From Bacteroidales bacterium (GTDB taxonomy: Bacteria > Bacteroidota > Bacteroidia > Bacteroidales > UBA932), in the NCBI GenBank assembly GCA_024401975.1, contig JAKSKB010000006.1, forward strand, positions 1 to 48,516: a stretch of 48,516 nucleotides of DNA. The letters run 5' to 3'. Both the position numbers and the translations under genes were made by a program. The first letter of the stretch is position 1. Each line of letters begins with the position of its first letter. Of the stretch, positions 1-48,516 are shown piece by piece. Below the pieces are notes generated by a model. The model saw only the letters and a program-made list of their open reading frames with translations, ran no database searches and was not told where the DNA came from.

Positions 1-61
1 GCTCGAACCCACGACAACCAGAACCACAATCTGGTGCTCTACCAACTGAACTAATCGCACC
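1..61 (-). tRNA. tRNA-His (GTG), 5' part only
   Basis: Read on the minus strand from 61 downwards, this gives an acceptor strand GTGCGAT with an encoded extra G before it (the G-1 typical of tRNA-His), TA at 8-9, a D arm GTTC..GAGC, an anticodon arm CCAGA-TTGTGGT-TCTGG with anticodon GTG, a five-base variable loop and the start of the T arm (GTGGG TTCGAGC). The 3' half of the T arm and the acceptor strand lie beyond the window edge. The gene is divergent from the purine operon, and its likely promoter box lies just upstream at 73-80. Confidence 0.93.
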
Positions 62-72
62 GTATCAGGGTG

Positions 73-80
73 CAAATGTA
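73..80 (-). promoter_or_regulatory. -7 promoter box for tRNA-His
   Basis: On the minus strand this reads TACATTTG, a perfect match to the Bacteroidetes -7 consensus TAnnTTTG. It lies 11 bases before the first tRNA base. I see no clean -33 TTTG at the usual spacing, so the call rests on the -7 box and its position. Confidence 0.5.
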
Positions 81-166
81 CAAATTTTTCGGGAACTATA
101 CACCTGTCTGCAAAAAATACGGCAATATTTCTTAAATACAAATTTTTTATACATCTTTTTTTACTT

Positions 167-174
167 TACATTTG
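167..174 (+). promoter_or_regulatory. -7 promoter box for the purine operon
   Basis: The sequence TACATTTG is a perfect TAnnTTTG box and the only good plus-strand one between tRNA-His and purC. Transcription would begin near 180, leaving a leader of about 90-120 bases before the first purC start. The upstream -33 element is T-rich but not a clear TTTG. I see no recognisable purine riboswitch fold in the leader. The segment 62-272 otherwise holds only the divergent tRNA promoter and a possible small reading frame at 193-282. Confidence 0.5.
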
Positions 175-192
175 TACACGAATTCTTGGAAA

Positions 193-282
193 ATGTATGA
201 CGGGGAAATACTTGACGCAAAGACATTCATTGACGTGTCCGACATATCATCCGGGCCGCAGGGCACGACAGAATGGGAATAA
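193..282 (+). other. possible 29-codon leader ORF before purC
   Basis: An ATG at 193 opens a 29-codon frame (beginning MYDGEILDAK, ending TTEWE) that stops at 282, ten bases into the longest purC frame and 18 bases before the alternative purC start at 300. It lies wholly in the predicted operon leader. I recognise no homologue and see no run of regulatory codons. It may be a translated leader or chance. Confidence 0.2.
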
Positions 283-983
283 ACCAACTCAATAAATATA
301 TGGAACTCCTTTACACAGGTAAAACCAAAAACGTTTACGCTCTGGAGAGCGGGAATTATCTACTGAAATTCAAGGACGACTGTACCGGAAAGGACGGAGT
401 CTTCGACCCCGGAGAGAATTCGGTGGGACTCACGATTGACGGGGTCGGCGATGTCAATCTCAGAATGTCCATCTATTTCTTCGAGAAAATCAATGCCGCA
501 GGCATACGCACTCATTATGTGGGCGCGGATTTGAAAGACACTACGATGGAGGTTCTTCCCGCGAAGGTGTTCGGAAAAGGACTTGAAGTAATATGCCGCT
601 ACAAGGCAGTGGGCAGTTTCTTCCGCCGTTACGGCGAATATATAGAGGAGGGAGCGGATCTCCCTGCCTATGTGGAAACCACAATAAAGAATGACGAAAA
701 GGGCGATCCTCTCATCACCAAGGATGCTCTCGTGGACCTCGGCATTCTCAGCGCACAACAGTACGAGGACATCAAGTCGATGACGCAGCAGATTACGAAA
801 ATAGTTGCCGACGACCTGAAGTCCAAGGGCTTGGATCTCTATGATATCAAATTCGAATTCGGATATAACCCTCAGGGCAAGGTGATGCTCATCGACGAAA
901 TCGCTTCGGGCAATATGCGCGTCTATAAGGACGGCAAGTACATAGATCCGATGACACTTTCGAAACTTTTTTTCGCCGAGTAA
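273..983 (+). CDS. purC: SAICAR synthase-like protein (PurC paralogue 1)
   Basis: The product resembles phosphoribosylaminoimidazole-succinocarboxamide synthase, the ATP-dependent enzyme joining CAIR and aspartate. Visible family signs are the N-terminal [11 protein letters not shown] strand-loop, the central [16 protein letters not shown] segment, the DIKFEFG strand and an acidic DEI near the C-terminus. The usual DEISPDxxRLW signature is changed here to [11 protein letters not shown], so this copy is divergent from the canonical PurC encoded at 5180-5902. It is the first gene of a nine-gene purine operon and is followed after one base by purE. The start is uncertain: ATG 273 gives 236 residues, while ATG 300 (MELLYTGK) gives 227 and fits the family start equally well. 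Membership of the PurC superfamily is firm; whether both copies do the same reaction is not. Confidence 0.85.
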
Positions 984-984
984 T

Positions 985-1452
985 ATGAAGGTCAGTGTAA
1001 TAATGGGGTCGACAAGTGATTTGGAGGTCATGTCGGCCGCTTTCGCCGTTTTCGATGAATTCGGTGTTCCTTACGAAAAGAAAGTCATAAGCGCCCATCG
1101 TGCGCCGGAACTTCTGGCTGAATATGCAAGGACGGCCAGGGAACGTGGTGTCGATGTCATAATCGCAGGTGCCGGCGGTGCCGCTCATCTTCCGGGCGTC
1201 ACTGCTGCATACACCACTCTTCCTGTCATCGGCGTGCCCATAAACGGCAAGGCCTTCGGAGGGATGGACGCACTTCTCTCCATAGTTCAGATGCCTTCCG
1301 GCATCCCTGTGGCCACCGTCGGCGTGAACAACGCGAAAAATGCGGCTCTGCTCGCTTTATCCATCATTTCCGTGGGAGACTCTGACATTGAGAGCAAACT
1401 GGCCGGCTTCCGGCAGCGGCAGACAGAAAAAATAATGAATACGACCATATAG
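985..1452 (+). CDS. purE: N5-CAIR mutase, class I PurE
   Basis: This 155-residue protein has the normal PurE length and motifs: GSTSDLEVM at the N-terminus, SAHRAPE, and the [11 protein letters not shown] loop that distinguishes bacterial class I PurE from the CO2-using class II. It rearranges N5-CAIR to CAIR, the substrate of PurC. Class I enzymes normally depend on PurK to make N5-CAIR, and no purK is present in this window. The gene starts one base after purC paralogue 1 and ends two bases before purL, so it is clearly translated within the operon. Confidence 0.93.
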
Positions 1453-1454
1453 AA

Positions 1455-4400
1455 ATGAACAATCCCGTCCGCATTTTCGTCGAAAAGAAAGAAGGGTTCA
1501 GGGTTGAGGCGGAGAGCTTGAAAAACGAGCTCAGCGAGAGCCTTGGCCTGAAACTGACCGGGTTGAGACTCCTGAACGTGTACGACATAAAGGGTTTTAC
1601 TCCGGAGTTGCTTGAAAAATGCCGATATTCCGTATTCGGAGAAATCGTGACCGACAACGTGTATGACAGTCTGGACCTTGACGGCAGCACCTGCCTCGCG
1701 GTGGAATATCTTCCGGGGCAGTTCGACCAGAGGGCTTCTTCTGCCATTGACTGCGTTCATTTGATTGATCCCAATGCCGGAATCGACATTAAGAGTTCGA
1801 GGCTTTTGATTTTCAGCGACCCGCTCAGCGGGGAGGACTTCGACGCAATACGTCACGATTACATAAACGCAGTCGAATCCCGGGAGAAGGATTTGGGGAA
1901 GAGCCCTTTCACGGACATTGCCGCCGTCAGACCCCTGCGCCGTCTCGATGGATTCCTGGACCTCCCCGAAACCGGATACAAGGCTCTTATCGGCGAATGG
2001 GGCCTCGCGATGAACGAAGATGACCTGCGCGAAGTGCAGAAATATTTCAGAAGCGAGGGCAGACCCCCCAGGGAAACGGAACTGCGAATTCTGGATACTT
2101 ACTGGAGCGACCACTGCCGCCACACCACGTTTACCACCGAACTGACGGAAATCAAGGTGGATGATTCCTTCATCAGGGAAGAGATAGAGTCTGAACTGGG
2201 CCGCTTCCACGATATCCGTTCCGAACTTGGAAGGACGGAAAAGCCGCTCTGTCTGATGGAACTCGCGACCATAGGGGCGCGATATCTGAAATCGAAAGGC
2301 CTGCTTGACGATATGGAGGTCAGCGAAGAGAACAACGCCTGCAGCATATTGGTGGACGTGGATGAGGACGGGAAACGGGAGAAATGGCTTCTCCAGTTCA
2401 AGAACGAAACTCACAACCATCCTACGGAGATTGAACCCTTCGGAGGGGCTGCCACCTGTCTCGGAGGCGCCATCAGGGATCCTCTTTCCGGTCGGGCATA
2501 CGTTTATCAGGCGATGCGTGTGACAGGTGCCGGGGATATCCTGAAACCGGTATCCGAGACTTTGCCCGGGAAACTTCCGCAGAAGGTTATCAGCCGCAAG
2601 GCCGCGGCCGGGTATTCGAGTTACGGCAACCAGATAGGCCTCGCGACCACCCACGTGCGTGAGATATATCATCCCGGCTATACGGCCAAACGTCTTGAAA
2701 TAGGCGCCGTGGTAGGTGCCGTGAAGGCGGACCACGTGCGTCGGGAGAGCCCTGCCCCCGGAGACGTCATACTTCTTCTCGGGGGCCGTACAGGCCGTGA
2801 CGGCATAGGCGGAGCCACAGGCTCGTCCAAAGAGCACAATGAAAGTTCGCTCGAAACTTGCGGCAGCGAAGTCCAGAAGGGTAATGCACCGGAGGAACGC
2901 AAGCTCCAGCGCCTTTTCCGTCATCCGGAAGTGACCCGTCTCATCAAGAAATCCAATGACTTCGGCGCTGGCGGCGTCAGTGTGGCCATTGGCGAACTCG
3001 CCCCCGGACTTGACATACGTCTTGAAGCTGTGCCTGTGAAATACAGCGGCCTGAATGCCACCGAACTGGCTATCAGCGAGTCGCAGGAAAGGATGGCCGT
3101 TGTAGTGGAAAAGAAGGACAGGGAGGAATTCGAACGCTGGTGTTCGGAAGAGAATGTGGAGGTGAGTTATGTGGCCGACGTGACCGATACCGGTCGTATG
3201 CGTATGTTTTACAATGGTGAAACGGTCGCAGATCTCTCCCGTGAATTTATAGACAGCGCCGGCGCCCGCCACTTCGCGAAAGCGGCGGTAGGAGCCGTGG
3301 AGAGGAAGAATCCGTTCGAAATGAAGGTGGCGGGAGAAAATCTCGAAAAGAAATGGCAGGCCGTGATGGGGGGCGCAAACATAGCATCCCAGAAAGGTCT
3401 CGCGGAGATGTTCGACTCGACCATAGGACGCTCGACGGTGCTGCTGCCATACGGCGGAATCACCCGTGACAGTGAGACTCAGGTTTCCGTCCAGAAACTT
3501 CCCACTGACGGATTTACCCGCACTGCCTCTGTGATGGCGTTCGGGTACAATCCTGAACTGATGAGCTGGAGCCCTTATCACGGGGCGGCGTACTCGGTGG
3601 TCGAGGCTTGTTCGAAAGTGGTCGCGGCCGGAGCCGACTGGCGGGGTATGCGTTTTTCCTATCAGGAGTACTTCGAAAGGATGACTTCCGACCCTCACAG
3701 TTGGGGGAAACCTCTTGCCGCGTTGCTTGGGACACTGAAGATGCAGGATGAACTGGGGCTTCCATCCATAGGCGGAAAGGATTCCATGAGTGGAACTTTC
3801 GAGCACATCAACGTGCCTCCCACTCTCGTGGCTTTCGGAATCACTACTATGGATACGGATGATGTCGTTTCCCCGGAATTCAAGCGGGAGGGTGACAAGA
3901 TATATCTGGTGAAGCACAATCCTCTTGCTAACGGAATGCCGGACACTGCGGCGCTCCGTGAGAATTGGAGTTACATACGCGGGCAGATTTCGGACAAGCA
4001 TATCAAGGCCGCCTGGGCCGTGGGTTTCGGCGGTGTCGGCGAGGGCCTTGCCAAGATGGCCTTCGGCAACGGTTTCGGCGTGAACGTGAATTATCCGGAA
4101 AGCGTACTTTTCAACCTCGACTACGGTTCTGTCATCGTGGAATCGGACAGGGAACTCACTTTTCGGAATGCGGTCCTTCTCGGAGAGGTGACGGAAAGCG
4201 GCTTTGCTGTGAACGGAGAAAAAATCTCTCCGGACGCACTCAGGGAGGCCTGGAAAGCCCGATATGAAAAAGTCTATCCCAAGACTGCAAGGGCCCGTTT
4301 CAGCCTGACCCATACCGAATGCACTCTGCCGGCGAAAGCGGAAAAGAGAAAAGACGAAGGCTACAAGGGAGCACTGGAAGGCAGGCCGACAGTGTTTATG

Positions 4401-5183
4401 CCGGTTTTCCCGGGAACAAACTGTGATTACGATACGGCGAAGGCCTTCCGCAAGGCAGGCGCCGAAGTCCGTTTTGAAGTATTCCGCAATCTTGATGCAA
4501 AGGCGTCTCTGGACTCCATTGACGCTATGGCTAAGGGCATTGACGAATGCCAGATATTCGCTCTCAGCGGCGGTTTCTCCGTTGCGGACGAGCCGGACGG
4601 CAGCGGCAAGTTCATAGCCGGCGTGCTCAACAACTCGAAAATAGCCACTGCCATCACCGGACTGCTGGATCGCGGAGGTCTGATTCTGGGCATATGCAAC
4701 GGTTTTCAGGCTCTCGTGAAGAGCGGACTCCTGCCATACGGCAGATTGGGATGCGTCTGCGAAGAGTCTCCCACCCTTTTCAGAAACGACATCAACCGTC
4801 ATATTTCCCAGATGGTGGTGACCCGTGTCGGATGCGTGTCATCTCCTTGGCTTGAGGGAATGAAGGAAGGCGAACTCCACAGCATAGCCGTCAGTCACGG
4901 GGAAGGTAAGTTCGTAGTAAACGATTCGCTTGCACGCAAGCTCTTCGCCAACGGTCAGGTTGCCTTTCAATATGCGGATCCTGAATCCGGAGAACCGACT
5001 ATGGAGTCCCCGTACAATCCGAACGGTTCATATTGGGCAATCGAGGGCATAGTCAGCCCGGACGGCCATATCCTTGGCAAGATGGGACATAGCGAGCGCT
5101 ATGAGCCGGGGACTTTCAGGAATATATGCGAGAATCGGGAGCAGGCTCTGTTTGAAAACGCGGTTAAATATTTCAAGAGATGA
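1455..5183 (+). CDS. purL: phosphoribosylformylglycinamidine synthase, single-chain PurL
   Basis: At 1242 residues this is the large fused PurL, which turns FGAR, glutamine and ATP into FGAM. The N-terminal and central parts carry the two PurM-like synthetase halves (for example the ETHNHPTEIEPFGGAAT and GIGGATGSS segments). The C-terminal class I glutaminase begins around residue 980 and has its nucleophile Cys1081 in GICNGFQ and the His1212/Glu1214 pair in GHSER. The glutaminase is therefore intact, unlike that of the PurF in this operon. The TGA stop overlaps the next ATG (ATGATGG at 5180), indicating translational coupling with purC. Very long antisense frames across this gene are shadows of its codon pattern. 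Confidence 0.96.
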   Translation: MNNPVRIFVEKKEGFRVEAESLKNELSESLGLKLTGLRLLNVYDIKGFTPELLEKCRYSVFGEIVTDNVYDSLDLDGSTCLAVEYLPGQFDQRASSAIDCVHLIDPNAGIDIKSSRLLIFSDPLSGEDFDAIRHDYINAVESREKDLGKSPFTDIAAVRPLRRLDGFLDLPETGYKALIGEWGLAMNEDDLREVQKYFRSEGRPPRETELRILDTYWSDHCRHTTFTTELTEIKVDDSFIREEIESELGRFHDIRSELGRTEKPLCLMELATIGARYLKSKGLLDDMEVSEENNACSILVDVDEDGKREKWLLQFKNETHNHPTEIEPFGGAATCLGGAIRDPLSGRAYVYQAMRVTGAGDILKPVSETLPGKLPQKVISRKAAAGYSSYGNQIGLATTHVREIYHPGYTAKRLEIGAVVGAVKADHVRRESPAPGDVILLLGGRTGRDGIGGATGSSKEHNESSLETCGSEVQKGNAPEERKLQRLFRHPEVTRLIKKSNDFGAGGVSVAIGELAPGLDIRLEAVPVKYSGLNATELAISESQERMAVVVEKKDREEFERWCSEENVEVSYVADVTDTGRMRMFYNGETVADLSREFIDSAGARHFAKAAVGAVERKNPFEMKVAGENLEKKWQAVMGGANIASQKGLAEMFDSTIGRSTVLLPYGGITRDSETQVSVQKLPTDGFTRTASVMAFGYNPELMSWSPYHGAAYSVVEACSKVVAAGADWRGMRFSYQEYFERMTSDPHSWGKPLAALLGTLKMQDELGLPSIGGKDSMSGTFEHINVPPTLVAFGITTMDTDDVVSPEFKREGDKIYLVKHNPLANGMPDTAALRENWSYIRGQISDKHIKAAWAVGFGGVGEGLAKMAFGNGFGVNVNYPESVLFNLDYGSVIVESDRELTFRNAVLLGEVTESGFAVNGEKISPDALREAWKARYEKVYPKTARARFSLTHTECTLPAKAEKRKDEGYKGALEGRPTVFMPVFPGTNCDYDTAKAFRKAGAEVRFEVFRNLDAKASLDSIDAMAKGIDECQIFALSGGFSVADEPDGSGKFIAGVLNNSKIATAITGLLDRGGLILGICNGFQALVKSGLLPYGRLGCVCEESPTLFRNDINRHISQMVVTRVGCVSSPWLEGMKEGELHSIAVSHGEGKFVVNDSLARKLFANGQVAFQYADPESGEPTMESPYNPNGSYWAIEGIVSPDGHILGKMGHSERYEPGTFRNICENREQALFENAVKYFKR

Positions 5184-5902
5184 TGGAAAAGCGTGAAGTG
5201 ATTTTCGAAGGCAACGAAAAGAGAATTTTCGCAACCGATGATCCGAAGTTGTGCATCATACATTTCAAGGATATGTCTCTGGCTTATGGGGGAATCAAGA
5301 GAGCTATATTCAAGGGAAAGGGGAAATATACCAACAGAATTTCCGCAATAATCTTCAAGGCTCTCGCCGAAGCCGGAGTGCCGAACCATTTTGTGGAAGT
5401 GGTCTCCGAGACCGAACAGCTTTGCCGTAAAATAGAGATAATCCCTCTCCAGATAGTGGTGAGGAATCGTCTGTGCGGGACTACAGCCGAACTACTCGGA
5501 GTTGAAAACGGGACAATGATTCCGAACACTGTTTATGAAATCCGTTACAATTGCGACAAACTGTCGGATCCTATGATAAACGCAGACCACGTTGTGGCGC
5601 TCGGCATCCTCAGCTACAATCAGATGGACTATGTGATGAAACTGGCTGAAAAGACCAACGCAGTGCTTGGAGAACTCTTCGATCGCGTAGGTATAGAACT
5701 GGTTGATTTCAAGATGGAGATAGGCCGTCTTCCGAACGGCGAAATCATCATTTCCGATGAGATAAGCCCGGATAACAGCCGTCTTTGGGACAAACAGACC
5801 GGAAGAATTCTGGACAAAGACAGGTTCCGTCACGATTACAGTGATGTCACTGCGGCATACAGGGAGGTTATGGAAAGACTTCAAAAATCTATTTCAGAAT
5901 GA
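5180..5902 (+). CDS. purC: SAICAR synthase, canonical PurC (paralogue 2)
   Basis: This 240-residue protein matches the short bacterial PurC closely: the N-terminal FEGNEKRIFATDDP strand, the GKGKYTNRISA segment, the IIPLQIVVRN strand, the NADHVVALG loop, DFKMEIG, and the full DEISPDNSRLWD signature followed by LDKDRFRHD. It catalyses CAIR plus aspartate to SAICAR. A second ATG three bases downstream (5183) is an equally possible start. It overlaps purL and purF by four bases each. A more divergent PurC-family gene opens the same operon, so this copy is the better candidate for the housekeeping enzyme. Confidence 0.95.
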   Translation: MMEKREVIFEGNEKRIFATDDPKLCIIHFKDMSLAYGGIKRAIFKGKGKYTNRISAIIFKALAEAGVPNHFVEVVSETEQLCRKIEIIPLQIVVRNRLCGTTAELLGVENGTMIPNTVYEIRYNCDKLSDPMINADHVVALGILSYNQMDYVMKLAEKTNAVLGELFDRVGIELVDFKMEIGRLPNGEIIISDEISPDNSRLWDKQTGRILDKDRFRHDYSDVTAAYREVMERLQKSISE

Positions 5903-7257
5903 GTGTTTTCGGTATATTTGGTGTTGAAAACGCCTCACGTATAATCTATTACGGTTTGCATGCCCTTCAGCACAGGGGACAGGAGGCGGCCGGTATCGTG
6001 ACTTTCCGGGAAGACGGGACCGCCACACGCGTCCGCAGCCTGGGACTTGTGAGCGAGGTGTTCAATGCTTCCAACATCAGGAGTTTGGAGGGAGACCGGG
6101 GAATAGGCAGCGTGCGTTATGCGAATATAAAGAAGGGTGGCTCCGGAAATATTGCCCCGCTTCTTTTTTCACACAAGACAGGTGACTTCTCCATCGCCGG
6201 CGACGGCAGTCTCGTCAATTCCGAACAGCTCATCGATTTTCTCGAAAACAAAGGATGTCTTTTCCAGAGCGGCTCGGATAGCGAAATCCTGGCTTACCTT
6301 ATAAGGAAAGATACCAACCGTCCCCGTATCTTCCGCATAATAGATGCCCTGAATATGATGGAGGGCGGATTCGCTTTCCTGATTCTCACAAAGAACAGAA
6401 TCTATGCCTGCCGCGACAAATACGGTATCAAGCCTATGGTACTCGGCAAATTGGGTAACGGGTACGTCGTGGCCAGCGAGAGTTGCGCCTTCGATTTGAT
6501 AGGCGCCAGTTTCATACGTGACATCGAGCCCGGAGAAATAGTTACCATAGACGGCGACGGAATCCGCAGCCGCAAGTATTCCCGTTTCCAGAAACACAAG
6601 CTCTGCGCGATGGAATACATCTACTACGCCCGTCCCGATTCAGATATGGACGGCTGCAATGTCCACGCCTACCGGAAGGAGTCCGGCCGCAGGCTGTGGC
6701 GGGAATGCCCCGCAGATGCGGACATAGTTGTCGGCGTCCCTGATTCCAGCCTCAGTGCGGCTATGGGCTATGCTGAGGAAAGTGGCCTCCCGTACGAGAT
6801 GGGGCTTATCAAGAACAAGTATATAGGACGTACCTTCATCCAGCCCTCACAGGATATGCGCGAAAGGGGAGTGAAACTTAAACTTTCCGCAGTACGGAGC
6901 ATCGTGAACGGCAAGCGCGTGGCTCTCATAGACGATTCCATCGTGCGAGGCACCACTTCACTGAAAATCATCAAACTGCTGCGCGAGGCGGGCGCCACAG
7001 AAGTGCACGTCAGGATTGCCAGCCCTATGATGAAATATCCTTGTTATTATGGTGTGGACACTACTACGAGCGAGGAACTCCTCTGCTCGTCTTGTACACT
7101 GGAAGAAGCCTGTCGGGTAATCGGTGCGGATTCCCTCGGATACCTGAGCCCGGAATCGACCGTGGCATCTTGTCCGGGGCGCTGTGAACTGTGCCTCGCC
7201 TGCTTTACGGGAGAGTATCCCACATCATTGTATCGACACGCAGAATCAGAAGAATAA
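5899..7257 (+). CDS. purF: amidophosphoribosyltransferase PurF lacking the catalytic N-terminal Cys
   Basis: The 452-residue product aligns along its length with B. subtilis-type PurF (committed step: PRPP to phosphoribosylamine). The PRPP loop with Asp345-Asp346 in ALIDDSIVRGTTS is intact, as are the four Fe-S ligands Cys236, Cys382, Cys429 and Cys432. The N-terminal glutaminase is altered. The protein starts MSVFGIFG where the family has a processed Cys-Gly-Val-Phe-Gly-Ile, so the nucleophilic Cys is replaced by the start Met. In-frame codons upstream encode no Cys. The oxyanion-hole Asn-Gly is Asp-Gly (Asp102), and RYAT is RYAN. The enzyme may use ammonia or another amide donor. It overlaps purC by ATGA and lies three bases before purM. 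Confidence 0.9.
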   Translation: MSVFGIFGVENASRIIYYGLHALQHRGQEAAGIVTFREDGTATRVRSLGLVSEVFNASNIRSLEGDRGIGSVRYANIKKGGSGNIAPLLFSHKTGDFSIAGDGSLVNSEQLIDFLENKGCLFQSGSDSEILAYLIRKDTNRPRIFRIIDALNMMEGGFAFLILTKNRIYACRDKYGIKPMVLGKLGNGYVVASESCAFDLIGASFIRDIEPGEIVTIDGDGIRSRKYSRFQKHKLCAMEYIYYARPDSDMDGCNVHAYRKESGRRLWRECPADADIVVGVPDSSLSAAMGYAEESGLPYEMGLIKNKYIGRTFIQPSQDMRERGVKLKLSAVRSIVNGKRVALIDDSIVRGTTSLKIIKLLREAGATEVHVRIASPMMKYPCYYGVDTTTSEELLCSSCTLEEACRVIGADSLGYLSPESTVASCPGRCELCLACFTGEYPTSLYRHAESEE

Positions 7258-7260
7258 GAT

Positions 7261-8289
7261 ATGGCTAAAAGTTACGAAAACGCAGGAGTCAATCTCGAGG
7301 CCGGCTACGAAGTGGTCAGCCGCATCAAAAAACACGTGATTTCTACGACGCGTCCCGGTTCTATGGGCGGTATCGGCTCTTTCGGAGGGATGTTCGACCT
7401 TTCTTCCCTGAACTATCGGGAACCCGTGCTCGTCAGCGGCACCGACGGCGTCGGCACCAAGCTCAAGATAGCCTTTGCCATGGACAGGCACGACACGGTG
7501 GGCATCGACGCCGTGGCCATGTGCGTCAATGACGTTCTGGCTCAGGGGGCTGAACCTCTGTTTTTTCTTGATTATGTCGCTGTCGGTCATAACAATCCCG
7601 AGAAAGTGGAGGCCATAGTCGCCGGAGTGGCCGAAGGGTGCCGCCAGGCCGGTTGCGCCCTTATAGGTGGCGAGACTGCTGAGATGCCGGGAATGTATGA
7701 GGGAGGGGAGTATGACATTGCCGGTTTCACGACGGGAGTCGTGGAGAAGTCGAAACTTATTGACGGTTCAAAAGTCAAGTTGGGCGATGTGCTTGTCGGA
7801 ATCGCCTCCAGCGGTGTGCATTCCAACGGATTCAGTCTCGTCCGCAAGATAGTGGCCGATGCCGGACTGGACTACAGGCAGGAAATCCCGGAGCTGGGAG
7901 GTGCCAGGCTTGGAGATGCGCTGCTGACTCCTACGAAAATATATGTGAAGCAGGTGCTGGACGTGATTCGCAATTGCGATGTCCACGCCGTCGCCCACAT
8001 AACCGGCGGCGGATTCGATGAAAATATACCGCGCGTCCTGCAGGAGGGGCAGGGAATAGAAATACAGGAAGGCAGCTGGGAGATTCTGCCGGTGTTCAAA
8101 TGTCTTGAAAAATGGGGAGGAATCGCCCACCGGGAGTTGTTCAACATCTTCAATATGGGCGTAGGGATGATTCTGGTTCTGGATGAGTCGGAGGCTCCCG
8201 GCGCCATAAGGATTCTGGAGGGATATGGAGAAAAGGCATCTGTCATAGGAAAGGTTATAAAAGGGAATAAAACGGTTAAAGTATTATGA
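7261..8289 (+). CDS. purM: phosphoribosylformylglycinamidine cyclo-ligase (AIR synthase)
   Basis: This 342-residue protein is a full-length PurM, which closes FGAM to aminoimidazole ribotide using ATP. Recognisable pieces are the DGVGTKLKIAF nucleotide-binding segment, CVNDVLAQGAEPLFFLDY, the GGETAEMPGMY motif, SSGVHSNGFSL and the HITGGG loop near the C-terminal domain. It begins three bases after purF and its stop overlaps the purH start by four bases. Nothing unusual is seen. Confidence 0.96.
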   Translation: MAKSYENAGVNLEAGYEVVSRIKKHVISTTRPGSMGGIGSFGGMFDLSSLNYREPVLVSGTDGVGTKLKIAFAMDRHDTVGIDAVAMCVNDVLAQGAEPLFFLDYVAVGHNNPEKVEAIVAGVAEGCRQAGCALIGGETAEMPGMYEGGEYDIAGFTTGVVEKSKLIDGSKVKLGDVLVGIASSGVHSNGFSLVRKIVADAGLDYRQEIPELGGARLGDALLTPTKIYVKQVLDVIRNCDVHAVAHITGGGFDENIPRVLQEGQGIEIQEGSWEILPVFKCLEKWGGIAHRELFNIFNMGVGMILVLDESEAPGAIRILEGYGEKASVIGKVIKGNKTVKVL

Positions 8290-9821
8290 GCAAAAGAGCA
8301 TTGGTCAGTGTAAGCGACAAGACGGGGCTTGTGCCTTTCGTCAAGGGGTTGCAGGAATTGGGTTGGGAAATCATAGCCACCGGAGGCACGAAGAGGCTTC
8401 TTGATGAAAGCGGGGTGCAGACGATAGGAATAAGCGAGGTGACGGGTTTCCCCGAAATCTGTGACGGCCGCGTCAAAACGCTTCATCCGAAGGTTCACGG
8501 CGGCATTCTTGCCCGTCGTGACATTCCGGAACATATGGAAACCCTGAAAGAGAACGGGATACAGACAATAGAACTCGTCTGCGTGAACCTGTATCCTTTC
8601 CGCCAGACTATAGCCAGACCTGAGGTCACGATGGAAGATGCTATCGAGAATATCGATATCGGCGGTCCTTCGATGGTGCGCAGTGCCGCAAAGAACTGGA
8701 AGGACGTCACGATAGTGTGCGATCCCGATGATTACGGGACGGTACTGGACGAAATCCGTAGAGACGGATTCACAAGCGACGGGACGCGTCTCAAACTTTC
8801 TGCAAAGGCATATACCCATACCGCCGAATACGATATGTGCATTGCCGGATATATGCGTGAGAAGGCCGGGCTGACTCCCAAGCTCTTCCTCGAATATGAC
8901 CTCAAGCAGACTCTGCGTTATGGCGAGAACCCCCATCAGAGCGCTAACTTCTATGCTTCGATGGCTCCACAGCCTTATTCCTTGTCTTTCGGGAAACAAC
9001 TTCAGGGGAAGGAACTTTCCTACAACAATATTCAGGATGCCAATGCGGCCCTGAACGTGGTGCGTGATTTCGACGAACCTTTCTGCGTGGCCCTCAAGCA
9101 TATGAATCCCTGCGGCGCTGCCGTAGGAAAGACAATCGAGGAGGCCTGGCAGGCGGCATACGAGGCGGATAAAGTCAGCATTTACGGAGGTATCGTTGCC
9201 GTAAACAGGGAACTTACCGCGGAGGTGGCTTCCGGAATGAAGCCGATTTTCCTCGAAATCGTGATAGCCCCTTCCTTCTCTGCCGAGGCTCTCGAAATTC
9301 TCTCCACTAAGAAGAACCTCCGTGTGATGCAGGTGGATATGACGAAGTCGGATGCCCCCGTGCCCCAGTATATCAGCGTGAACGGAGGAATGCTCGCACA
9401 GAAACTTGATACCTCTGTAGAAAAGCTTGATGCCTCGATGTGTGTGACTGCCCGGAAACCCGATGCGGCACAGATGGCGGATATGGATTTCGGATGGAAA
9501 ATAGTGAAGCATATCAAGTCCAATGCCATCGCCGTTGTGCGTGACAATCACACCATAGGTGTCGGAGCCGGCCAGACCAATCGCGTGGGCTCTGCTGAAA
9601 TTGCGCTCAAGGAGGCCCGTGACGCAGGATTCACCGAAGGTCTTGTGCTCGCTTCGGACGGCTTCCTTCCTGTCGATGATACCGTCGCTCTTGCGGCAGG
9701 ATACGGTGTCACTGCAATCGTGCAGCCAGGCGGGAGCATACGCGACGAGGATGCGATAAGGAAGGCCGATGAACTTGGTATAACTATGTTGTTCACGGGA
9801 GTGAGACATTTCAAACATTAG
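8286..9821 (+). CDS. purH: bifunctional AICAR transformylase/IMP cyclohydrolase
   Basis: The 511-residue product performs the last two steps to IMP. The N-terminal cyclohydrolase (about residues 1-190) has the SVSDKTGL start and the GRVKTLHPKVHGG loop. The transformylase part carries the KHMNPCG motif and ends in the typical FTGVRHFKH. The transformylase uses 10-formyl-THF, which the convergent folD gene helps to make. It overlaps purM by four bases and is followed by purD after three. Confidence 0.97.
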   Translation: MSKRALVSVSDKTGLVPFVKGLQELGWEIIATGGTKRLLDESGVQTIGISEVTGFPEICDGRVKTLHPKVHGGILARRDIPEHMETLKENGIQTIELVCVNLYPFRQTIARPEVTMEDAIENIDIGGPSMVRSAAKNWKDVTIVCDPDDYGTVLDEIRRDGFTSDGTRLKLSAKAYTHTAEYDMCIAGYMREKAGLTPKLFLEYDLKQTLRYGENPHQSANFYASMAPQPYSLSFGKQLQGKELSYNNIQDANAALNVVRDFDEPFCVALKHMNPCGAAVGKTIEEAWQAAYEADKVSIYGGIVAVNRELTAEVASGMKPIFLEIVIAPSFSAEALEILSTKKNLRVMQVDMTKSDAPVPQYISVNGGMLAQKLDTSVEKLDASMCVTARKPDAAQMADMDFGWKIVKHIKSNAIAVVRDNHTIGVGAGQTNRVGSAEIALKEARDAGFTEGLVLASDGFLPVDDTVALAAGYGVTAIVQPGGSIRDEDAIRKADELGITMLFTGVRHFKH

Positions 9822-9824
9822 GAT

Positions 9825-11075
9825 ATGAAGAAGGTACTTGTAATCGGAAGCGGCGGACGTGAGCACGCAATCGTCGGGATTCTCCGGCGCTCTCCGCAGG
9901 TCGGAGAGATATACTGTGCTCCCGGGAATGCGGGCATAGCCTCTATGGCCGAGTGTGTTCCTGTCAAGGATACGGATGTGACAGCTCTGGTCGCCCTTGC
10001 CCGGGAAAAACAGGTGGACCTTACCGTCGTCGGTCCTGAGGCGGCTCTCTCTGCGGGGGTGGTGGATGCGTTCCGCGCCGAAGGGTTGAAGATTTTCGGC
10101 CATACCGTGGCTGCCACACGAATCGAGAGCAGCAAGGAATTCGCGAAACTTCTGATGACGAAGTACCGGATTCCCACAGCCGCTTACACTACCTTCACTT
10201 CATACGATGAGGCACTGACCTTCGTGGCGGCGAGACCTTTTCCGGCTGTTCTCAAGTATGACGGACTTGCGGCCGGAAAGGGCGTCGTGATTGCGGAGAA
10301 CCTCTCCGAGGCGCAGGATGCTCTTTCTGATATGCTGATAGACGCGCGCTTCGGAGAGGGGAAGGTCGTAGTCGAGGATTTCCTCTCAGGACCGGAATTC
10401 TCGTTTATGTGTTTCGTGAACGGTCACAAGATTTATCCTATGCCGCTCTCGCAGGATCACAAGCGGGCGCTGGACGGCGACAAGGGACCGAATACGGGAG
10501 GTATGGGCGCATATACGGGCTTGCCTTTCATTACCGATGAAGACCGCAGGTTCGCCTTGAAGGAGATTCTTCAGAAAACCGCAGACGCTATGTGTGCGGA
10601 AGGCTGTCCTTTGACCGGAGTCTTGTATGGCGGTCTGATGAAGACTCCCGACGGTATCAAGGTGATTGAGTTCAACTCGCGTTTCGGTGACCCCGAGACC
10701 GAGGTTGTACTTCCTCTGCTCGAGAGCGATGCCTATGAGATTTTTGAGGCTGTTGCGTGCGGGACGGAGTGTCCTGAACCAAAGTGGTCGGATGACGTGA
10801 CCCTTGGCGTGGTTATGGCTTCGGAAGGATATCCGGGGACATACCGGAAGGGAATTCCTATTTCTCTCCAGGACCGGCAGATGCAATTGATTCATATGGG
10901 AACGTCCGTCCGTGACGGTCAGCTGGTGACCGCCGGGGGGCGCGTGCTTATGTGCATCGGTCGTGGAAAAACGGTGGAAATAGCTCGCCGGATGGCCTAT
11001 GACAGCGTTTCGAAGGTGAAATGCTCCAGTTTATATTACAGAAAAGATATTGCCTGGCAGGCTTTAAAAAAATAA
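9825..11075 (+). CDS. purD: phosphoribosylamine-glycine ligase (GAR synthetase)
   Basis: This is a 416-residue ATP-grasp enzyme joining phosphoribosylamine and glycine. It begins with the GSGGREHAI dinucleotide-fold motif, has KYDGLAAGKGV in the ATP-binding subdomain, NTGGMGAY and the metal-binding EFNSRFGDPE. The length is normal for a stand-alone bacterial PurD. It follows purH after three bases and precedes purT after three. Confidence 0.97.
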   Translation: MKKVLVIGSGGREHAIVGILRRSPQVGEIYCAPGNAGIASMAECVPVKDTDVTALVALAREKQVDLTVVGPEAALSAGVVDAFRAEGLKIFGHTVAATRIESSKEFAKLLMTKYRIPTAAYTTFTSYDEALTFVAARPFPAVLKYDGLAAGKGVVIAENLSEAQDALSDMLIDARFGEGKVVVEDFLSGPEFSFMCFVNGHKIYPMPLSQDHKRALDGDKGPNTGGMGAYTGLPFITDEDRRFALKEILQKTADAMCAEGCPLTGVLYGGLMKTPDGIKVIEFNSRFGDPETEVVLPLLESDAYEIFEAVACGTECPEPKWSDDVTLGVVMASEGYPGTYRKGIPISLQDRQMQLIHMGTSVRDGQLVTAGGRVLMCIGRGKTVEIARRMAYDSVSKVKCSSLYYRKDIAWQALKK

Positions 11076-11078
11076 ATT

Positions 11079-12269
11079 ATGGTAAAGATTGGAACACCCT
11101 TAAGTCCGGTTGCAAAGAAGGCGCTTCTTTGCGGTTCCGGCGAACTTGGAAAAGAAGTTGCAATAGAGTTGCAGCGCTATGGCGTAGAGGTTGTCGCTTG
11201 CGACAGGTATGCGAACGCACCCGCAATGCAAGTGGCTCATAGAAGTTATGTCTTCTCTATGCTGGACGGAATCAGGCTTCGCGAGGTGATAGAGACGGAG
11301 AAACCGGACATTATAATTCCTGAAGTCGAGGCTATTGCCACTCCTGTTCTCGTCGAACTCGAGAATGAGGGCTACAATGTCATTCCTACGGCAAAGGCCG
11401 CTTTCCTTACGATGAACCGGGAGGGCATCCGCCGTCTTGCGGCGGAGGAACTTGGCCTGCCTACGTCTTTCTATCGTTTTGCTGACAACTGGGAACAGTT
11501 CAAGGCCGCTGTCGGGGAAGTGGGCATTCCTTGTGTGGTGAAGCCGATAATGTGTTCTTCAGGCCACGGCCAGAGTATGGTCAAGACTGCCGCTGACGTT
11601 GAAAACGCGTGGCATATCGCACAGGATGGCGGACGTGCCGGCGCCGGACGCGTGATTGTGGAAAGATTCGTGGATTTTGATTATGAAATCACCCTTCTGA
11701 CCGTGCGTCATGCCGGTGGCACCACCTGCCTGGAGCCGGTAGGGCATCATCAGGTCGAAGGGGATTATCGTGAAAGCTGGCAGCCTCAGCCTATGAGCGC
11801 TGTCGCCATCGGGAAGGCTCGTGAGATTGCGAAGAAAGTTACCGGGGCTCTGGGCGGCTACGGCATTTTCGGTGTCGAGATGTTCATCAAGGGCGACGAG
11901 GTCATCTTCAGCGAGGTCTCGCCACGCCCGCACGATACCGGTATGGTCACTATGATTTCTCAGGACCTGTCCGAGTTTGCGCTTCACGCGCGTGCCGTTC
12001 TCGGACTGCCGATTCCGGAAATCCGTTTCTTCGGTCCTTCCGCCTCGAAGGCTATTGTCGTTGAAGGGAATACGGACAAGGTCGAGTTCTACGACATCGA
12101 CAAGGTATTGGAAGAACCCGGTGTGCAGATTCGTCTGTTCGGCAAGCCGGAGGTTATCGGGCACAGGCGCTACGGTGTCATTCTGGCCACGGACGAGACC
12201 ATCGAGAAAGCTCTTGCAAAGGCTGAACGGGCTTATGCGAAACTTGGCGTGAGGATTCTTGAAAGGTAG
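11079..12269 (+). CDS. purT: formate-dependent GAR transformylase
   Basis: The 396-residue ATP-grasp protein matches PurT, which forms FGAR from GAR, formate and ATP. Key stretches are the [12 protein letters not shown] nucleotide fold, the PEVEAIAT loop, [14 protein letters not shown] in the ATP site, [15 protein letters not shown] and the [12 protein letters not shown] metal-binding segment. These distinguish it from PurK, the related family member absent here. It is the last gene of the operon. No purN is present, so this third step appears folate-independent in this organism's operon. The stop is only five bases from the convergent folD stop. Confidence 0.96.
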
Positions 12270-12274
12270 GCGTT

Positions 12275-13138
12275 TTACCTTTTTTCCATACGTGCGAGGA
12301 AACACTCAATAGTATTTTCCATCAGCATCGTGATTGTCATCGGCCCCACTCCTCCGGGAACGGGGCTGATGTGTTCTGCCACTTCGAGGGCCTCGTCGAA
12401 TTTTACGTCTCCGACCAGCTTCGGGCTGCCGTCAGGAAGGACAATGCGGTTGATGCCGACGTCTATGACTGTCGCTCCCGGCTTTATCATATCTGCCGTT
12501 ATCATTTCGGGACGTCCGACAGCGGCTATGAGGATGTCAGCCTGAAGGGTCTCTTTCTTGAGGTCGGCAGTTTTAGAGTGAGCCAGCGTTACCGTAGCGT
12601 TGCGGTCAAGGAGCAGTTTCGCTACGGGTTTGCCGACAATGTTGCTGCGACCCACTATGACGGCTTTGCTGCCTGCTATCCTGGTGCCACTGGATTCTAT
12701 CATCCTGATTATGCCTTTCGGAGTGCAGGGGAGTATGCATTTGCGGCCGAGCCAAAGGTTCGCCACATTGCCGGGGTGGAATCCGTCCACGTCTTTTTCG
12801 AGCGCGATGGCATCTATGACCTTGTCTTCGTCAATATGTTCCGGAAGGGGAAGTTGGACGAGGATTCCGTCTGTGGCGTTGTCTTCGTTGAGTTCCCTGA
12901 TATGGGCTATGAGTTCAGCTTCGCTTACGCTTTCGGGAAGCTCGATGAGGCGGCTTTCCATCCCTACGAATTCTGCCGCCTTGATTTTGCCTTTTACATA
13001 GGAGCGGCTGGCCGGATTGTCGCCGACTATGATTACGGACAGACAGGGGATTCTGCCGTATTTTCCCTTCAGCAAGGGCATCTGCTTTTTCATTTCCTCT
13101 TTGAGGGATAGGGCGAGGGCTTTTCCGTCTATGATCAT
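12275..13138 (-). CDS. folD: bifunctional methylenetetrahydrofolate dehydrogenase/cyclohydrolase
   Basis: From the ATG at 13138 the product is 287 residues (MIIDGKALA...), the standard FolD length. A longer frame upstream has no family similarity. It interconverts methylene-, methenyl- and 10-formyl-THF. It shows the YVKGKIKA segment with the catalytic Lys, QLPLPEH, the DVDGFHPGN loop, VIVGRSNIVGKP and the C-terminal PVPGGVGPMT. It converges tail-to-tail with purT, and its 10-formyl-THF product feeds purH. No terminator hairpin is evident in the five-base gap. Confidence 0.96.
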   Translation of the reverse strand: MIIDGKALALSLKEEMKKQMPLLKGKYGRIPCLSVIIVGDNPASRSYVKGKIKAAEFVGMESRLIELPESVSEAELIAHIRELNEDNATDGILVQLPLPEHIDEDKVIDAIALEKDVDGFHPGNVANLWLGRKCILPCTPKGIIRMIESSGTRIAGSKAVIVGRSNIVGKPVAKLLLDRNATVTLAHSKTADLKKETLQADILIAAVGRPEMITADMIKPGATVIDVGINRIVLPDGSPKLVGDVKFDEALEVAEHISPVPGGVGPMTITMLMENTIECFLARMEKR

Positions 13139-13270
13139 AGCGATTTGTTTTGGTCTGTTGATTCGGCTGCAAAGATAGCGAGCCCGTGGCGATATTTCAA
13201 AAATAATGAAGTATGTCAGTCCTCGGATCCGCGTAATGTCTCGGGGATGATATCTCCGCAATCCGTCCTG

Positions 13271-13705
13271 TCAGAACGACTGCGGCGCTTTCCTGTGCGA
13301 CGGATGACAGATTATCTGTATGTCCACGGCGTCTATCTTGTATCCCTTGAAGCGCTTCTTGCGGAGTTTCTCGTCCACGGCCTTGAGGAGCTCGTCGTCG
13401 AAGACATCCCTGTAACTGTTGTTGAAACTGTCATACAGGTGGATGTGCCGTCTGTTGTTCACGTCGAAATACATTTTGTTGTTGGCGCTTGTGCGGCGCT
13501 TGTAGATGCCGATGGACGCAAGTTGCGACAGTATGTTGTAAACGCTTGCCACGGTTACCTTCACTTCTCCCGTTCCGGAAATATATCCGCTGACCATATC
13601 GGCACTGGCGTGCCCCAGTTCAAGCATCGCCTTGTGCACTGCCATACGTTGCCTTGTGGCTTTGAGTCCGTGCGCGTTGAGCGCGTTCTTGAATTTTTCC
13701 ATCAT
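13271..13705 (-). CDS. PerR-type Fur family regulator lacking the structural zinc cysteines
   Basis: The 144-residue protein begins MMEKFKNALNAHGLKATRQR, with the winged helix of Fur proteins (TVASVYNILSQLASIGI). The regulatory metal site has the PerR pattern with exact spacing: Asp81, His87, His89 and Asp100, plus His32, corresponding to B. subtilis PerR D85, H91, H93, D104 and H37. The four cysteines that hold the structural zinc are absent; only one Cys (133) remains. It is probably a metal-dependent peroxide-responsive repressor, but iron sensing cannot be excluded. The start could be either of two adjacent ATGs. It is divergent from the GH78 gene, sharing a 90-base promoter region. Confidence 0.88.
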   Translation of the reverse strand: MMEKFKNALNAHGLKATRQRMAVHKAMLELGHASADMVSGYISGTGEVKVTVASVYNILSQLASIGIYKRRTSANNKMYFDVNNRRHIHLYDSFNNSYRDVFDDELLKAVDEKLRKKRFKGYKIDAVDIQIICHPSHRKAPQSF

Positions 13706-13721
13706 CGATATCTGATGTATG

Positions 13722-13729
13722 CAAATATA
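13722..13729 (-). promoter_or_regulatory. -7 promoter box for the PerR-type regulator
   Basis: On the minus strand this reads TATATTTG, a perfect TAnnTTTG box 16 bases before the ATG. A TTTG on the same strand at 13752-13755 lies 22 bases upstream, near the usual -33 spacing. Together with the opposite box at 13744-13751 it forms a dyad (TGCAAATATA and TAAATTTGCA), so a repressor binding here would cover both promoters. Confidence 0.5.
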
Positions 13730-13743
13730 GGAAGTATGTCTCG

Positions 13744-13751
13744 TAAATTTG
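13744..13751 (+). promoter_or_regulatory. -7 promoter box for the GH78 gene
   Basis: The sequence TAAATTTG is a perfect TAnnTTTG box 44 bases before the rhamnosidase ATG at 13796. It is one arm of the dyad shared with the divergent regulator promoter. No clear -33 TTTG is visible at the expected distance. Confidence 0.42.
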
Positions 13752-13795
13752 CAAACATTCCTTATCTTTATGTCGTTTGTACACAATTGCAGATT

Positions 13796-16132
13796 ATGGA
13801 TAAGAAAAAAATCATACTCCTGCTTCTGGTTCTGTCGCTTCCGGTCCGGCTCGCCGGGGCAGTGGAATGGCGGGCTTCCTGGATAGGAGCGCCTTGGGAG
13901 TCGGAAGAATGTTCCGGAGACAGCGTGTTCCCTGCACCTGAGTTCAGAAAGACTTTCGAAATTACAAGGAGGGTGAAATCCGCCACGGCGCGTGTGACCG
14001 GTCTCGGATTTTTCGAATTCAGCGTGAACGGGCGGAAGGTCGGGGACGAAGTACTCTGCCCGAACGAAACGCTGTATTCCCATAGGAAAGGTTTGGGCGA
14101 TTATATGCTTTCGATGGATGACACCCACTGGCGCGGTTTCCGCGTATTTTATCTCACCTATGACATCACCTCGATGCTCCACAGAGGGTCGAATGAACTG
14201 GGAATGCTGCTCGGCAACGGATTCTATTCTTGCGGGCGCTCCGGTTGGGTGTGTCCCTACGGCTCTCCGCGTATGCTCTGTCAGGTGGAAGTGGAATATG
14301 TCGACGGCACCGGCGAGACGATATGTTCGGATACGAGTTGGGAGGTCCGCCGGAGCCCCATACTGCTGAATGACTTGTATGAAGGCGAGATATACGATGC
14401 CCGGTTGGAAGACCGCGGAGAATGGACCGGAGCTGTTCCGCGCAAGGCTCCGGACGGAAAACTGATGCCGCAGGATGGGCCGGCCGACAGGGTGATGGAA
14501 GTACTGGGACCGAAAAGTGTCACAAGGCTTCCCGACGGACGCTGGGAGGTGGATTTCGGAGATTATGTTTCCGGATGGGTGCGTCTGATGGATTTCACCG
14601 CTGAAGAAGGCGCGGAAATAAGTCTTGAATTCCCCATAGAGACTTCCGGAAACGGTCAGTACAAATATGTGGCCAAGGGAGGTAGGGTTGAATCCTATGC
14701 CCCACGCTTTTCCTGGTGGGTTTTCGAAAAGGCGATTGTAAGCGGATGGCCCGGAGAATTGAAGCCTTCCAACATAAGGGCGGAAGTGGTCCATTCTGAC
14801 GTGAAACGCTACGAGGGGTTCGCCTGTTCCGACACTCTTCTCAACAGGATAGACAGAATCTGGAAGCGCACCCAGACGGACAATATGCATCTTGGCGTGG
14901 CCACGGACTGCCCGCATCGTGAGAAAGGCCCTTACACCGGTGACGGTGAAGCGGCCTGTGTGGCCGTGATGCACAATTTCGATGCGCGGGCATTCTACAG
15001 GAAATGGCTTCACGATATGTCGGACTGTCAGGATACGTTGACGGGATACGTTCCTAATGGTGCACCGTGGCATCCCGGATGCGGAGGCGGTGTGCCTTGG
15101 GGAGCGGCGATGTGCATCATACCGTGGGAATATTATCTTCATTACGGCGGAAGAGAAGTCCTGGAAGAGAATTATCTGCAGATGACCGAGGAAGTGCGCT
15201 ATCTCGAAGGTTGGAGGCGCGATGACGGCACCGTGCTGCAGCAGATAACGCGAAACGGCGAACCGCTGTTCTATTTCAACCTCGGTGAGTGGTGTCCTCC
15301 GTACAATCTTCCTTCCGAGAGATTCATCCACACCTGGTATCTGTGGCGCTGCGCCGATTATACGGCAAGGGCGGCGCGGGCGCTTGGAAAGGCGGATGAC
15401 GCCGAAAGATTCAGGTCTCTGGCCGATGACGTCGCGGCGGCTTTCCACAAAGCGTTCTACGACCCTGTGAGCGGGAGTTACAATGCCGGAGGAGGACGGA
15501 AGACGGACAGCGGATATGGTACTGGCGCTGACGAAGGCGCCGGTGACGGCTCCAATATATTCGCTCTTGCCATGGGGGTTCCGGAGGAGCACAGGCAGAA
15601 GGTTGTCGAGGCCGTAAAGGCGGAGTTGGAAGCGAATGACGGGCATCTGAACACCGGCATCTACGGGTCGGGGCTGTTCTTCGAGGTCCTTTGTGACAAC
15701 GGTATGGCGGAAGAGGCGTACACGGCGATGACCAAAAAGGATTTCCCCGGTTTCGGATGGTGGGTGGCGCAGGGGGCGAAGACCACCTGGGAGGAGTGGA
15801 ACGGCAACAATTCCAGAAACCATCCTATGTTCGGCGGTGCTCTCGTGTGGCTGTACCGGAGAATCTGCGGAGTGCGCACGGATGAGGATGAGCCTGGTTA
15901 CAGGCACGTAATCGTAAAACCGACTCCCGTCGGAGATTTGAAGTGGGCGTCATATTCCGTTGAAACTGATGGCGGGCCGCTTTCAGTCAGATGGGACAGA
16001 AAGAAGGACAGGTTCCGTCTCAGGGTAAGGATACCCGAAGGCTCCCGCGCTACGATATGCCTGCCTGACGGATCTTCTCCCATCGAAGCGGGTCCCGGCG
16101 AAAAGGTCTGCCGCTGCCGGATTCCACGCTGA
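13796..16132 (+). CDS. secreted alpha-L-rhamnosidase, GH78
   Basis: The ATG at 13796 gives 778 residues beginning with a signal peptide (MDKKKIILLLLVLSLP). The longer upstream frame runs back through the regulator gene and is rejected. N-terminal beta domains (ASWIGAPW, the LGNGFY loop) precede the (alpha/alpha)6 catalytic barrel with DCPHREKGPYTGDGEA (Glu376 is the likely general acid) and TTWEEW (Glu666/667, candidate base region). The C-terminal beta domain follows. This pattern is that of GH78, which hydrolyses terminal alpha-L-rhamnose. It stands alone rather than in a SusCD locus and is divergent from the PerR-type gene. Substrate specificity cannot be read from sequence. Confidence 0.9.
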   Translation: MDKKKIILLLLVLSLPVRLAGAVEWRASWIGAPWESEECSGDSVFPAPEFRKTFEITRRVKSATARVTGLGFFEFSVNGRKVGDEVLCPNETLYSHRKGLGDYMLSMDDTHWRGFRVFYLTYDITSMLHRGSNELGMLLGNGFYSCGRSGWVCPYGSPRMLCQVEVEYVDGTGETICSDTSWEVRRSPILLNDLYEGEIYDARLEDRGEWTGAVPRKAPDGKLMPQDGPADRVMEVLGPKSVTRLPDGRWEVDFGDYVSGWVRLMDFTAEEGAEISLEFPIETSGNGQYKYVAKGGRVESYAPRFSWWVFEKAIVSGWPGELKPSNIRAEVVHSDVKRYEGFACSDTLLNRIDRIWKRTQTDNMHLGVATDCPHREKGPYTGDGEAACVAVMHNFDARAFYRKWLHDMSDCQDTLTGYVPNGAPWHPGCGGGVPWGAAMCIIPWEYYLHYGGREVLEENYLQMTEEVRYLEGWRRDDGTVLQQITRNGEPLFYFNLGEWCPPYNLPSERFIHTWYLWRCADYTARAARALGKADDAERFRSLADDVAAAFHKAFYDPVSGSYNAGGGRKTDSGYGTGADEGAGDGSNIFALAMGVPEEHRQKVVEAVKAELEANDGHLNTGIYGSGLFFEVLCDNGMAEEAYTAMTKKDFPGFGWWVAQGAKTTWEEWNGNNSRNHPMFGGALVWLYRRICGVRTDEDEPGYRHVIVKPTPVGDLKWASYSVETDGGPLSVRWDRKKDRFRLRVRIPEGSRATICLPDGSSPIEAGPGEKVCRCRIPR

Positions 16133-16228
16133 AGCGCATCTTGACCGATGTAAAAACAAGCGGTATTTCTTGACAATGAACGGGAAAATCGGTATTTTGC
16201 AGAAAGAAAACGAAATTCAGGATATGTT

Positions 16229-17068
16229 ATGAAAAAAAACTTTGTATTATTGGCAATGTCGGCGGTGCTTGTACTGATGGCATCCTGTTGCAACAATGAG
16301 CCCAAATCCGCTCTGGTGAGCGGCGCGCGCGGTTCGGATGACTTCAATATCGGCGTGGCCGGATACACCTATCGGGATTTTTCCATCGACGAGACTCTTG
16401 AAGCTCTCAAGGGAATGGGGGTTCACTACCTTTCCATCAAGGACTTCTGGCTCCCTCTGGACGCAAGTGTGGAGGAGATGGCGGCCTTCAAGGCAAAGTG
16501 CGCGTCATACGATGTCGATCCTTACATTCTCGGACCCATCTATATGAATTCGGAAGAAGAGGTGGACGCGGCGTTCGCTTACACGGCCCGTTTCGGTATC
16601 GATATGTTCATAGGTGTTCCCGCCTACGAGCTTCTTGACTACACTGCGGGCAAGGTGAAGGAGACGGGCATAAAGGTGGCTATACACACGCACGGCCCGG
16701 ACAATGCCCCTTTCCCCAATATCAAGGAGATAGTGACAAGAGTGAAGGACCCTGCCGCCGGCATAGGATGCTGTATGGATCTCGGACATTCCGTGCGCTT
16801 CGGGGACGACATCTTGAGCGACATCGCATCTTACAGGGACTGGATATATGACATTCATATGAAAGATGAGAGCGCGGCTTCCGCGGAAGGCAACACTTGG
16901 GAAATGGGTAGGGGCGTCATGGACTATAAGGAAATAGTTGCAGCCCTCCGCGCCATAGGATACAGCGGGAAAGTGTCGCTCGAATTCGAAAAGAACTCGG
17001 AAAATCCGACTCCGGGTGTGGCAGAAAGCATAGGGTATTTCCGCGGAATCTGCGACGCCACGAAGTAG
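16229..17068 (+). CDS. sugar phosphate isomerase/epimerase-like TIM-barrel lipoprotein
   Basis: The 279-residue product has a lipoprotein signal (MKKNFVLLAMSAVLVLMASC), so it is probably membrane-anchored in the cell envelope. The rest resembles the xylose-isomerase-like TIM barrel: IGVAGYTYRDFS at strand 1, an IHTHGPDN strand, CMDLGHSVRFG and a DIHMKDES strand, ending in a SLEFE strand. These supply the usual metal-binding Glu/Asp/His positions. Envelope-anchored members are common in Bacteroidetes near carbohydrate genes, but their substrates are generally unknown. An imperfect -7 box (TATTTTG, 16193-16199) precedes it. The 16133-16228 gap holds no other feature I can see. Confidence 0.8.
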   Translation: MKKNFVLLAMSAVLVLMASCCNNEPKSALVSGARGSDDFNIGVAGYTYRDFSIDETLEALKGMGVHYLSIKDFWLPLDASVEEMAAFKAKCASYDVDPYILGPIYMNSEEEVDAAFAYTARFGIDMFIGVPAYELLDYTAGKVKETGIKVAIHTHGPDNAPFPNIKEIVTRVKDPAAGIGCCMDLGHSVRFGDDILSDIASYRDWIYDIHMKDESAASAEGNTWEMGRGVMDYKEIVAALRAIGYSGKVSLEFEKNSENPTPGVAESIGYFRGICDATK

Positions 17069-17101
17069 GGCAGTCCGCATTGAAACAGTATTGAAGTGAA
17101 A

Positions 17102-18118
17102 ATGAAATCATTGCTGGCAGCACTGCTGGCTGTCGCTTCGCTTGCATTGTCGGTGGAAACGGGACTTTTCGCGCAATGTTCCGCCGACGCGTTTGTAAAA
17201 CCGCCTTTCTTGAAATGCGGCGATACTGTGGCCGTGGTGGCGTCATCATACCAGCCGACAGACTCTTCAATAGCACGCTCCTGCCGTGTGCTGAAGAGTT
17301 GGGGTTTCGTCCCTGTCGTTGCGAAGAATATCACAGACAATCCTCTGCCCCGTAAAAAGGACACGGTGAGGTATTATTCCGGGGATGCCGCACAGCGCGC
17401 CGAGAGTCTCGTGGCCGCCTATGAGGATGAATCGGTCAAGGCGATAATATGCGCCAGGGGAGGATATGGAGCCATCCATCTTCTGGACCTGATACCGCAG
17501 GAGACTTACAGGAAGCATCCGAAGTGGCTCGTCGGCTACAGTGATGTCACTACACTGCACTGCGCCTCGTTCAAGGCCGGCGTAATGAGCATACACGGTG
17601 AGATGTGCAATTCGTTCGGAGGCCTGAAAGCTCCGGATGAAGGTGCACTGAAACTCCGCGATTTGCTGAAAGGTGACATTCCCGTATATGAGATATCTCC
17701 GACAGAGTACAATTCGAACGGTTTGGCCCACGGTGTCCTGATAGGAGGGAATATGATAACGATGGCCGCACTTGCAGGTACCGGATATGACCCTTCGACT
17801 TCGGATGGCATCATCCTATTCTTTGAGGAGGTAGAGGAGAGCATGCACGCTATAGACAGGCTTTTCAATATGCTCGTGCTTCAGGGACGTCTGTCCAATG
17901 TCAGGGGAATCATTTTCGGTGATTTCGAGGATTGCGACCGGGATCTTCCTTACAAGTCGGTCGAAGAGATGCTTTCGGTCTATACGAAGAAACTCGGCAT
18001 CCCCGTGTGCTTCGGATTCCCCGCAGGGCACGGAAAAGTCAATATGCCTCTTGTGGAAGGCGCGATGACGGTGATGGATGTCAGCGACGGGCGCGTCGGG
18101 ATTTCATTTCTGCTTTAG
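17102..18118 (+). CDS. LD-carboxypeptidase, peptidase family S66, secreted
   Basis: From ATG 17102 the product is 338 residues. A GTG at 17096 would add two residues. A signal peptide (to about residue 25) precedes an S66 enzyme: the CGDTVAVVASS strand, the ARGGYG loop, the nucleophile Ser147 in GYSDVT, the FFEEVEE glutamate and the C-terminal PAGH histidine complete a Ser-Glu-His triad. S66 enzymes remove the terminal D-amino acid from L,D-bonds of murein tetrapeptides, and some act on microcin-type substrates. The 3' end overlaps the convergent peptidase C26 gene by 38 bases. Confidence 0.9.
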   Translation: MKSLLAALLAVASLALSVETGLFAQCSADAFVKPPFLKCGDTVAVVASSYQPTDSSIARSCRVLKSWGFVPVVAKNITDNPLPRKKDTVRYYSGDAAQRAESLVAAYEDESVKAIICARGGYGAIHLLDLIPQETYRKHPKWLVGYSDVTTLHCASFKAGVMSIHGEMCNSFGGLKAPDEGALKLRDLLKGDIPVYEISPTEYNSNGLAHGVLIGGNMITMAALAGTGYDPSTSDGIILFFEEVEESMHAIDRLFNMLVLQGRLSNVRGIIFGDFEDCDRDLPYKSVEEMLSVYTKKLGIPVCFGFPAGHGKVNMPLVEGAMTVMDVSDGRVGISFLL

Positions 18119-18866
18119 CCTTTGCGACAAGATTCTCGAAAATCGGCAGGAAACTGTCGTCTCCGGCACTGACGAATGCCTCAGGATGGAATTGGAGACA
18201 CATAATTCCGGGGCCCTCGAAGCCTTCTATGACACCGTCGGGAGCAGTGGCGGACAATTCAAGACCGTCACCGAGAACTTTGACCGCCTGATGGTGGAAT
18301 GAGTTGACGGCAACGGAATCGACTCCAAGCAGTTCGTGGAGCCTGCTGCCGGGCCTTATGCTGACACTGTGCTGAGGAACGTTGCGCCCGGCTGTCTGGC
18401 TGTGGACAATCTCTCCTGCTGTCTGGCTGGGCAGGTCCTGATAGAGATCCCCGCCGAAATATATGTTTGCCAACTGTTCCCCGCGGCAGATGGCCAGAAT
18501 GGGAATCTTTTCCGCAAGTGCCGCTTTCAGAAGCCTGAAGTCGCTGGAGTCGCGTATTGCATTGCATTCCACACTTGCGTTCAGCACTTCTTCTCCGTAG
18601 TAGGCGGGCTGGATGTCTTCGCCTCCGCTGAGTATGAAGCCGTCAAGCGCTTCCATATATTCCGTGGCCATTTTGTCATCGGCGGCCAGCGGAATGATAA
18701 CGGGGATGCCTCCCGCCTTGGTTACGGCGTTTGCATATTCGTCGCGGACGGTATTTTTCAAGTCCTGATATCCGGCGGAAATGCCGATGACAGGTTTGGA
18801 CGGTTGGACGCAGGCTGTGAGTATGGCTGCGGCTATAATGGCGGTGAAAGGACTTTTGGTCGTCAT
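18081..18866 (-). CDS. gamma-glutamyl-gamma-aminobutyrate hydrolase-like lipoprotein, peptidase C26
   Basis: The 261-residue product opens with a lipoprotein signal (IIAAAILTAC, Cys19) followed by a class I glutamine-amidotransferase fold: FILSGGEDIQP, nucleophile Cys127 in AICRGEQ, and His227/Glu229 in QFHPE. This is the PuuD/peptidase C26 group, which cleaves gamma-glutamyl bonds in peptides or amides. The lipobox places it in the envelope rather than the cytosol, unlike PuuD. Its start overlaps the stop of the upstream symporter gene by four bases, so the two are co-transcribed. Its 3' end overlaps the convergent LD-carboxypeptidase. Confidence 0.88.
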   Translation of the reverse strand: MTTKSPFTAIIAAAILTACVQPSKPVIGISAGYQDLKNTVRDEYANAVTKAGGIPVIIPLAADDKMATEYMEALDGFILSGGEDIQPAYYGEEVLNASVECNAIRDSSDFRLLKAALAEKIPILAICRGEQLANIYFGGDLYQDLPSQTAGEIVHSQTAGRNVPQHSVSIRPGSRLHELLGVDSVAVNSFHHQAVKVLGDGLELSATAPDGVIEGFEGPGIMCLQFHPEAFVSAGDDSFLPIFENLVAKAKAEMKSRRARR

Positions 18867-20059
18867 TTCTTAAAATTGTCAGTTATCAATGTGGCCACTA
18901 CCGTTGATTGGGAATTTACGAGAGTCGCCGGGATGTCAATGATTGTGCCTATTATTATGATGATGCCGGCCAGTTCGGGCGATACTCCGAGAAGAGTGCA
19001 GGTCAGAACGGCTCCCGTGACGTCACCTCCTGCCACGGCGCCTATCACTGCTGCGGAAAGGATGGATATGCCTGTCACCGTCAACGCCTGTATAATGCCG
19101 ACGGACGGGATGCCGCAGATGGACATCAGCAGGACGCCCTTGAGCACATACCCCATCACGGAACCGGCTTTCAGCAGATTGGTGGCAATGGGTATGGTGG
19201 CTTCGGCCACCGCCGTGTCGGTTCCCATAGCTTTCGCGGTTTCTATGTTGCCGGGAATCACCACGGAACTGGATGTGGTGGCCATTGCTGTCAGGGAAGG
19301 CGGAAGTATGGCCTTCCACCACTTTTTTAGGGAGCCCTTGCCCTTCATCGCTCTTACTGTGGCGGGGAAAATCAACCCCACTGTTATGAGGGAAAGTACC
19401 CAGAATATGACAAACACCCTCAGGTAACCTTCGAGAAGGTCGCTTCCAGTGTTTGCAACGGTTTTGGCGAAGTAGCAGCCGAGTCCGATGGGAGCTGCTT
19501 TCATAAGAATGCCTGTCGCTTTGCTGATTACGGTGCAACCGCCTTCGAGAAAGTTGCCGAAAGCGCTGCCGCTTTCTCCGCATAGAGATACGCCTGCGCC
19601 GAGCAATGCGGAAAAAATCATAAGGGGGAGCAGGTGGTTTTTCGAAAACAACAGGGTGAAATCAGACACGGAGACCGTTCCCACAAGAGTCTCTCCCCAG
19701 GTCTCGTCCGTGCGTTCCGCCCCGGCGGAAGATATGGTGAAGTCATTGCCAAGAGGATTGACTATCAGTGTGCTGAGATAAGCGAACAAGCTGAGGACGA
19801 CCCAGATGACGAAGAATGAGAAGATGATTCGCCCCAATGTCCTGCCGATGCCGGAGCCGGTCTTCAGTTTCATAAAGGAAACGGACACGCTGAAGAACAC
19901 GAGCGGTATCACCATCGCGAAGAGAAAATTAAGAAAAATGTCCCCTATCGGTCCGATGAAGCGTGCCACCGACGGCTGGACAACCCCACATACGCCTCCG
20001 GCTATGAGAAATGCTATGAGCAGTATGGTAGACGAGTAGTTTTTCCAGATGGAATTCAT
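18863..20059 (-). CDS. dicarboxylate/amino acid:cation symporter (DAACS family)
   Basis: Starting at the ATG at 20059 (MNSIWKNYSST) the protein is 398 residues with about eight hydrophobic segments and two re-entrant loops. The serine-rich hairpin appears as ATTSSSVVIPGN, and the late NSQSTVVATLI segment is also typical of GltP/DctA relatives. It would import glutamate, aspartate or C4-dicarboxylates with protons or sodium. The upstream extension of the frame (24 residues, rich in Lys/Tyr) is unlikely to be translated. It is translationally coupled to the envelope gamma-glutamyl hydrolase downstream, suggesting uptake of the glutamate that enzyme releases. Confidence 0.9.
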   Translation of the reverse strand: MNSIWKNYSSTILLIAFLIAGGVCGVVQPSVARFIGPIGDIFLNFLFAMVIPLVFFSVSVSFMKLKTGSGIGRTLGRIIFSFFVIWVVLSLFAYLSTLIVNPLGNDFTISSAGAERTDETWGETLVGTVSVSDFTLLFSKNHLLPLMIFSALLGAGVSLCGESGSAFGNFLEGGCTVISKATGILMKAAPIGLGCYFAKTVANTGSDLLEGYLRVFVIFWVLSLITVGLIFPATVRAMKGKGSLKKWWKAILPPSLTAMATTSSSVVIPGNIETAKAMGTDTAVAEATIPIATNLLKAGSVMGYVLKGVLLMSICGIPSVGIIQALTVTGISILSAAVIGAVAGGDVTGAVLTCTLLGVSPELAGIIIIIGTIIDIPATLVNSQSTVVATLITDNFKK

Positions 20060-20094
20060 ATCGCGAAGGTAAGTATATTTCCGTAAACATTTCT

Positions 20095-20102
20095 TATTTT
20101 TG
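20095..20102 (+). promoter_or_regulatory. -7 promoter box for the nitroreductase-like gene
   Basis: TATTTTTG is a perfect TAnnTTTG box, 18 bases before the ATG at 20121. It lies in the 61-base divergent gap with the symporter gene. Confidence 0.45.
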
Positions 20103-20120
20103 TACATACTTTTTAATGAA

Positions 20121-20777
20121 ATGGCAGACAATTATCTCGAAAAACGATATGAGGAAATCTTCGGAAAAGGCGCTTCGGCGCGCAAAAGCTTTCCTTCGAA
20201 ACCTTCTCTCGACAATCTCCTGCTCAGGAACCGCAGTTATCGGGGCTATGACAACTCGTATGCTGTCCACTCCATTCAGCTGGAAGCGATTGTCTCGGTT
20301 AATGTCAGAGTGGCTTCAAGCGTGAATCTTCAACGCTTGAGATTCAGGATGGTGACAGCCGGGGCTGAAGCGGAAGTCGTCAATGCCCACATAAGGATGG
20401 GACGCGCCCTGCCGGAACTGCATCTCCCGCTTGCGGGTACGGAGCCTCAGGCGTTCATAATCGTCTGCTCCACCGTGCCCGAAAACGCATCCATAGACAT
20501 AGACCTCGGCATCTCGCTTCAAAGTATGGGCCTTAAAGCGGTGGAACTTGGACTGGGTTGTCTTATAATACGCAATTTCGACAGGGATGAAATCAAATGC
20601 GGTCTTTCTCTCCCGTATGATCCGATAGCAGTGCTTGCTGTCGGCAAACCTGCTGAGAAGATAGAACTGGTGACCGTCAGAGAGGGGGAATCCCTTGACT
20701 ATTATAGGCGGGACGGAGTCCACTACGTACCCAAGATAACGGTGGAAGACCTTGTCATTCGAAAACCGCTTCCCTGA
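20121..20777 (+). CDS. nitroreductase family (FMN-dependent) protein
   Basis: The ATG at 20121 gives 218 residues. The RNRSYRGYDNS start resembles the RxSxRxF phosphate-binding segment of FMN nitroreductases. The LGISLQSMGLKAVELGLG helix and the PIAVLAVGKP strand are also characteristic. Such proteins reduce nitro groups, quinones or flavins with NAD(P)H in the cytosol, and the real substrate is unknown. The central part is somewhat reduced compared with typical members. The last 23 bases overlap the convergent CBM9-like gene. Confidence 0.8.
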   Translation: MADNYLEKRYEEIFGKGASARKSFPSKPSLDNLLLRNRSYRGYDNSYAVHSIQLEAIVSVNVRVASSVNLQRLRFRMVTAGAEAEVVNAHIRMGRALPELHLPLAGTEPQAFIIVCSTVPENASIDIDLGISLQSMGLKAVELGLGCLIIRNFDRDEIKCGLSLPYDPIAVLAVGKPAEKIELVTVREGESLDYYRRDGVHYVPKITVEDLVIRKPLP

Positions 20778-21354
20778 AAAATTCGGGACGGTGGAAATCA
20801 GGGGTCGGAGTGTCTATCGGGGCCCAGCTGAGGAAAGCCTGTTTTTTGAGACCATCTCCGCATTTGAAGAAATTGATGCGGCATCGCAGGCCTTTCCAAC
20901 TGCTCAGACTTGAGCGGAACAACGCAGATACGGGTATGGTGACTTCCAGCGTCCACGGTTTCCCTACGGATTTTTCACCGAAAGGCGTACTTCCGAGGGA
21001 AGGTACTGCGCTTACGCTTTCAATCACGTTGGCGGGAGCGCTTTCCGCATCTTCGCGTCCGCTGCGCCAGGCCATTGCCAGATGTCCTGCCGCGTTCCAT
21101 TCGAAATTGTAGTATTTTTCCCCGTCCTCCGGCTGTATGAAAAACTCTACGCACGCATCACCGTGTGCGGGTGCTCCGACGGAGTCCTGTTCGGCCTTCG
21201 TGGTTTCTTCGCTTACGCGGAAAATGATGTTGAAATGTTCCCGGTCGTGCCAGACTCTGAACTGTACGTCGGGCTTGTACGGAAAATCCTCCGGCCAGTT
21301 GCAGCAGGAGCAATGTATCCATCCGGATGGTTTGTTCTCAGGAATGATAAGCAT
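20755..21354 (-). CDS. carbohydrate-binding family 9-like domain protein
   Basis: This 199-residue protein without a signal peptide is a single beta-sandwich related to CBM9: VQFRVWHDREHFNIIFRVSE, DACVEFFIQPEDGEKYYNFEWN, WTLEVTIPVSAL and the closing RINFFKCGD...LSWAPIDTPTPDFHRPEFF. Family members of this size are common in Bacteroidetes, often near glycoside hydrolases. It may bind or modify a sugar, but no enzyme activity is established to my knowledge. It is convergent with the nitroreductase-like gene and divergent from the GH2 gene. The upstream minus-strand box TATATTTA (21364-21371) is one base off the -7 consensus. Confidence 0.75.
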   Translation of the reverse strand: MLIIPENKPSGWIHCSCCNWPEDFPYKPDVQFRVWHDREHFNIIFRVSEETTKAEQDSVGAPAHGDACVEFFIQPEDGEKYYNFEWNAAGHLAMAWRSGREDAESAPANVIESVSAVPSLGSTPFGEKSVGKPWTLEVTIPVSALFRSSLSSWKGLRCRINFFKCGDGLKKQAFLSWAPIDTPTPDFHRPEFFREAVFE

Positions 21355-21394
21355 AACTGCCCGTAAATATACAGTTTTTATGTAAAAAAATGGT

Positions 21395-21402
21395 TACATT
21401 TG
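21395..21402 (+). promoter_or_regulatory. -7 promoter box for the GH2 gene
   Basis: TACATTTG is a perfect TAnnTTTG box. Transcription should start near 21409, so an ATG at 21409 would be at or before the transcript start. This supports the later start at 21430. Confidence 0.48.
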
Positions 21403-21429
21403 TTATGTATGACAGCAATGTTCGGTAAT

Positions 21430-24400
21430 ATGAAATCACTATTGCGGTTTGTTGCGGCTGCAATCGCCGCCTGGACACTCGCCGGTTGTGCCGGTCAACT
21501 CTCTGATGTCGCGAAGAACAGGCTCGCGTCGGCCTCGTCCGATTATGATTACAACCTTACTGCGCAACTTGCCACTGACGGTATGATTGACACGGAGGAG
21601 CCGTATCTGATAAGTGTCTGCACGAAGGACGGGGAACTTCCCGCGAGAGAGAAGGAGTGGACCATCGATCAGGGGCCTTTTTCCGGCAATATGCTCGACG
21701 GGGGCGAGAATTTTCTCGAGTACCGATGGAGCCGTCAAACTTTCAGCCCGGCCTATGTCAGAATCACCGGTACGGTGGCCTATGAACCGGCTGGCAATCA
21801 CGGATGGGAAGTGGAGTGCTTCGCTGACGGGGCCCTCATCGGTCGCCTTGGCGATACCGCATTGCCGGGAAAACCGGATGCGGCCATGACCGTCGTGGAC
21901 CCCAACAAGGGCTTGATCAATAATAAGGCGCCTCGACGCCGTGCCGGAGGAGCGGGCGATGCGAACGACGGGAGGCAGGGTAAAGCAAATGGGAGTGACA
22001 AAGAAGTCGCCTCCACGTATCCGACACGGGCGTTCATATTCGAAATACCAGTGAGCACCGACAAGCCGTTTTCGCGGTTTAAAGTCTCATTTTCAATGAA
22101 TAACGCCGTTTGCTGGCGTATTGCGGCGATGGATTTCTCCGATACTCCTTTCCGGAACGGCACAGATGGCGGCTACTACTATTCCAAAGATTCGCGAGGA
22201 ATCAACCTGCTTCCGTCCCAATGTTTTTCAAGTGCCTGGATGAGCGCTGACGGTTCTCCCCAATGGCTCAGCGTCGATTTGGGAGAAAAGTTGAGGTTCA
22301 ATGAGATATGCCTTCACTGGATACACGGGCCGCGAGAATGCAAGGCTCAGGTTTCCGATGACGGGAAGTTATGGTCAGACCTTGCAATCTTCCCGCAGAG
22401 CGAGGAACGGAACGTGAAGGTGAAAGTGAGAGCCAAGTCCCGTTACGTGCGGATTGTGATGGAAGGCGCGGATGAAAGCGGGCGTTTCTGCCTGAGTGAA
22501 ATCGAGATTCTCGGCAAGGCCCGGAAAAAGGCATATTCTCCGTGGAGACTGCAACGTGCGTCCCTTGTGGATGCCCGTGGAGAGGAAATCTCCAGAAAAG
22601 GGTATGCTGTCTCGCAGTGGCTTCCCGCCGTTGTGCCCGGGACCGTGCTTTACAGTTATATGGCGGCTGGAGCCGTCCCTGACGTCCTGATTTCGGACAA
22701 CAACGGTCAAGTGTCCGAATCGTTTTTCAACTCCGATTTCTGGTACAGGGGTGAAATAGAGCCGGAAGGAACTCGCGGCGACAGGCGTCTGCTTGTGTTT
22801 GACGGCATCAACTGGAAGGCTCTCGTCTATATGAACGGCATTTATGTAGGGCACATTGACGGTGCTTTCAAGCAAGCCGTGTTCGATGTTACGGACATCG
22901 CGGGCGACAAGAACGTCATTGCGGTTAAAATCATCAGGAATGCCAATTTCGGTGCCGTTAAGGAAAAGAATGCGGAAAGTCCCGATTTCAACGGAGGCGT
23001 CCTCGGCGCCGACAATCCCACTTTCCACGCGACCGTGGGCTGGGATTGGATTCCAACTGTCCGGGGGCGCGAAGCTGGGGTATGGAATGACGTGCGTCTT
23101 GTGTGTTCGGATGACGTGCTGATTGCTCATCCTCTGGTCCGAAGCCGTATAGGCAGTGACGGCAGGGCCGATGTCACTGCAAGCGTCGATTTGACCAACC
23201 TTTCCGACAAGACAGTATCCGGCACTCTCCGCGGGGGCATAGGTGGAGTGGAGTTCACACGGGACATCAGTCTCGGTGCAAAGGAAAAGGTCTCCGTGAC
23301 TTTCTCTCCGGAATCGTTCGCCCAGTTGCGCTCCTGCGATCTTGCCCTGTGGTGGCCCAACGGTATGGGGGACCCCGTTCTGCACGATGCGTGGTACGTT
23401 TTCGACAGCGGGGAAGATGCCGGTGAAAGATTGAGTTACAAGGCCGGTATCAGGGAATTCACCTATTCCGACGCGGGAACGGACCTGAAGATTTTCGTGA
23501 ATGGTCACAGATTCTTTCCGAAGGGTGGCAACTGGGGCTTCAGCGAACTCAACCTGCGTTTCGGTGCCGAAGAATACGACAAGGCTGTAATGTATCATAA
23601 AGATATGAATCTCAATATGATACGAAATTGGGTCGGACAGACTGGCAATGACTGTTTCTATCAGGCCTGCGACAAGTACGGAATCGTCGTATGGCAGGAT
23701 TTCTGGCTTGCCAATCCGGCCGACGGTCCGGACCCCGACGATGAGGCTATGTTCATTGACAACGCAGTCGACTATCTGCACCGGATAAGGTCGCATGCCT
23801 CGATAGGTCTGTATTGCGGCAGAAATGAGGGATATCCTCCGGCGACTCTCAACGAGGCTCTTTCATTGGTCGTGAAATCGATTCATCCCGACATTCTGTA
23901 CATACCGAGTTCTGCCGATGACGGAGTGAGCGGCCACGGGCCGTACCGCGCCGTCAATCCGGACGATTACTTCGCAATGCCCGCGCTCAAATTCCATACG
24001 GAAAGAGGAATGCCCTGCGTGATGTCATACGCCAGCTTGAAAAAGACTTTCTCGGAAGAAAACATATGGCCTGTCGGGGATGTCTGGGGACAGCACGACT
24101 TCACCCGCACCGGCGCCCAGGGTGACGAGACCTTCGTAAGGATGGTGCGGAAGGGCTTCGGTGAGCGCGTGATGGAATCGGCGGAGAGTTTCGCGCATTA
24201 TGCGCAGTGGATAAACTATGACGGGTACCGGGCTATGTTCGAAGCCAACAATTCGGGAAAGAAAGGACTCCTGATATGGATGTCGCACAGTTGCTGGCCT
24301 TCGCTGGCCTGGCAGACATACGATTACTGGTTCGACAGGGGAGGCGCATACTACGGCACGAAAAAGGGCAGTGAAAATCTTCATATACAGATGAATCCGA

Positions 24401-24729
24401 ACCGACGCACCGTGCAGGTATGCAATTTCCGGCGTGACGTTGCCGAAAATCTTACGGCGTCAGTCAGAATCGACGGTCCTGACGGAAAAACGAAGTATTC
24501 GAAGACGGCGACTCTTTCCATAGGCGAATGTGAGGTGAAGGATGTCATCGACTGCTCCGGTATCCCGGACGGACCTTGTGTGGTCACGCTGACTCTGACG
24601 GATGCGGCCGGCTCCGAGGCGAGCAGAAACGTCTATCTCCGCAATTACAAGGACGGAAAGAATACGGGGGACTATACGGCGCTGCCGGAAGAAACGGTAG
24701 AAGCAGTGCTTTCTGAAGCATTGAAATGA
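21430..24729 (+). CDS. GH2-family glycoside hydrolase lipoprotein with discoidin-like domain
   Basis: From ATG 21430 the protein has 1099 residues and a lipoprotein signal (MKSLLRFVAAAIAAWTLAGC). Earlier in-frame ATGs (21409, 21418) lie at the predicted transcript start. The first ~370 residues hold beta-sandwich segments; one around 245-365 looks like an F5/8-type (discoidin) domain. A charged Gly/Ala/Arg-rich insert is present near residue 170. The GH2 sugar-binding, immunoglobulin-like and TIM-barrel parts follow: WRASLVDARG-like entry, FFPKGGNW, acid/base Glu800 in GRNE and candidate nucleophile Glu858 in FHTERGMP. This resembles exo-acting GH2 enzymes (beta-mannosidase/glucosaminidase type). 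Substrate is not determinable. It precedes the KDG-kinase cluster on the same strand. Confidence 0.88.
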   Translation: MKSLLRFVAAAIAAWTLAGCAGQLSDVAKNRLASASSDYDYNLTAQLATDGMIDTEEPYLISVCTKDGELPAREKEWTIDQGPFSGNMLDGGENFLEYRWSRQTFSPAYVRITGTVAYEPAGNHGWEVECFADGALIGRLGDTALPGKPDAAMTVVDPNKGLINNKAPRRRAGGAGDANDGRQGKANGSDKEVASTYPTRAFIFEIPVSTDKPFSRFKVSFSMNNAVCWRIAAMDFSDTPFRNGTDGGYYYSKDSRGINLLPSQCFSSAWMSADGSPQWLSVDLGEKLRFNEICLHWIHGPRECKAQVSDDGKLWSDLAIFPQSEERNVKVKVRAKSRYVRIVMEGADESGRFCLSEIEILGKARKKAYSPWRLQRASLVDARGEEISRKGYAVSQWLPAVVPGTVLYSYMAAGAVPDVLISDNNGQVSESFFNSDFWYRGEIEPEGTRGDRRLLVFDGINWKALVYMNGIYVGHIDGAFKQAVFDVTDIAGDKNVIAVKIIRNANFGAVKEKNAESPDFNGGVLGADNPTFHATVGWDWIPTVRGREAGVWNDVRLVCSDDVLIAHPLVRSRIGSDGRADVTASVDLTNLSDKTVSGTLRGGIGGVEFTRDISLGAKEKVSVTFSPESFAQLRSCDLALWWPNGMGDPVLHDAWYVFDSGEDAGERLSYKAGIREFTYSDAGTDLKIFVNGHRFFPKGGNWGFSELNLRFGAEEYDKAVMYHKDMNLNMIRNWVGQTGNDCFYQACDKYGIVVWQDFWLANPADGPDPDDEAMFIDNAVDYLHRIRSHASIGLYCGRNEGYPPATLNEALSLVVKSIHPDILYIPSSADDGVSGHGPYRAVNPDDYFAMPALKFHTERGMPCVMSYASLKKTFSEENIWPVGDVWGQHDFTRTGAQGDETFVRMVRKGFGERVMESAESFAHYAQWINYDGYRAMFEANNSGKKGLLIWMSHSCWPSLAWQTYDYWFDRGGAYYGTKKGSENLHIQMNPNRRTVQVCNFRRDVAENLTASVRIDGPDGKTKYSKTATLSIGECEVKDVIDCSGIPDGPCVVTLTLTDAAGSEASRNVYLRNYKDGKNTGDYTALPEETVEAVLSEALK

Positions 24730-24738
24730 AATTTTGAT

Positions 24739-24746
24739 TAATTTTG
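24739..24746 (+). promoter_or_regulatory. -7 promoter box for the KDG kinase cluster
   Basis: TAATTTTG fits TAnnTTTG perfectly and lies 36 bases before the ATG at 24783, in the 53-base gap after the GH2 stop. The cluster downstream (kinase, LarA-like, pdxB, gnd) could therefore be transcribed separately from the GH2 gene. Confidence 0.42.
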
Positions 24747-24782
24747 CAGGAAAGTGTCCGGTGGGACAACAAACGGATCGCT

Positions 24783-25862
24783 ATGGAAATGAAACTGAGA
24801 GAAAATTGCAGATATTCCCTTCTCGTGCCTACCAGCATGGGATTGCGTATGACTCCTGATGCCGGTCAGCCGGTGCATTCCAGCAGGAACTTCACGTTGC
24901 AGGCGACCAGCGCCGAAACCAATGTGGCCAGCATATCCTCTTTCCTCGGGCTGCCGGTCAAGGTTCTTACCGCATTTGTGAAGGACAGCCCGTTCGCGCA
25001 ATTCATCAAGACCGACCTGCACAGCCGCGGGATGGACTTCGAGGGACCGGAAATCGAGCAGGGCGGCCCCTGGGGATACCGCCATCAGATAAACGTCGCT
25101 GACAGCGGATATGGCTCCCGCGGGCCTCGCGTATGGAACGATCGTGCGGGGGAAGTGGGTTGCACTCTTGACGCGAAGGATTTCGACCTTGACCGCATAT
25201 TCGGTGAGGAAGGTGTCCGGATAATGCACCTTTCGGGACTTATATGCGCGCTGAGTCCGAAGACGGGCTCTTTCTGTCTTGAACTTGCCCGGGCTGCCAA
25301 GAAATATGGCACCCGAATCAGCTTCGACCTCAATTTCAGGGCGTCTTTCTGGAAAGGACGCGAAGAGGAACTGCGCGAAGTGTTTTCCGAAATAGCGGCC
25401 TGCTCCGACATCCTTATCGGTAACGAAGAAGATTTTCAGTTGTGTCTGGGAATTGAAGGCCCCGAGGCAGGCGGGAAGGACATCGCTGCGAAGATTGACG
25501 GTTTTAAGGAGATGATGACCCGTGTCGGAAAGTGCTATCCGGGTGCGGAAGTGTTCGCCACCACGCTCAGGCAGGTGAATGACACCAATAGTCACAACTG
25601 GGGGGCGATAATGCTTGACGGAGACGGATGGCATACGATAATGCCTCGTGAGATACACGTGCTGGACCGCATAGGAGGTGGCGACGGCTTTGTGGGAGGA
25701 CTCCTTTACGGAATCCTGAAAGGATGGGACGGTGAGAGGTGCGCTCAATTCGGTTGGGCCGCCGGTGCACTCGCGACCACATTCCTCACCGACTATGCGC
25801 AGCCTGCCGACGAAGAGCAGGTCTGGAGCATATGGCAGGGCAATGCGCGTGTAAAGAGATAG
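24783..25862 (+). CDS. PfkB-family sugar kinase, probable 2-keto-3-deoxygluconate kinase
   Basis: The ATG at 24783 (MEMKLREN) gives 359 residues; a second ATG at 24789 is possible. The ribokinase fold is clear: an N-terminal strand with MRMTPD-type loop, TNVASISSFLG, SFDLNFRASFW, IGNEEDFQL and the catalytic anion hole GGGDGF with Asp301. SFDLNFR and GNEEDF are typical of KDG kinases in Bacteroidetes, which phosphorylate 2-keto-3-deoxygluconate for cleavage to pyruvate and glyceraldehyde-3-phosphate. No KDPG aldolase is in the window. It is followed after three bases by the LarA-like gene, suggesting one sugar-acid pathway. Other sugar-acid substrates remain possible. Confidence 0.83.
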   Translation: MEMKLRENCRYSLLVPTSMGLRMTPDAGQPVHSSRNFTLQATSAETNVASISSFLGLPVKVLTAFVKDSPFAQFIKTDLHSRGMDFEGPEIEQGGPWGYRHQINVADSGYGSRGPRVWNDRAGEVGCTLDAKDFDLDRIFGEEGVRIMHLSGLICALSPKTGSFCLELARAAKKYGTRISFDLNFRASFWKGREEELREVFSEIAACSDILIGNEEDFQLCLGIEGPEAGGKDIAAKIDGFKEMMTRVGKCYPGAEVFATTLRQVNDTNSHNWGAIMLDGDGWHTIMPREIHVLDRIGGGDGFVGGLLYGILKGWDGERCAQFGWAAGALATTFLTDYAQPADEEQVWSIWQGNARVKR

Positions 25863-25865
25863 GGT

Positions 25866-27152
25866 ATGCTGTATTACGGAAGAGGTTCGCAGACCGACGT
25901 CATCACTGCCGACGAGATACGCTCCATACTCAAAGATGTGCTGGACCGGATGGGAGAAAGGAGCCGCGTGCTGGTCATACCTCCCGATTTTACCCGTTTC
26001 AATTCATATGCGGGTCCCATCGCTGAAATGGTATATGACTATTACGGAGATGCTCTGACAGACGTGATGCCGGCTCTCGGTACGCATTCTCCGATGACAG
26101 ATGAGCAGATAAGAACTATGTTCGGCCATATCCCTGCCGACCGTTTCCGTGTCCACGACTGGCGCAACGATGTCCGTACCATAGGTACGGTTCCCGGAGA
26201 GTATGTCAAGGAGATTACCGGGGGACGCCTTTCCTATTCTCTTGACGTTCAGGTCAACAAACTCCTTCTGGAGCCATCCTTCGACCTGATTCTCTCCATC
26301 GGGCAGGTCGTGCCCCACGAGGTGGTGGGTATGGCCAATCACGCCAAGAACATCTTTGTGGGAGTCGGCGGCTCCGATTTTATCAACAAGAGCCATTTCA
26401 TAGGGGCTTGCTGCGGAATGGAAAGCATAATGGGACGCGCGGAGTCTCCGGTGAGGTCAGTTTTCGAATATGCGCGGACCAATTTTGCATCGCATCTTCC
26501 CATAGTCTATGTTCTCACGGTCAGGGCCAGGGATGAAGCGACCGGAGAGATGGTGACGAGAGGCCTGTTCATAGGGGATGATTCCGAATGTTTCCTGAAG
26601 GCGGCCGACCTTTCCATCAAGACCAATTTCACGATGGTCGGGCGTGCGATAAAGAAATGCGTGGTCTATCTGGACCCGGACGAATTCAAGAGTACCTGGC
26701 TCGGCAACAAGAGCATCTACCGTACCCGTATGGCCATTGCGGACGGAGGGGAACTGGTGGTGCTGGCTCCGGCTCTTGAAGAATTCGGTGAAGACGGCAT
26801 CATCGACGCCCTCATACGCAAGTACGGGTATAAAGGGACTCCGCATACACTGGAACATACAATCTCCGACAAAGACCTTCAGGACAATCTGGGCGCCTCC
26901 GCCCATTTGATACACGGGTCATCGGAGGGGCGTTTCCGTATCACTTATTGTCCCGGTGACGCTATGAGCCGGGAGGAAATCGAAGGAGTGGGATTCGGCT
27001 ACTGCCATTTCGACGAGATGGTGCGGCGGTATCCGGTAGAAAGACTCCGGGACGGATGGAACACGATGCCTGACGGAGAGGAGATTTACTTCATCTCCAA
27101 TCCTGCGCTGGGACTCTGGGCCTGCCCCGACAAATTTTTGGACAAGAAATGA
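25866..27152 (+). CDS. LarA-family nickel-pincer racemase/epimerase homologue
   Basis: The 428-residue product belongs to the LarA (DUF2088) superfamily of nickel-dependent 2-hydroxyacid racemases and epimerases. Every signature position of L. plantarum LarA is found: Asp41 and Arg44 in DFTR (D72, R75), His74 in GTHSPM (H108), His151 in PHEVVG (H174), Lys161 in HAKN (K184, the cofactor-attaching lysine, exactly ten residues later) and His177 in KSHF (H200, 26 residues after H151). Known family activities include lactate, malate, phenyllactate and hydroxyglutarate racemization and gluconate 2-epimerization. The kinase upstream and gnd downstream favour a sugar acid. Cofactor genes larB, larC and larE are not in the window. 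It overlaps pdxB by four bases. Confidence 0.87.
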   Translation: MLYYGRGSQTDVITADEIRSILKDVLDRMGERSRVLVIPPDFTRFNSYAGPIAEMVYDYYGDALTDVMPALGTHSPMTDEQIRTMFGHIPADRFRVHDWRNDVRTIGTVPGEYVKEITGGRLSYSLDVQVNKLLLEPSFDLILSIGQVVPHEVVGMANHAKNIFVGVGGSDFINKSHFIGACCGMESIMGRAESPVRSVFEYARTNFASHLPIVYVLTVRARDEATGEMVTRGLFIGDDSECFLKAADLSIKTNFTMVGRAIKKCVVYLDPDEFKSTWLGNKSIYRTRMAIADGGELVVLAPALEEFGEDGIIDALIRKYGYKGTPHTLEHTISDKDLQDNLGASAHLIHGSSEGRFRITYCPGDAMSREEIEGVGFGYCHFDEMVRRYPVERLRDGWNTMPDGEEIYFISNPALGLWACPDKFLDKK

Positions 27153-28291
27153 AAATTGTAACAGACGACAGGATTCCGTTCATACGGGGAGTGTTCGAAC
27201 CGTATGCGGACGTGGTCTATCTGCCGGGAGCGAAAACGACTCCCGATGACGTGCGTGATGCGGACGCCGTGATAACAAGGACACGCACCAAATGCGATGC
27301 CGGCCTTCTTGCCGGTTCGAAAGTGAAGATAGTGGCGACTGCTACGATAGGTTTCGACCATATCGATACAGTATGGTGTGAAAACAACGGAATCGCCTGG
27401 AAAAGTGCTCCGGGATGCAATTCCGGTTCGGTGAAGCAGTACGTAGCTTCGGCACTCGTGACGCTGTGCAGACGTCACGGGCTTGATTTCCGGAACCTTA
27501 CCCTGGGAGTCGTCGGGGTTGGCAACGTAGGGGCCAAAGTAGTCTCGGCCGCACGGGCAATGGGTATGAAAGTGCTTCTCAACGACCCTCCGAGAGCCCG
27601 GAGGGAAGGGAACGGAGGATTCGTTCCGCTTGAGGAACTCATCGAAAGGGCGGACATAATAACCCTGCACGTTCCTCTGAACCGCGGCGGAGAATACGAT
27701 ACTGTACATCTTTTCGATGCTGCGCGTCTGTCGTCCCTGCGCCCCGGACAGATACTCATCAATTCTTCCAGGGGCCCCGTCGTGGACAATGAAGTTCTCA
27801 AGAAAATTCTCGCTTCAGGAGGAATAAGGGCGGCGGTACTGGATGTCTGGGAAAACGAGCCTGAGCCTGACCCGGAACTTGTCTCCCTGCTTGACATCTG
27901 TACCCCCCACATCGCCGGATATTCAGCCGACGGTAAGGCCAACGGCACGATGATGAGCGTGCGTGCTGTAGCCGAAGCCTTGGATATAGAGGAACTCAAG
28001 GGCTGGAAGGTGACTGACCTGCCATTGCCTGCGCGGAGTTTGGGCTTTTCCATAGACGATGCCGCGCCGCTTTCCTTGCAGCAACTTGTCGAACGGGCTG
28101 TCCTGCACGCATACGATGTCACTGAGGATAGCGATGCCCTTCGCGGTGACCTTGCCGCCTTCGAGCGCCTTCGCGGCGAATATCCGGTGAGACGCGAATT
28201 TCAGGCGTTTACCGTGAGACTCCGGGGGGCGTCGGCCTCTCAGGTGTCGGCATTGAGACAACTGGGATTCAACGTCATTGAAAATCAATAA
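27149..28291 (+). CDS. pdxB: erythronate-4-phosphate dehydrogenase
   Basis: The 380-residue product matches PdxB in length and structure. It has the GVVGVGNVGAKVVSAA NAD-binding motif, the catalytic Arg in INSSRGPVVDN, DVWENEP, and the His in TPHIAGYS, all features of 2-hydroxyacid dehydrogenases. The C-terminal dimerization domain that marks PdxB rather than a generic dehydrogenase is present (VERAVLHAYDV, then FERLRGEYPVRREF). It oxidizes 4-phospho-D-erythronate on the way to pyridoxal phosphate. It overlaps the LarA-like gene by ATGA, and gnd follows after ten bases. Its place between sugar-acid genes may reflect erythrose-4-phosphate supply or simple proximity. Confidence 0.93.
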   Translation: MKIVTDDRIPFIRGVFEPYADVVYLPGAKTTPDDVRDADAVITRTRTKCDAGLLAGSKVKIVATATIGFDHIDTVWCENNGIAWKSAPGCNSGSVKQYVASALVTLCRRHGLDFRNLTLGVVGVGNVGAKVVSAARAMGMKVLLNDPPRARREGNGGFVPLEELIERADIITLHVPLNRGGEYDTVHLFDAARLSSLRPGQILINSSRGPVVDNEVLKKILASGGIRAAVLDVWENEPEPDPELVSLLDICTPHIAGYSADGKANGTMMSVRAVAEALDIEELKGWKVTDLPLPARSLGFSIDDAAPLSLQQLVERAVLHAYDVTEDSDALRGDLAAFERLRGEYPVRREFQAFTVRLRGASASQVSALRQLGFNVIENQ

Positions 28292-28301
28292 ATCAAACAT
28301 A

Positions 28302-29759
28302 ATGAAAGCTGTATCTGACATAGGATTGGTAGGACTTGCTGTGATGGGCGAGAATCTCGCCCTCAATATGGAAAGCAAAGGATTCAAGGTGAGCGTATTC
28401 AACCGTACGGTGGAAAAGGTTGACAGATTCGTTTCCGGACGGGGTGCGGGAAAGAATTTCCTGGGTGCCCATACTCTCGAAGAATTCGTGGCCTCGTTGA
28501 AGACTCCGCGAAGAGTATTCCTTATGGTGAAGGCAGGACAGGCCGTGGATGACTTCATCGACAGACTCATACCGCTTCTGGATAGGGGTGACATAATCAT
28601 CGACGGGGGGAATTCCCATTTCCCCGATACGGTGCGCCGCACCTCTTACGTGGAGAGCAAGGGACTTCTCTATGTCGGGACAGGAGTTTCCGGAGGCGAG
28701 GAAGGGGCTCTCAACGGGCCCTCGATGATGCCCGGAGGCTCTTCCGCGGCCTGGCCTCACATACGCCCCATCTTCCAGAGCATATGCGCAAAGGTGGAGG
28801 ATGGCTCCCCCTGCTGCGACTGGGTGGGGGAGAACGGAGCCGGACATTTCGTGAAGATGGTACACAACGGCATCGAATACGGGGACATACAGCTCATCTG
28901 CGAGTGTTATCAGATTATGAAGGATTATCTCGGTATGACCAACGAGGAAATGCACGCGACTTTCGCCGAATGGAATAAGGGTGACCTGGACTCGTATCTG
29001 ATAGAAATTACCCGGGACATCCTTGCAAGGAAAGACGAAGACGGCCGTTATGTACTTGACTATATTCTCGATACGGCAGGGCAGAAGGGAACCGGCAAGT
29101 GGACTGCAATCGCGTCCCTCGATCAGGGCGTCCCGCTCACTCTTATAGGGGAAGCCGTCTTCGCGCGCTGTCTTTCCGCTCAGAAAGAGGAAAGGGTGGA
29201 GGCCTCGAAACTCCTTGCAGGTCCGGTCAGACCTCAATTCACCGGGAACAGGGCAACGTTTTTGGAAGATCTCAGAAAGGCTCTTTTCTCCGCCAAGGTC
29301 GTGTCCTACGCTCAAGGCTATGCACTTATGAAGGCGGCGGCGGCAGAGTACGGATGGAATCTCAATTACGGCGGAATCGCCCTTATGTGGAGGGGAGGCT
29401 GCATCATCAGGAGCGTGTTCCTTGGAAAAATAAAGGATGCGTTCGACAACAATCCCGAACTTGCCAACCTGATGCTGGATAAATATTTCCGTGACAAGTT
29501 GGAGGAGGCTCAGGCGGGTTGGAGAAACATCGTGGCCTCTGCGGTGCTCAATGGCATTCCTGCGCCTGCACTTGCGTCATCCCTCGAATACTACGACGGA
29601 TACCGTTGCGACAGGCTGCCCGCCAACCTGCTTCAGGCTCAAAGGGACTTCTTCGGAGCGCACACTTACGAACGTATCGACAAGGCACGCGGAGAGTTCT
29701 TTCACACCAACTGGACCGGTCACGGCGGAGATACCGTGGCGGGCACTTATATGGCGTAA
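28302..29759 (+). CDS. gnd: 6-phosphogluconate dehydrogenase (decarboxylating)
   Basis: From ATG 28302 the protein has 485 residues, normal for the long enteric-type Gnd. It shows the IGLVGLAVMGENLALNM nucleotide-binding start, GGNSHFPDT, TGVSGGEEGAL, the catalytic HFVKMVHNGIEYGD helix with Lys and Asn, and the C-terminal WTGHGG tail. It forms ribulose-5-phosphate, CO2 and NADPH from 6-phosphogluconate. No zwf or pgl gene follows, though these are often partners in Bacteroides. Instead gnd lies after pdxB, a LarA homologue and a KDG-type kinase, consistent with entry of gluconate-type acids. Confidence 0.95.
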   Translation: MKAVSDIGLVGLAVMGENLALNMESKGFKVSVFNRTVEKVDRFVSGRGAGKNFLGAHTLEEFVASLKTPRRVFLMVKAGQAVDDFIDRLIPLLDRGDIIIDGGNSHFPDTVRRTSYVESKGLLYVGTGVSGGEEGALNGPSMMPGGSSAAWPHIRPIFQSICAKVEDGSPCCDWVGENGAGHFVKMVHNGIEYGDIQLICECYQIMKDYLGMTNEEMHATFAEWNKGDLDSYLIEITRDILARKDEDGRYVLDYILDTAGQKGTGKWTAIASLDQGVPLTLIGEAVFARCLSAQKEERVEASKLLAGPVRPQFTGNRATFLEDLRKALFSAKVVSYAQGYALMKAAAAEYGWNLNYGGIALMWRGGCIIRSVFLGKIKDAFDNNPELANLMLDKYFRDKLEEAQAGWRNIVASAVLNGIPAPALASSLEYYDGYRCDRLPANLLQAQRDFFGAHTYERIDKARGEFFHTNWTGHGGDTVAGTYMA

Positions 29760-29772
29760 GCCTGAATGCGCG

Positions 29773-30456
29773 CTATCGCTCTCTGGCGATGGCTATGTAG
29801 TAGAAAAGGGTGGCAAGCGAACCTATGGCGGCAATCACGTAGGTCATGGCCGCCCATTTGAGTGCATCGCGAGCCATGGCCGTGGTGTCTTCCCCGTCTG
29901 AATTGTAACTGCTGGTGATGCGGTTGAAGTCAAGCCATTCCGTGGCCCTGCGGCTTGCGTTGATTTCTACCGGGAGAGTGACAAGACTGAACAGGGTGGT
30001 GGTCGCGAAGAGTACGATGCCTGCGTAAAGCAAGGCGGGAGTGAATTCGATGACAATCACTCCTGCGAGAAGAATCCACTGCACCCATTTGGACGCAAAG
30101 GATGCGATGGGGACAAGGGCTGAACGGAATTGCAGGGGAGCATACCCGGTCGCATGCTGGACTGCGTGTCCGCATTCGTGGGCTGCTACCGCGGCGGCGG
30201 CCAGATTTCTTCCCGAATATACTTCCCGACTGAGGTTGACGGTCTTGTCTGCGGGATTGTAGTGGTCGGTGAGCTTGCCATTCACCTGAGTGATGCTGAC
30301 GTCATTCAACCCGTTGTCCGCGAGCATTTTCGCAGCCACTTCGGCTCCCGTCATAGGGAGTGTGACCTTTCCGTATTTGTTTATCTTGCGATTGAGAACT
30401 GCCTGGACGATGAAGCTCAGCGCCATCACAAGCAGCAGTATTGCCCAGATATTCAT
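29773..30456 (-). CDS. membrane zinc metallopeptidase (YugP-like, zinc_peptidase_2)
   Basis: The ATG at 30456 gives 227 residues. A first membrane helix (IWAILLLVMALSFIVQAVL) is followed by a soluble segment with HECGH at 93-97, the zinc-binding motif. Three more hydrophobic helices follow, the second before VTLPVEINASRRA. This matches the small uncharacterized membrane peptidase family that includes B. subtilis YugP. No substrate is known. A PspC-domain gene lies 14 bases upstream, likely co-transcribed. The gene converges on gnd with a 13-base gap. Confidence 0.88.
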   Translation of the reverse strand: MNIWAILLLVMALSFIVQAVLNRKINKYGKVTLPMTGAEVAAKMLADNGLNDVSITQVNGKLTDHYNPADKTVNLSREVYSGRNLAAAAVAAHECGHAVQHATGYAPLQFRSALVPIASFASKWVQWILLAGVIVIEFTPALLYAGIVLFATTTLFSLVTLPVEINASRRATEWLDFNRITSSYNSDGEDTTAMARDALKWAAMTYVIAAIGSLATLFYYIAIARER

Positions 30457-30470
30457 ACAATCGGTGTTTT

Positions 30471-30662
30471 TTAAATGGAATTCTTGCGGGGAATGATTAT
30501 CCAGGCAATGAGATATGCGATGATTCCGGTCCCTAAGCAAAGAATCAGAATGAGCCAGCAAAGCCTGACGATTACAGGGTCTATGTCAAAATATTCGGCG
30601 ATGCCTCCACAGACACCCGCCACTTTTTTGTTGGAATCAGAAAGAAAAAGTTGTTTTGCCAT
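30471..30662 (-). CDS. PspC-domain small membrane protein
   Basis: This 63-residue protein is almost entirely a PspC domain: KKVAGVCGGIAEYFDIDPVIVRLCWLI followed by one transmembrane stretch ending in IIPRK. Stand-alone PspC proteins of this size are common in Bacteroidetes and linked to envelope stress in enterobacteria. Here the function is inferred only from the domain. It is the first gene of a two-gene unit with the zinc peptidase and has a good -7 box 20 bases upstream. Confidence 0.9.
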   Translation of the reverse strand: MAKQLFLSDSNKKVAGVCGGIAEYFDIDPVIVRLCWLILILCLGTGIIAYLIAWIIIPRKNSI

Positions 30663-30681
30663 ATTGATTCGAGTTTATTAG

Positions 30682-30689
30682 CAAATGTA
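30682..30689 (-). promoter_or_regulatory. -7 promoter box for the PspC gene
   Basis: On the minus strand this reads TACATTTG, a perfect TAnnTTTG, 20 bases before the PspC ATG. It is placed back to back with the symporter box at 30701-30708. Confidence 0.48.
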
Positions 30690-30700
30690 ATCATTTTGAT

Positions 30701-30708
30701 TATTTTTG
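30701..30708 (+). promoter_or_regulatory. -7 promoter box for the AGCS symporter gene
   Basis: TATTTTTG is a perfect TAnnTTTG box only seven bases before the ATG at 30716. If used, the transcript would begin at or next to the start codon, i.e. be leaderless or nearly so. Confidence 0.4.
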
Positions 30709-30715
30709 TAAAATA

Positions 30716-32119
30716 ATGTTTGAAGAAATACTGAAAACCATATACGAAGTGGTGTGGAGCCCCTTCCTTGTAGTCCTTCTGGTGGGGGCGGGGATGTATT
30801 TCTCAGTACGTACCCGTTTTGTTCAGATACGTCGTTTGGGCTTGATTGCGCGACTGGTCTTCAGTAAGGAGAAAAGCGGGGAAAAAGGGGTTATTTCTCC
30901 TTTTCAGGCATTGTGCCTTTCCATATCGGGATGCGTGGGTACCGGAAATATAGTGGGTGTCGCCACGGCCATAGCATTCGGAGGTCCGGGGTCCATATTC
31001 TGGATGTGGATTATCGCCATTCTGGGCGCTTCGACCTCATTCGTTGAGTGCACTCTTGCGCAGAAGTATCATTTGAAGCACGGAGACACGTTTCTGGGCG
31101 GTCCGGCGATATATATCGAAAGGGCTCTCGGTCTCAAGTGGCTTGGAATGGTGTTCGCCGGCCTGATTGTTTTGGGCTACGGTCTGTGCCTGCCTATGGT
31201 ACAGGTCAACGGAGTCGCGTCGGCATACAGCAATGCTTTCCATATATCTCCCGCGATAGTGGGTGGCGTTCTGGCGTTCCTGCTGATGCTGGTGGTGTCC
31301 GGCGGGGCAAAGCGTATCGCGAAGGTGGCAGGGCTGGTGACTCCGTTCATGGCCTGCTTCTACGTGCTGCTCGCAATGATAGTGCTGCTGGCTAATGCGA
31401 AGGCCTTGCCGGGTGTGTTCGTGATGATATTTGAGTCAGCGTTCGGTATACGCCAGATTGGAGGGGGCATATTGGGTATAATGATAATCACCGGTATAAA
31501 GAGAGGACTTTTCTCCAATGAGGCGGGTGTGGGAGGCTCTGCAATCGCTTCTGCCGGAGCGAATGCGAAAGCGCCTGCCGTGCAGGGTCTGGTCCAGTCC
31601 TTCTCAGTATATGTGGACACCATACTGATATGTACGATGACTGCGCTGATGATTCTGTCCACGGGGATGTTCAATATATTCGACAGCGTGACCGGAGAAA
31701 TGATATATGTGGGGAATCCTGATTTGGGAGCCAATTATGTGGGATATACCCAGGCGGCCATCAACACGGTGTTCCCCGGTTTCGGGGGTTTCTTTGTGGC
31801 ACTGGCCCTTTCTTTTTTCGTGTTCACGACCTTGATTGCTTATTGTTACTATGCTGAAACCAGCCTGATTTACATATTGCGCGTGATAAAGAAAAATTCG
31901 GAAAGGCTGGAGAAAATCCTTGTCACCGTGTACAAGATTGGACTTTTGACCCTTATTATAGTCGGAGCTTGCATAGAAGCCAATGAGGTTTGGACCATAG
32001 GTGACATAGGCATAGGCATCACCACGTGGTTGAACGTGACAGTGCTTGTCATCCTGTGTCCGCAGGCGGTGAAGGAACTCAGAGAATATGAACTTTCACG
32101 GAAGAAGGATGGAAAATGA
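30716..32119 (+). CDS. sodium:alanine symporter family protein (AGCS)
   Basis: The 467-residue integral membrane protein has about eleven hydrophobic helices and the AGCS signature GCVGTGNIVGVATAIAFGGPGS near the N-terminus. It also has the SNEAGVGGSAIASAGANA motif in the middle. Members carry alanine, glycine or glutamine with sodium across the inner membrane. The C-terminus overlaps the following cation exporter gene by 11 bases, so the two are probably one unit. It is divergent from the PspC gene. Confidence 0.92.
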   Translation: MFEEILKTIYEVVWSPFLVVLLVGAGMYFSVRTRFVQIRRLGLIARLVFSKEKSGEKGVISPFQALCLSISGCVGTGNIVGVATAIAFGGPGSIFWMWIIAILGASTSFVECTLAQKYHLKHGDTFLGGPAIYIERALGLKWLGMVFAGLIVLGYGLCLPMVQVNGVASAYSNAFHISPAIVGGVLAFLLMLVVSGGAKRIAKVAGLVTPFMACFYVLLAMIVLLANAKALPGVFVMIFESAFGIRQIGGGILGIMIITGIKRGLFSNEAGVGGSAIASAGANAKAPAVQGLVQSFSVYVDTILICTMTALMILSTGMFNIFDSVTGEMIYVGNPDLGANYVGYTQAAINTVFPGFGGFFVALALSFFVFTTLIAYCYYAETSLIYILRVIKKNSERLEKILVTVYKIGLLTLIIVGACIEANEVWTIGDIGIGITTWLNVTVLVILCPQAVKELREYELSRKKDGK

Positions 32120-33011
32120 TTTTGATTCCGTAAGGGAGAAACGGATAATCCGCGTCACGATTGCCGGAGGCATTGCCAACGCCGTGTTGCTTCTTTTCAA
32201 GTTCACCGCCGGAATTCTGGGACACAGTGCCGCAATGCTGGCTGATGCCGTTCATTCCCTTTCGGATATGCTGACAGATATCGTGGTGATAATCTTCGCG
32301 TCCATCAGCGGCAGGCCTCAGGACCACGACCACGATTACGGGCACGGCAAATTCGAAACGGTGGCTACTACCGTGATAGGAGCCGCCCTGCTTGCCGTTG
32401 CCATCGGCATATTCTACGGGGGAGCCGTGAAGATAATATCCGTGCTGAGAGGTGGGACGGTCGATTCACCGGGTATGTTGGCATTGTGGGCCGCCGTTGC
32501 ATCCATCATCATAAAGGAGGCGATATATCGATATACTGCCGGCAAAGCCGAAGAACTTGATTCCAGTGTGCTTATGGCCAATGCCTGGCATCACAGGAGC
32601 GACGCGTTTTCATCCATAGGGACGGCCTTGGGAATAGGCGGGGCCATAGTGCTGGGAGACCGGTGGGCCGTACTTGACCCGCTCGCTTCTCTGATTGTGT
32701 CCTTCTTCATAGTTCGCATCGCGTTCAATCTTCTCAGGAACGGCGTCAGCGAACTGACTGAGGCGTCGCTTCCGGACGAGACGGAGGATGAGATAATTTC
32801 CATCGTAACTTCGTTCAGGGACGTGCACGAGCCTCACCATCTGCGCACACGCAAAATAGGGAGCATCATAGCCATAGAAATGCACCTGAGGATGGATGGC
32901 AACCTCCCGCTCCGCGAAGCCGACTCCCGCGCCGACGAGGTCGAGGCGGCACTCAAAAAACGATTCGGAGACAAAACCCACGTTCTTCTCCACGTCGAAC
33001 CCGACAGATGA
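32109..33011 (+). CDS. cation diffusion facilitator (CDF) metal exporter
   Basis: The ATG at 32109 (MENDFDSV) gives 300 residues; an earlier in-frame ATG at 32088 would overlap the symporter gene by 32 bases. Six membrane helices contain the metal site motifs HSAAMLADAVHSLSDMLTD (helix 2) and ANAWHHRSDAFSS (helix 5). The C-terminal cytosolic ferredoxin-like domain ends in VLLHVEPD. A DHDHDYGHGK loop after helix 2 is histidine-rich. CDF proteins exchange Zn, Fe, Mn or Co for protons; the helix-5 HxxxD pattern leaves the metal open. Confidence 0.92.
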   Translation: MENDFDSVREKRIIRVTIAGGIANAVLLLFKFTAGILGHSAAMLADAVHSLSDMLTDIVVIIFASISGRPQDHDHDYGHGKFETVATTVIGAALLAVAIGIFYGGAVKIISVLRGGTVDSPGMLALWAAVASIIIKEAIYRYTAGKAEELDSSVLMANAWHHRSDAFSSIGTALGIGGAIVLGDRWAVLDPLASLIVSFFIVRIAFNLLRNGVSELTEASLPDETEDEIISIVTSFRDVHEPHHLRTRKIGSIIAIEMHLRMDGNLPLREADSRADEVEAALKKRFGDKTHVLLHVEPDR

Positions 33012-33059
33012 TTTCCTCAACGCTGCGCTCAGTGGCTGCGGCCGTCGAACAGCTCCATT

Positions 33060-34556
33060 CTAGAGCGTCCTCAAGTAGTCGAGGGCGTTCCTTGCCATTT
33101 TTTCAATATTGTCCTGGTAACTGTTGGCAGACGGTTTGGAAAGGTCATAAGTCCCATCCATCTGTTTCATATAGAAGTTGCAACCGCCATTTCCGACGCA
33201 GAGCACAGTACCTTTGAAGTCAGTGTTCCCCTGCCGCGCTTCCCATACGTTCAGCTGACTTATCCAAGTAATTTGACTGTCCCATACCCCAAGAGGGTAT
33301 ATGCCGTAGATTGACGTGAGAGCATCATAACAGGCTTTCTTCTGATTTTCTATGTTGGTAAGAACGGATGGAATATTGAAAAAGACACAGTTGTTGTCCT
33401 CCGTGAAGCCCGGTCCCTTTACCGCTATAAATTTGGTATCGCCGGAAGGGACGGCTTCCAATCCGTTATAGATGGGATGTGAAGAAAAGTCCTTCGTGAA
33501 ACCCGGCACTGCAAGTTGCACCGCCATTTTCCATGTATCGCCATTGTGGCTTCCTTGATCACGGCCGATGGCATTGTCATTTTTCTTCAGCATATCGAGA
33601 CTGATACGCCCGATATGGCCGATATACGTTACCGCGTGCCCCCACAGGAGCAGATTGCCCCCTTCCTTGTACCAAGCCTTGATGAAAGGTGTCGCGGCCG
33701 TCACACTTTCTGGGAAGGTAAAGGCATCGACTTGTGAATCCTCAATGTCGCGCATAAAGAACAGGGTGCCGTATTTATTCAGGCTTTCCGCCGAACTGAT
33801 TGACGAGAAAGGCAGGTATTCGCCTTGGGGATACTCCTTGTGAAACCATATCCAGCCGTAGGCCTCGTCGTCATCACCATTGGCAATCAGCTCATCCGGG
33901 GTGCCATACATACTCAGATATGCCACCTCCATATTCTTTACGGTGAAGGTATCAGCCACAGGCATTGATTCGCCTTCGTCATTTCTGGCAATGAGCGTGA
34001 CCGTCCAGGTATCGCCTGTAATAACACCGTCAATGACATATTCCTCTGTCCCGACCGGTATTTCCTCATTGATATCCCTGCCCTTTCCGTTGCTCGCTGC
34101 AAAGGAGACGGCAGTTGCATCCGTGTCTTCGGTGCTCCACTCCACCTTTGCGTCGTATCCGCCTTCCCTTTCAATCTGTGTCGTCTTCAATCCGCTGCAC
34201 TCTCCGGCACCGCGCTTGATGAATGTCTTGAGAGTGCCTTTGGAGAAATTCGTGCCGTCAGTGAATTTCAGGACATAGATGTATTCGACGTTGCGCTCGA
34301 TGTCGGAATGTACGTAGAAGTTGTCCGCCGTTACTGCGGTCTCTACGATTTCCCCTCCTTCGTAGATGCTTACTTCCATAAGATATTCGCTTTCGGGCCA
34401 GTTCAGTGTATAGGTCCTACCCTGAAGTGTGCCTTCGATTGAAGATTCCACGGGCGCCTTGATGATGGGGTCTGCGATATGGACGCTCATATCCGCGTTG
34501 CAGGAGCAGGCGAGCGCCGCAGCAATAAAGAATATGATATACCTTGCGTCTTTCAT
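33060..34556 (-). CDS. DUF4960-type surface lipoprotein, candidate glycan-binding protein
   Basis: From the ATG at 34556 the product has 498 residues and a lipoprotein signal (MKDARYIIFFIAAALACSC). Two fibronectin/Ig-like beta domains follow (about residues 30-110 and 115-205). The larger C-terminal domain (about 210-498: YGTPDELIANGDDDEAYGWIWF, GNLLLWGHAVTYIG) looks like the DUF4960 family of Bacteroides. It is last in the SusC-SusD unit, 20 bases after SusD, the position of SusE/SusF-type surface glycan-binding proteins. I infer outer-surface glycan binding. No enzyme signature is seen. Confidence 0.8.
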   Translation of the reverse strand: MKDARYIIFFIAAALACSCNADMSVHIADPIIKAPVESSIEGTLQGRTYTLNWPESEYLMEVSIYEGGEIVETAVTADNFYVHSDIERNVEYIYVLKFTDGTNFSKGTLKTFIKRGAGECSGLKTTQIEREGGYDAKVEWSTEDTDATAVSFAASNGKGRDINEEIPVGTEEYVIDGVITGDTWTVTLIARNDEGESMPVADTFTVKNMEVAYLSMYGTPDELIANGDDDEAYGWIWFHKEYPQGEYLPFSSISSAESLNKYGTLFFMRDIEDSQVDAFTFPESVTAATPFIKAWYKEGGNLLLWGHAVTYIGHIGRISLDMLKKNDNAIGRDQGSHNGDTWKMAVQLAVPGFTKDFSSHPIYNGLEAVPSGDTKFIAVKGPGFTEDNNCVFFNIPSVLTNIENQKKACYDALTSIYGIYPLGVWDSQITWISQLNVWEARQGNTDFKGTVLCVGNGGCNFYMKQMDGTYDLSKPSANSYQDNIEKMARNALDYLRTL

Positions 34557-34576
34557 AACTGATAGTGTATTATGAA

Positions 34577-36325
34577 TCAATAATTCTGATTCTGCGTGTA
34601 AAGGCCTGTGCGCATCTGCTCCGCGGGAATGGGCCAGTACTCATTTTTGCCGGGCGTGAAGGTCGCCTCGCCGTAGTACCCCGCATAGTCCACTTCTCCG
34701 TAGCAGGAATGCTGCTCGGCATCGAAGTAACTGTTGAGCGTCTTTGAAGCGAGACCCCAGCGACGCAAGTTGAAGAAGCGCTCCGACTCCATAGCCGTCT
34801 CAAGCCTTGTCTCCCAGCGGAGACGTTTGCGCATCTCGTCCTGCGATAGCTGTGGACCGCTATTGTACAAAGCAATATAACATTGATCCGCCGCGTATGG
34901 TATGTGCTTCATAACGGATTTTTTCGCGCGTTCCCTGATTTTATTGATCATCTCCATAGCTTGAGGGTTGTCACCTAACTCAATAAAGGCCTCTGCGCGC
35001 CAAAGCATCACCTCAGCGTAGCGGATGACATAGTCATTCATCGCGAAGCACTGCCAGTTGTCTTCGGAAACAGTCTCCCCCTTGGACCTCTGGGGGACTT
35101 CCTTCAGGGAGGTGTAACATCCGTACGTTGAAGGACACATCGAATTTTCTTCCGCCGAGAGCATATACGACTCCTCATACTTGTAGGGGAAAGTGGGCAG
35201 GCCTACCGTGTGGAAAAGCCGGGGATCCCACTTCTGACTTGTCGGAGCCCCCAATACGGGGTATGTGTTGTGATCGGCTTCGTAGTCGTCGAACATAGGA
35301 ATACCATCATCCTTCGTCTTGAAGGCGTTGACAAGATTCTGAGAGGGCTTGTGGAAGTCCATCCCCCTCGTCCAGATACCATAGCAGCCGTTAAGCACGT
35401 TGCCCCAGTTGGAACGTCCGTACAGGGTATTGTCCTCCGTACTGTTCGAATGCTGCACTGCGAAGATGGATTCGCGCCCGTTCCTGCCGTCTTCCATAAA
35501 GATGTCACCGAAGTCATCTTCCAAAGCGTATCTGCCGGAATTGATGATATAATCGGTGGATTCAAGAACTTTTTTTAGATATTCCCTGTTGACGTGAGCA
35601 TATCCCGTGCTTTCCTCATAGCCGTTACCGTAGGCTATGGTGAGATAGCATTTGGCGAGCATAGCTGCCGCTGCGGCTCGGTTTGCGCGGCCCTTGTCAT
35701 CCTGCATTTCCGGAAGGTTTTCACGCGCATATACAAAGTCTTCAATCACCTTCCCCATAAGTTCCTCGTATCCCATATCATTGGTGACGGATTGCTCCGT
35801 CAACCCGCGCACTGCTTCTTCATCGATATAGGGTACTTTGTGCCAAACCTGTATCAACTTGAAGTAGAAAAGGCCCCTGAGGAAGCGGACTTCCGCTATG
35901 CGGATTTTGGCCTGTTCCTCGCCGAGTTTCTCATTTCCATAGTCCGTAAGGGAGAGGAGAGCCCTGTTGCAGCGGGACACTCCGGCATAAAGGGCGCACC
36001 AGAGTTCGTTCAGGTAATCTCCCGGAGTGGAAGGGGAGAGCGTGCTCCACGTCTCTATGGCGTGATATTCAGTATCACTTATGCCGTTCCCGCCTTTAAG
36101 CGCGTCATCGCTGGCCAGGGATCCGTAAGGCCAGAGGTTGATGGGGCAGGTGTACCAGTCATTGCCGAGTGAGGCATACGCTGCCGTGACCATAGCTTCA
36201 GGGTCGCTGTAGGCGGCTTCTTCACTTACGCCTTCGGACGGTGTAACGTCAAGAAAATCATCGCAGGAGCCCATACAGAGCAGGGCCGCCGCAGTTGCAA
36301 TAATAGTCAATATATTATGTTTCAT
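34577..36325 (-). CDS. SusD/RagB family outer-membrane lipoprotein
   Basis: The 582-residue product has a lipobox (TAAALLCMGSC, Cys21) followed by the SusD opening DDFLDVTPSEGVSEEAAYSDP and TPR-like helices (AEVRFLRGLFYFKLIQVWHKVPY). The C-terminal part has RYAEVMLWRAEAFIELG, RERFF-like NLRRWG and the final KNEYWPIPAEQM. SusD proteins sit on the cell surface as the lid of the SusC channel and bind the incoming oligosaccharide. It lies 29 bases downstream of the SusC gene and upstream of the DUF4960 lipoprotein gene. Confidence 0.95.
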   Translation of the reverse strand: MKHNILTIIATAAALLCMGSCDDFLDVTPSEGVSEEAAYSDPEAMVTAAYASLGNDWYTCPINLWPYGSLASDDALKGGNGISDTEYHAIETWSTLSPSTPGDYLNELWCALYAGVSRCNRALLSLTDYGNEKLGEEQAKIRIAEVRFLRGLFYFKLIQVWHKVPYIDEEAVRGLTEQSVTNDMGYEELMGKVIEDFVYARENLPEMQDDKGRANRAAAAAMLAKCYLTIAYGNGYEESTGYAHVNREYLKKVLESTDYIINSGRYALEDDFGDIFMEDGRNGRESIFAVQHSNSTEDNTLYGRSNWGNVLNGCYGIWTRGMDFHKPSQNLVNAFKTKDDGIPMFDDYEADHNTYPVLGAPTSQKWDPRLFHTVGLPTFPYKYEESYMLSAEENSMCPSTYGCYTSLKEVPQRSKGETVSEDNWQCFAMNDYVIRYAEVMLWRAEAFIELGDNPQAMEMINKIRERAKKSVMKHIPYAADQCYIALYNSGPQLSQDEMRKRLRWETRLETAMESERFFNLRRWGLASKTLNSYFDAEQHSCYGEVDYAGYYGEATFTPGKNEYWPIPAEQMRTGLYTQNQNY

Positions 36326-36354
36326 AATCCTGTTCTTGTTTGGTTTGTCTGAAT

Positions 36355-38781
36355 TCAGAATCCCAGCTGGAGTCCTGCGCTGAGTGCCATCGCGTGAGGG
36401 TAGGCGAAATTCTGGTTTTCAGGGTCGGGGCAGATGAGATTTTTGCTCTTTACCGTAAGCAGATTGTGCCCGCTGACAAAAAGACGGGCCTTGCTGATTT
36501 TCGTGTTCTTCAGCAATCTAGTCGAGAAATTGTATCCGATTTCCAGATTGCGCAGTTTGAAATATGAACCGTCTCCGACGAAATAAGAGGATACCGGAAC
36601 CACATCTGAATCCGTAAGAGGCGAATACCAACTGTAAACTTTCTTCCCTGCAATGCCTTGCCAGAACATCCTGAAATCAAGTCCAGCATACATCAGGCAT
36701 AAGTCCAGACCATAGGCGAGATCCGGTACGGGATTGAAAATCCAGGTCTGGTCATCATCGTTGATGATTCCGTCTCCAGTGAGGTCAACGTAGCGGATGT
36801 CACCGACCTCCGCGTCCGGCTGTGCGCTGGTCATCACCTCTTCTTCGGAAGTGAACAGGCCGTCGGATACTAATCCCACCATGGAACCATACGGAACCCT
36901 GGCCTCGACGATGTTCTGCGTCGTGGTGTAGGGATAATATCTTTCAGTACCTTCCGGCAGATAAGAGACCCTGTTCCTGAAGAAGTCCGCATTCGCGGCG
37001 ATGCTGTAATACAGACCGGAACTTGTCCTGTTCTTGAAACCGAGGGTGAATTCCATACCCCAGCTGCGCATGGAAGGACCGTTTTCCAAATGGATTCCTT
37101 TCTCTCCGGCAGCACCGGGATAGATGTGGGGGACAATCAGGTCGTTCGTATTCTTGCAATAGGCGTCAACGCTTCCGAAAAGGGCATCGCTGAAAAATCC
37201 GAAATCCAGCCCGACGTTCCATTGTTTAGTGATTTCCGGTTTGAGGTCGGAGTTGGTGATGCTCAGAATTCTGTATCCGTAATCGAGTTGCCCGCGCGAG
37301 CCTGTGATGTCATAAGCCGTCGATTCCCGGCGTCCGGCCATATAATCGAAGGAATAGAGTCCTAAGAGTGAAGGGTTGTCAATCGGCTGATTCCCTGTCT
37401 GTCCATAGGATACGCGGAGTTTCAACTCCGACAGCCACGAGGCGTCAATCGTCTTGGAGATTCTGTATCCCAGTGAGGCGGACGGGAAAGTGGCGAAGCG
37501 GTTATTTTTCGCGAAGATGCTGGAACCATCGTAATTGAGGGCGACAGTTGCAAGCAGAATGTCGTTCCAATTGTAATCCAATTTTCCGAAGAACGAGATG
37601 AGCGAATACTTCAAATCTGTTTCGTAGATGCGGCGTCTGTAGAACTCGACTCCGGCCAGAACAGACAACTTGTGGTCTGTCGGGAGGGGAGCGGTATATT
37701 TGATGGTGTTAGCCCAATTCCATTTCTCGGAATTCGTACGGCCTGTTCCTGCAGTCTCTTCTGCCAGTCCTGCAATCAGACCTGTGCCACGGAGAAAACC
37801 GGAGGCGTAATCGACTCCGAAGTCGGAACGCAGTTCCAACCCTTTGACGGGGGAAATCTCAATAAACGCGTTCCCTAGAATACGCCACATATTGTATCTG
37901 TCATCGTTCAGAAGTTCGGTGGTCCGCATTCTGAGCATATTGTCCCCTGAGCAACAATCCGTCCGGTTGCTGTATGATACGGACAGGTTTTCTCCGACAC
38001 TTATGAATCTGTTGATTCTGGTGTATGTGTTTACGCGCGCTGAAATGTTTTCGAAGTCGAAGCCCTTCAATACGCCGTCCGCTTTCTTGTAGCCGACACT
38101 GAACATCTGTGTGCTCTTTTCGGAACTGTTGGTGACGGACAGGTCATAATTCTGGGTGATGCCCTTGCCGGCCATTTCCCTGAGCCAGTCCTCCTCTTCA
38201 GGCGCGATGGCGTGCTGTTTGTCATAATACGACACGGCAACGGATGCATTGAAGTCGGCTCTTGTACTCTTCTGTCCTATCTTGCCGCGTTTTGTGGTGA
38301 TGACAATCACGCCGTTTGACGCGCGGGAGCCGTAGATTGCAGTGGAGGCTGCGTCCTTGAGCACTTGAATGCTTTCGATGTCGTGGGCATTGAGCGTGTT
38401 GAGTGAATTGGAAGTGGGTACTCCGTCAATGACGATGAGGGGCTCGCTGTTGGCCCCTATGGTATTGATGCCGCGGATGCTGATTGTACCTATGCAGGAA
38501 GGCGAACCGTTGTCGGTGATGCTAAGGCCGGCAACTTTCCCCTGCAGAGATCTGAGCGGGTCGGTATAGATGGAGTTGTTTACGTCTTCCGTGGGGGCGG
38601 TGGTCACGGCGCAGGTAAGGTCGGACTCTCTTTCGGTCGTGTAACCGGTACTGACAGCCCTGTCGTCCTGTCGGAAGATTCCATTGCTTGCGTCCGGTTC
38701 TTCTGAAACGGGTGCGCTTTGAACCGCCGCCATCAGATTCGCTCCGATAAGCAGGGCGGCAATCGTTGGAATGTTATTCAT
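36355..38781 (-). CDS. compact SusC-like TonB-dependent transporter
   Basis: The 808-residue product has a signal peptide (to about residue 23), a plug (LQGKVAGLSITDNG, ISIRGINTIG, PLIVIDGVP, IESIQVLKDAASTAIYGSRASNGVIVITTK) and a SusC-type beta barrel (KLRVSYGQTGNQ, AFIEISPVKGLELRSDFGVDY, C-terminal LGF). SusC proteins usually have about 1000 residues. This one lacks the N-terminal carboxypeptidase-regulatory-like domain before the plug, and the stretches between plug and barrel and before LELRSDFG appear shortened. No in-frame stop or frameshift is seen. It would import oligosaccharides captured by SusD, driven by TonB. Confidence 0.92.
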   Translation of the reverse strand: MNNIPTIAALLIGANLMAAVQSAPVSEEPDASNGIFRQDDRAVSTGYTTERESDLTCAVTTAPTEDVNNSIYTDPLRSLQGKVAGLSITDNGSPSCIGTISIRGINTIGANSEPLIVIDGVPTSNSLNTLNAHDIESIQVLKDAASTAIYGSRASNGVIVITTKRGKIGQKSTRADFNASVAVSYYDKQHAIAPEEEDWLREMAGKGITQNYDLSVTNSSEKSTQMFSVGYKKADGVLKGFDFENISARVNTYTRINRFISVGENLSVSYSNRTDCCSGDNMLRMRTTELLNDDRYNMWRILGNAFIEISPVKGLELRSDFGVDYASGFLRGTGLIAGLAEETAGTGRTNSEKWNWANTIKYTAPLPTDHKLSVLAGVEFYRRRIYETDLKYSLISFFGKLDYNWNDILLATVALNYDGSSIFAKNNRFATFPSASLGYRISKTIDASWLSELKLRVSYGQTGNQPIDNPSLLGLYSFDYMAGRRESTAYDITGSRGQLDYGYRILSITNSDLKPEITKQWNVGLDFGFFSDALFGSVDAYCKNTNDLIVPHIYPGAAGEKGIHLENGPSMRSWGMEFTLGFKNRTSSGLYYSIAANADFFRNRVSYLPEGTERYYPYTTTQNIVEARVPYGSMVGLVSDGLFTSEEEVMTSAQPDAEVGDIRYVDLTGDGIINDDDQTWIFNPVPDLAYGLDLCLMYAGLDFRMFWQGIAGKKVYSWYSPLTDSDVVPVSSYFVGDGSYFKLRNLEIGYNFSTRLLKNTKISKARLFVSGHNLLTVKSKNLICPDPENQNFAYPHAMALSAGLQLGF

Positions 38782-38810
38782 AATTTATGTAAATTGAAAA
38801 TATCAAACCG

Positions 38811-38818
38811 CAAAGATA
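38811..38818 (-). promoter_or_regulatory. -7 promoter box for the SusC-SusD unit
   Basis: On the minus strand this reads TATCTTTG, a perfect TAnnTTTG, 29 bases before the SusC ATG. A GTTG at 38836-38839 (17 bases upstream) is a weak -33 candidate. The 113-base gap 38782-38894 separates SusC from the giant sialidase gene and suggests separate transcription. Confidence 0.5.
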
Positions 38819-38883
38819 CGGATTTTTTTTTGATACAACGGAGTTTGATAGAGAATAAATTCTGAAGAAGGAACGCTTGATTT

Positions 38884-38899
38884 CCTGACGTCTGTCAGG
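38884..38899. terminator. possible terminator-like hairpin after the giant sialidase gene
   Basis: CCTGAC-GTCT-GTCAGG is a perfect six-base-pair stem with a four-base loop overlapping the stop codon of the giant gene. It lacks a following T run on either strand, so it may instead affect mRNA stability. Confidence 0.25.
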
Positions 38900-41800
38900 G
38901 CAGGGAGGGGGAGCAGCAGCGTGTCAGACTTTCCTTTAAGGACGTGTTGTAGCCCTGCGAGAAGAAGATTGTCCTGCCTTCCCCGCTTTTCAGCGCCAGA
39001 AGTGGCAAAGTCGATGCACCGTCACCTGCGTCCTGGAGTTCTTCCAGTACCTTTCCGTCGGCATCCACGCTGTAACTTACGTGCTTGAGCGAGGATATGA
39101 AACTCTTGTAGAATTCAAGGCTGCCTTCCGTAGGCCCGTAGAGACGCACTTCTCCGCCCCAGGCGTTGAGCGCTTCCGCGGCGGCTTCAAGTTGACGGAG
39201 GGCGTGAGTGGTAGGCTCTCCGTTTTCAGCCAGTCTGGCAATGATGAAGCTGCCTTCACCCGCTTTGCTCTCCCGTCCCTCATCCTTCAAGATAATCAGT
39301 TCTCCGTTTCTCGTTGCGCCAGCCTCGATATTGAAGGTTTCAAAGTGCATAAGCACGCTGCCGTCGGAGAGCCTGTTGCCCGATACGAGGGAATAGTACC
39401 CCTCTTCAAGGCGGAATTCTCCGGACGGCTTCTCTTCAGAATATTCGAAGTCAATGAGTTTCTGCGAACCGTTCTCAATCTTTGAAATAGAGAATTTGCC
39501 TGAATATGCTTCCGCCGGGTCTATGCCTGCTTCGGAAGTGTCCAGAACAAATGTCCCACGGGGCTTTGCGATGGCGGAATTCTTTTCCAGGTCAACGTCC
39601 AGCCACAGCGAGTCACGCAGAATCTGGACATTGCCGCTCTGCTGCTCTATCCTTGCCGGGAAACCCAGCGCGCGGCATACTGCGACATAGAACGCACCCA
39701 GCGAACGACGGTCGCAGACTCTTCCCCTAAAAACGGCTGCGGGAGGAATCGCAAGGCCCTGAGGATTTCTGTCGGCATCTATCCTGACGTTGGCTTTGAG
39801 CCATTCGAGGACTTCGTCTGTCGAAGACACTTTCCCATTCAGCCCGGAGCGGATCTCGCTGTGGAATGGCATCAGATATTCAAGCCCTATTCTCGGAGAG
39901 AGCACGTAGGGGCTCGGGTTGCTTATGTCGCTTATGGCATCTTCCAGTACATCGGGAGTAATGTCGCGGAAATCCTTTTCACTCAGATATGCGAGGACGT
40001 TGTTTACGGCTACGGTCTTTTCGGGGCTTTCCGCGCAGTTTTTGAAGGCGTCAATGACTTCGGAGTTGACCACTCCTTTGTGGAGTGATGCCCGGATGAC
40101 GTCTTCCTCCTTCAGCCTTGCCGCGTTGCGCTCTGCATCTTCTGCGGAGGCATAAGCCGGAATAGGATTGCTGGCAGGAGGCACTATATGGCAATCGAAA
40201 CTGAATTCTTCGCCCGAACTGTGGTCAAGTACCAGTTCGGTCATCTCCGAGCCCGCCTTCACGAGACCGAATCTGTCATCCTTCGAAGCCCATACCATAA
40301 TGTCTCCCTTACCGGTATCAAGCCCGGCGATGCCGTCTCTGTCGGATATGGCCGTCGCCACGGTATAGAGTTCTGCGTAGTTGTAAATTTTGAATTCCAC
40401 TCTGGCTCCCTTTACGGGACGCCCTTTTTCATCGACTACCTTCACGGAAGTGCGTCGCGCCTCCACATAGTTGCGTATGACGTTAATCTCCGTAAAAAGC
40501 CTGTTCTTCCGGATGACATCTTCAGGGCCATTGTAATCGCCATAGACATTGGTGTGGAGCAGCATAGCTCTTGATACCGGTTCGCTGAACCATCCCATAT
40601 CAAGGGCTGGTTCCGGCTCGCAGGCTCCGAGGAAATGCCACTTGCCGTCAACCCAGGCCTCAACCCAGGCGTGATTGTCATCCGTGTGGGCCCAGCGAGG
40701 GGTATAGACCTGTCTGGCAGGGATGCCGGCCGCTCTCAAGGCTGCAACAGTGACGACCGATTCTTCCCCGCAGCGCCCGAATCCGTAGCGTATGGTCGAC
40801 ATAGGGGCAGACGTCCGTCCGTCCGACGGGCGGTAGGTGACTCTCTCGTGGCACCAGTGGTTTATTTCCAGTACGGCGTCGTACATACTCATTCCCCTGA
40901 CCCTTTCGCAGAGCGAATCGGCGTAGCACGTCCTGAAGTCATCGAGTCTTTCGTTGTTGACGCGGAGCGGCAATACGAAATGTACGAACTCCCTTTCGGG
41001 TATGCCCCAGTTCATTGTCTCCCGTACCTCCAGCGTCTTCTCCACGTTCTTTTCCCACCATTCGCGCGGATAGACCAGACTGTCAGGCAGAGGCATCGTC
41101 GAAGACAGAAAATCCATATATTTTTCCTTTCCGCTTCGGTTAAGCAACCAGTTGACTGAGAAGTTGAGGTAGTACATATCGAATTCCGCCGCCGGATTTT
41201 CTTCGATATATGCTCCTATTGTGCCGTCTTTTTGAAGGGTGAGCGACGAATAGACGGACTCGTAGCGGCAAAGCGACTTGACATAGGGCCATGTCCTGCC
41301 GGAGTCACGGCTGACGAACACACTCACGTTGCGTCTTGTCATATCGTTGGGGACTGACTGCAGCAGAAGCGAATCTCCTACGGCAAGCAAATCTCCATCG
41401 CAGGCTGTCACGTTCATATCCTTCCATTTTCCCTGACAGCCCCAGGTCGCTCCTCCGTCTTCCGAGAAATTGTATCCGCGCAGGCCGTGCTGACGGACAC
41501 TCATCAGAATTCTTCCGTCCGGCAGTTCCGCCACTTTAGCTTCGTCCCCGTCGGTGTATGCGCGAGCGGAGACTTTCCAGCTTGCGCCCTCGTCATCGGA
41601 ATAGACGGCGTAGTTGTCGAACTTTCCTTTCTCTGCGGAATGGACAGCGGCGACGAAGATGATTCTTCCGGCGTATTTCCCGTGCCTGATGCGCAGCCCG
41701 TTTCCTGACGCGAAGAATGCGCTATGGTAGCTTCTGCACTCGCGGTTGACGGCTTTCGGCCCCCAGAGAGCCTCTGTGCAGTCATAGGGTTCATTCCAGG

Positions 41801-43826
41801 TCTGTCCTCCGTCTGTACTGCGTACTATGTAGTTGCGCATGGGATTTTCAATATTGGAAGCCCAGGTGCCCGCACCTCCGCTGTATGCGCACAGCACGTC
41901 TCCGGATGCGGTGACGGCAAGGGCGGCATCACCGAATCCCTTTCCGAATCCCTTTCCTTCGGCAAGCGTGACAGGCTCGCTCCAAGTATGTCCTCCGTCT
42001 GTGCTGCGCTGCGAGATTATGTCTATGTCTTCCGGAAGGTCCAGGTCGTTGTTCTTCCGCTTGTCCGTGGTTATGAGAAGAGTCCCGTCGGGGAGTGCGG
42101 CAATGGCCGGGATGCGGTATCCCGCCGAGCCGTAGTCACCGGTCCCCAGTACTTTGACGCGGGCGAGAAGTATCTCCCTGCCTCCGCCGGCCGGCGATTT
42201 CACGCTTTCCCATCCGGAGCGGAATCTTACCCGCACTATGTCGGCGCGCACTTTGTTCCCTTCCTTCGCATCGGGAGCGATGTCCGCGCAGACTTCTATG
42301 GACTTGACGTCATCTATGGCGTGGCGGCATCTGATGATGTACGACTTCTTGCCGGCTTTTACTTTTGAGGTGCCCAGCACCTTGCCGTCGCACCTTACGG
42401 AGAGTGCCGTGACGTCACCGTCCCCGGCTTCGAGAACCACCTTGATTTTCTTCAGTCCGGTCTTCCCTTCGGGAGAGACCACGAGAGTCTCCAGAAGCTC
42501 TCCCGTGTTGCCCCGCCCGGTGTAGGACGTCTCACGTGTCGCATACATTGTCTTACGGGGCTGAAGCCCGAGGTCAAGGGCAATCATCCTGCCGATTTTG
42601 ACGTAAGCCTTTCTGCGTAAGAAACTGCCGCTGACGGAGCTCCTGTCAATACCGTCTTCTCCGGTCATCATACTGGAGCTGAAATCCATAAATGCGGCGC
42701 CTTCCTCTTCGGCCAGCGTCTTGAAGATGGCATTGAGCTCACGGACAGGTGTGACCTGAACATGGCCGGCGAAAACCGGCTGTACGGACATCAGAGTGAG
42801 CCGGCTGGACGGAACCGCCTGTCTGACGGCCTTGAGCAGAGAACGGCAGGCCGCCGCGATTGTGTCGGCAGGCACGTTGGCCAGCACTTCAGCTGTCCCG
42901 ACGTGGATGTAAACACAGGCAGGGCTTTCTTCCGAGTGGAATATGGCAGGCAGTTCCCTTTCTATATCCGCAATGCGAGGACCGCCTGCGCCCCAGCCCA
43001 TGCCGCGGTTCTTCACCTTGTCACAGCCGGTCAGTTCGTGCCATTCGCCGCCGTGAACCATGGCATCACCGAGTACTACGACGTCATCACCGTCAAGAGG
43101 AAGCAGGGAGAAGGACGCAGTGCGCATACCTGTGCTGCCTCCGAGTCCGCAGGAATTGCCTTCGGAGTCGGGATACACGCATTCCGTTCCGACGAATCCG
43201 GCTATTTCATTGCACCATACACGGTAACCGGAGGGTAGGGGATGGAGCCCGTCGAGAGTGTATGCCGGGTTGATGCGGGTCGTGCCCGGTTCCACAAATT
43301 TTGACCATAGGTCCACATAGGTGTAACCCTTGCGCGCGCACAAGCCTCTGTAAAGTTCATTCAGCTCCATGATCTTCTTGGCGGAGCGGACGTTGTTTTC
43401 CGAGACGGGCAGTATGCTCTGGATGTAGATTTCAGTCCGGGGGCTTTCTTGCACAATCCTGTCCGTTATCGCTTCCACGTTGCGCAAGATGGCATATGGA
43501 TTGTCCAGACCGGGACGTGCAAGGTCATTGGTGCCTATCATCAGGAATACTTTCGCCGGGTGTCCTTCCGCTATCGGATCTATATTGTCCAGAGTTTGAG
43601 CGGAAATACATCCGGATACACCTCTGTTGAGGATATTGCTCTGACTGCCGAAGGCTTCCCACCATTCGTGCATATTGGTGATGCTGTTGCCGGCGAAGAC
43701 TATGTCGCCTTCCTGCACCGGCATTGCTTCCAAGGCGTCGTAACGATGCGCGTGAAAATCATATTCAGCATAAGCGGCGCAGCAGAGAAGAGCCGCCGCG
43801 ACGGTGATTGTAAGTTTTTTGCTCAT
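38895..43826 (-). CDS. four-module protein: SGNH esterase, degenerate SGNH, GH33 sialidase, transglutaminase-like
   Basis: One uninterrupted 1643-residue protein with a signal peptide (to about residue 20). Residues 30-215 are an SGNH esterase: Ser48 in GNSIT, GTND at 98-101, Asp192 and His195 in DGLH. Residues 237-422 repeat the fold but have GDA (Ala255) for the serine motif. A beta-sandwich as in Bacteroides sialidases spans about 425-545. The GH33 propeller (550-900) has Arg571 in YRIP, five Asp boxes (608, 670, 743, 788, 839), Glu767, Arg778, Arg832/833 and Tyr859. From about 905 a transglutaminase-like module has Cys1019 (GRCGEES), His1052 and Asp1060, plus a weaker second Cys-containing segment near 1371. 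It would deacetylate and release sialic acids; the last module's role is unknown. It is third in the enzyme operon, 20 bases after its neighbour. Confidence 0.9.
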   Translation of the reverse strand: MSKKLTITVAAALLCCAAYAEYDFHAHRYDALEAMPVQEGDIVFAGNSITNMHEWWEAFGSQSNILNRGVSGCISAQTLDNIDPIAEGHPAKVFLMIGTNDLARPGLDNPYAILRNVEAITDRIVQESPRTEIYIQSILPVSENNVRSAKKIMELNELYRGLCARKGYTYVDLWSKFVEPGTTRINPAYTLDGLHPLPSGYRVWCNEIAGFVGTECVYPDSEGNSCGLGGSTGMRTASFSLLPLDGDDVVVLGDAMVHGGEWHELTGCDKVKNRGMGWGAGGPRIADIERELPAIFHSEESPACVYIHVGTAEVLANVPADTIAAACRSLLKAVRQAVPSSRLTLMSVQPVFAGHVQVTPVRELNAIFKTLAEEEGAAFMDFSSSMMTGEDGIDRSSVSGSFLRRKAYVKIGRMIALDLGLQPRKTMYATRETSYTGRGNTGELLETLVVSPEGKTGLKKIKVVLEAGDGDVTALSVRCDGKVLGTSKVKAGKKSYIIRCRHAIDDVKSIEVCADIAPDAKEGNKVRADIVRVRFRSGWESVKSPAGGGREILLARVKVLGTGDYGSAGYRIPAIAALPDGTLLITTDKRKNNDLDLPEDIDIISQRSTDGGHTWSEPVTLAEGKGFGKGFGDAALAVTASGDVLCAYSGGAGTWASNIENPMRNYIVRSTDGGQTWNEPYDCTEALWGPKAVNRECRSYHSAFFASGNGLRIRHGKYAGRIIFVAAVHSAEKGKFDNYAVYSDDEGASWKVSARAYTDGDEAKVAELPDGRILMSVRQHGLRGYNFSEDGGATWGCQGKWKDMNVTACDGDLLAVGDSLLLQSVPNDMTRRNVSVFVSRDSGRTWPYVKSLCRYESVYSSLTLQKDGTIGAYIEENPAAEFDMYYLNFSVNWLLNRSGKEKYMDFLSSTMPLPDSLVYPREWWEKNVEKTLEVRETMNWGIPEREFVHFVLPLRVNNERLDDFRTCYADSLCERVRGMSMYDAVLEINHWCHERVTYRPSDGRTSAPMSTIRYGFGRCGEESVVTVAALRAAGIPARQVYTPRWAHTDDNHAWVEAWVDGKWHFLGACEPEPALDMGWFSEPVSRAMLLHTNVYGDYNGPEDVIRKNRLFTEINVIRNYVEARRTSVKVVDEKGRPVKGARVEFKIYNYAELYTVATAISDRDGIAGLDTGKGDIMVWASKDDRFGLVKAGSEMTELVLDHSSGEEFSFDCHIVPPASNPIPAYASAEDAERNAARLKEEDVIRASLHKGVVNSEVIDAFKNCAESPEKTVAVNNVLAYLSEKDFRDITPDVLEDAISDISNPSPYVLSPRIGLEYLMPFHSEIRSGLNGKVSSTDEVLEWLKANVRIDADRNPQGLAIPPAAVFRGRVCDRRSLGAFYVAVCRALGFPARIEQQSGNVQILRDSLWLDVDLEKNSAIAKPRGTFVLDTSEAGIDPAEAYSGKFSISKIENGSQKLIDFEYSEEKPSGEFRLEEGYYSLVSGNRLSDGSVLMHFETFNIEAGATRNGELIILKDEGRESKAGEGSFIIARLAENGEPTTHALRQLEAAAEALNAWGGEVRLYGPTEGSLEFYKSFISSLKHVSYSVDADGKVLEELQDAGDGASTLPLLALKSGEGRTIFFSQGYNTSLKESLTRCCSPSLP

Positions 43827-43846
43827 AACGTTCAGAATCCGGTGGT

Positions 43847-45589
43847 TTATCTGGACACGGCATAGTCGTGGGCTTCGAGATAGGCCTTGAGCCGTTCAAG
43901 ACCTTCATCGTCCGGACCTGCGAAGAAAGACACTCCGCTCGCTCCGTTGCCGTAGGCTGCGTCGAGCGCCTTTTCGAAGTCGTCCTTGATGTCGGGATAC
44001 ATCACTCCGGCATAAATCGCCGCCCGCCCCTGAACCGCTTTCACGCTTTCGTTGACAGACCTGCCTATCCACTCCACGCCCTCATCGTAGAATCCGTTGT
44101 AAATCATAGGGAAATACGCCTTGAGAGGCCAATTGCCCCAGTCCTGCCGGACCATCTTGCGTGCCATCGAGGGCCCTGGAAAGACGGCTGCGGAAAGGAA
44201 TTTTCCGTCGGCCTCCAGTGTCTTGTGAATTTTTTCGACCACTGCGGTGATTGCATCGAGCCTGAAATTTATCCAGGACTGGCTCTCCTGCGGGTATTTC
44301 AAATCCAGAGGATCCTTGCCTGTCAGTTCCTTGAACTTCTCCCTGCAAAGTTCGCAGTAGCAGTAGTCATACTCCGGCAGTTCGCTGGTTTGCTCGATGC
44401 CGTAGCCCGACCACAGCGATACGGGCAGAATCACGTCGGGGAAACGCACGTAATCCAGATGCATTCCATCGACGTATTTGAGACGGGAGAGTTCAAGGTA
44501 GTCATCCGCAAGGAACTCGGCCACTTCCGGGTGACTCGGACACAGAAAACGGTAGTAATCGACGTAAGCGGGCTTGTCGAAGGTGGATTCGCTTTTGCGG
44601 TTGACAGCGAACCATTCGGGATGGGAGTCCAGCAGGTCGGCCCTGTTCATCGTCCATCTCCAGTAATGGGCTTCCAGACCGGCCTCCTTGCAGAGACGGT
44701 AAATCCTCTCGTCATAGCCTTCGAAAAGGACTGCGCATATTCCGCATTCGAAGGCTTTGCGGAAATGAGCGGAATACTGTTCGTCGCTCCAGTCTCTTTT
44801 CAGTCCTTCCCACATCCAGTTCTTCACTGTCCGGGCGTGGGGCAGTTCCGGGACCGACTGGCCGTCACAGAATCGGAGATATCCCCATTTCGAAGGCAGG
44901 TGTATGTCCACCTTGTCAGTGGGGGACCATACCCAGTTTTCTTCGGGGCCTTCCGGCTTCAGCCATTCCACTCTGGAAAAGTTGACCCGCCAGACTTTGT
45001 TGAGTCTCGGATCCCGGAAATCCCTCTTCAACGCATCGAACGGGATGGCCATTTCCACGTACCAGGCGCGATCACTGTCTCCTTTGCGGTTGAGCGTGCC
45101 GTCCACGGATACGGCGAGTTCAAGTCCCTTGCAGTCCCAGTTCATTATGAACGTGCCGCCTTCGCTGTACGGTTTCTCCATCATAAGGTCCATCACCGTG
45201 CCAAGGGCGTTGTTCTCTATCTCATAATAGAGTTTGCCGTCGCAGTAAGGGTCGAGAAAGACCTCGAAGTCGTTGTCCTTGTAGATGATGGAATCGTGTT
45301 CCTTGAGCGAGCCTGTCACGTTGTGTTCAATCAGTGTGGCTCCCACATAAAGGCAATCGTCATCCCAGGCCATCTTCATCGTTGTGGACATTGTCGGAGC
45401 GGGCCAATCTTTTCCCCTGATATCGACGAACTCTGTACTCGGGACAGCCTCTTTCCAGGTTTTTTCGGTCAGTTTGCCGTCAATCTTCATCTTGTCTGTC
45501 GAGCGCCGAGCATCATACACGCGGGTGGGGGACTGAGCATTCGCCATTACCGGCAAAGCCAGTACCAATACAAGTAGAAGTCTTTTCAT
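43847..45589 (-). CDS. secreted CBM9-like plus glycoside-hydrolase-like (GHL10 type) protein
   Basis: The 580-residue product has a signal peptide (to about residue 19). Residues 22-240 resemble CBM9 (MKIDGKLTEKTWKEA, LYVGATLIE, KDNDFEVFLDP, the AWYVEMAIPFDAL strand, WRVNFSRVEW). Residues 255-575 resemble the glycoside-hydrolase-like TIM barrels of the GHL10 group, with DYVRFP at 379-384 after a GMHL strand and a CYCELCREKF cysteine pair. Target glycan unknown. It follows the fucosidase gene after seven bases and precedes the sialidase fusion by 20, so it is in the same enzyme operon. Confidence 0.78.
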   Translation of the reverse strand: MKRLLLVLVLALPVMANAQSPTRVYDARRSTDKMKIDGKLTEKTWKEAVPSTEFVDIRGKDWPAPTMSTTMKMAWDDDCLYVGATLIEHNVTGSLKEHDSIIYKDNDFEVFLDPYCDGKLYYEIENNALGTVMDLMMEKPYSEGGTFIMNWDCKGLELAVSVDGTLNRKGDSDRAWYVEMAIPFDALKRDFRDPRLNKVWRVNFSRVEWLKPEGPEENWVWSPTDKVDIHLPSKWGYLRFCDGQSVPELPHARTVKNWMWEGLKRDWSDEQYSAHFRKAFECGICAVLFEGYDERIYRLCKEAGLEAHYWRWTMNRADLLDSHPEWFAVNRKSESTFDKPAYVDYYRFLCPSHPEVAEFLADDYLELSRLKYVDGMHLDYVRFPDVILPVSLWSGYGIEQTSELPEYDYCYCELCREKFKELTGKDPLDLKYPQESQSWINFRLDAITAVVEKIHKTLEADGKFLSAAVFPGPSMARKMVRQDWGNWPLKAYFPMIYNGFYDEGVEWIGRSVNESVKAVQGRAAIYAGVMYPDIKDDFEKALDAAYGNGASGVSFFAGPDDEGLERLKAYLEAHDYAVSR

Positions 45590-45596
45590 ATAGATA

Positions 45597-48269
45597 CTAA
45601 TAATTGTTGAAACTCATAACCTGACCGGAACCGCGATACAGTTCGAGCGGCCCTTCGAGTTCAAGGGCGAGCACAGTCATCGCTTCGTCCGTGACATCCG
45701 CAGGAACGTCGATGTAATAGACTCCGGGCACTTCGCTCCAGTCTATGTCATTGTAGAGTTTCCAGTCGAGAGTACGGTTCGTGCCGACGACGCGCACCTT
45801 CTTTACAGCTGTCTTGAGTCCCTTGACTTCAACGGACTCGTTGGGAATGAAGGGAAGATAGACATAAAGAATGTCTCCGGCTTCGTTGAGGGTGGTGTAA
45901 CCCTGAACGTGGCCATCAGGGATGCCCGCGCGAGTAGGATAAACGGCTTCGTCGTGCTTCTTTATCCATCTTCCGATGTATTTGAGGACATTGACTTCCT
46001 CTTCGGGTATCGTGCCGTCGGCACGGGGACCGATGTCAAGCAGCAGATTGCCGCCGAGAGACATACAGTTTACAAGCATCCGCAGGAGAGTGATGCCGGA
46101 TTTGTATCCGGTATCACTCTTTTGAAATCCCCATGAGTCATTTATGGTCATACAGGTCTCCCACCATCGTTCTTCCGGTTTTACGACCGGGACTCCAAGT
46201 TCGGGAGTGGCATAATCACCATTCCCTCGAATGCGGGAATTAAGAATTACGTCTGGGTTTGTCTCGCGAAGCATCGACACAAGTTCGGGAGCGCGCCATT
46301 CGTCGGAGGAGAATTCCCAATCGCCGTCGAACCAGTAGAGGTCGGGATGATAAATGTCGTTGAGATCCTTCATCTGGGCGAAGTTGAAATTGCAGAAATG
46401 CTGCCATCTGTCCGGTTCCTCCCGGATGTCATATCTCTGCGGCCCCTCGCGGAAAACGTTAGGATAATCCTCCCGCGGCCAGTCGATAAGCGAGTAATAC
46501 AAACCCAACTTGAGTCCGCCCTGACGGCGCACCTCATCCACGAAGGGGGTCAGTACGTCCCGTCCCGCCGCGCAACTCTTCACCGTGCTCACGTCACCCG
46601 CCTGAGTATCCCATAGAGCCACTCCGTCGTGATGTTTTGAAGTGATGACGGTATATTTCGCACCGCTTTCCCTAATGAGCGACACCCATTCTTCCGGATT
46701 GTAGTTGGCGGCAGTGAAATCCGCTTTCTGTGCCATATAATCCTCCATACTCACCTTTTTGTTGTAGATGGGCCAGCTCTCGCCCCAGTCTCCGCGGGAA
46801 TAGATGCCCCAATGGATGAAGATGCCGAGTTTCGCACGTGAGAACCATTCCATCCTATCAGCCTTATGTGCGGCTGACTCGTGTTTGGGGAATGCGGGCC
46901 TGACCAGTTCGAACCCTGTCAGGCGGATGGCGACAGGCTGGCTCCTATCCACGGAGCGGGGGAGTCTCACCGTCACCGTACCGTCTTCCGATTTTTTCCA
47001 GCTCAACCTTCCGCCTGTGTCGACCAGTGTCATTGCAGCACCCTTGAGAGGGTTCAGGGAGTGGAACTCTATCGTGGACGGAACGGTCTCATCGTCTTTC
47101 AGACCGTAGATTGCATAATATTTCGAGCCGTCCTTGGAAGCGGTGAACCAGAGTTTCCCATCATTATAGACAGGAGCCTTGCGGGTTGCATATATGGCTT
47201 CGCCGTTTTTGTCGAGCCATCTTCCTATCTTCGCGAGAGTGTCCACTACGGCCTGCTCAATGAGTCCGCTGGGGTCCGGACCCACTCCGAGGAGCAGCGA
47301 GCCTCCTTTCGCGCTTATCTCGGCAAGCGTTGACACGACTCTCGCCGCAGACTTGAATTTCGCATTCTTGGCGTAGCCCCAGGCGTGACTGAGTGTCATA
47401 CAGCTCTCCCAGGGGCAATCATATGGCTCTTCCGGAACCATCTGCTCCGGAGTGCAGTAGTTCTCCCATTTGCCTCCCACTGTCCTGTCCACGATTATAA
47501 GACCTGGCTGTTTTTCGAGAGCCATCGCGCCTATGCGGTCCATATCCACGTCTTCGCGTGAACCCGTCGCGACCCATCCACCGTCGAGCCAGAGTATGTC
47601 CAACTTGCCATAGTTGCTCATCAGCTCCTCAATCTGGTTGTATGTAAAGTCTTTGAAAGCCTGCCAGCGCTCCGGATAGCGATTGAGGTCGTAATTGGCG
47701 TGCCTGTCGGGAGTGGCGTATTTGTCCCACCAGAAATACTGGCTGTGCCAGTCAGGCTTGGAATAATATGCGCCTACCTTGAGGCCTCTGCTTCGGAACG
47801 CGTCAAACACTCCGGCCGCCACGTCAGCTCTTTCATCGCCCTTGAGCCCGAAATTGGCAATCGAGAAATCTGTCTCCCCGCTGTCGAACATACAGAATCC
47901 GTCGTGGTGCTTGGTAGTGAAAATCATATAGCCCGCTCCCGAATTCTTGACCGCATCGGCCCATTGGCCCGGGTCGAAAGATGTCGGCCGAAAACTGTCG
48001 GCAAGTCCCCAATACCATTTCTTGTACGAATCGTAGGTGTATTCGGGGCCGCGCTCCACCCAGTCTTCGGAGCAAAGCGGCCAGGATTCGCAGATGCCTG
48101 GTTGAGAATACAGGCCGAAGTGGAAGATGACTCCGAATTTCAAGTCCTGCCATTCGGAAAGATTCCTGATGACGGCTGGATCTGTGGGTGCCTGATAATT
48201 TTCTTGAGCGAAGGCGCCTGATGCAGCGATAGTCAGAAGCAAGGCGGCCGGTAAAGCGAACGGTTTCAT
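45597..48269 (-). CDS. tandem alpha-L-fucosidase, two GH29 domains in one chain
   Basis: The ATG at 48269 gives 890 residues with a signal peptide ending near AFA (residue 21). Two complete GH29 catalytic units follow. Unit 1 (about 35-455) has FGVIFHFGLYS, TTKHHDGF and nucleophile Asp229 in LWLDGGW. Unit 2 (about 470-870) has LGIFIHWGIYS, TSKHHDGV and nucleophile Asp648 in YWFDGDW. Each is followed by the usual SLLLGVGP or NLLLDIGPRADG segment and a C-terminal beta domain. The units are clearly different in sequence, so this is an old fusion and not a recent duplication; they may prefer different fucosyl linkages. It is the first gene of the enzyme operon. Confidence 0.93.
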   Translation of the reverse strand: MKPFALPAALLLTIAASGAFAQENYQAPTDPAVIRNLSEWQDLKFGVIFHFGLYSQPGICESWPLCSEDWVERGPEYTYDSYKKWYWGLADSFRPTSFDPGQWADAVKNSGAGYMIFTTKHHDGFCMFDSGETDFSIANFGLKGDERADVAAGVFDAFRSRGLKVGAYYSKPDWHSQYFWWDKYATPDRHANYDLNRYPERWQAFKDFTYNQIEELMSNYGKLDILWLDGGWVATGSREDVDMDRIGAMALEKQPGLIIVDRTVGGKWENYCTPEQMVPEEPYDCPWESCMTLSHAWGYAKNAKFKSAARVVSTLAEISAKGGSLLLGVGPDPSGLIEQAVVDTLAKIGRWLDKNGEAIYATRKAPVYNDGKLWFTASKDGSKYYAIYGLKDDETVPSTIEFHSLNPLKGAAMTLVDTGGRLSWKKSEDGTVTVRLPRSVDRSQPVAIRLTGFELVRPAFPKHESAAHKADRMEWFSRAKLGIFIHWGIYSRGDWGESWPIYNKKVSMEDYMAQKADFTAANYNPEEWVSLIRESGAKYTVITSKHHDGVALWDTQAGDVSTVKSCAAGRDVLTPFVDEVRRQGGLKLGLYYSLIDWPREDYPNVFREGPQRYDIREEPDRWQHFCNFNFAQMKDLNDIYHPDLYWFDGDWEFSSDEWRAPELVSMLRETNPDVILNSRIRGNGDYATPELGVPVVKPEERWWETCMTINDSWGFQKSDTGYKSGITLLRMLVNCMSLGGNLLLDIGPRADGTIPEEEVNVLKYIGRWIKKHDEAVYPTRAGIPDGHVQGYTTLNEAGDILYVYLPFIPNESVEVKGLKTAVKKVRVVGTNRTLDWKLYNDIDWSEVPGVYYIDVPADVTDEAMTVLALELEGPLELYRGSGQVMSFNNY

Positions 48270-48290
48270 TGGAGTCTGTCGTTGGTTTCT

Positions 48291-48298
48291 CAAATATA
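48291..48298 (-). promoter_or_regulatory. -7 promoter box for the fucosidase-sialidase operon
   Basis: On the minus strand this reads TATATTTG, a perfect TAnnTTTG, 21 bases before the ATG at 48269. A CTTG 19 bases further upstream (48318-48321) is a three-of-four match to the -33 TTTG. Confidence 0.52.
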
Positions 48299-48323
48299 CA
48301 AAAAAAACATTGACCGACAAGGC

Positions 48324-48378
48324 GCGTCAGCGCCGTGCCGGAGTGAGCGAAATGGACATTGAGCCACGGAGGCACCCG
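48324..48378. repeat. 55-bp intergenic repeat, copy 1
   Basis: This 55-base unit (starting GCGTCAGCGCCGTGCCGG, ending GGAGGCACCCG) recurs identically at 48462-48516, giving a period of 138 bases. It lies upstream of the fucosidase promoter. The frames that run through it are repeat-derived (for example VPPWLNVHFAHSGTALT in one frame) and I do not regard them as genes. Confidence 0.9.
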
Positions 48379-48461
48379 CCGGAACGCAGTGAAGGCGGCA
48401 TGCCCCACCGGGGCGGCTGCGTCAGCAGCGGGGGTGAGAAGTTGCAGGCTTGCCTCGGCAA
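48379..48461. repeat. 83-bp spacer of the repeat array with hairpin potential
   Basis: The segment between the two 55-base copies is GC-rich and contains short inverted sequences: CGCC...GGCG near 48378-48398, CCCCACCGGGG near 48402-48412, and GCTGC...GCAGC near 48416-48428. Together with the 55-base unit it forms a 138-base repeat that probably continues beyond the window. Whether the spacer itself is repeated cannot be judged here. Confidence 0.55.
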
Positions 48462-48516
48462 GCGTCAGCGCCGTGCCGGAGTGAGCGAAATGGACATTGA
48501 GCCACGGAGGCACCCG
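48462..48516. repeat. 55-bp intergenic repeat, copy 2 (reaches the window edge)
   Basis: Identical over all 55 bases to 48324-48378. The copy ends exactly at the window boundary, so its real right end and the number of further copies are unknown. Confidence 0.9.

Follow-up and report, generated by a model that had tools for sequence, protein, structure and literature searches.

A fusion of an SGNH esterase, a GH33 sialidase and a transglutaminase-like module in a SusC/SusD glycan locus of a Bacteroidales bacterium

O-acetylation generally makes Neu5Ac resistant to sialidases, and the closest described counterpart of the protein analyzed here is SiaBb1 of Bifidobacterium bifidum, a single chain that removes the 9-O-acetyl group before its GH33 part releases Neu5Ac (PMC10017367, available text). 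A transglutaminase-like (TG) module is not mentioned in the available text of that paper. The sialic acid acetylesterase of Phocaeicola vulgatus (7PZG, 6NJC) has been solved as a chain of about 200-220 residues that carries neither a sialidase nor a TG module. With regard to the TG module, a "possible transglutaminase-family protein" of Bacteroides fragilis (3E8V) is represented by a solved fragment of only 82 residues with no function found, and a transglutaminase-like putative cysteine protease of Cytophaga hutchinsonii (3ISR) has an Asp where the TG family described below has a Gly. Fusion of an O-acetylesterase to a sialidase has thus already been published. In contrast, TG modules fused to glycosidases (pairings with a sialidase, a fucosidase, a PNGase or GH92 enzyme, or CutC) were not found among the papers listed from the open-licence PMC literature. 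For example, the accessible parts of PMC5114307 and PMC11000858 give transglutaminase and glycosidases as separate table entries, and that of PMC12659350 is unrelated to such a fusion.

The window, a stretch of 48,516 nucleotides from a fragmented draft genome of 118 contigs, contains a gene that joins modules of these kinds in one chain. We describe its modules, its distribution among 400 genomes of the genus and 295 genomes of the order, and the genes that surround TG modules. A first-pass annotation knew of no described enzyme with this order of modules; none was found in the literature searched, where a fusion of an esterase and a sialidase is described.

Architecture of the fusion gene

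The fusion gene occupies positions 38895..43826 on the minus strand, as do its parts and the adjoining genes of its run, and is one open frame of 1643 codons plus a stop with no N in its DNA. This agrees with the frame reported in the first-pass annotation, which did not state the strand. From the N- to the C-terminus it encodes an SGNH esterase (SGNH1), a pseudo-SGNH copy (SGNH2), a beta-sandwich, a GH33 sialidase and the TG module, and a Pfam scan of the whole chain returned Lipase_GDSL_2 (6.9e-28), BNR_2 (1.1e-21) and Transglut_core (1.1e-24), each above its cut-off. Residues 1-20 (43767..43826) look by eye like a signal peptide, with AYA before E21.

SGNH1 (43191..43760, residues 23-212) has an intact Ser48-Asp192-His195 triad that had been correctly placed from the start; these residues together with the block II and block III motifs are kept in all eight aligned rows (the window and seven relatives). 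Its match to the solved P. vulgatus sialate O-acetylesterase 7pzg (E 2.7e-43) indicates that it is probably sialate O-acetylesterase-like, with removal of O-acetyl groups as the predicted activity. SGNH2 (42537..43190, residues 213-430) still matches Lipase_GDSL_2 when scanned alone with Pfam (1e-8) and has a predicted fold nearest to the P. vulgatus sialic acid esterase. It differs from that enzyme in the nucleophile, as the corresponding position is occupied by Ala in two rows, including the window, and by Glu in six, so that the eight-row alignment contains no Ser nucleophile, nor is a catalytic His seen in it; the copy is indeed degenerate, as had been proposed. A beta-sandwich-like stretch without a Pfam match (42177..42536, residues 431-550) precedes the sialidase.

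The GH33 module (41142..42176, residues 551-895) contains five Asp boxes that start at residues 608, 670, 743, 788 and 839. Additionally, R571, D596, E762, R778, R831 and Y859 align to residues of a solved bacterial sialidase that we take to be its catalytic residues. The five Asp boxes and the sialidase Arg, Glu and Tyr residues noted earlier are confirmed, and the full set of three Arg, Asp, Glu and Tyr is conserved in the relatives, apart from one truncated row (L038) that stops short of R831 and Y859. The module probably releases sialic acid. A sialate O-acetylesterase-type module and a GH33 sialidase accordingly occur in one chain, as first proposed and as in SiaBb1, and the window chain adds to that arrangement SGNH2, the beta-sandwich and the TG module. 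Two related loci carry a separate GDSL plus SASA esterase gene upstream of the sialidase gene (L034 7904-9985 and L033 6726-8804).

The TG module begins at the junction (41103..41141, residues 896-908), ahead of which stand-alone TG proteins have a signal sequence. It comprises a transglutaminase-like core, TG1 (40491..41141, residues 896-1112), a Big-like beta domain whose nearest solved structure is 3e8v (40227..40490, residues 1113-1200), a degenerate transglutaminase-like repeat, TG2 (39645..39857, residues 1324-1394), and a thioredoxin-fold domain (38898..39269, about residues 1520-1643). Neither TG2 nor the C-terminal thioredoxin-like fold was recognized in the first-pass annotation. TG2 scores 23.3 bits for Transglut_core when residues 1324-1394 are scanned alone, just above the cut-off of 23, and lacks both a conserved Cys and a conserved His in the equivalent positions. 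The thioredoxin-fold domain has no CxxC and carries an invariant E-P-x-x-H (E1537, P1538, H1541) near the place where CxxC would be expected.

The transglutaminase-like core and peptide:N-glycanase

TG1 scores 87.2 bits against Transglut_core (PF01841), for which the cut-off is 23, and has both Cys and His. All 106 TG rows, among which the window's sequence and some genomes are represented twice, carry Cys1019, His1052, His1047, Glu1056 and Glu1070, as do all 50 rows of a separate alignment, A1; an active site therefore seems to be kept. An Asp1060 had been put forward as the third member of a Cys-His-Asp triad. It is rejected as a catalytic residue, since only 85 of the 106 rows have D at that position, against 16 with N, four with G and one with E, and the position varies in A1 too. 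The column that matches the Asp of related folds, as set by alignments, is instead Gly1067, which is invariant in all 106 rows and in A1. Of the proposed triad the Cys and His thus stand while the Asp does not, the third catalytic Asp of the transglutaminase type being absent from its canonical position in all 106 rows, and for this reason activity of the TG module is not assured. At an E of 1e-5 neither the TG module nor L110 matched an NCBIfam family, and the TG module belongs to a family for which we found no function. Variants of the module include one locus with two TG modules (L066), proteins split into TG1 and the remainder by a single stop codon (L047 9824-12256, also L129 and G242), and one split in the same way by overlapping frames (G486:C10:77008-79442).

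The TG1 core shares GRCGE and ACE motifs with the cytosolic peptide:N-glycanase (PNGase) 2F4M, although the similarity is weak (E 0.028). The Gly of TG1 stands opposite the Asp of the PNGase triad, so that the Cys-His-Asp arrangement is incomplete and the module is not filed as a PNGase. In the yeast enzyme that triad is Cys191/His218/Asp235 (PMC3498931, available text). PNGases were not among the 50 matches listed in either fold search. Among 15 genomes of the genus, all drafts that are 66-97% complete, none had a match to glycosylasparaginase (PF01112) or to a PNGase-F-type enzyme (PF09113), and each was matched in three of the 23 chosen genomes to which these 15 belong; glycosylasparaginase is accordingly rejected as a steady partner of TG.

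A more specific proposal can nevertheless be formulated, which we regard as distinctly improbable, that TG represents a new widespread class of glycopeptide amidase. It would resemble a PNGase in its Cys and His but have an unusual residue in third place, perhaps Glu1070 or one lent by the E-P-x-x-H of the thioredoxin-fold domain, and would cut the sugar-asparagine bond or a nearby amide bond after trimming by fucosidase and sialidase. A fucosidase acting at the sugar-asparagine core would have a precedent in Lactobacillus casei, which uses core Fuc-GlcNAc-Asn (PMC6960285, available text). If this proposal were true, there would be a further route of glycan release besides GH18, GH85 and the known PNGases.

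Distribution of the fusion and neighbourhood of TG genes

The whole chain occurs in four of 400 genus genomes, namely the window and three others at 78% (G018), 65% (G202) and 63% (G067) identity. The closest fused relatives stem from horse faeces, as over this gene the DNA of all three is the same as that of horse-faeces records (Horse_feces60, 70 and 66), and the fused loci include pairs identical in DNA (L003 and L033, L111 and L032, L112 and L036). In all four fused chains the junction reads WLLN(R/H)..K(E/D)(K/R)Y and the signal sequence of stand-alone TG proteins is absent there. A fragmented draft assembly, and the fact that close relatives carry both parts as separate genes, might suggest that the open frame arose by mis-assembly or through a lost stop codon that joined two genes. 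However, the same chain with matching junctions and the same missing signal sequence in three other genomes makes this explanation negligible, and mis-assembly is rejected. The fusion is real, rare and conserved. Three further relatives (G236, G391 and G257) have the front part alone as an unfused protein of 898-902 residues, and at least two of them have a separate TG gene among the matches listed.

At the level of the order, a TG protein was found in 91 of 295 genomes and in 60 of 183 genera, usually as a stand-alone protein, which upholds the earlier statement that the C-terminal module normally stands alone in Bacteroidales. Only the window's frame is this long in that sample, which includes just two genomes of the window's genus. 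A crude script test gave a lipoprotein-type signal in 84 of 107 stand-alone TG rows and before TG in none of nine rows with a glycosidase in front. Fusion is not restricted to sialidases. A GH29 fucosidase lies ahead of TG in one chain at five loci (L048, L050, L051, L137 and L138) and behind it at one (L083); Pfam confirms L050 and L083, and the other four GH29-TG chains were assigned by BLAST with the window's GH29. Long frames at L006, L122 and L136 are not fusions, as a signal sequence lies directly ahead of TG.

Because the kinds and orders differ (GH33 or GH29 ahead of TG, GH29 after it), at least three joinings are needed. In a 40-row tree the GH29-TG rows stand in three places, equivalent to three changes, behind which there may be a single gain followed by two losses, and two changes are required for the GH33-TG rows. 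Our reading of the latter is a single fusion that later reverted to separate genes; two joinings at that site are also possible, the matching junction sequences favour one, and resolution in the sialidase tree is too low to settle the number.

In the window the fusion gene is part of a minus-strand run that consists, in order, of a protein with two Alpha_L_fucos (GH29) stretches (45597..48320), a CBM9 plus GHL10-like protein (43847..45589) that lies 20 bases upstream of the fusion gene, the fusion gene itself, a short SusC-like TonB-dependent transporter of 808 aa (36355..38781), a SusD-like protein (34577..36325) and a DUF4960 protein of 506 aa (33060..34580). A SusC/SusD pair thus adjoins enzyme genes on the same strand, the arrangement of a polysaccharide utilisation locus. 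The SusC-like protein has Pfam plug and barrel domains and, unlike the SusC of L072, no CarboxypepD_reg domain. Elsewhere in the window, positions 273-12269 hold a series of genes for purine biosynthesis, among them two for SAICAR synthetase and one that is PurT-like.

We also surveyed 106 TG loci unique by sequence (merged from 123), with Pfam run on neighbour cluster representatives and other members assigned by BLAST clustering. Within 6.5 kb there were 28 loci with CutC, 16 with GH29, 12 with GH92, seven with SusC and four with GH20, all of them low counts because many TG loci have flanks as short as about 1.5 kb. Four of the 106 are fused to GH29; 46 have CutC, GH92 or GH29 (as a neighbour or in fusion), and 60 have none of the three. 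CutC, annotated as a copper homeostasis protein (for example L074 12401-13135), is the commonest neighbour; it may have a role in glycan use, even though we know of no glycan role for it. In one genome (G041) a CutC gene and a GH92 gene are separated by about 1 kb. CutC joined to a glycosylasparaginase, fucosidase or GH92 enzyme was not found among the papers listed from the open-licence PMC literature, and the accessible part of PMC10434189 lists CutC alone.

Across the order sample, GH92 is present in 87 of 91 TG-positive versus 105 of 204 TG-negative genomes (p 1.3e-15) and GH29 in 76 of 91 versus 84 of 204 (p 6.5e-12), both p values ignoring relatedness and genome size. GH28, a weak control with only 26 of 295 genomes positive, has no association (6 of 91 versus 20 of 204, p 0.51). 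Outside the genus, examples picked by eye among the matches listed have GH29 at 1.1-3.3 kb from TG (G504, G604, G533, G630, G485, G517) and GH92 at 1.0-5.1 kb (G517, G615, G484, G625); others picked in the same way have GH92 at 7-12 kb (G660, G437, G498, G566, G598, G683). A stand-alone TG gene in L072 lies beside a gene (6347-9877) whose product joins a GH92 to a GH125 mannosidase module. The fused locus L033 has nearby genes for a DHDPS-family protein, a GlcNAc 2-epimerase, a GH38 enzyme and a SASA esterase; NanA belongs to the DHDPS family. The GH29 fusions and the GH92 and GH29 neighbours strengthen the link of TG to host-type glycans. Enzymes of families GH92, GH125, GH38 and GH29 point at least as much to N-glycoproteins, and their presence among the neighbours in relatives does not support the mucin-type target originally proposed.

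Proposed role in glycoprotein processing

The reading that we favour, at a probability of roughly 45%, is that the fusion protein is a glycoprotein-processing enzyme of a SusC/SusD glycan locus in which SGNH1 and GH33 decap the glycan, SGNH2 holds it and an amide bond of that substrate is the target of TG. Glycopeptides would be imported by SusC/D, SGNH1 would remove O-acetyl groups from sialic acid and GH33 would then release the sialic acid, while SGNH2, which has no nucleophile, would help to hold the sialylated glycan. Once the sialic acid and fucose caps are gone, TG might act as a cysteine amide-hydrolase on the peptide or glycan-peptide part, and the fusion would keep the decapping and TG steps together. 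The attack on, or tethering to, the peptide backbone that had been proposed earlier is likewise conjectural. The repeated joining of TG to sugar-trimming enzymes hints that TG works on the same glycoproteins. Counting against this reading are the unfused sialidase chain in three relatives, the 60 of 106 TG loci that have no GH29, GH92 or CutC within 6.5 kb, and the position of CutC as the commonest neighbour.

Location is part of this proposal. The protein had been called secreted. Its N-terminus, as judged by eye, resembles a cleaved Sec signal, which suggests that the protein is probably periplasmic rather than released from the cell. According to the available text of PMC9522356, a type I signal points to a periplasmic location in Bacteroides, an indication that may mislead, and the available text of PMC10154615 describes an enzyme predicted to be periplasmic that was found on the surface and states that enzymes freeing N-glycans usually need to be outside the cell.

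Two other explanations of the TG module also have to be weighed. It may be a binding or scaffold module, in which a dead TG core, a degenerate repeat and the Big-like and thioredoxin-fold domains hold the glycoprotein for the neighbouring glycosidase. This would fit the Gly at the canonical Asp position in every row, a TG2 without the conserved Cys and His, a thioredoxin fold without CxxC and the precedent of SGNH2 as a nucleophile-less copy within the same chain, but the invariance of Cys1019, His1052 and the polar cluster around them in the rows examined is more than binding would need, and we consider a purely structural role doubtful. Somewhat less probable again is that TG fulfils some general task in the envelope, such as one on peptides or lipoproteins of the cell itself, with the glycosidase fusions reflecting only gene neighbours and a shared compartment. 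A spread over 60 of 183 genera, the frequency of CutC as a neighbour and the lipoprotein-like character of most stand-alone rows (84 of 107 in the crude script test) are what such a task would lead one to expect, yet it accounts poorly for fusion to two kinds of glycosidase in two gene orders, for an association with GH92 and GH29 and not GH28, and for the lack of a match in 204 of 295 genomes.

A role for TG in glycoprotein processing would provide a concrete function hypothesis for a widespread Bacteroidales protein without a found function that has, on more than one occasion, become fused to enzymes that decap host glycans. The natural fusions constitute a set for testing TG function, and the fused enzyme could find use as a single-chain reagent for O-acetylated sialoglycoproteins. 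If TG does cut the link between glycan and peptide, it would fill a gap in the pathway by which gut bacteria use glycoproteins.
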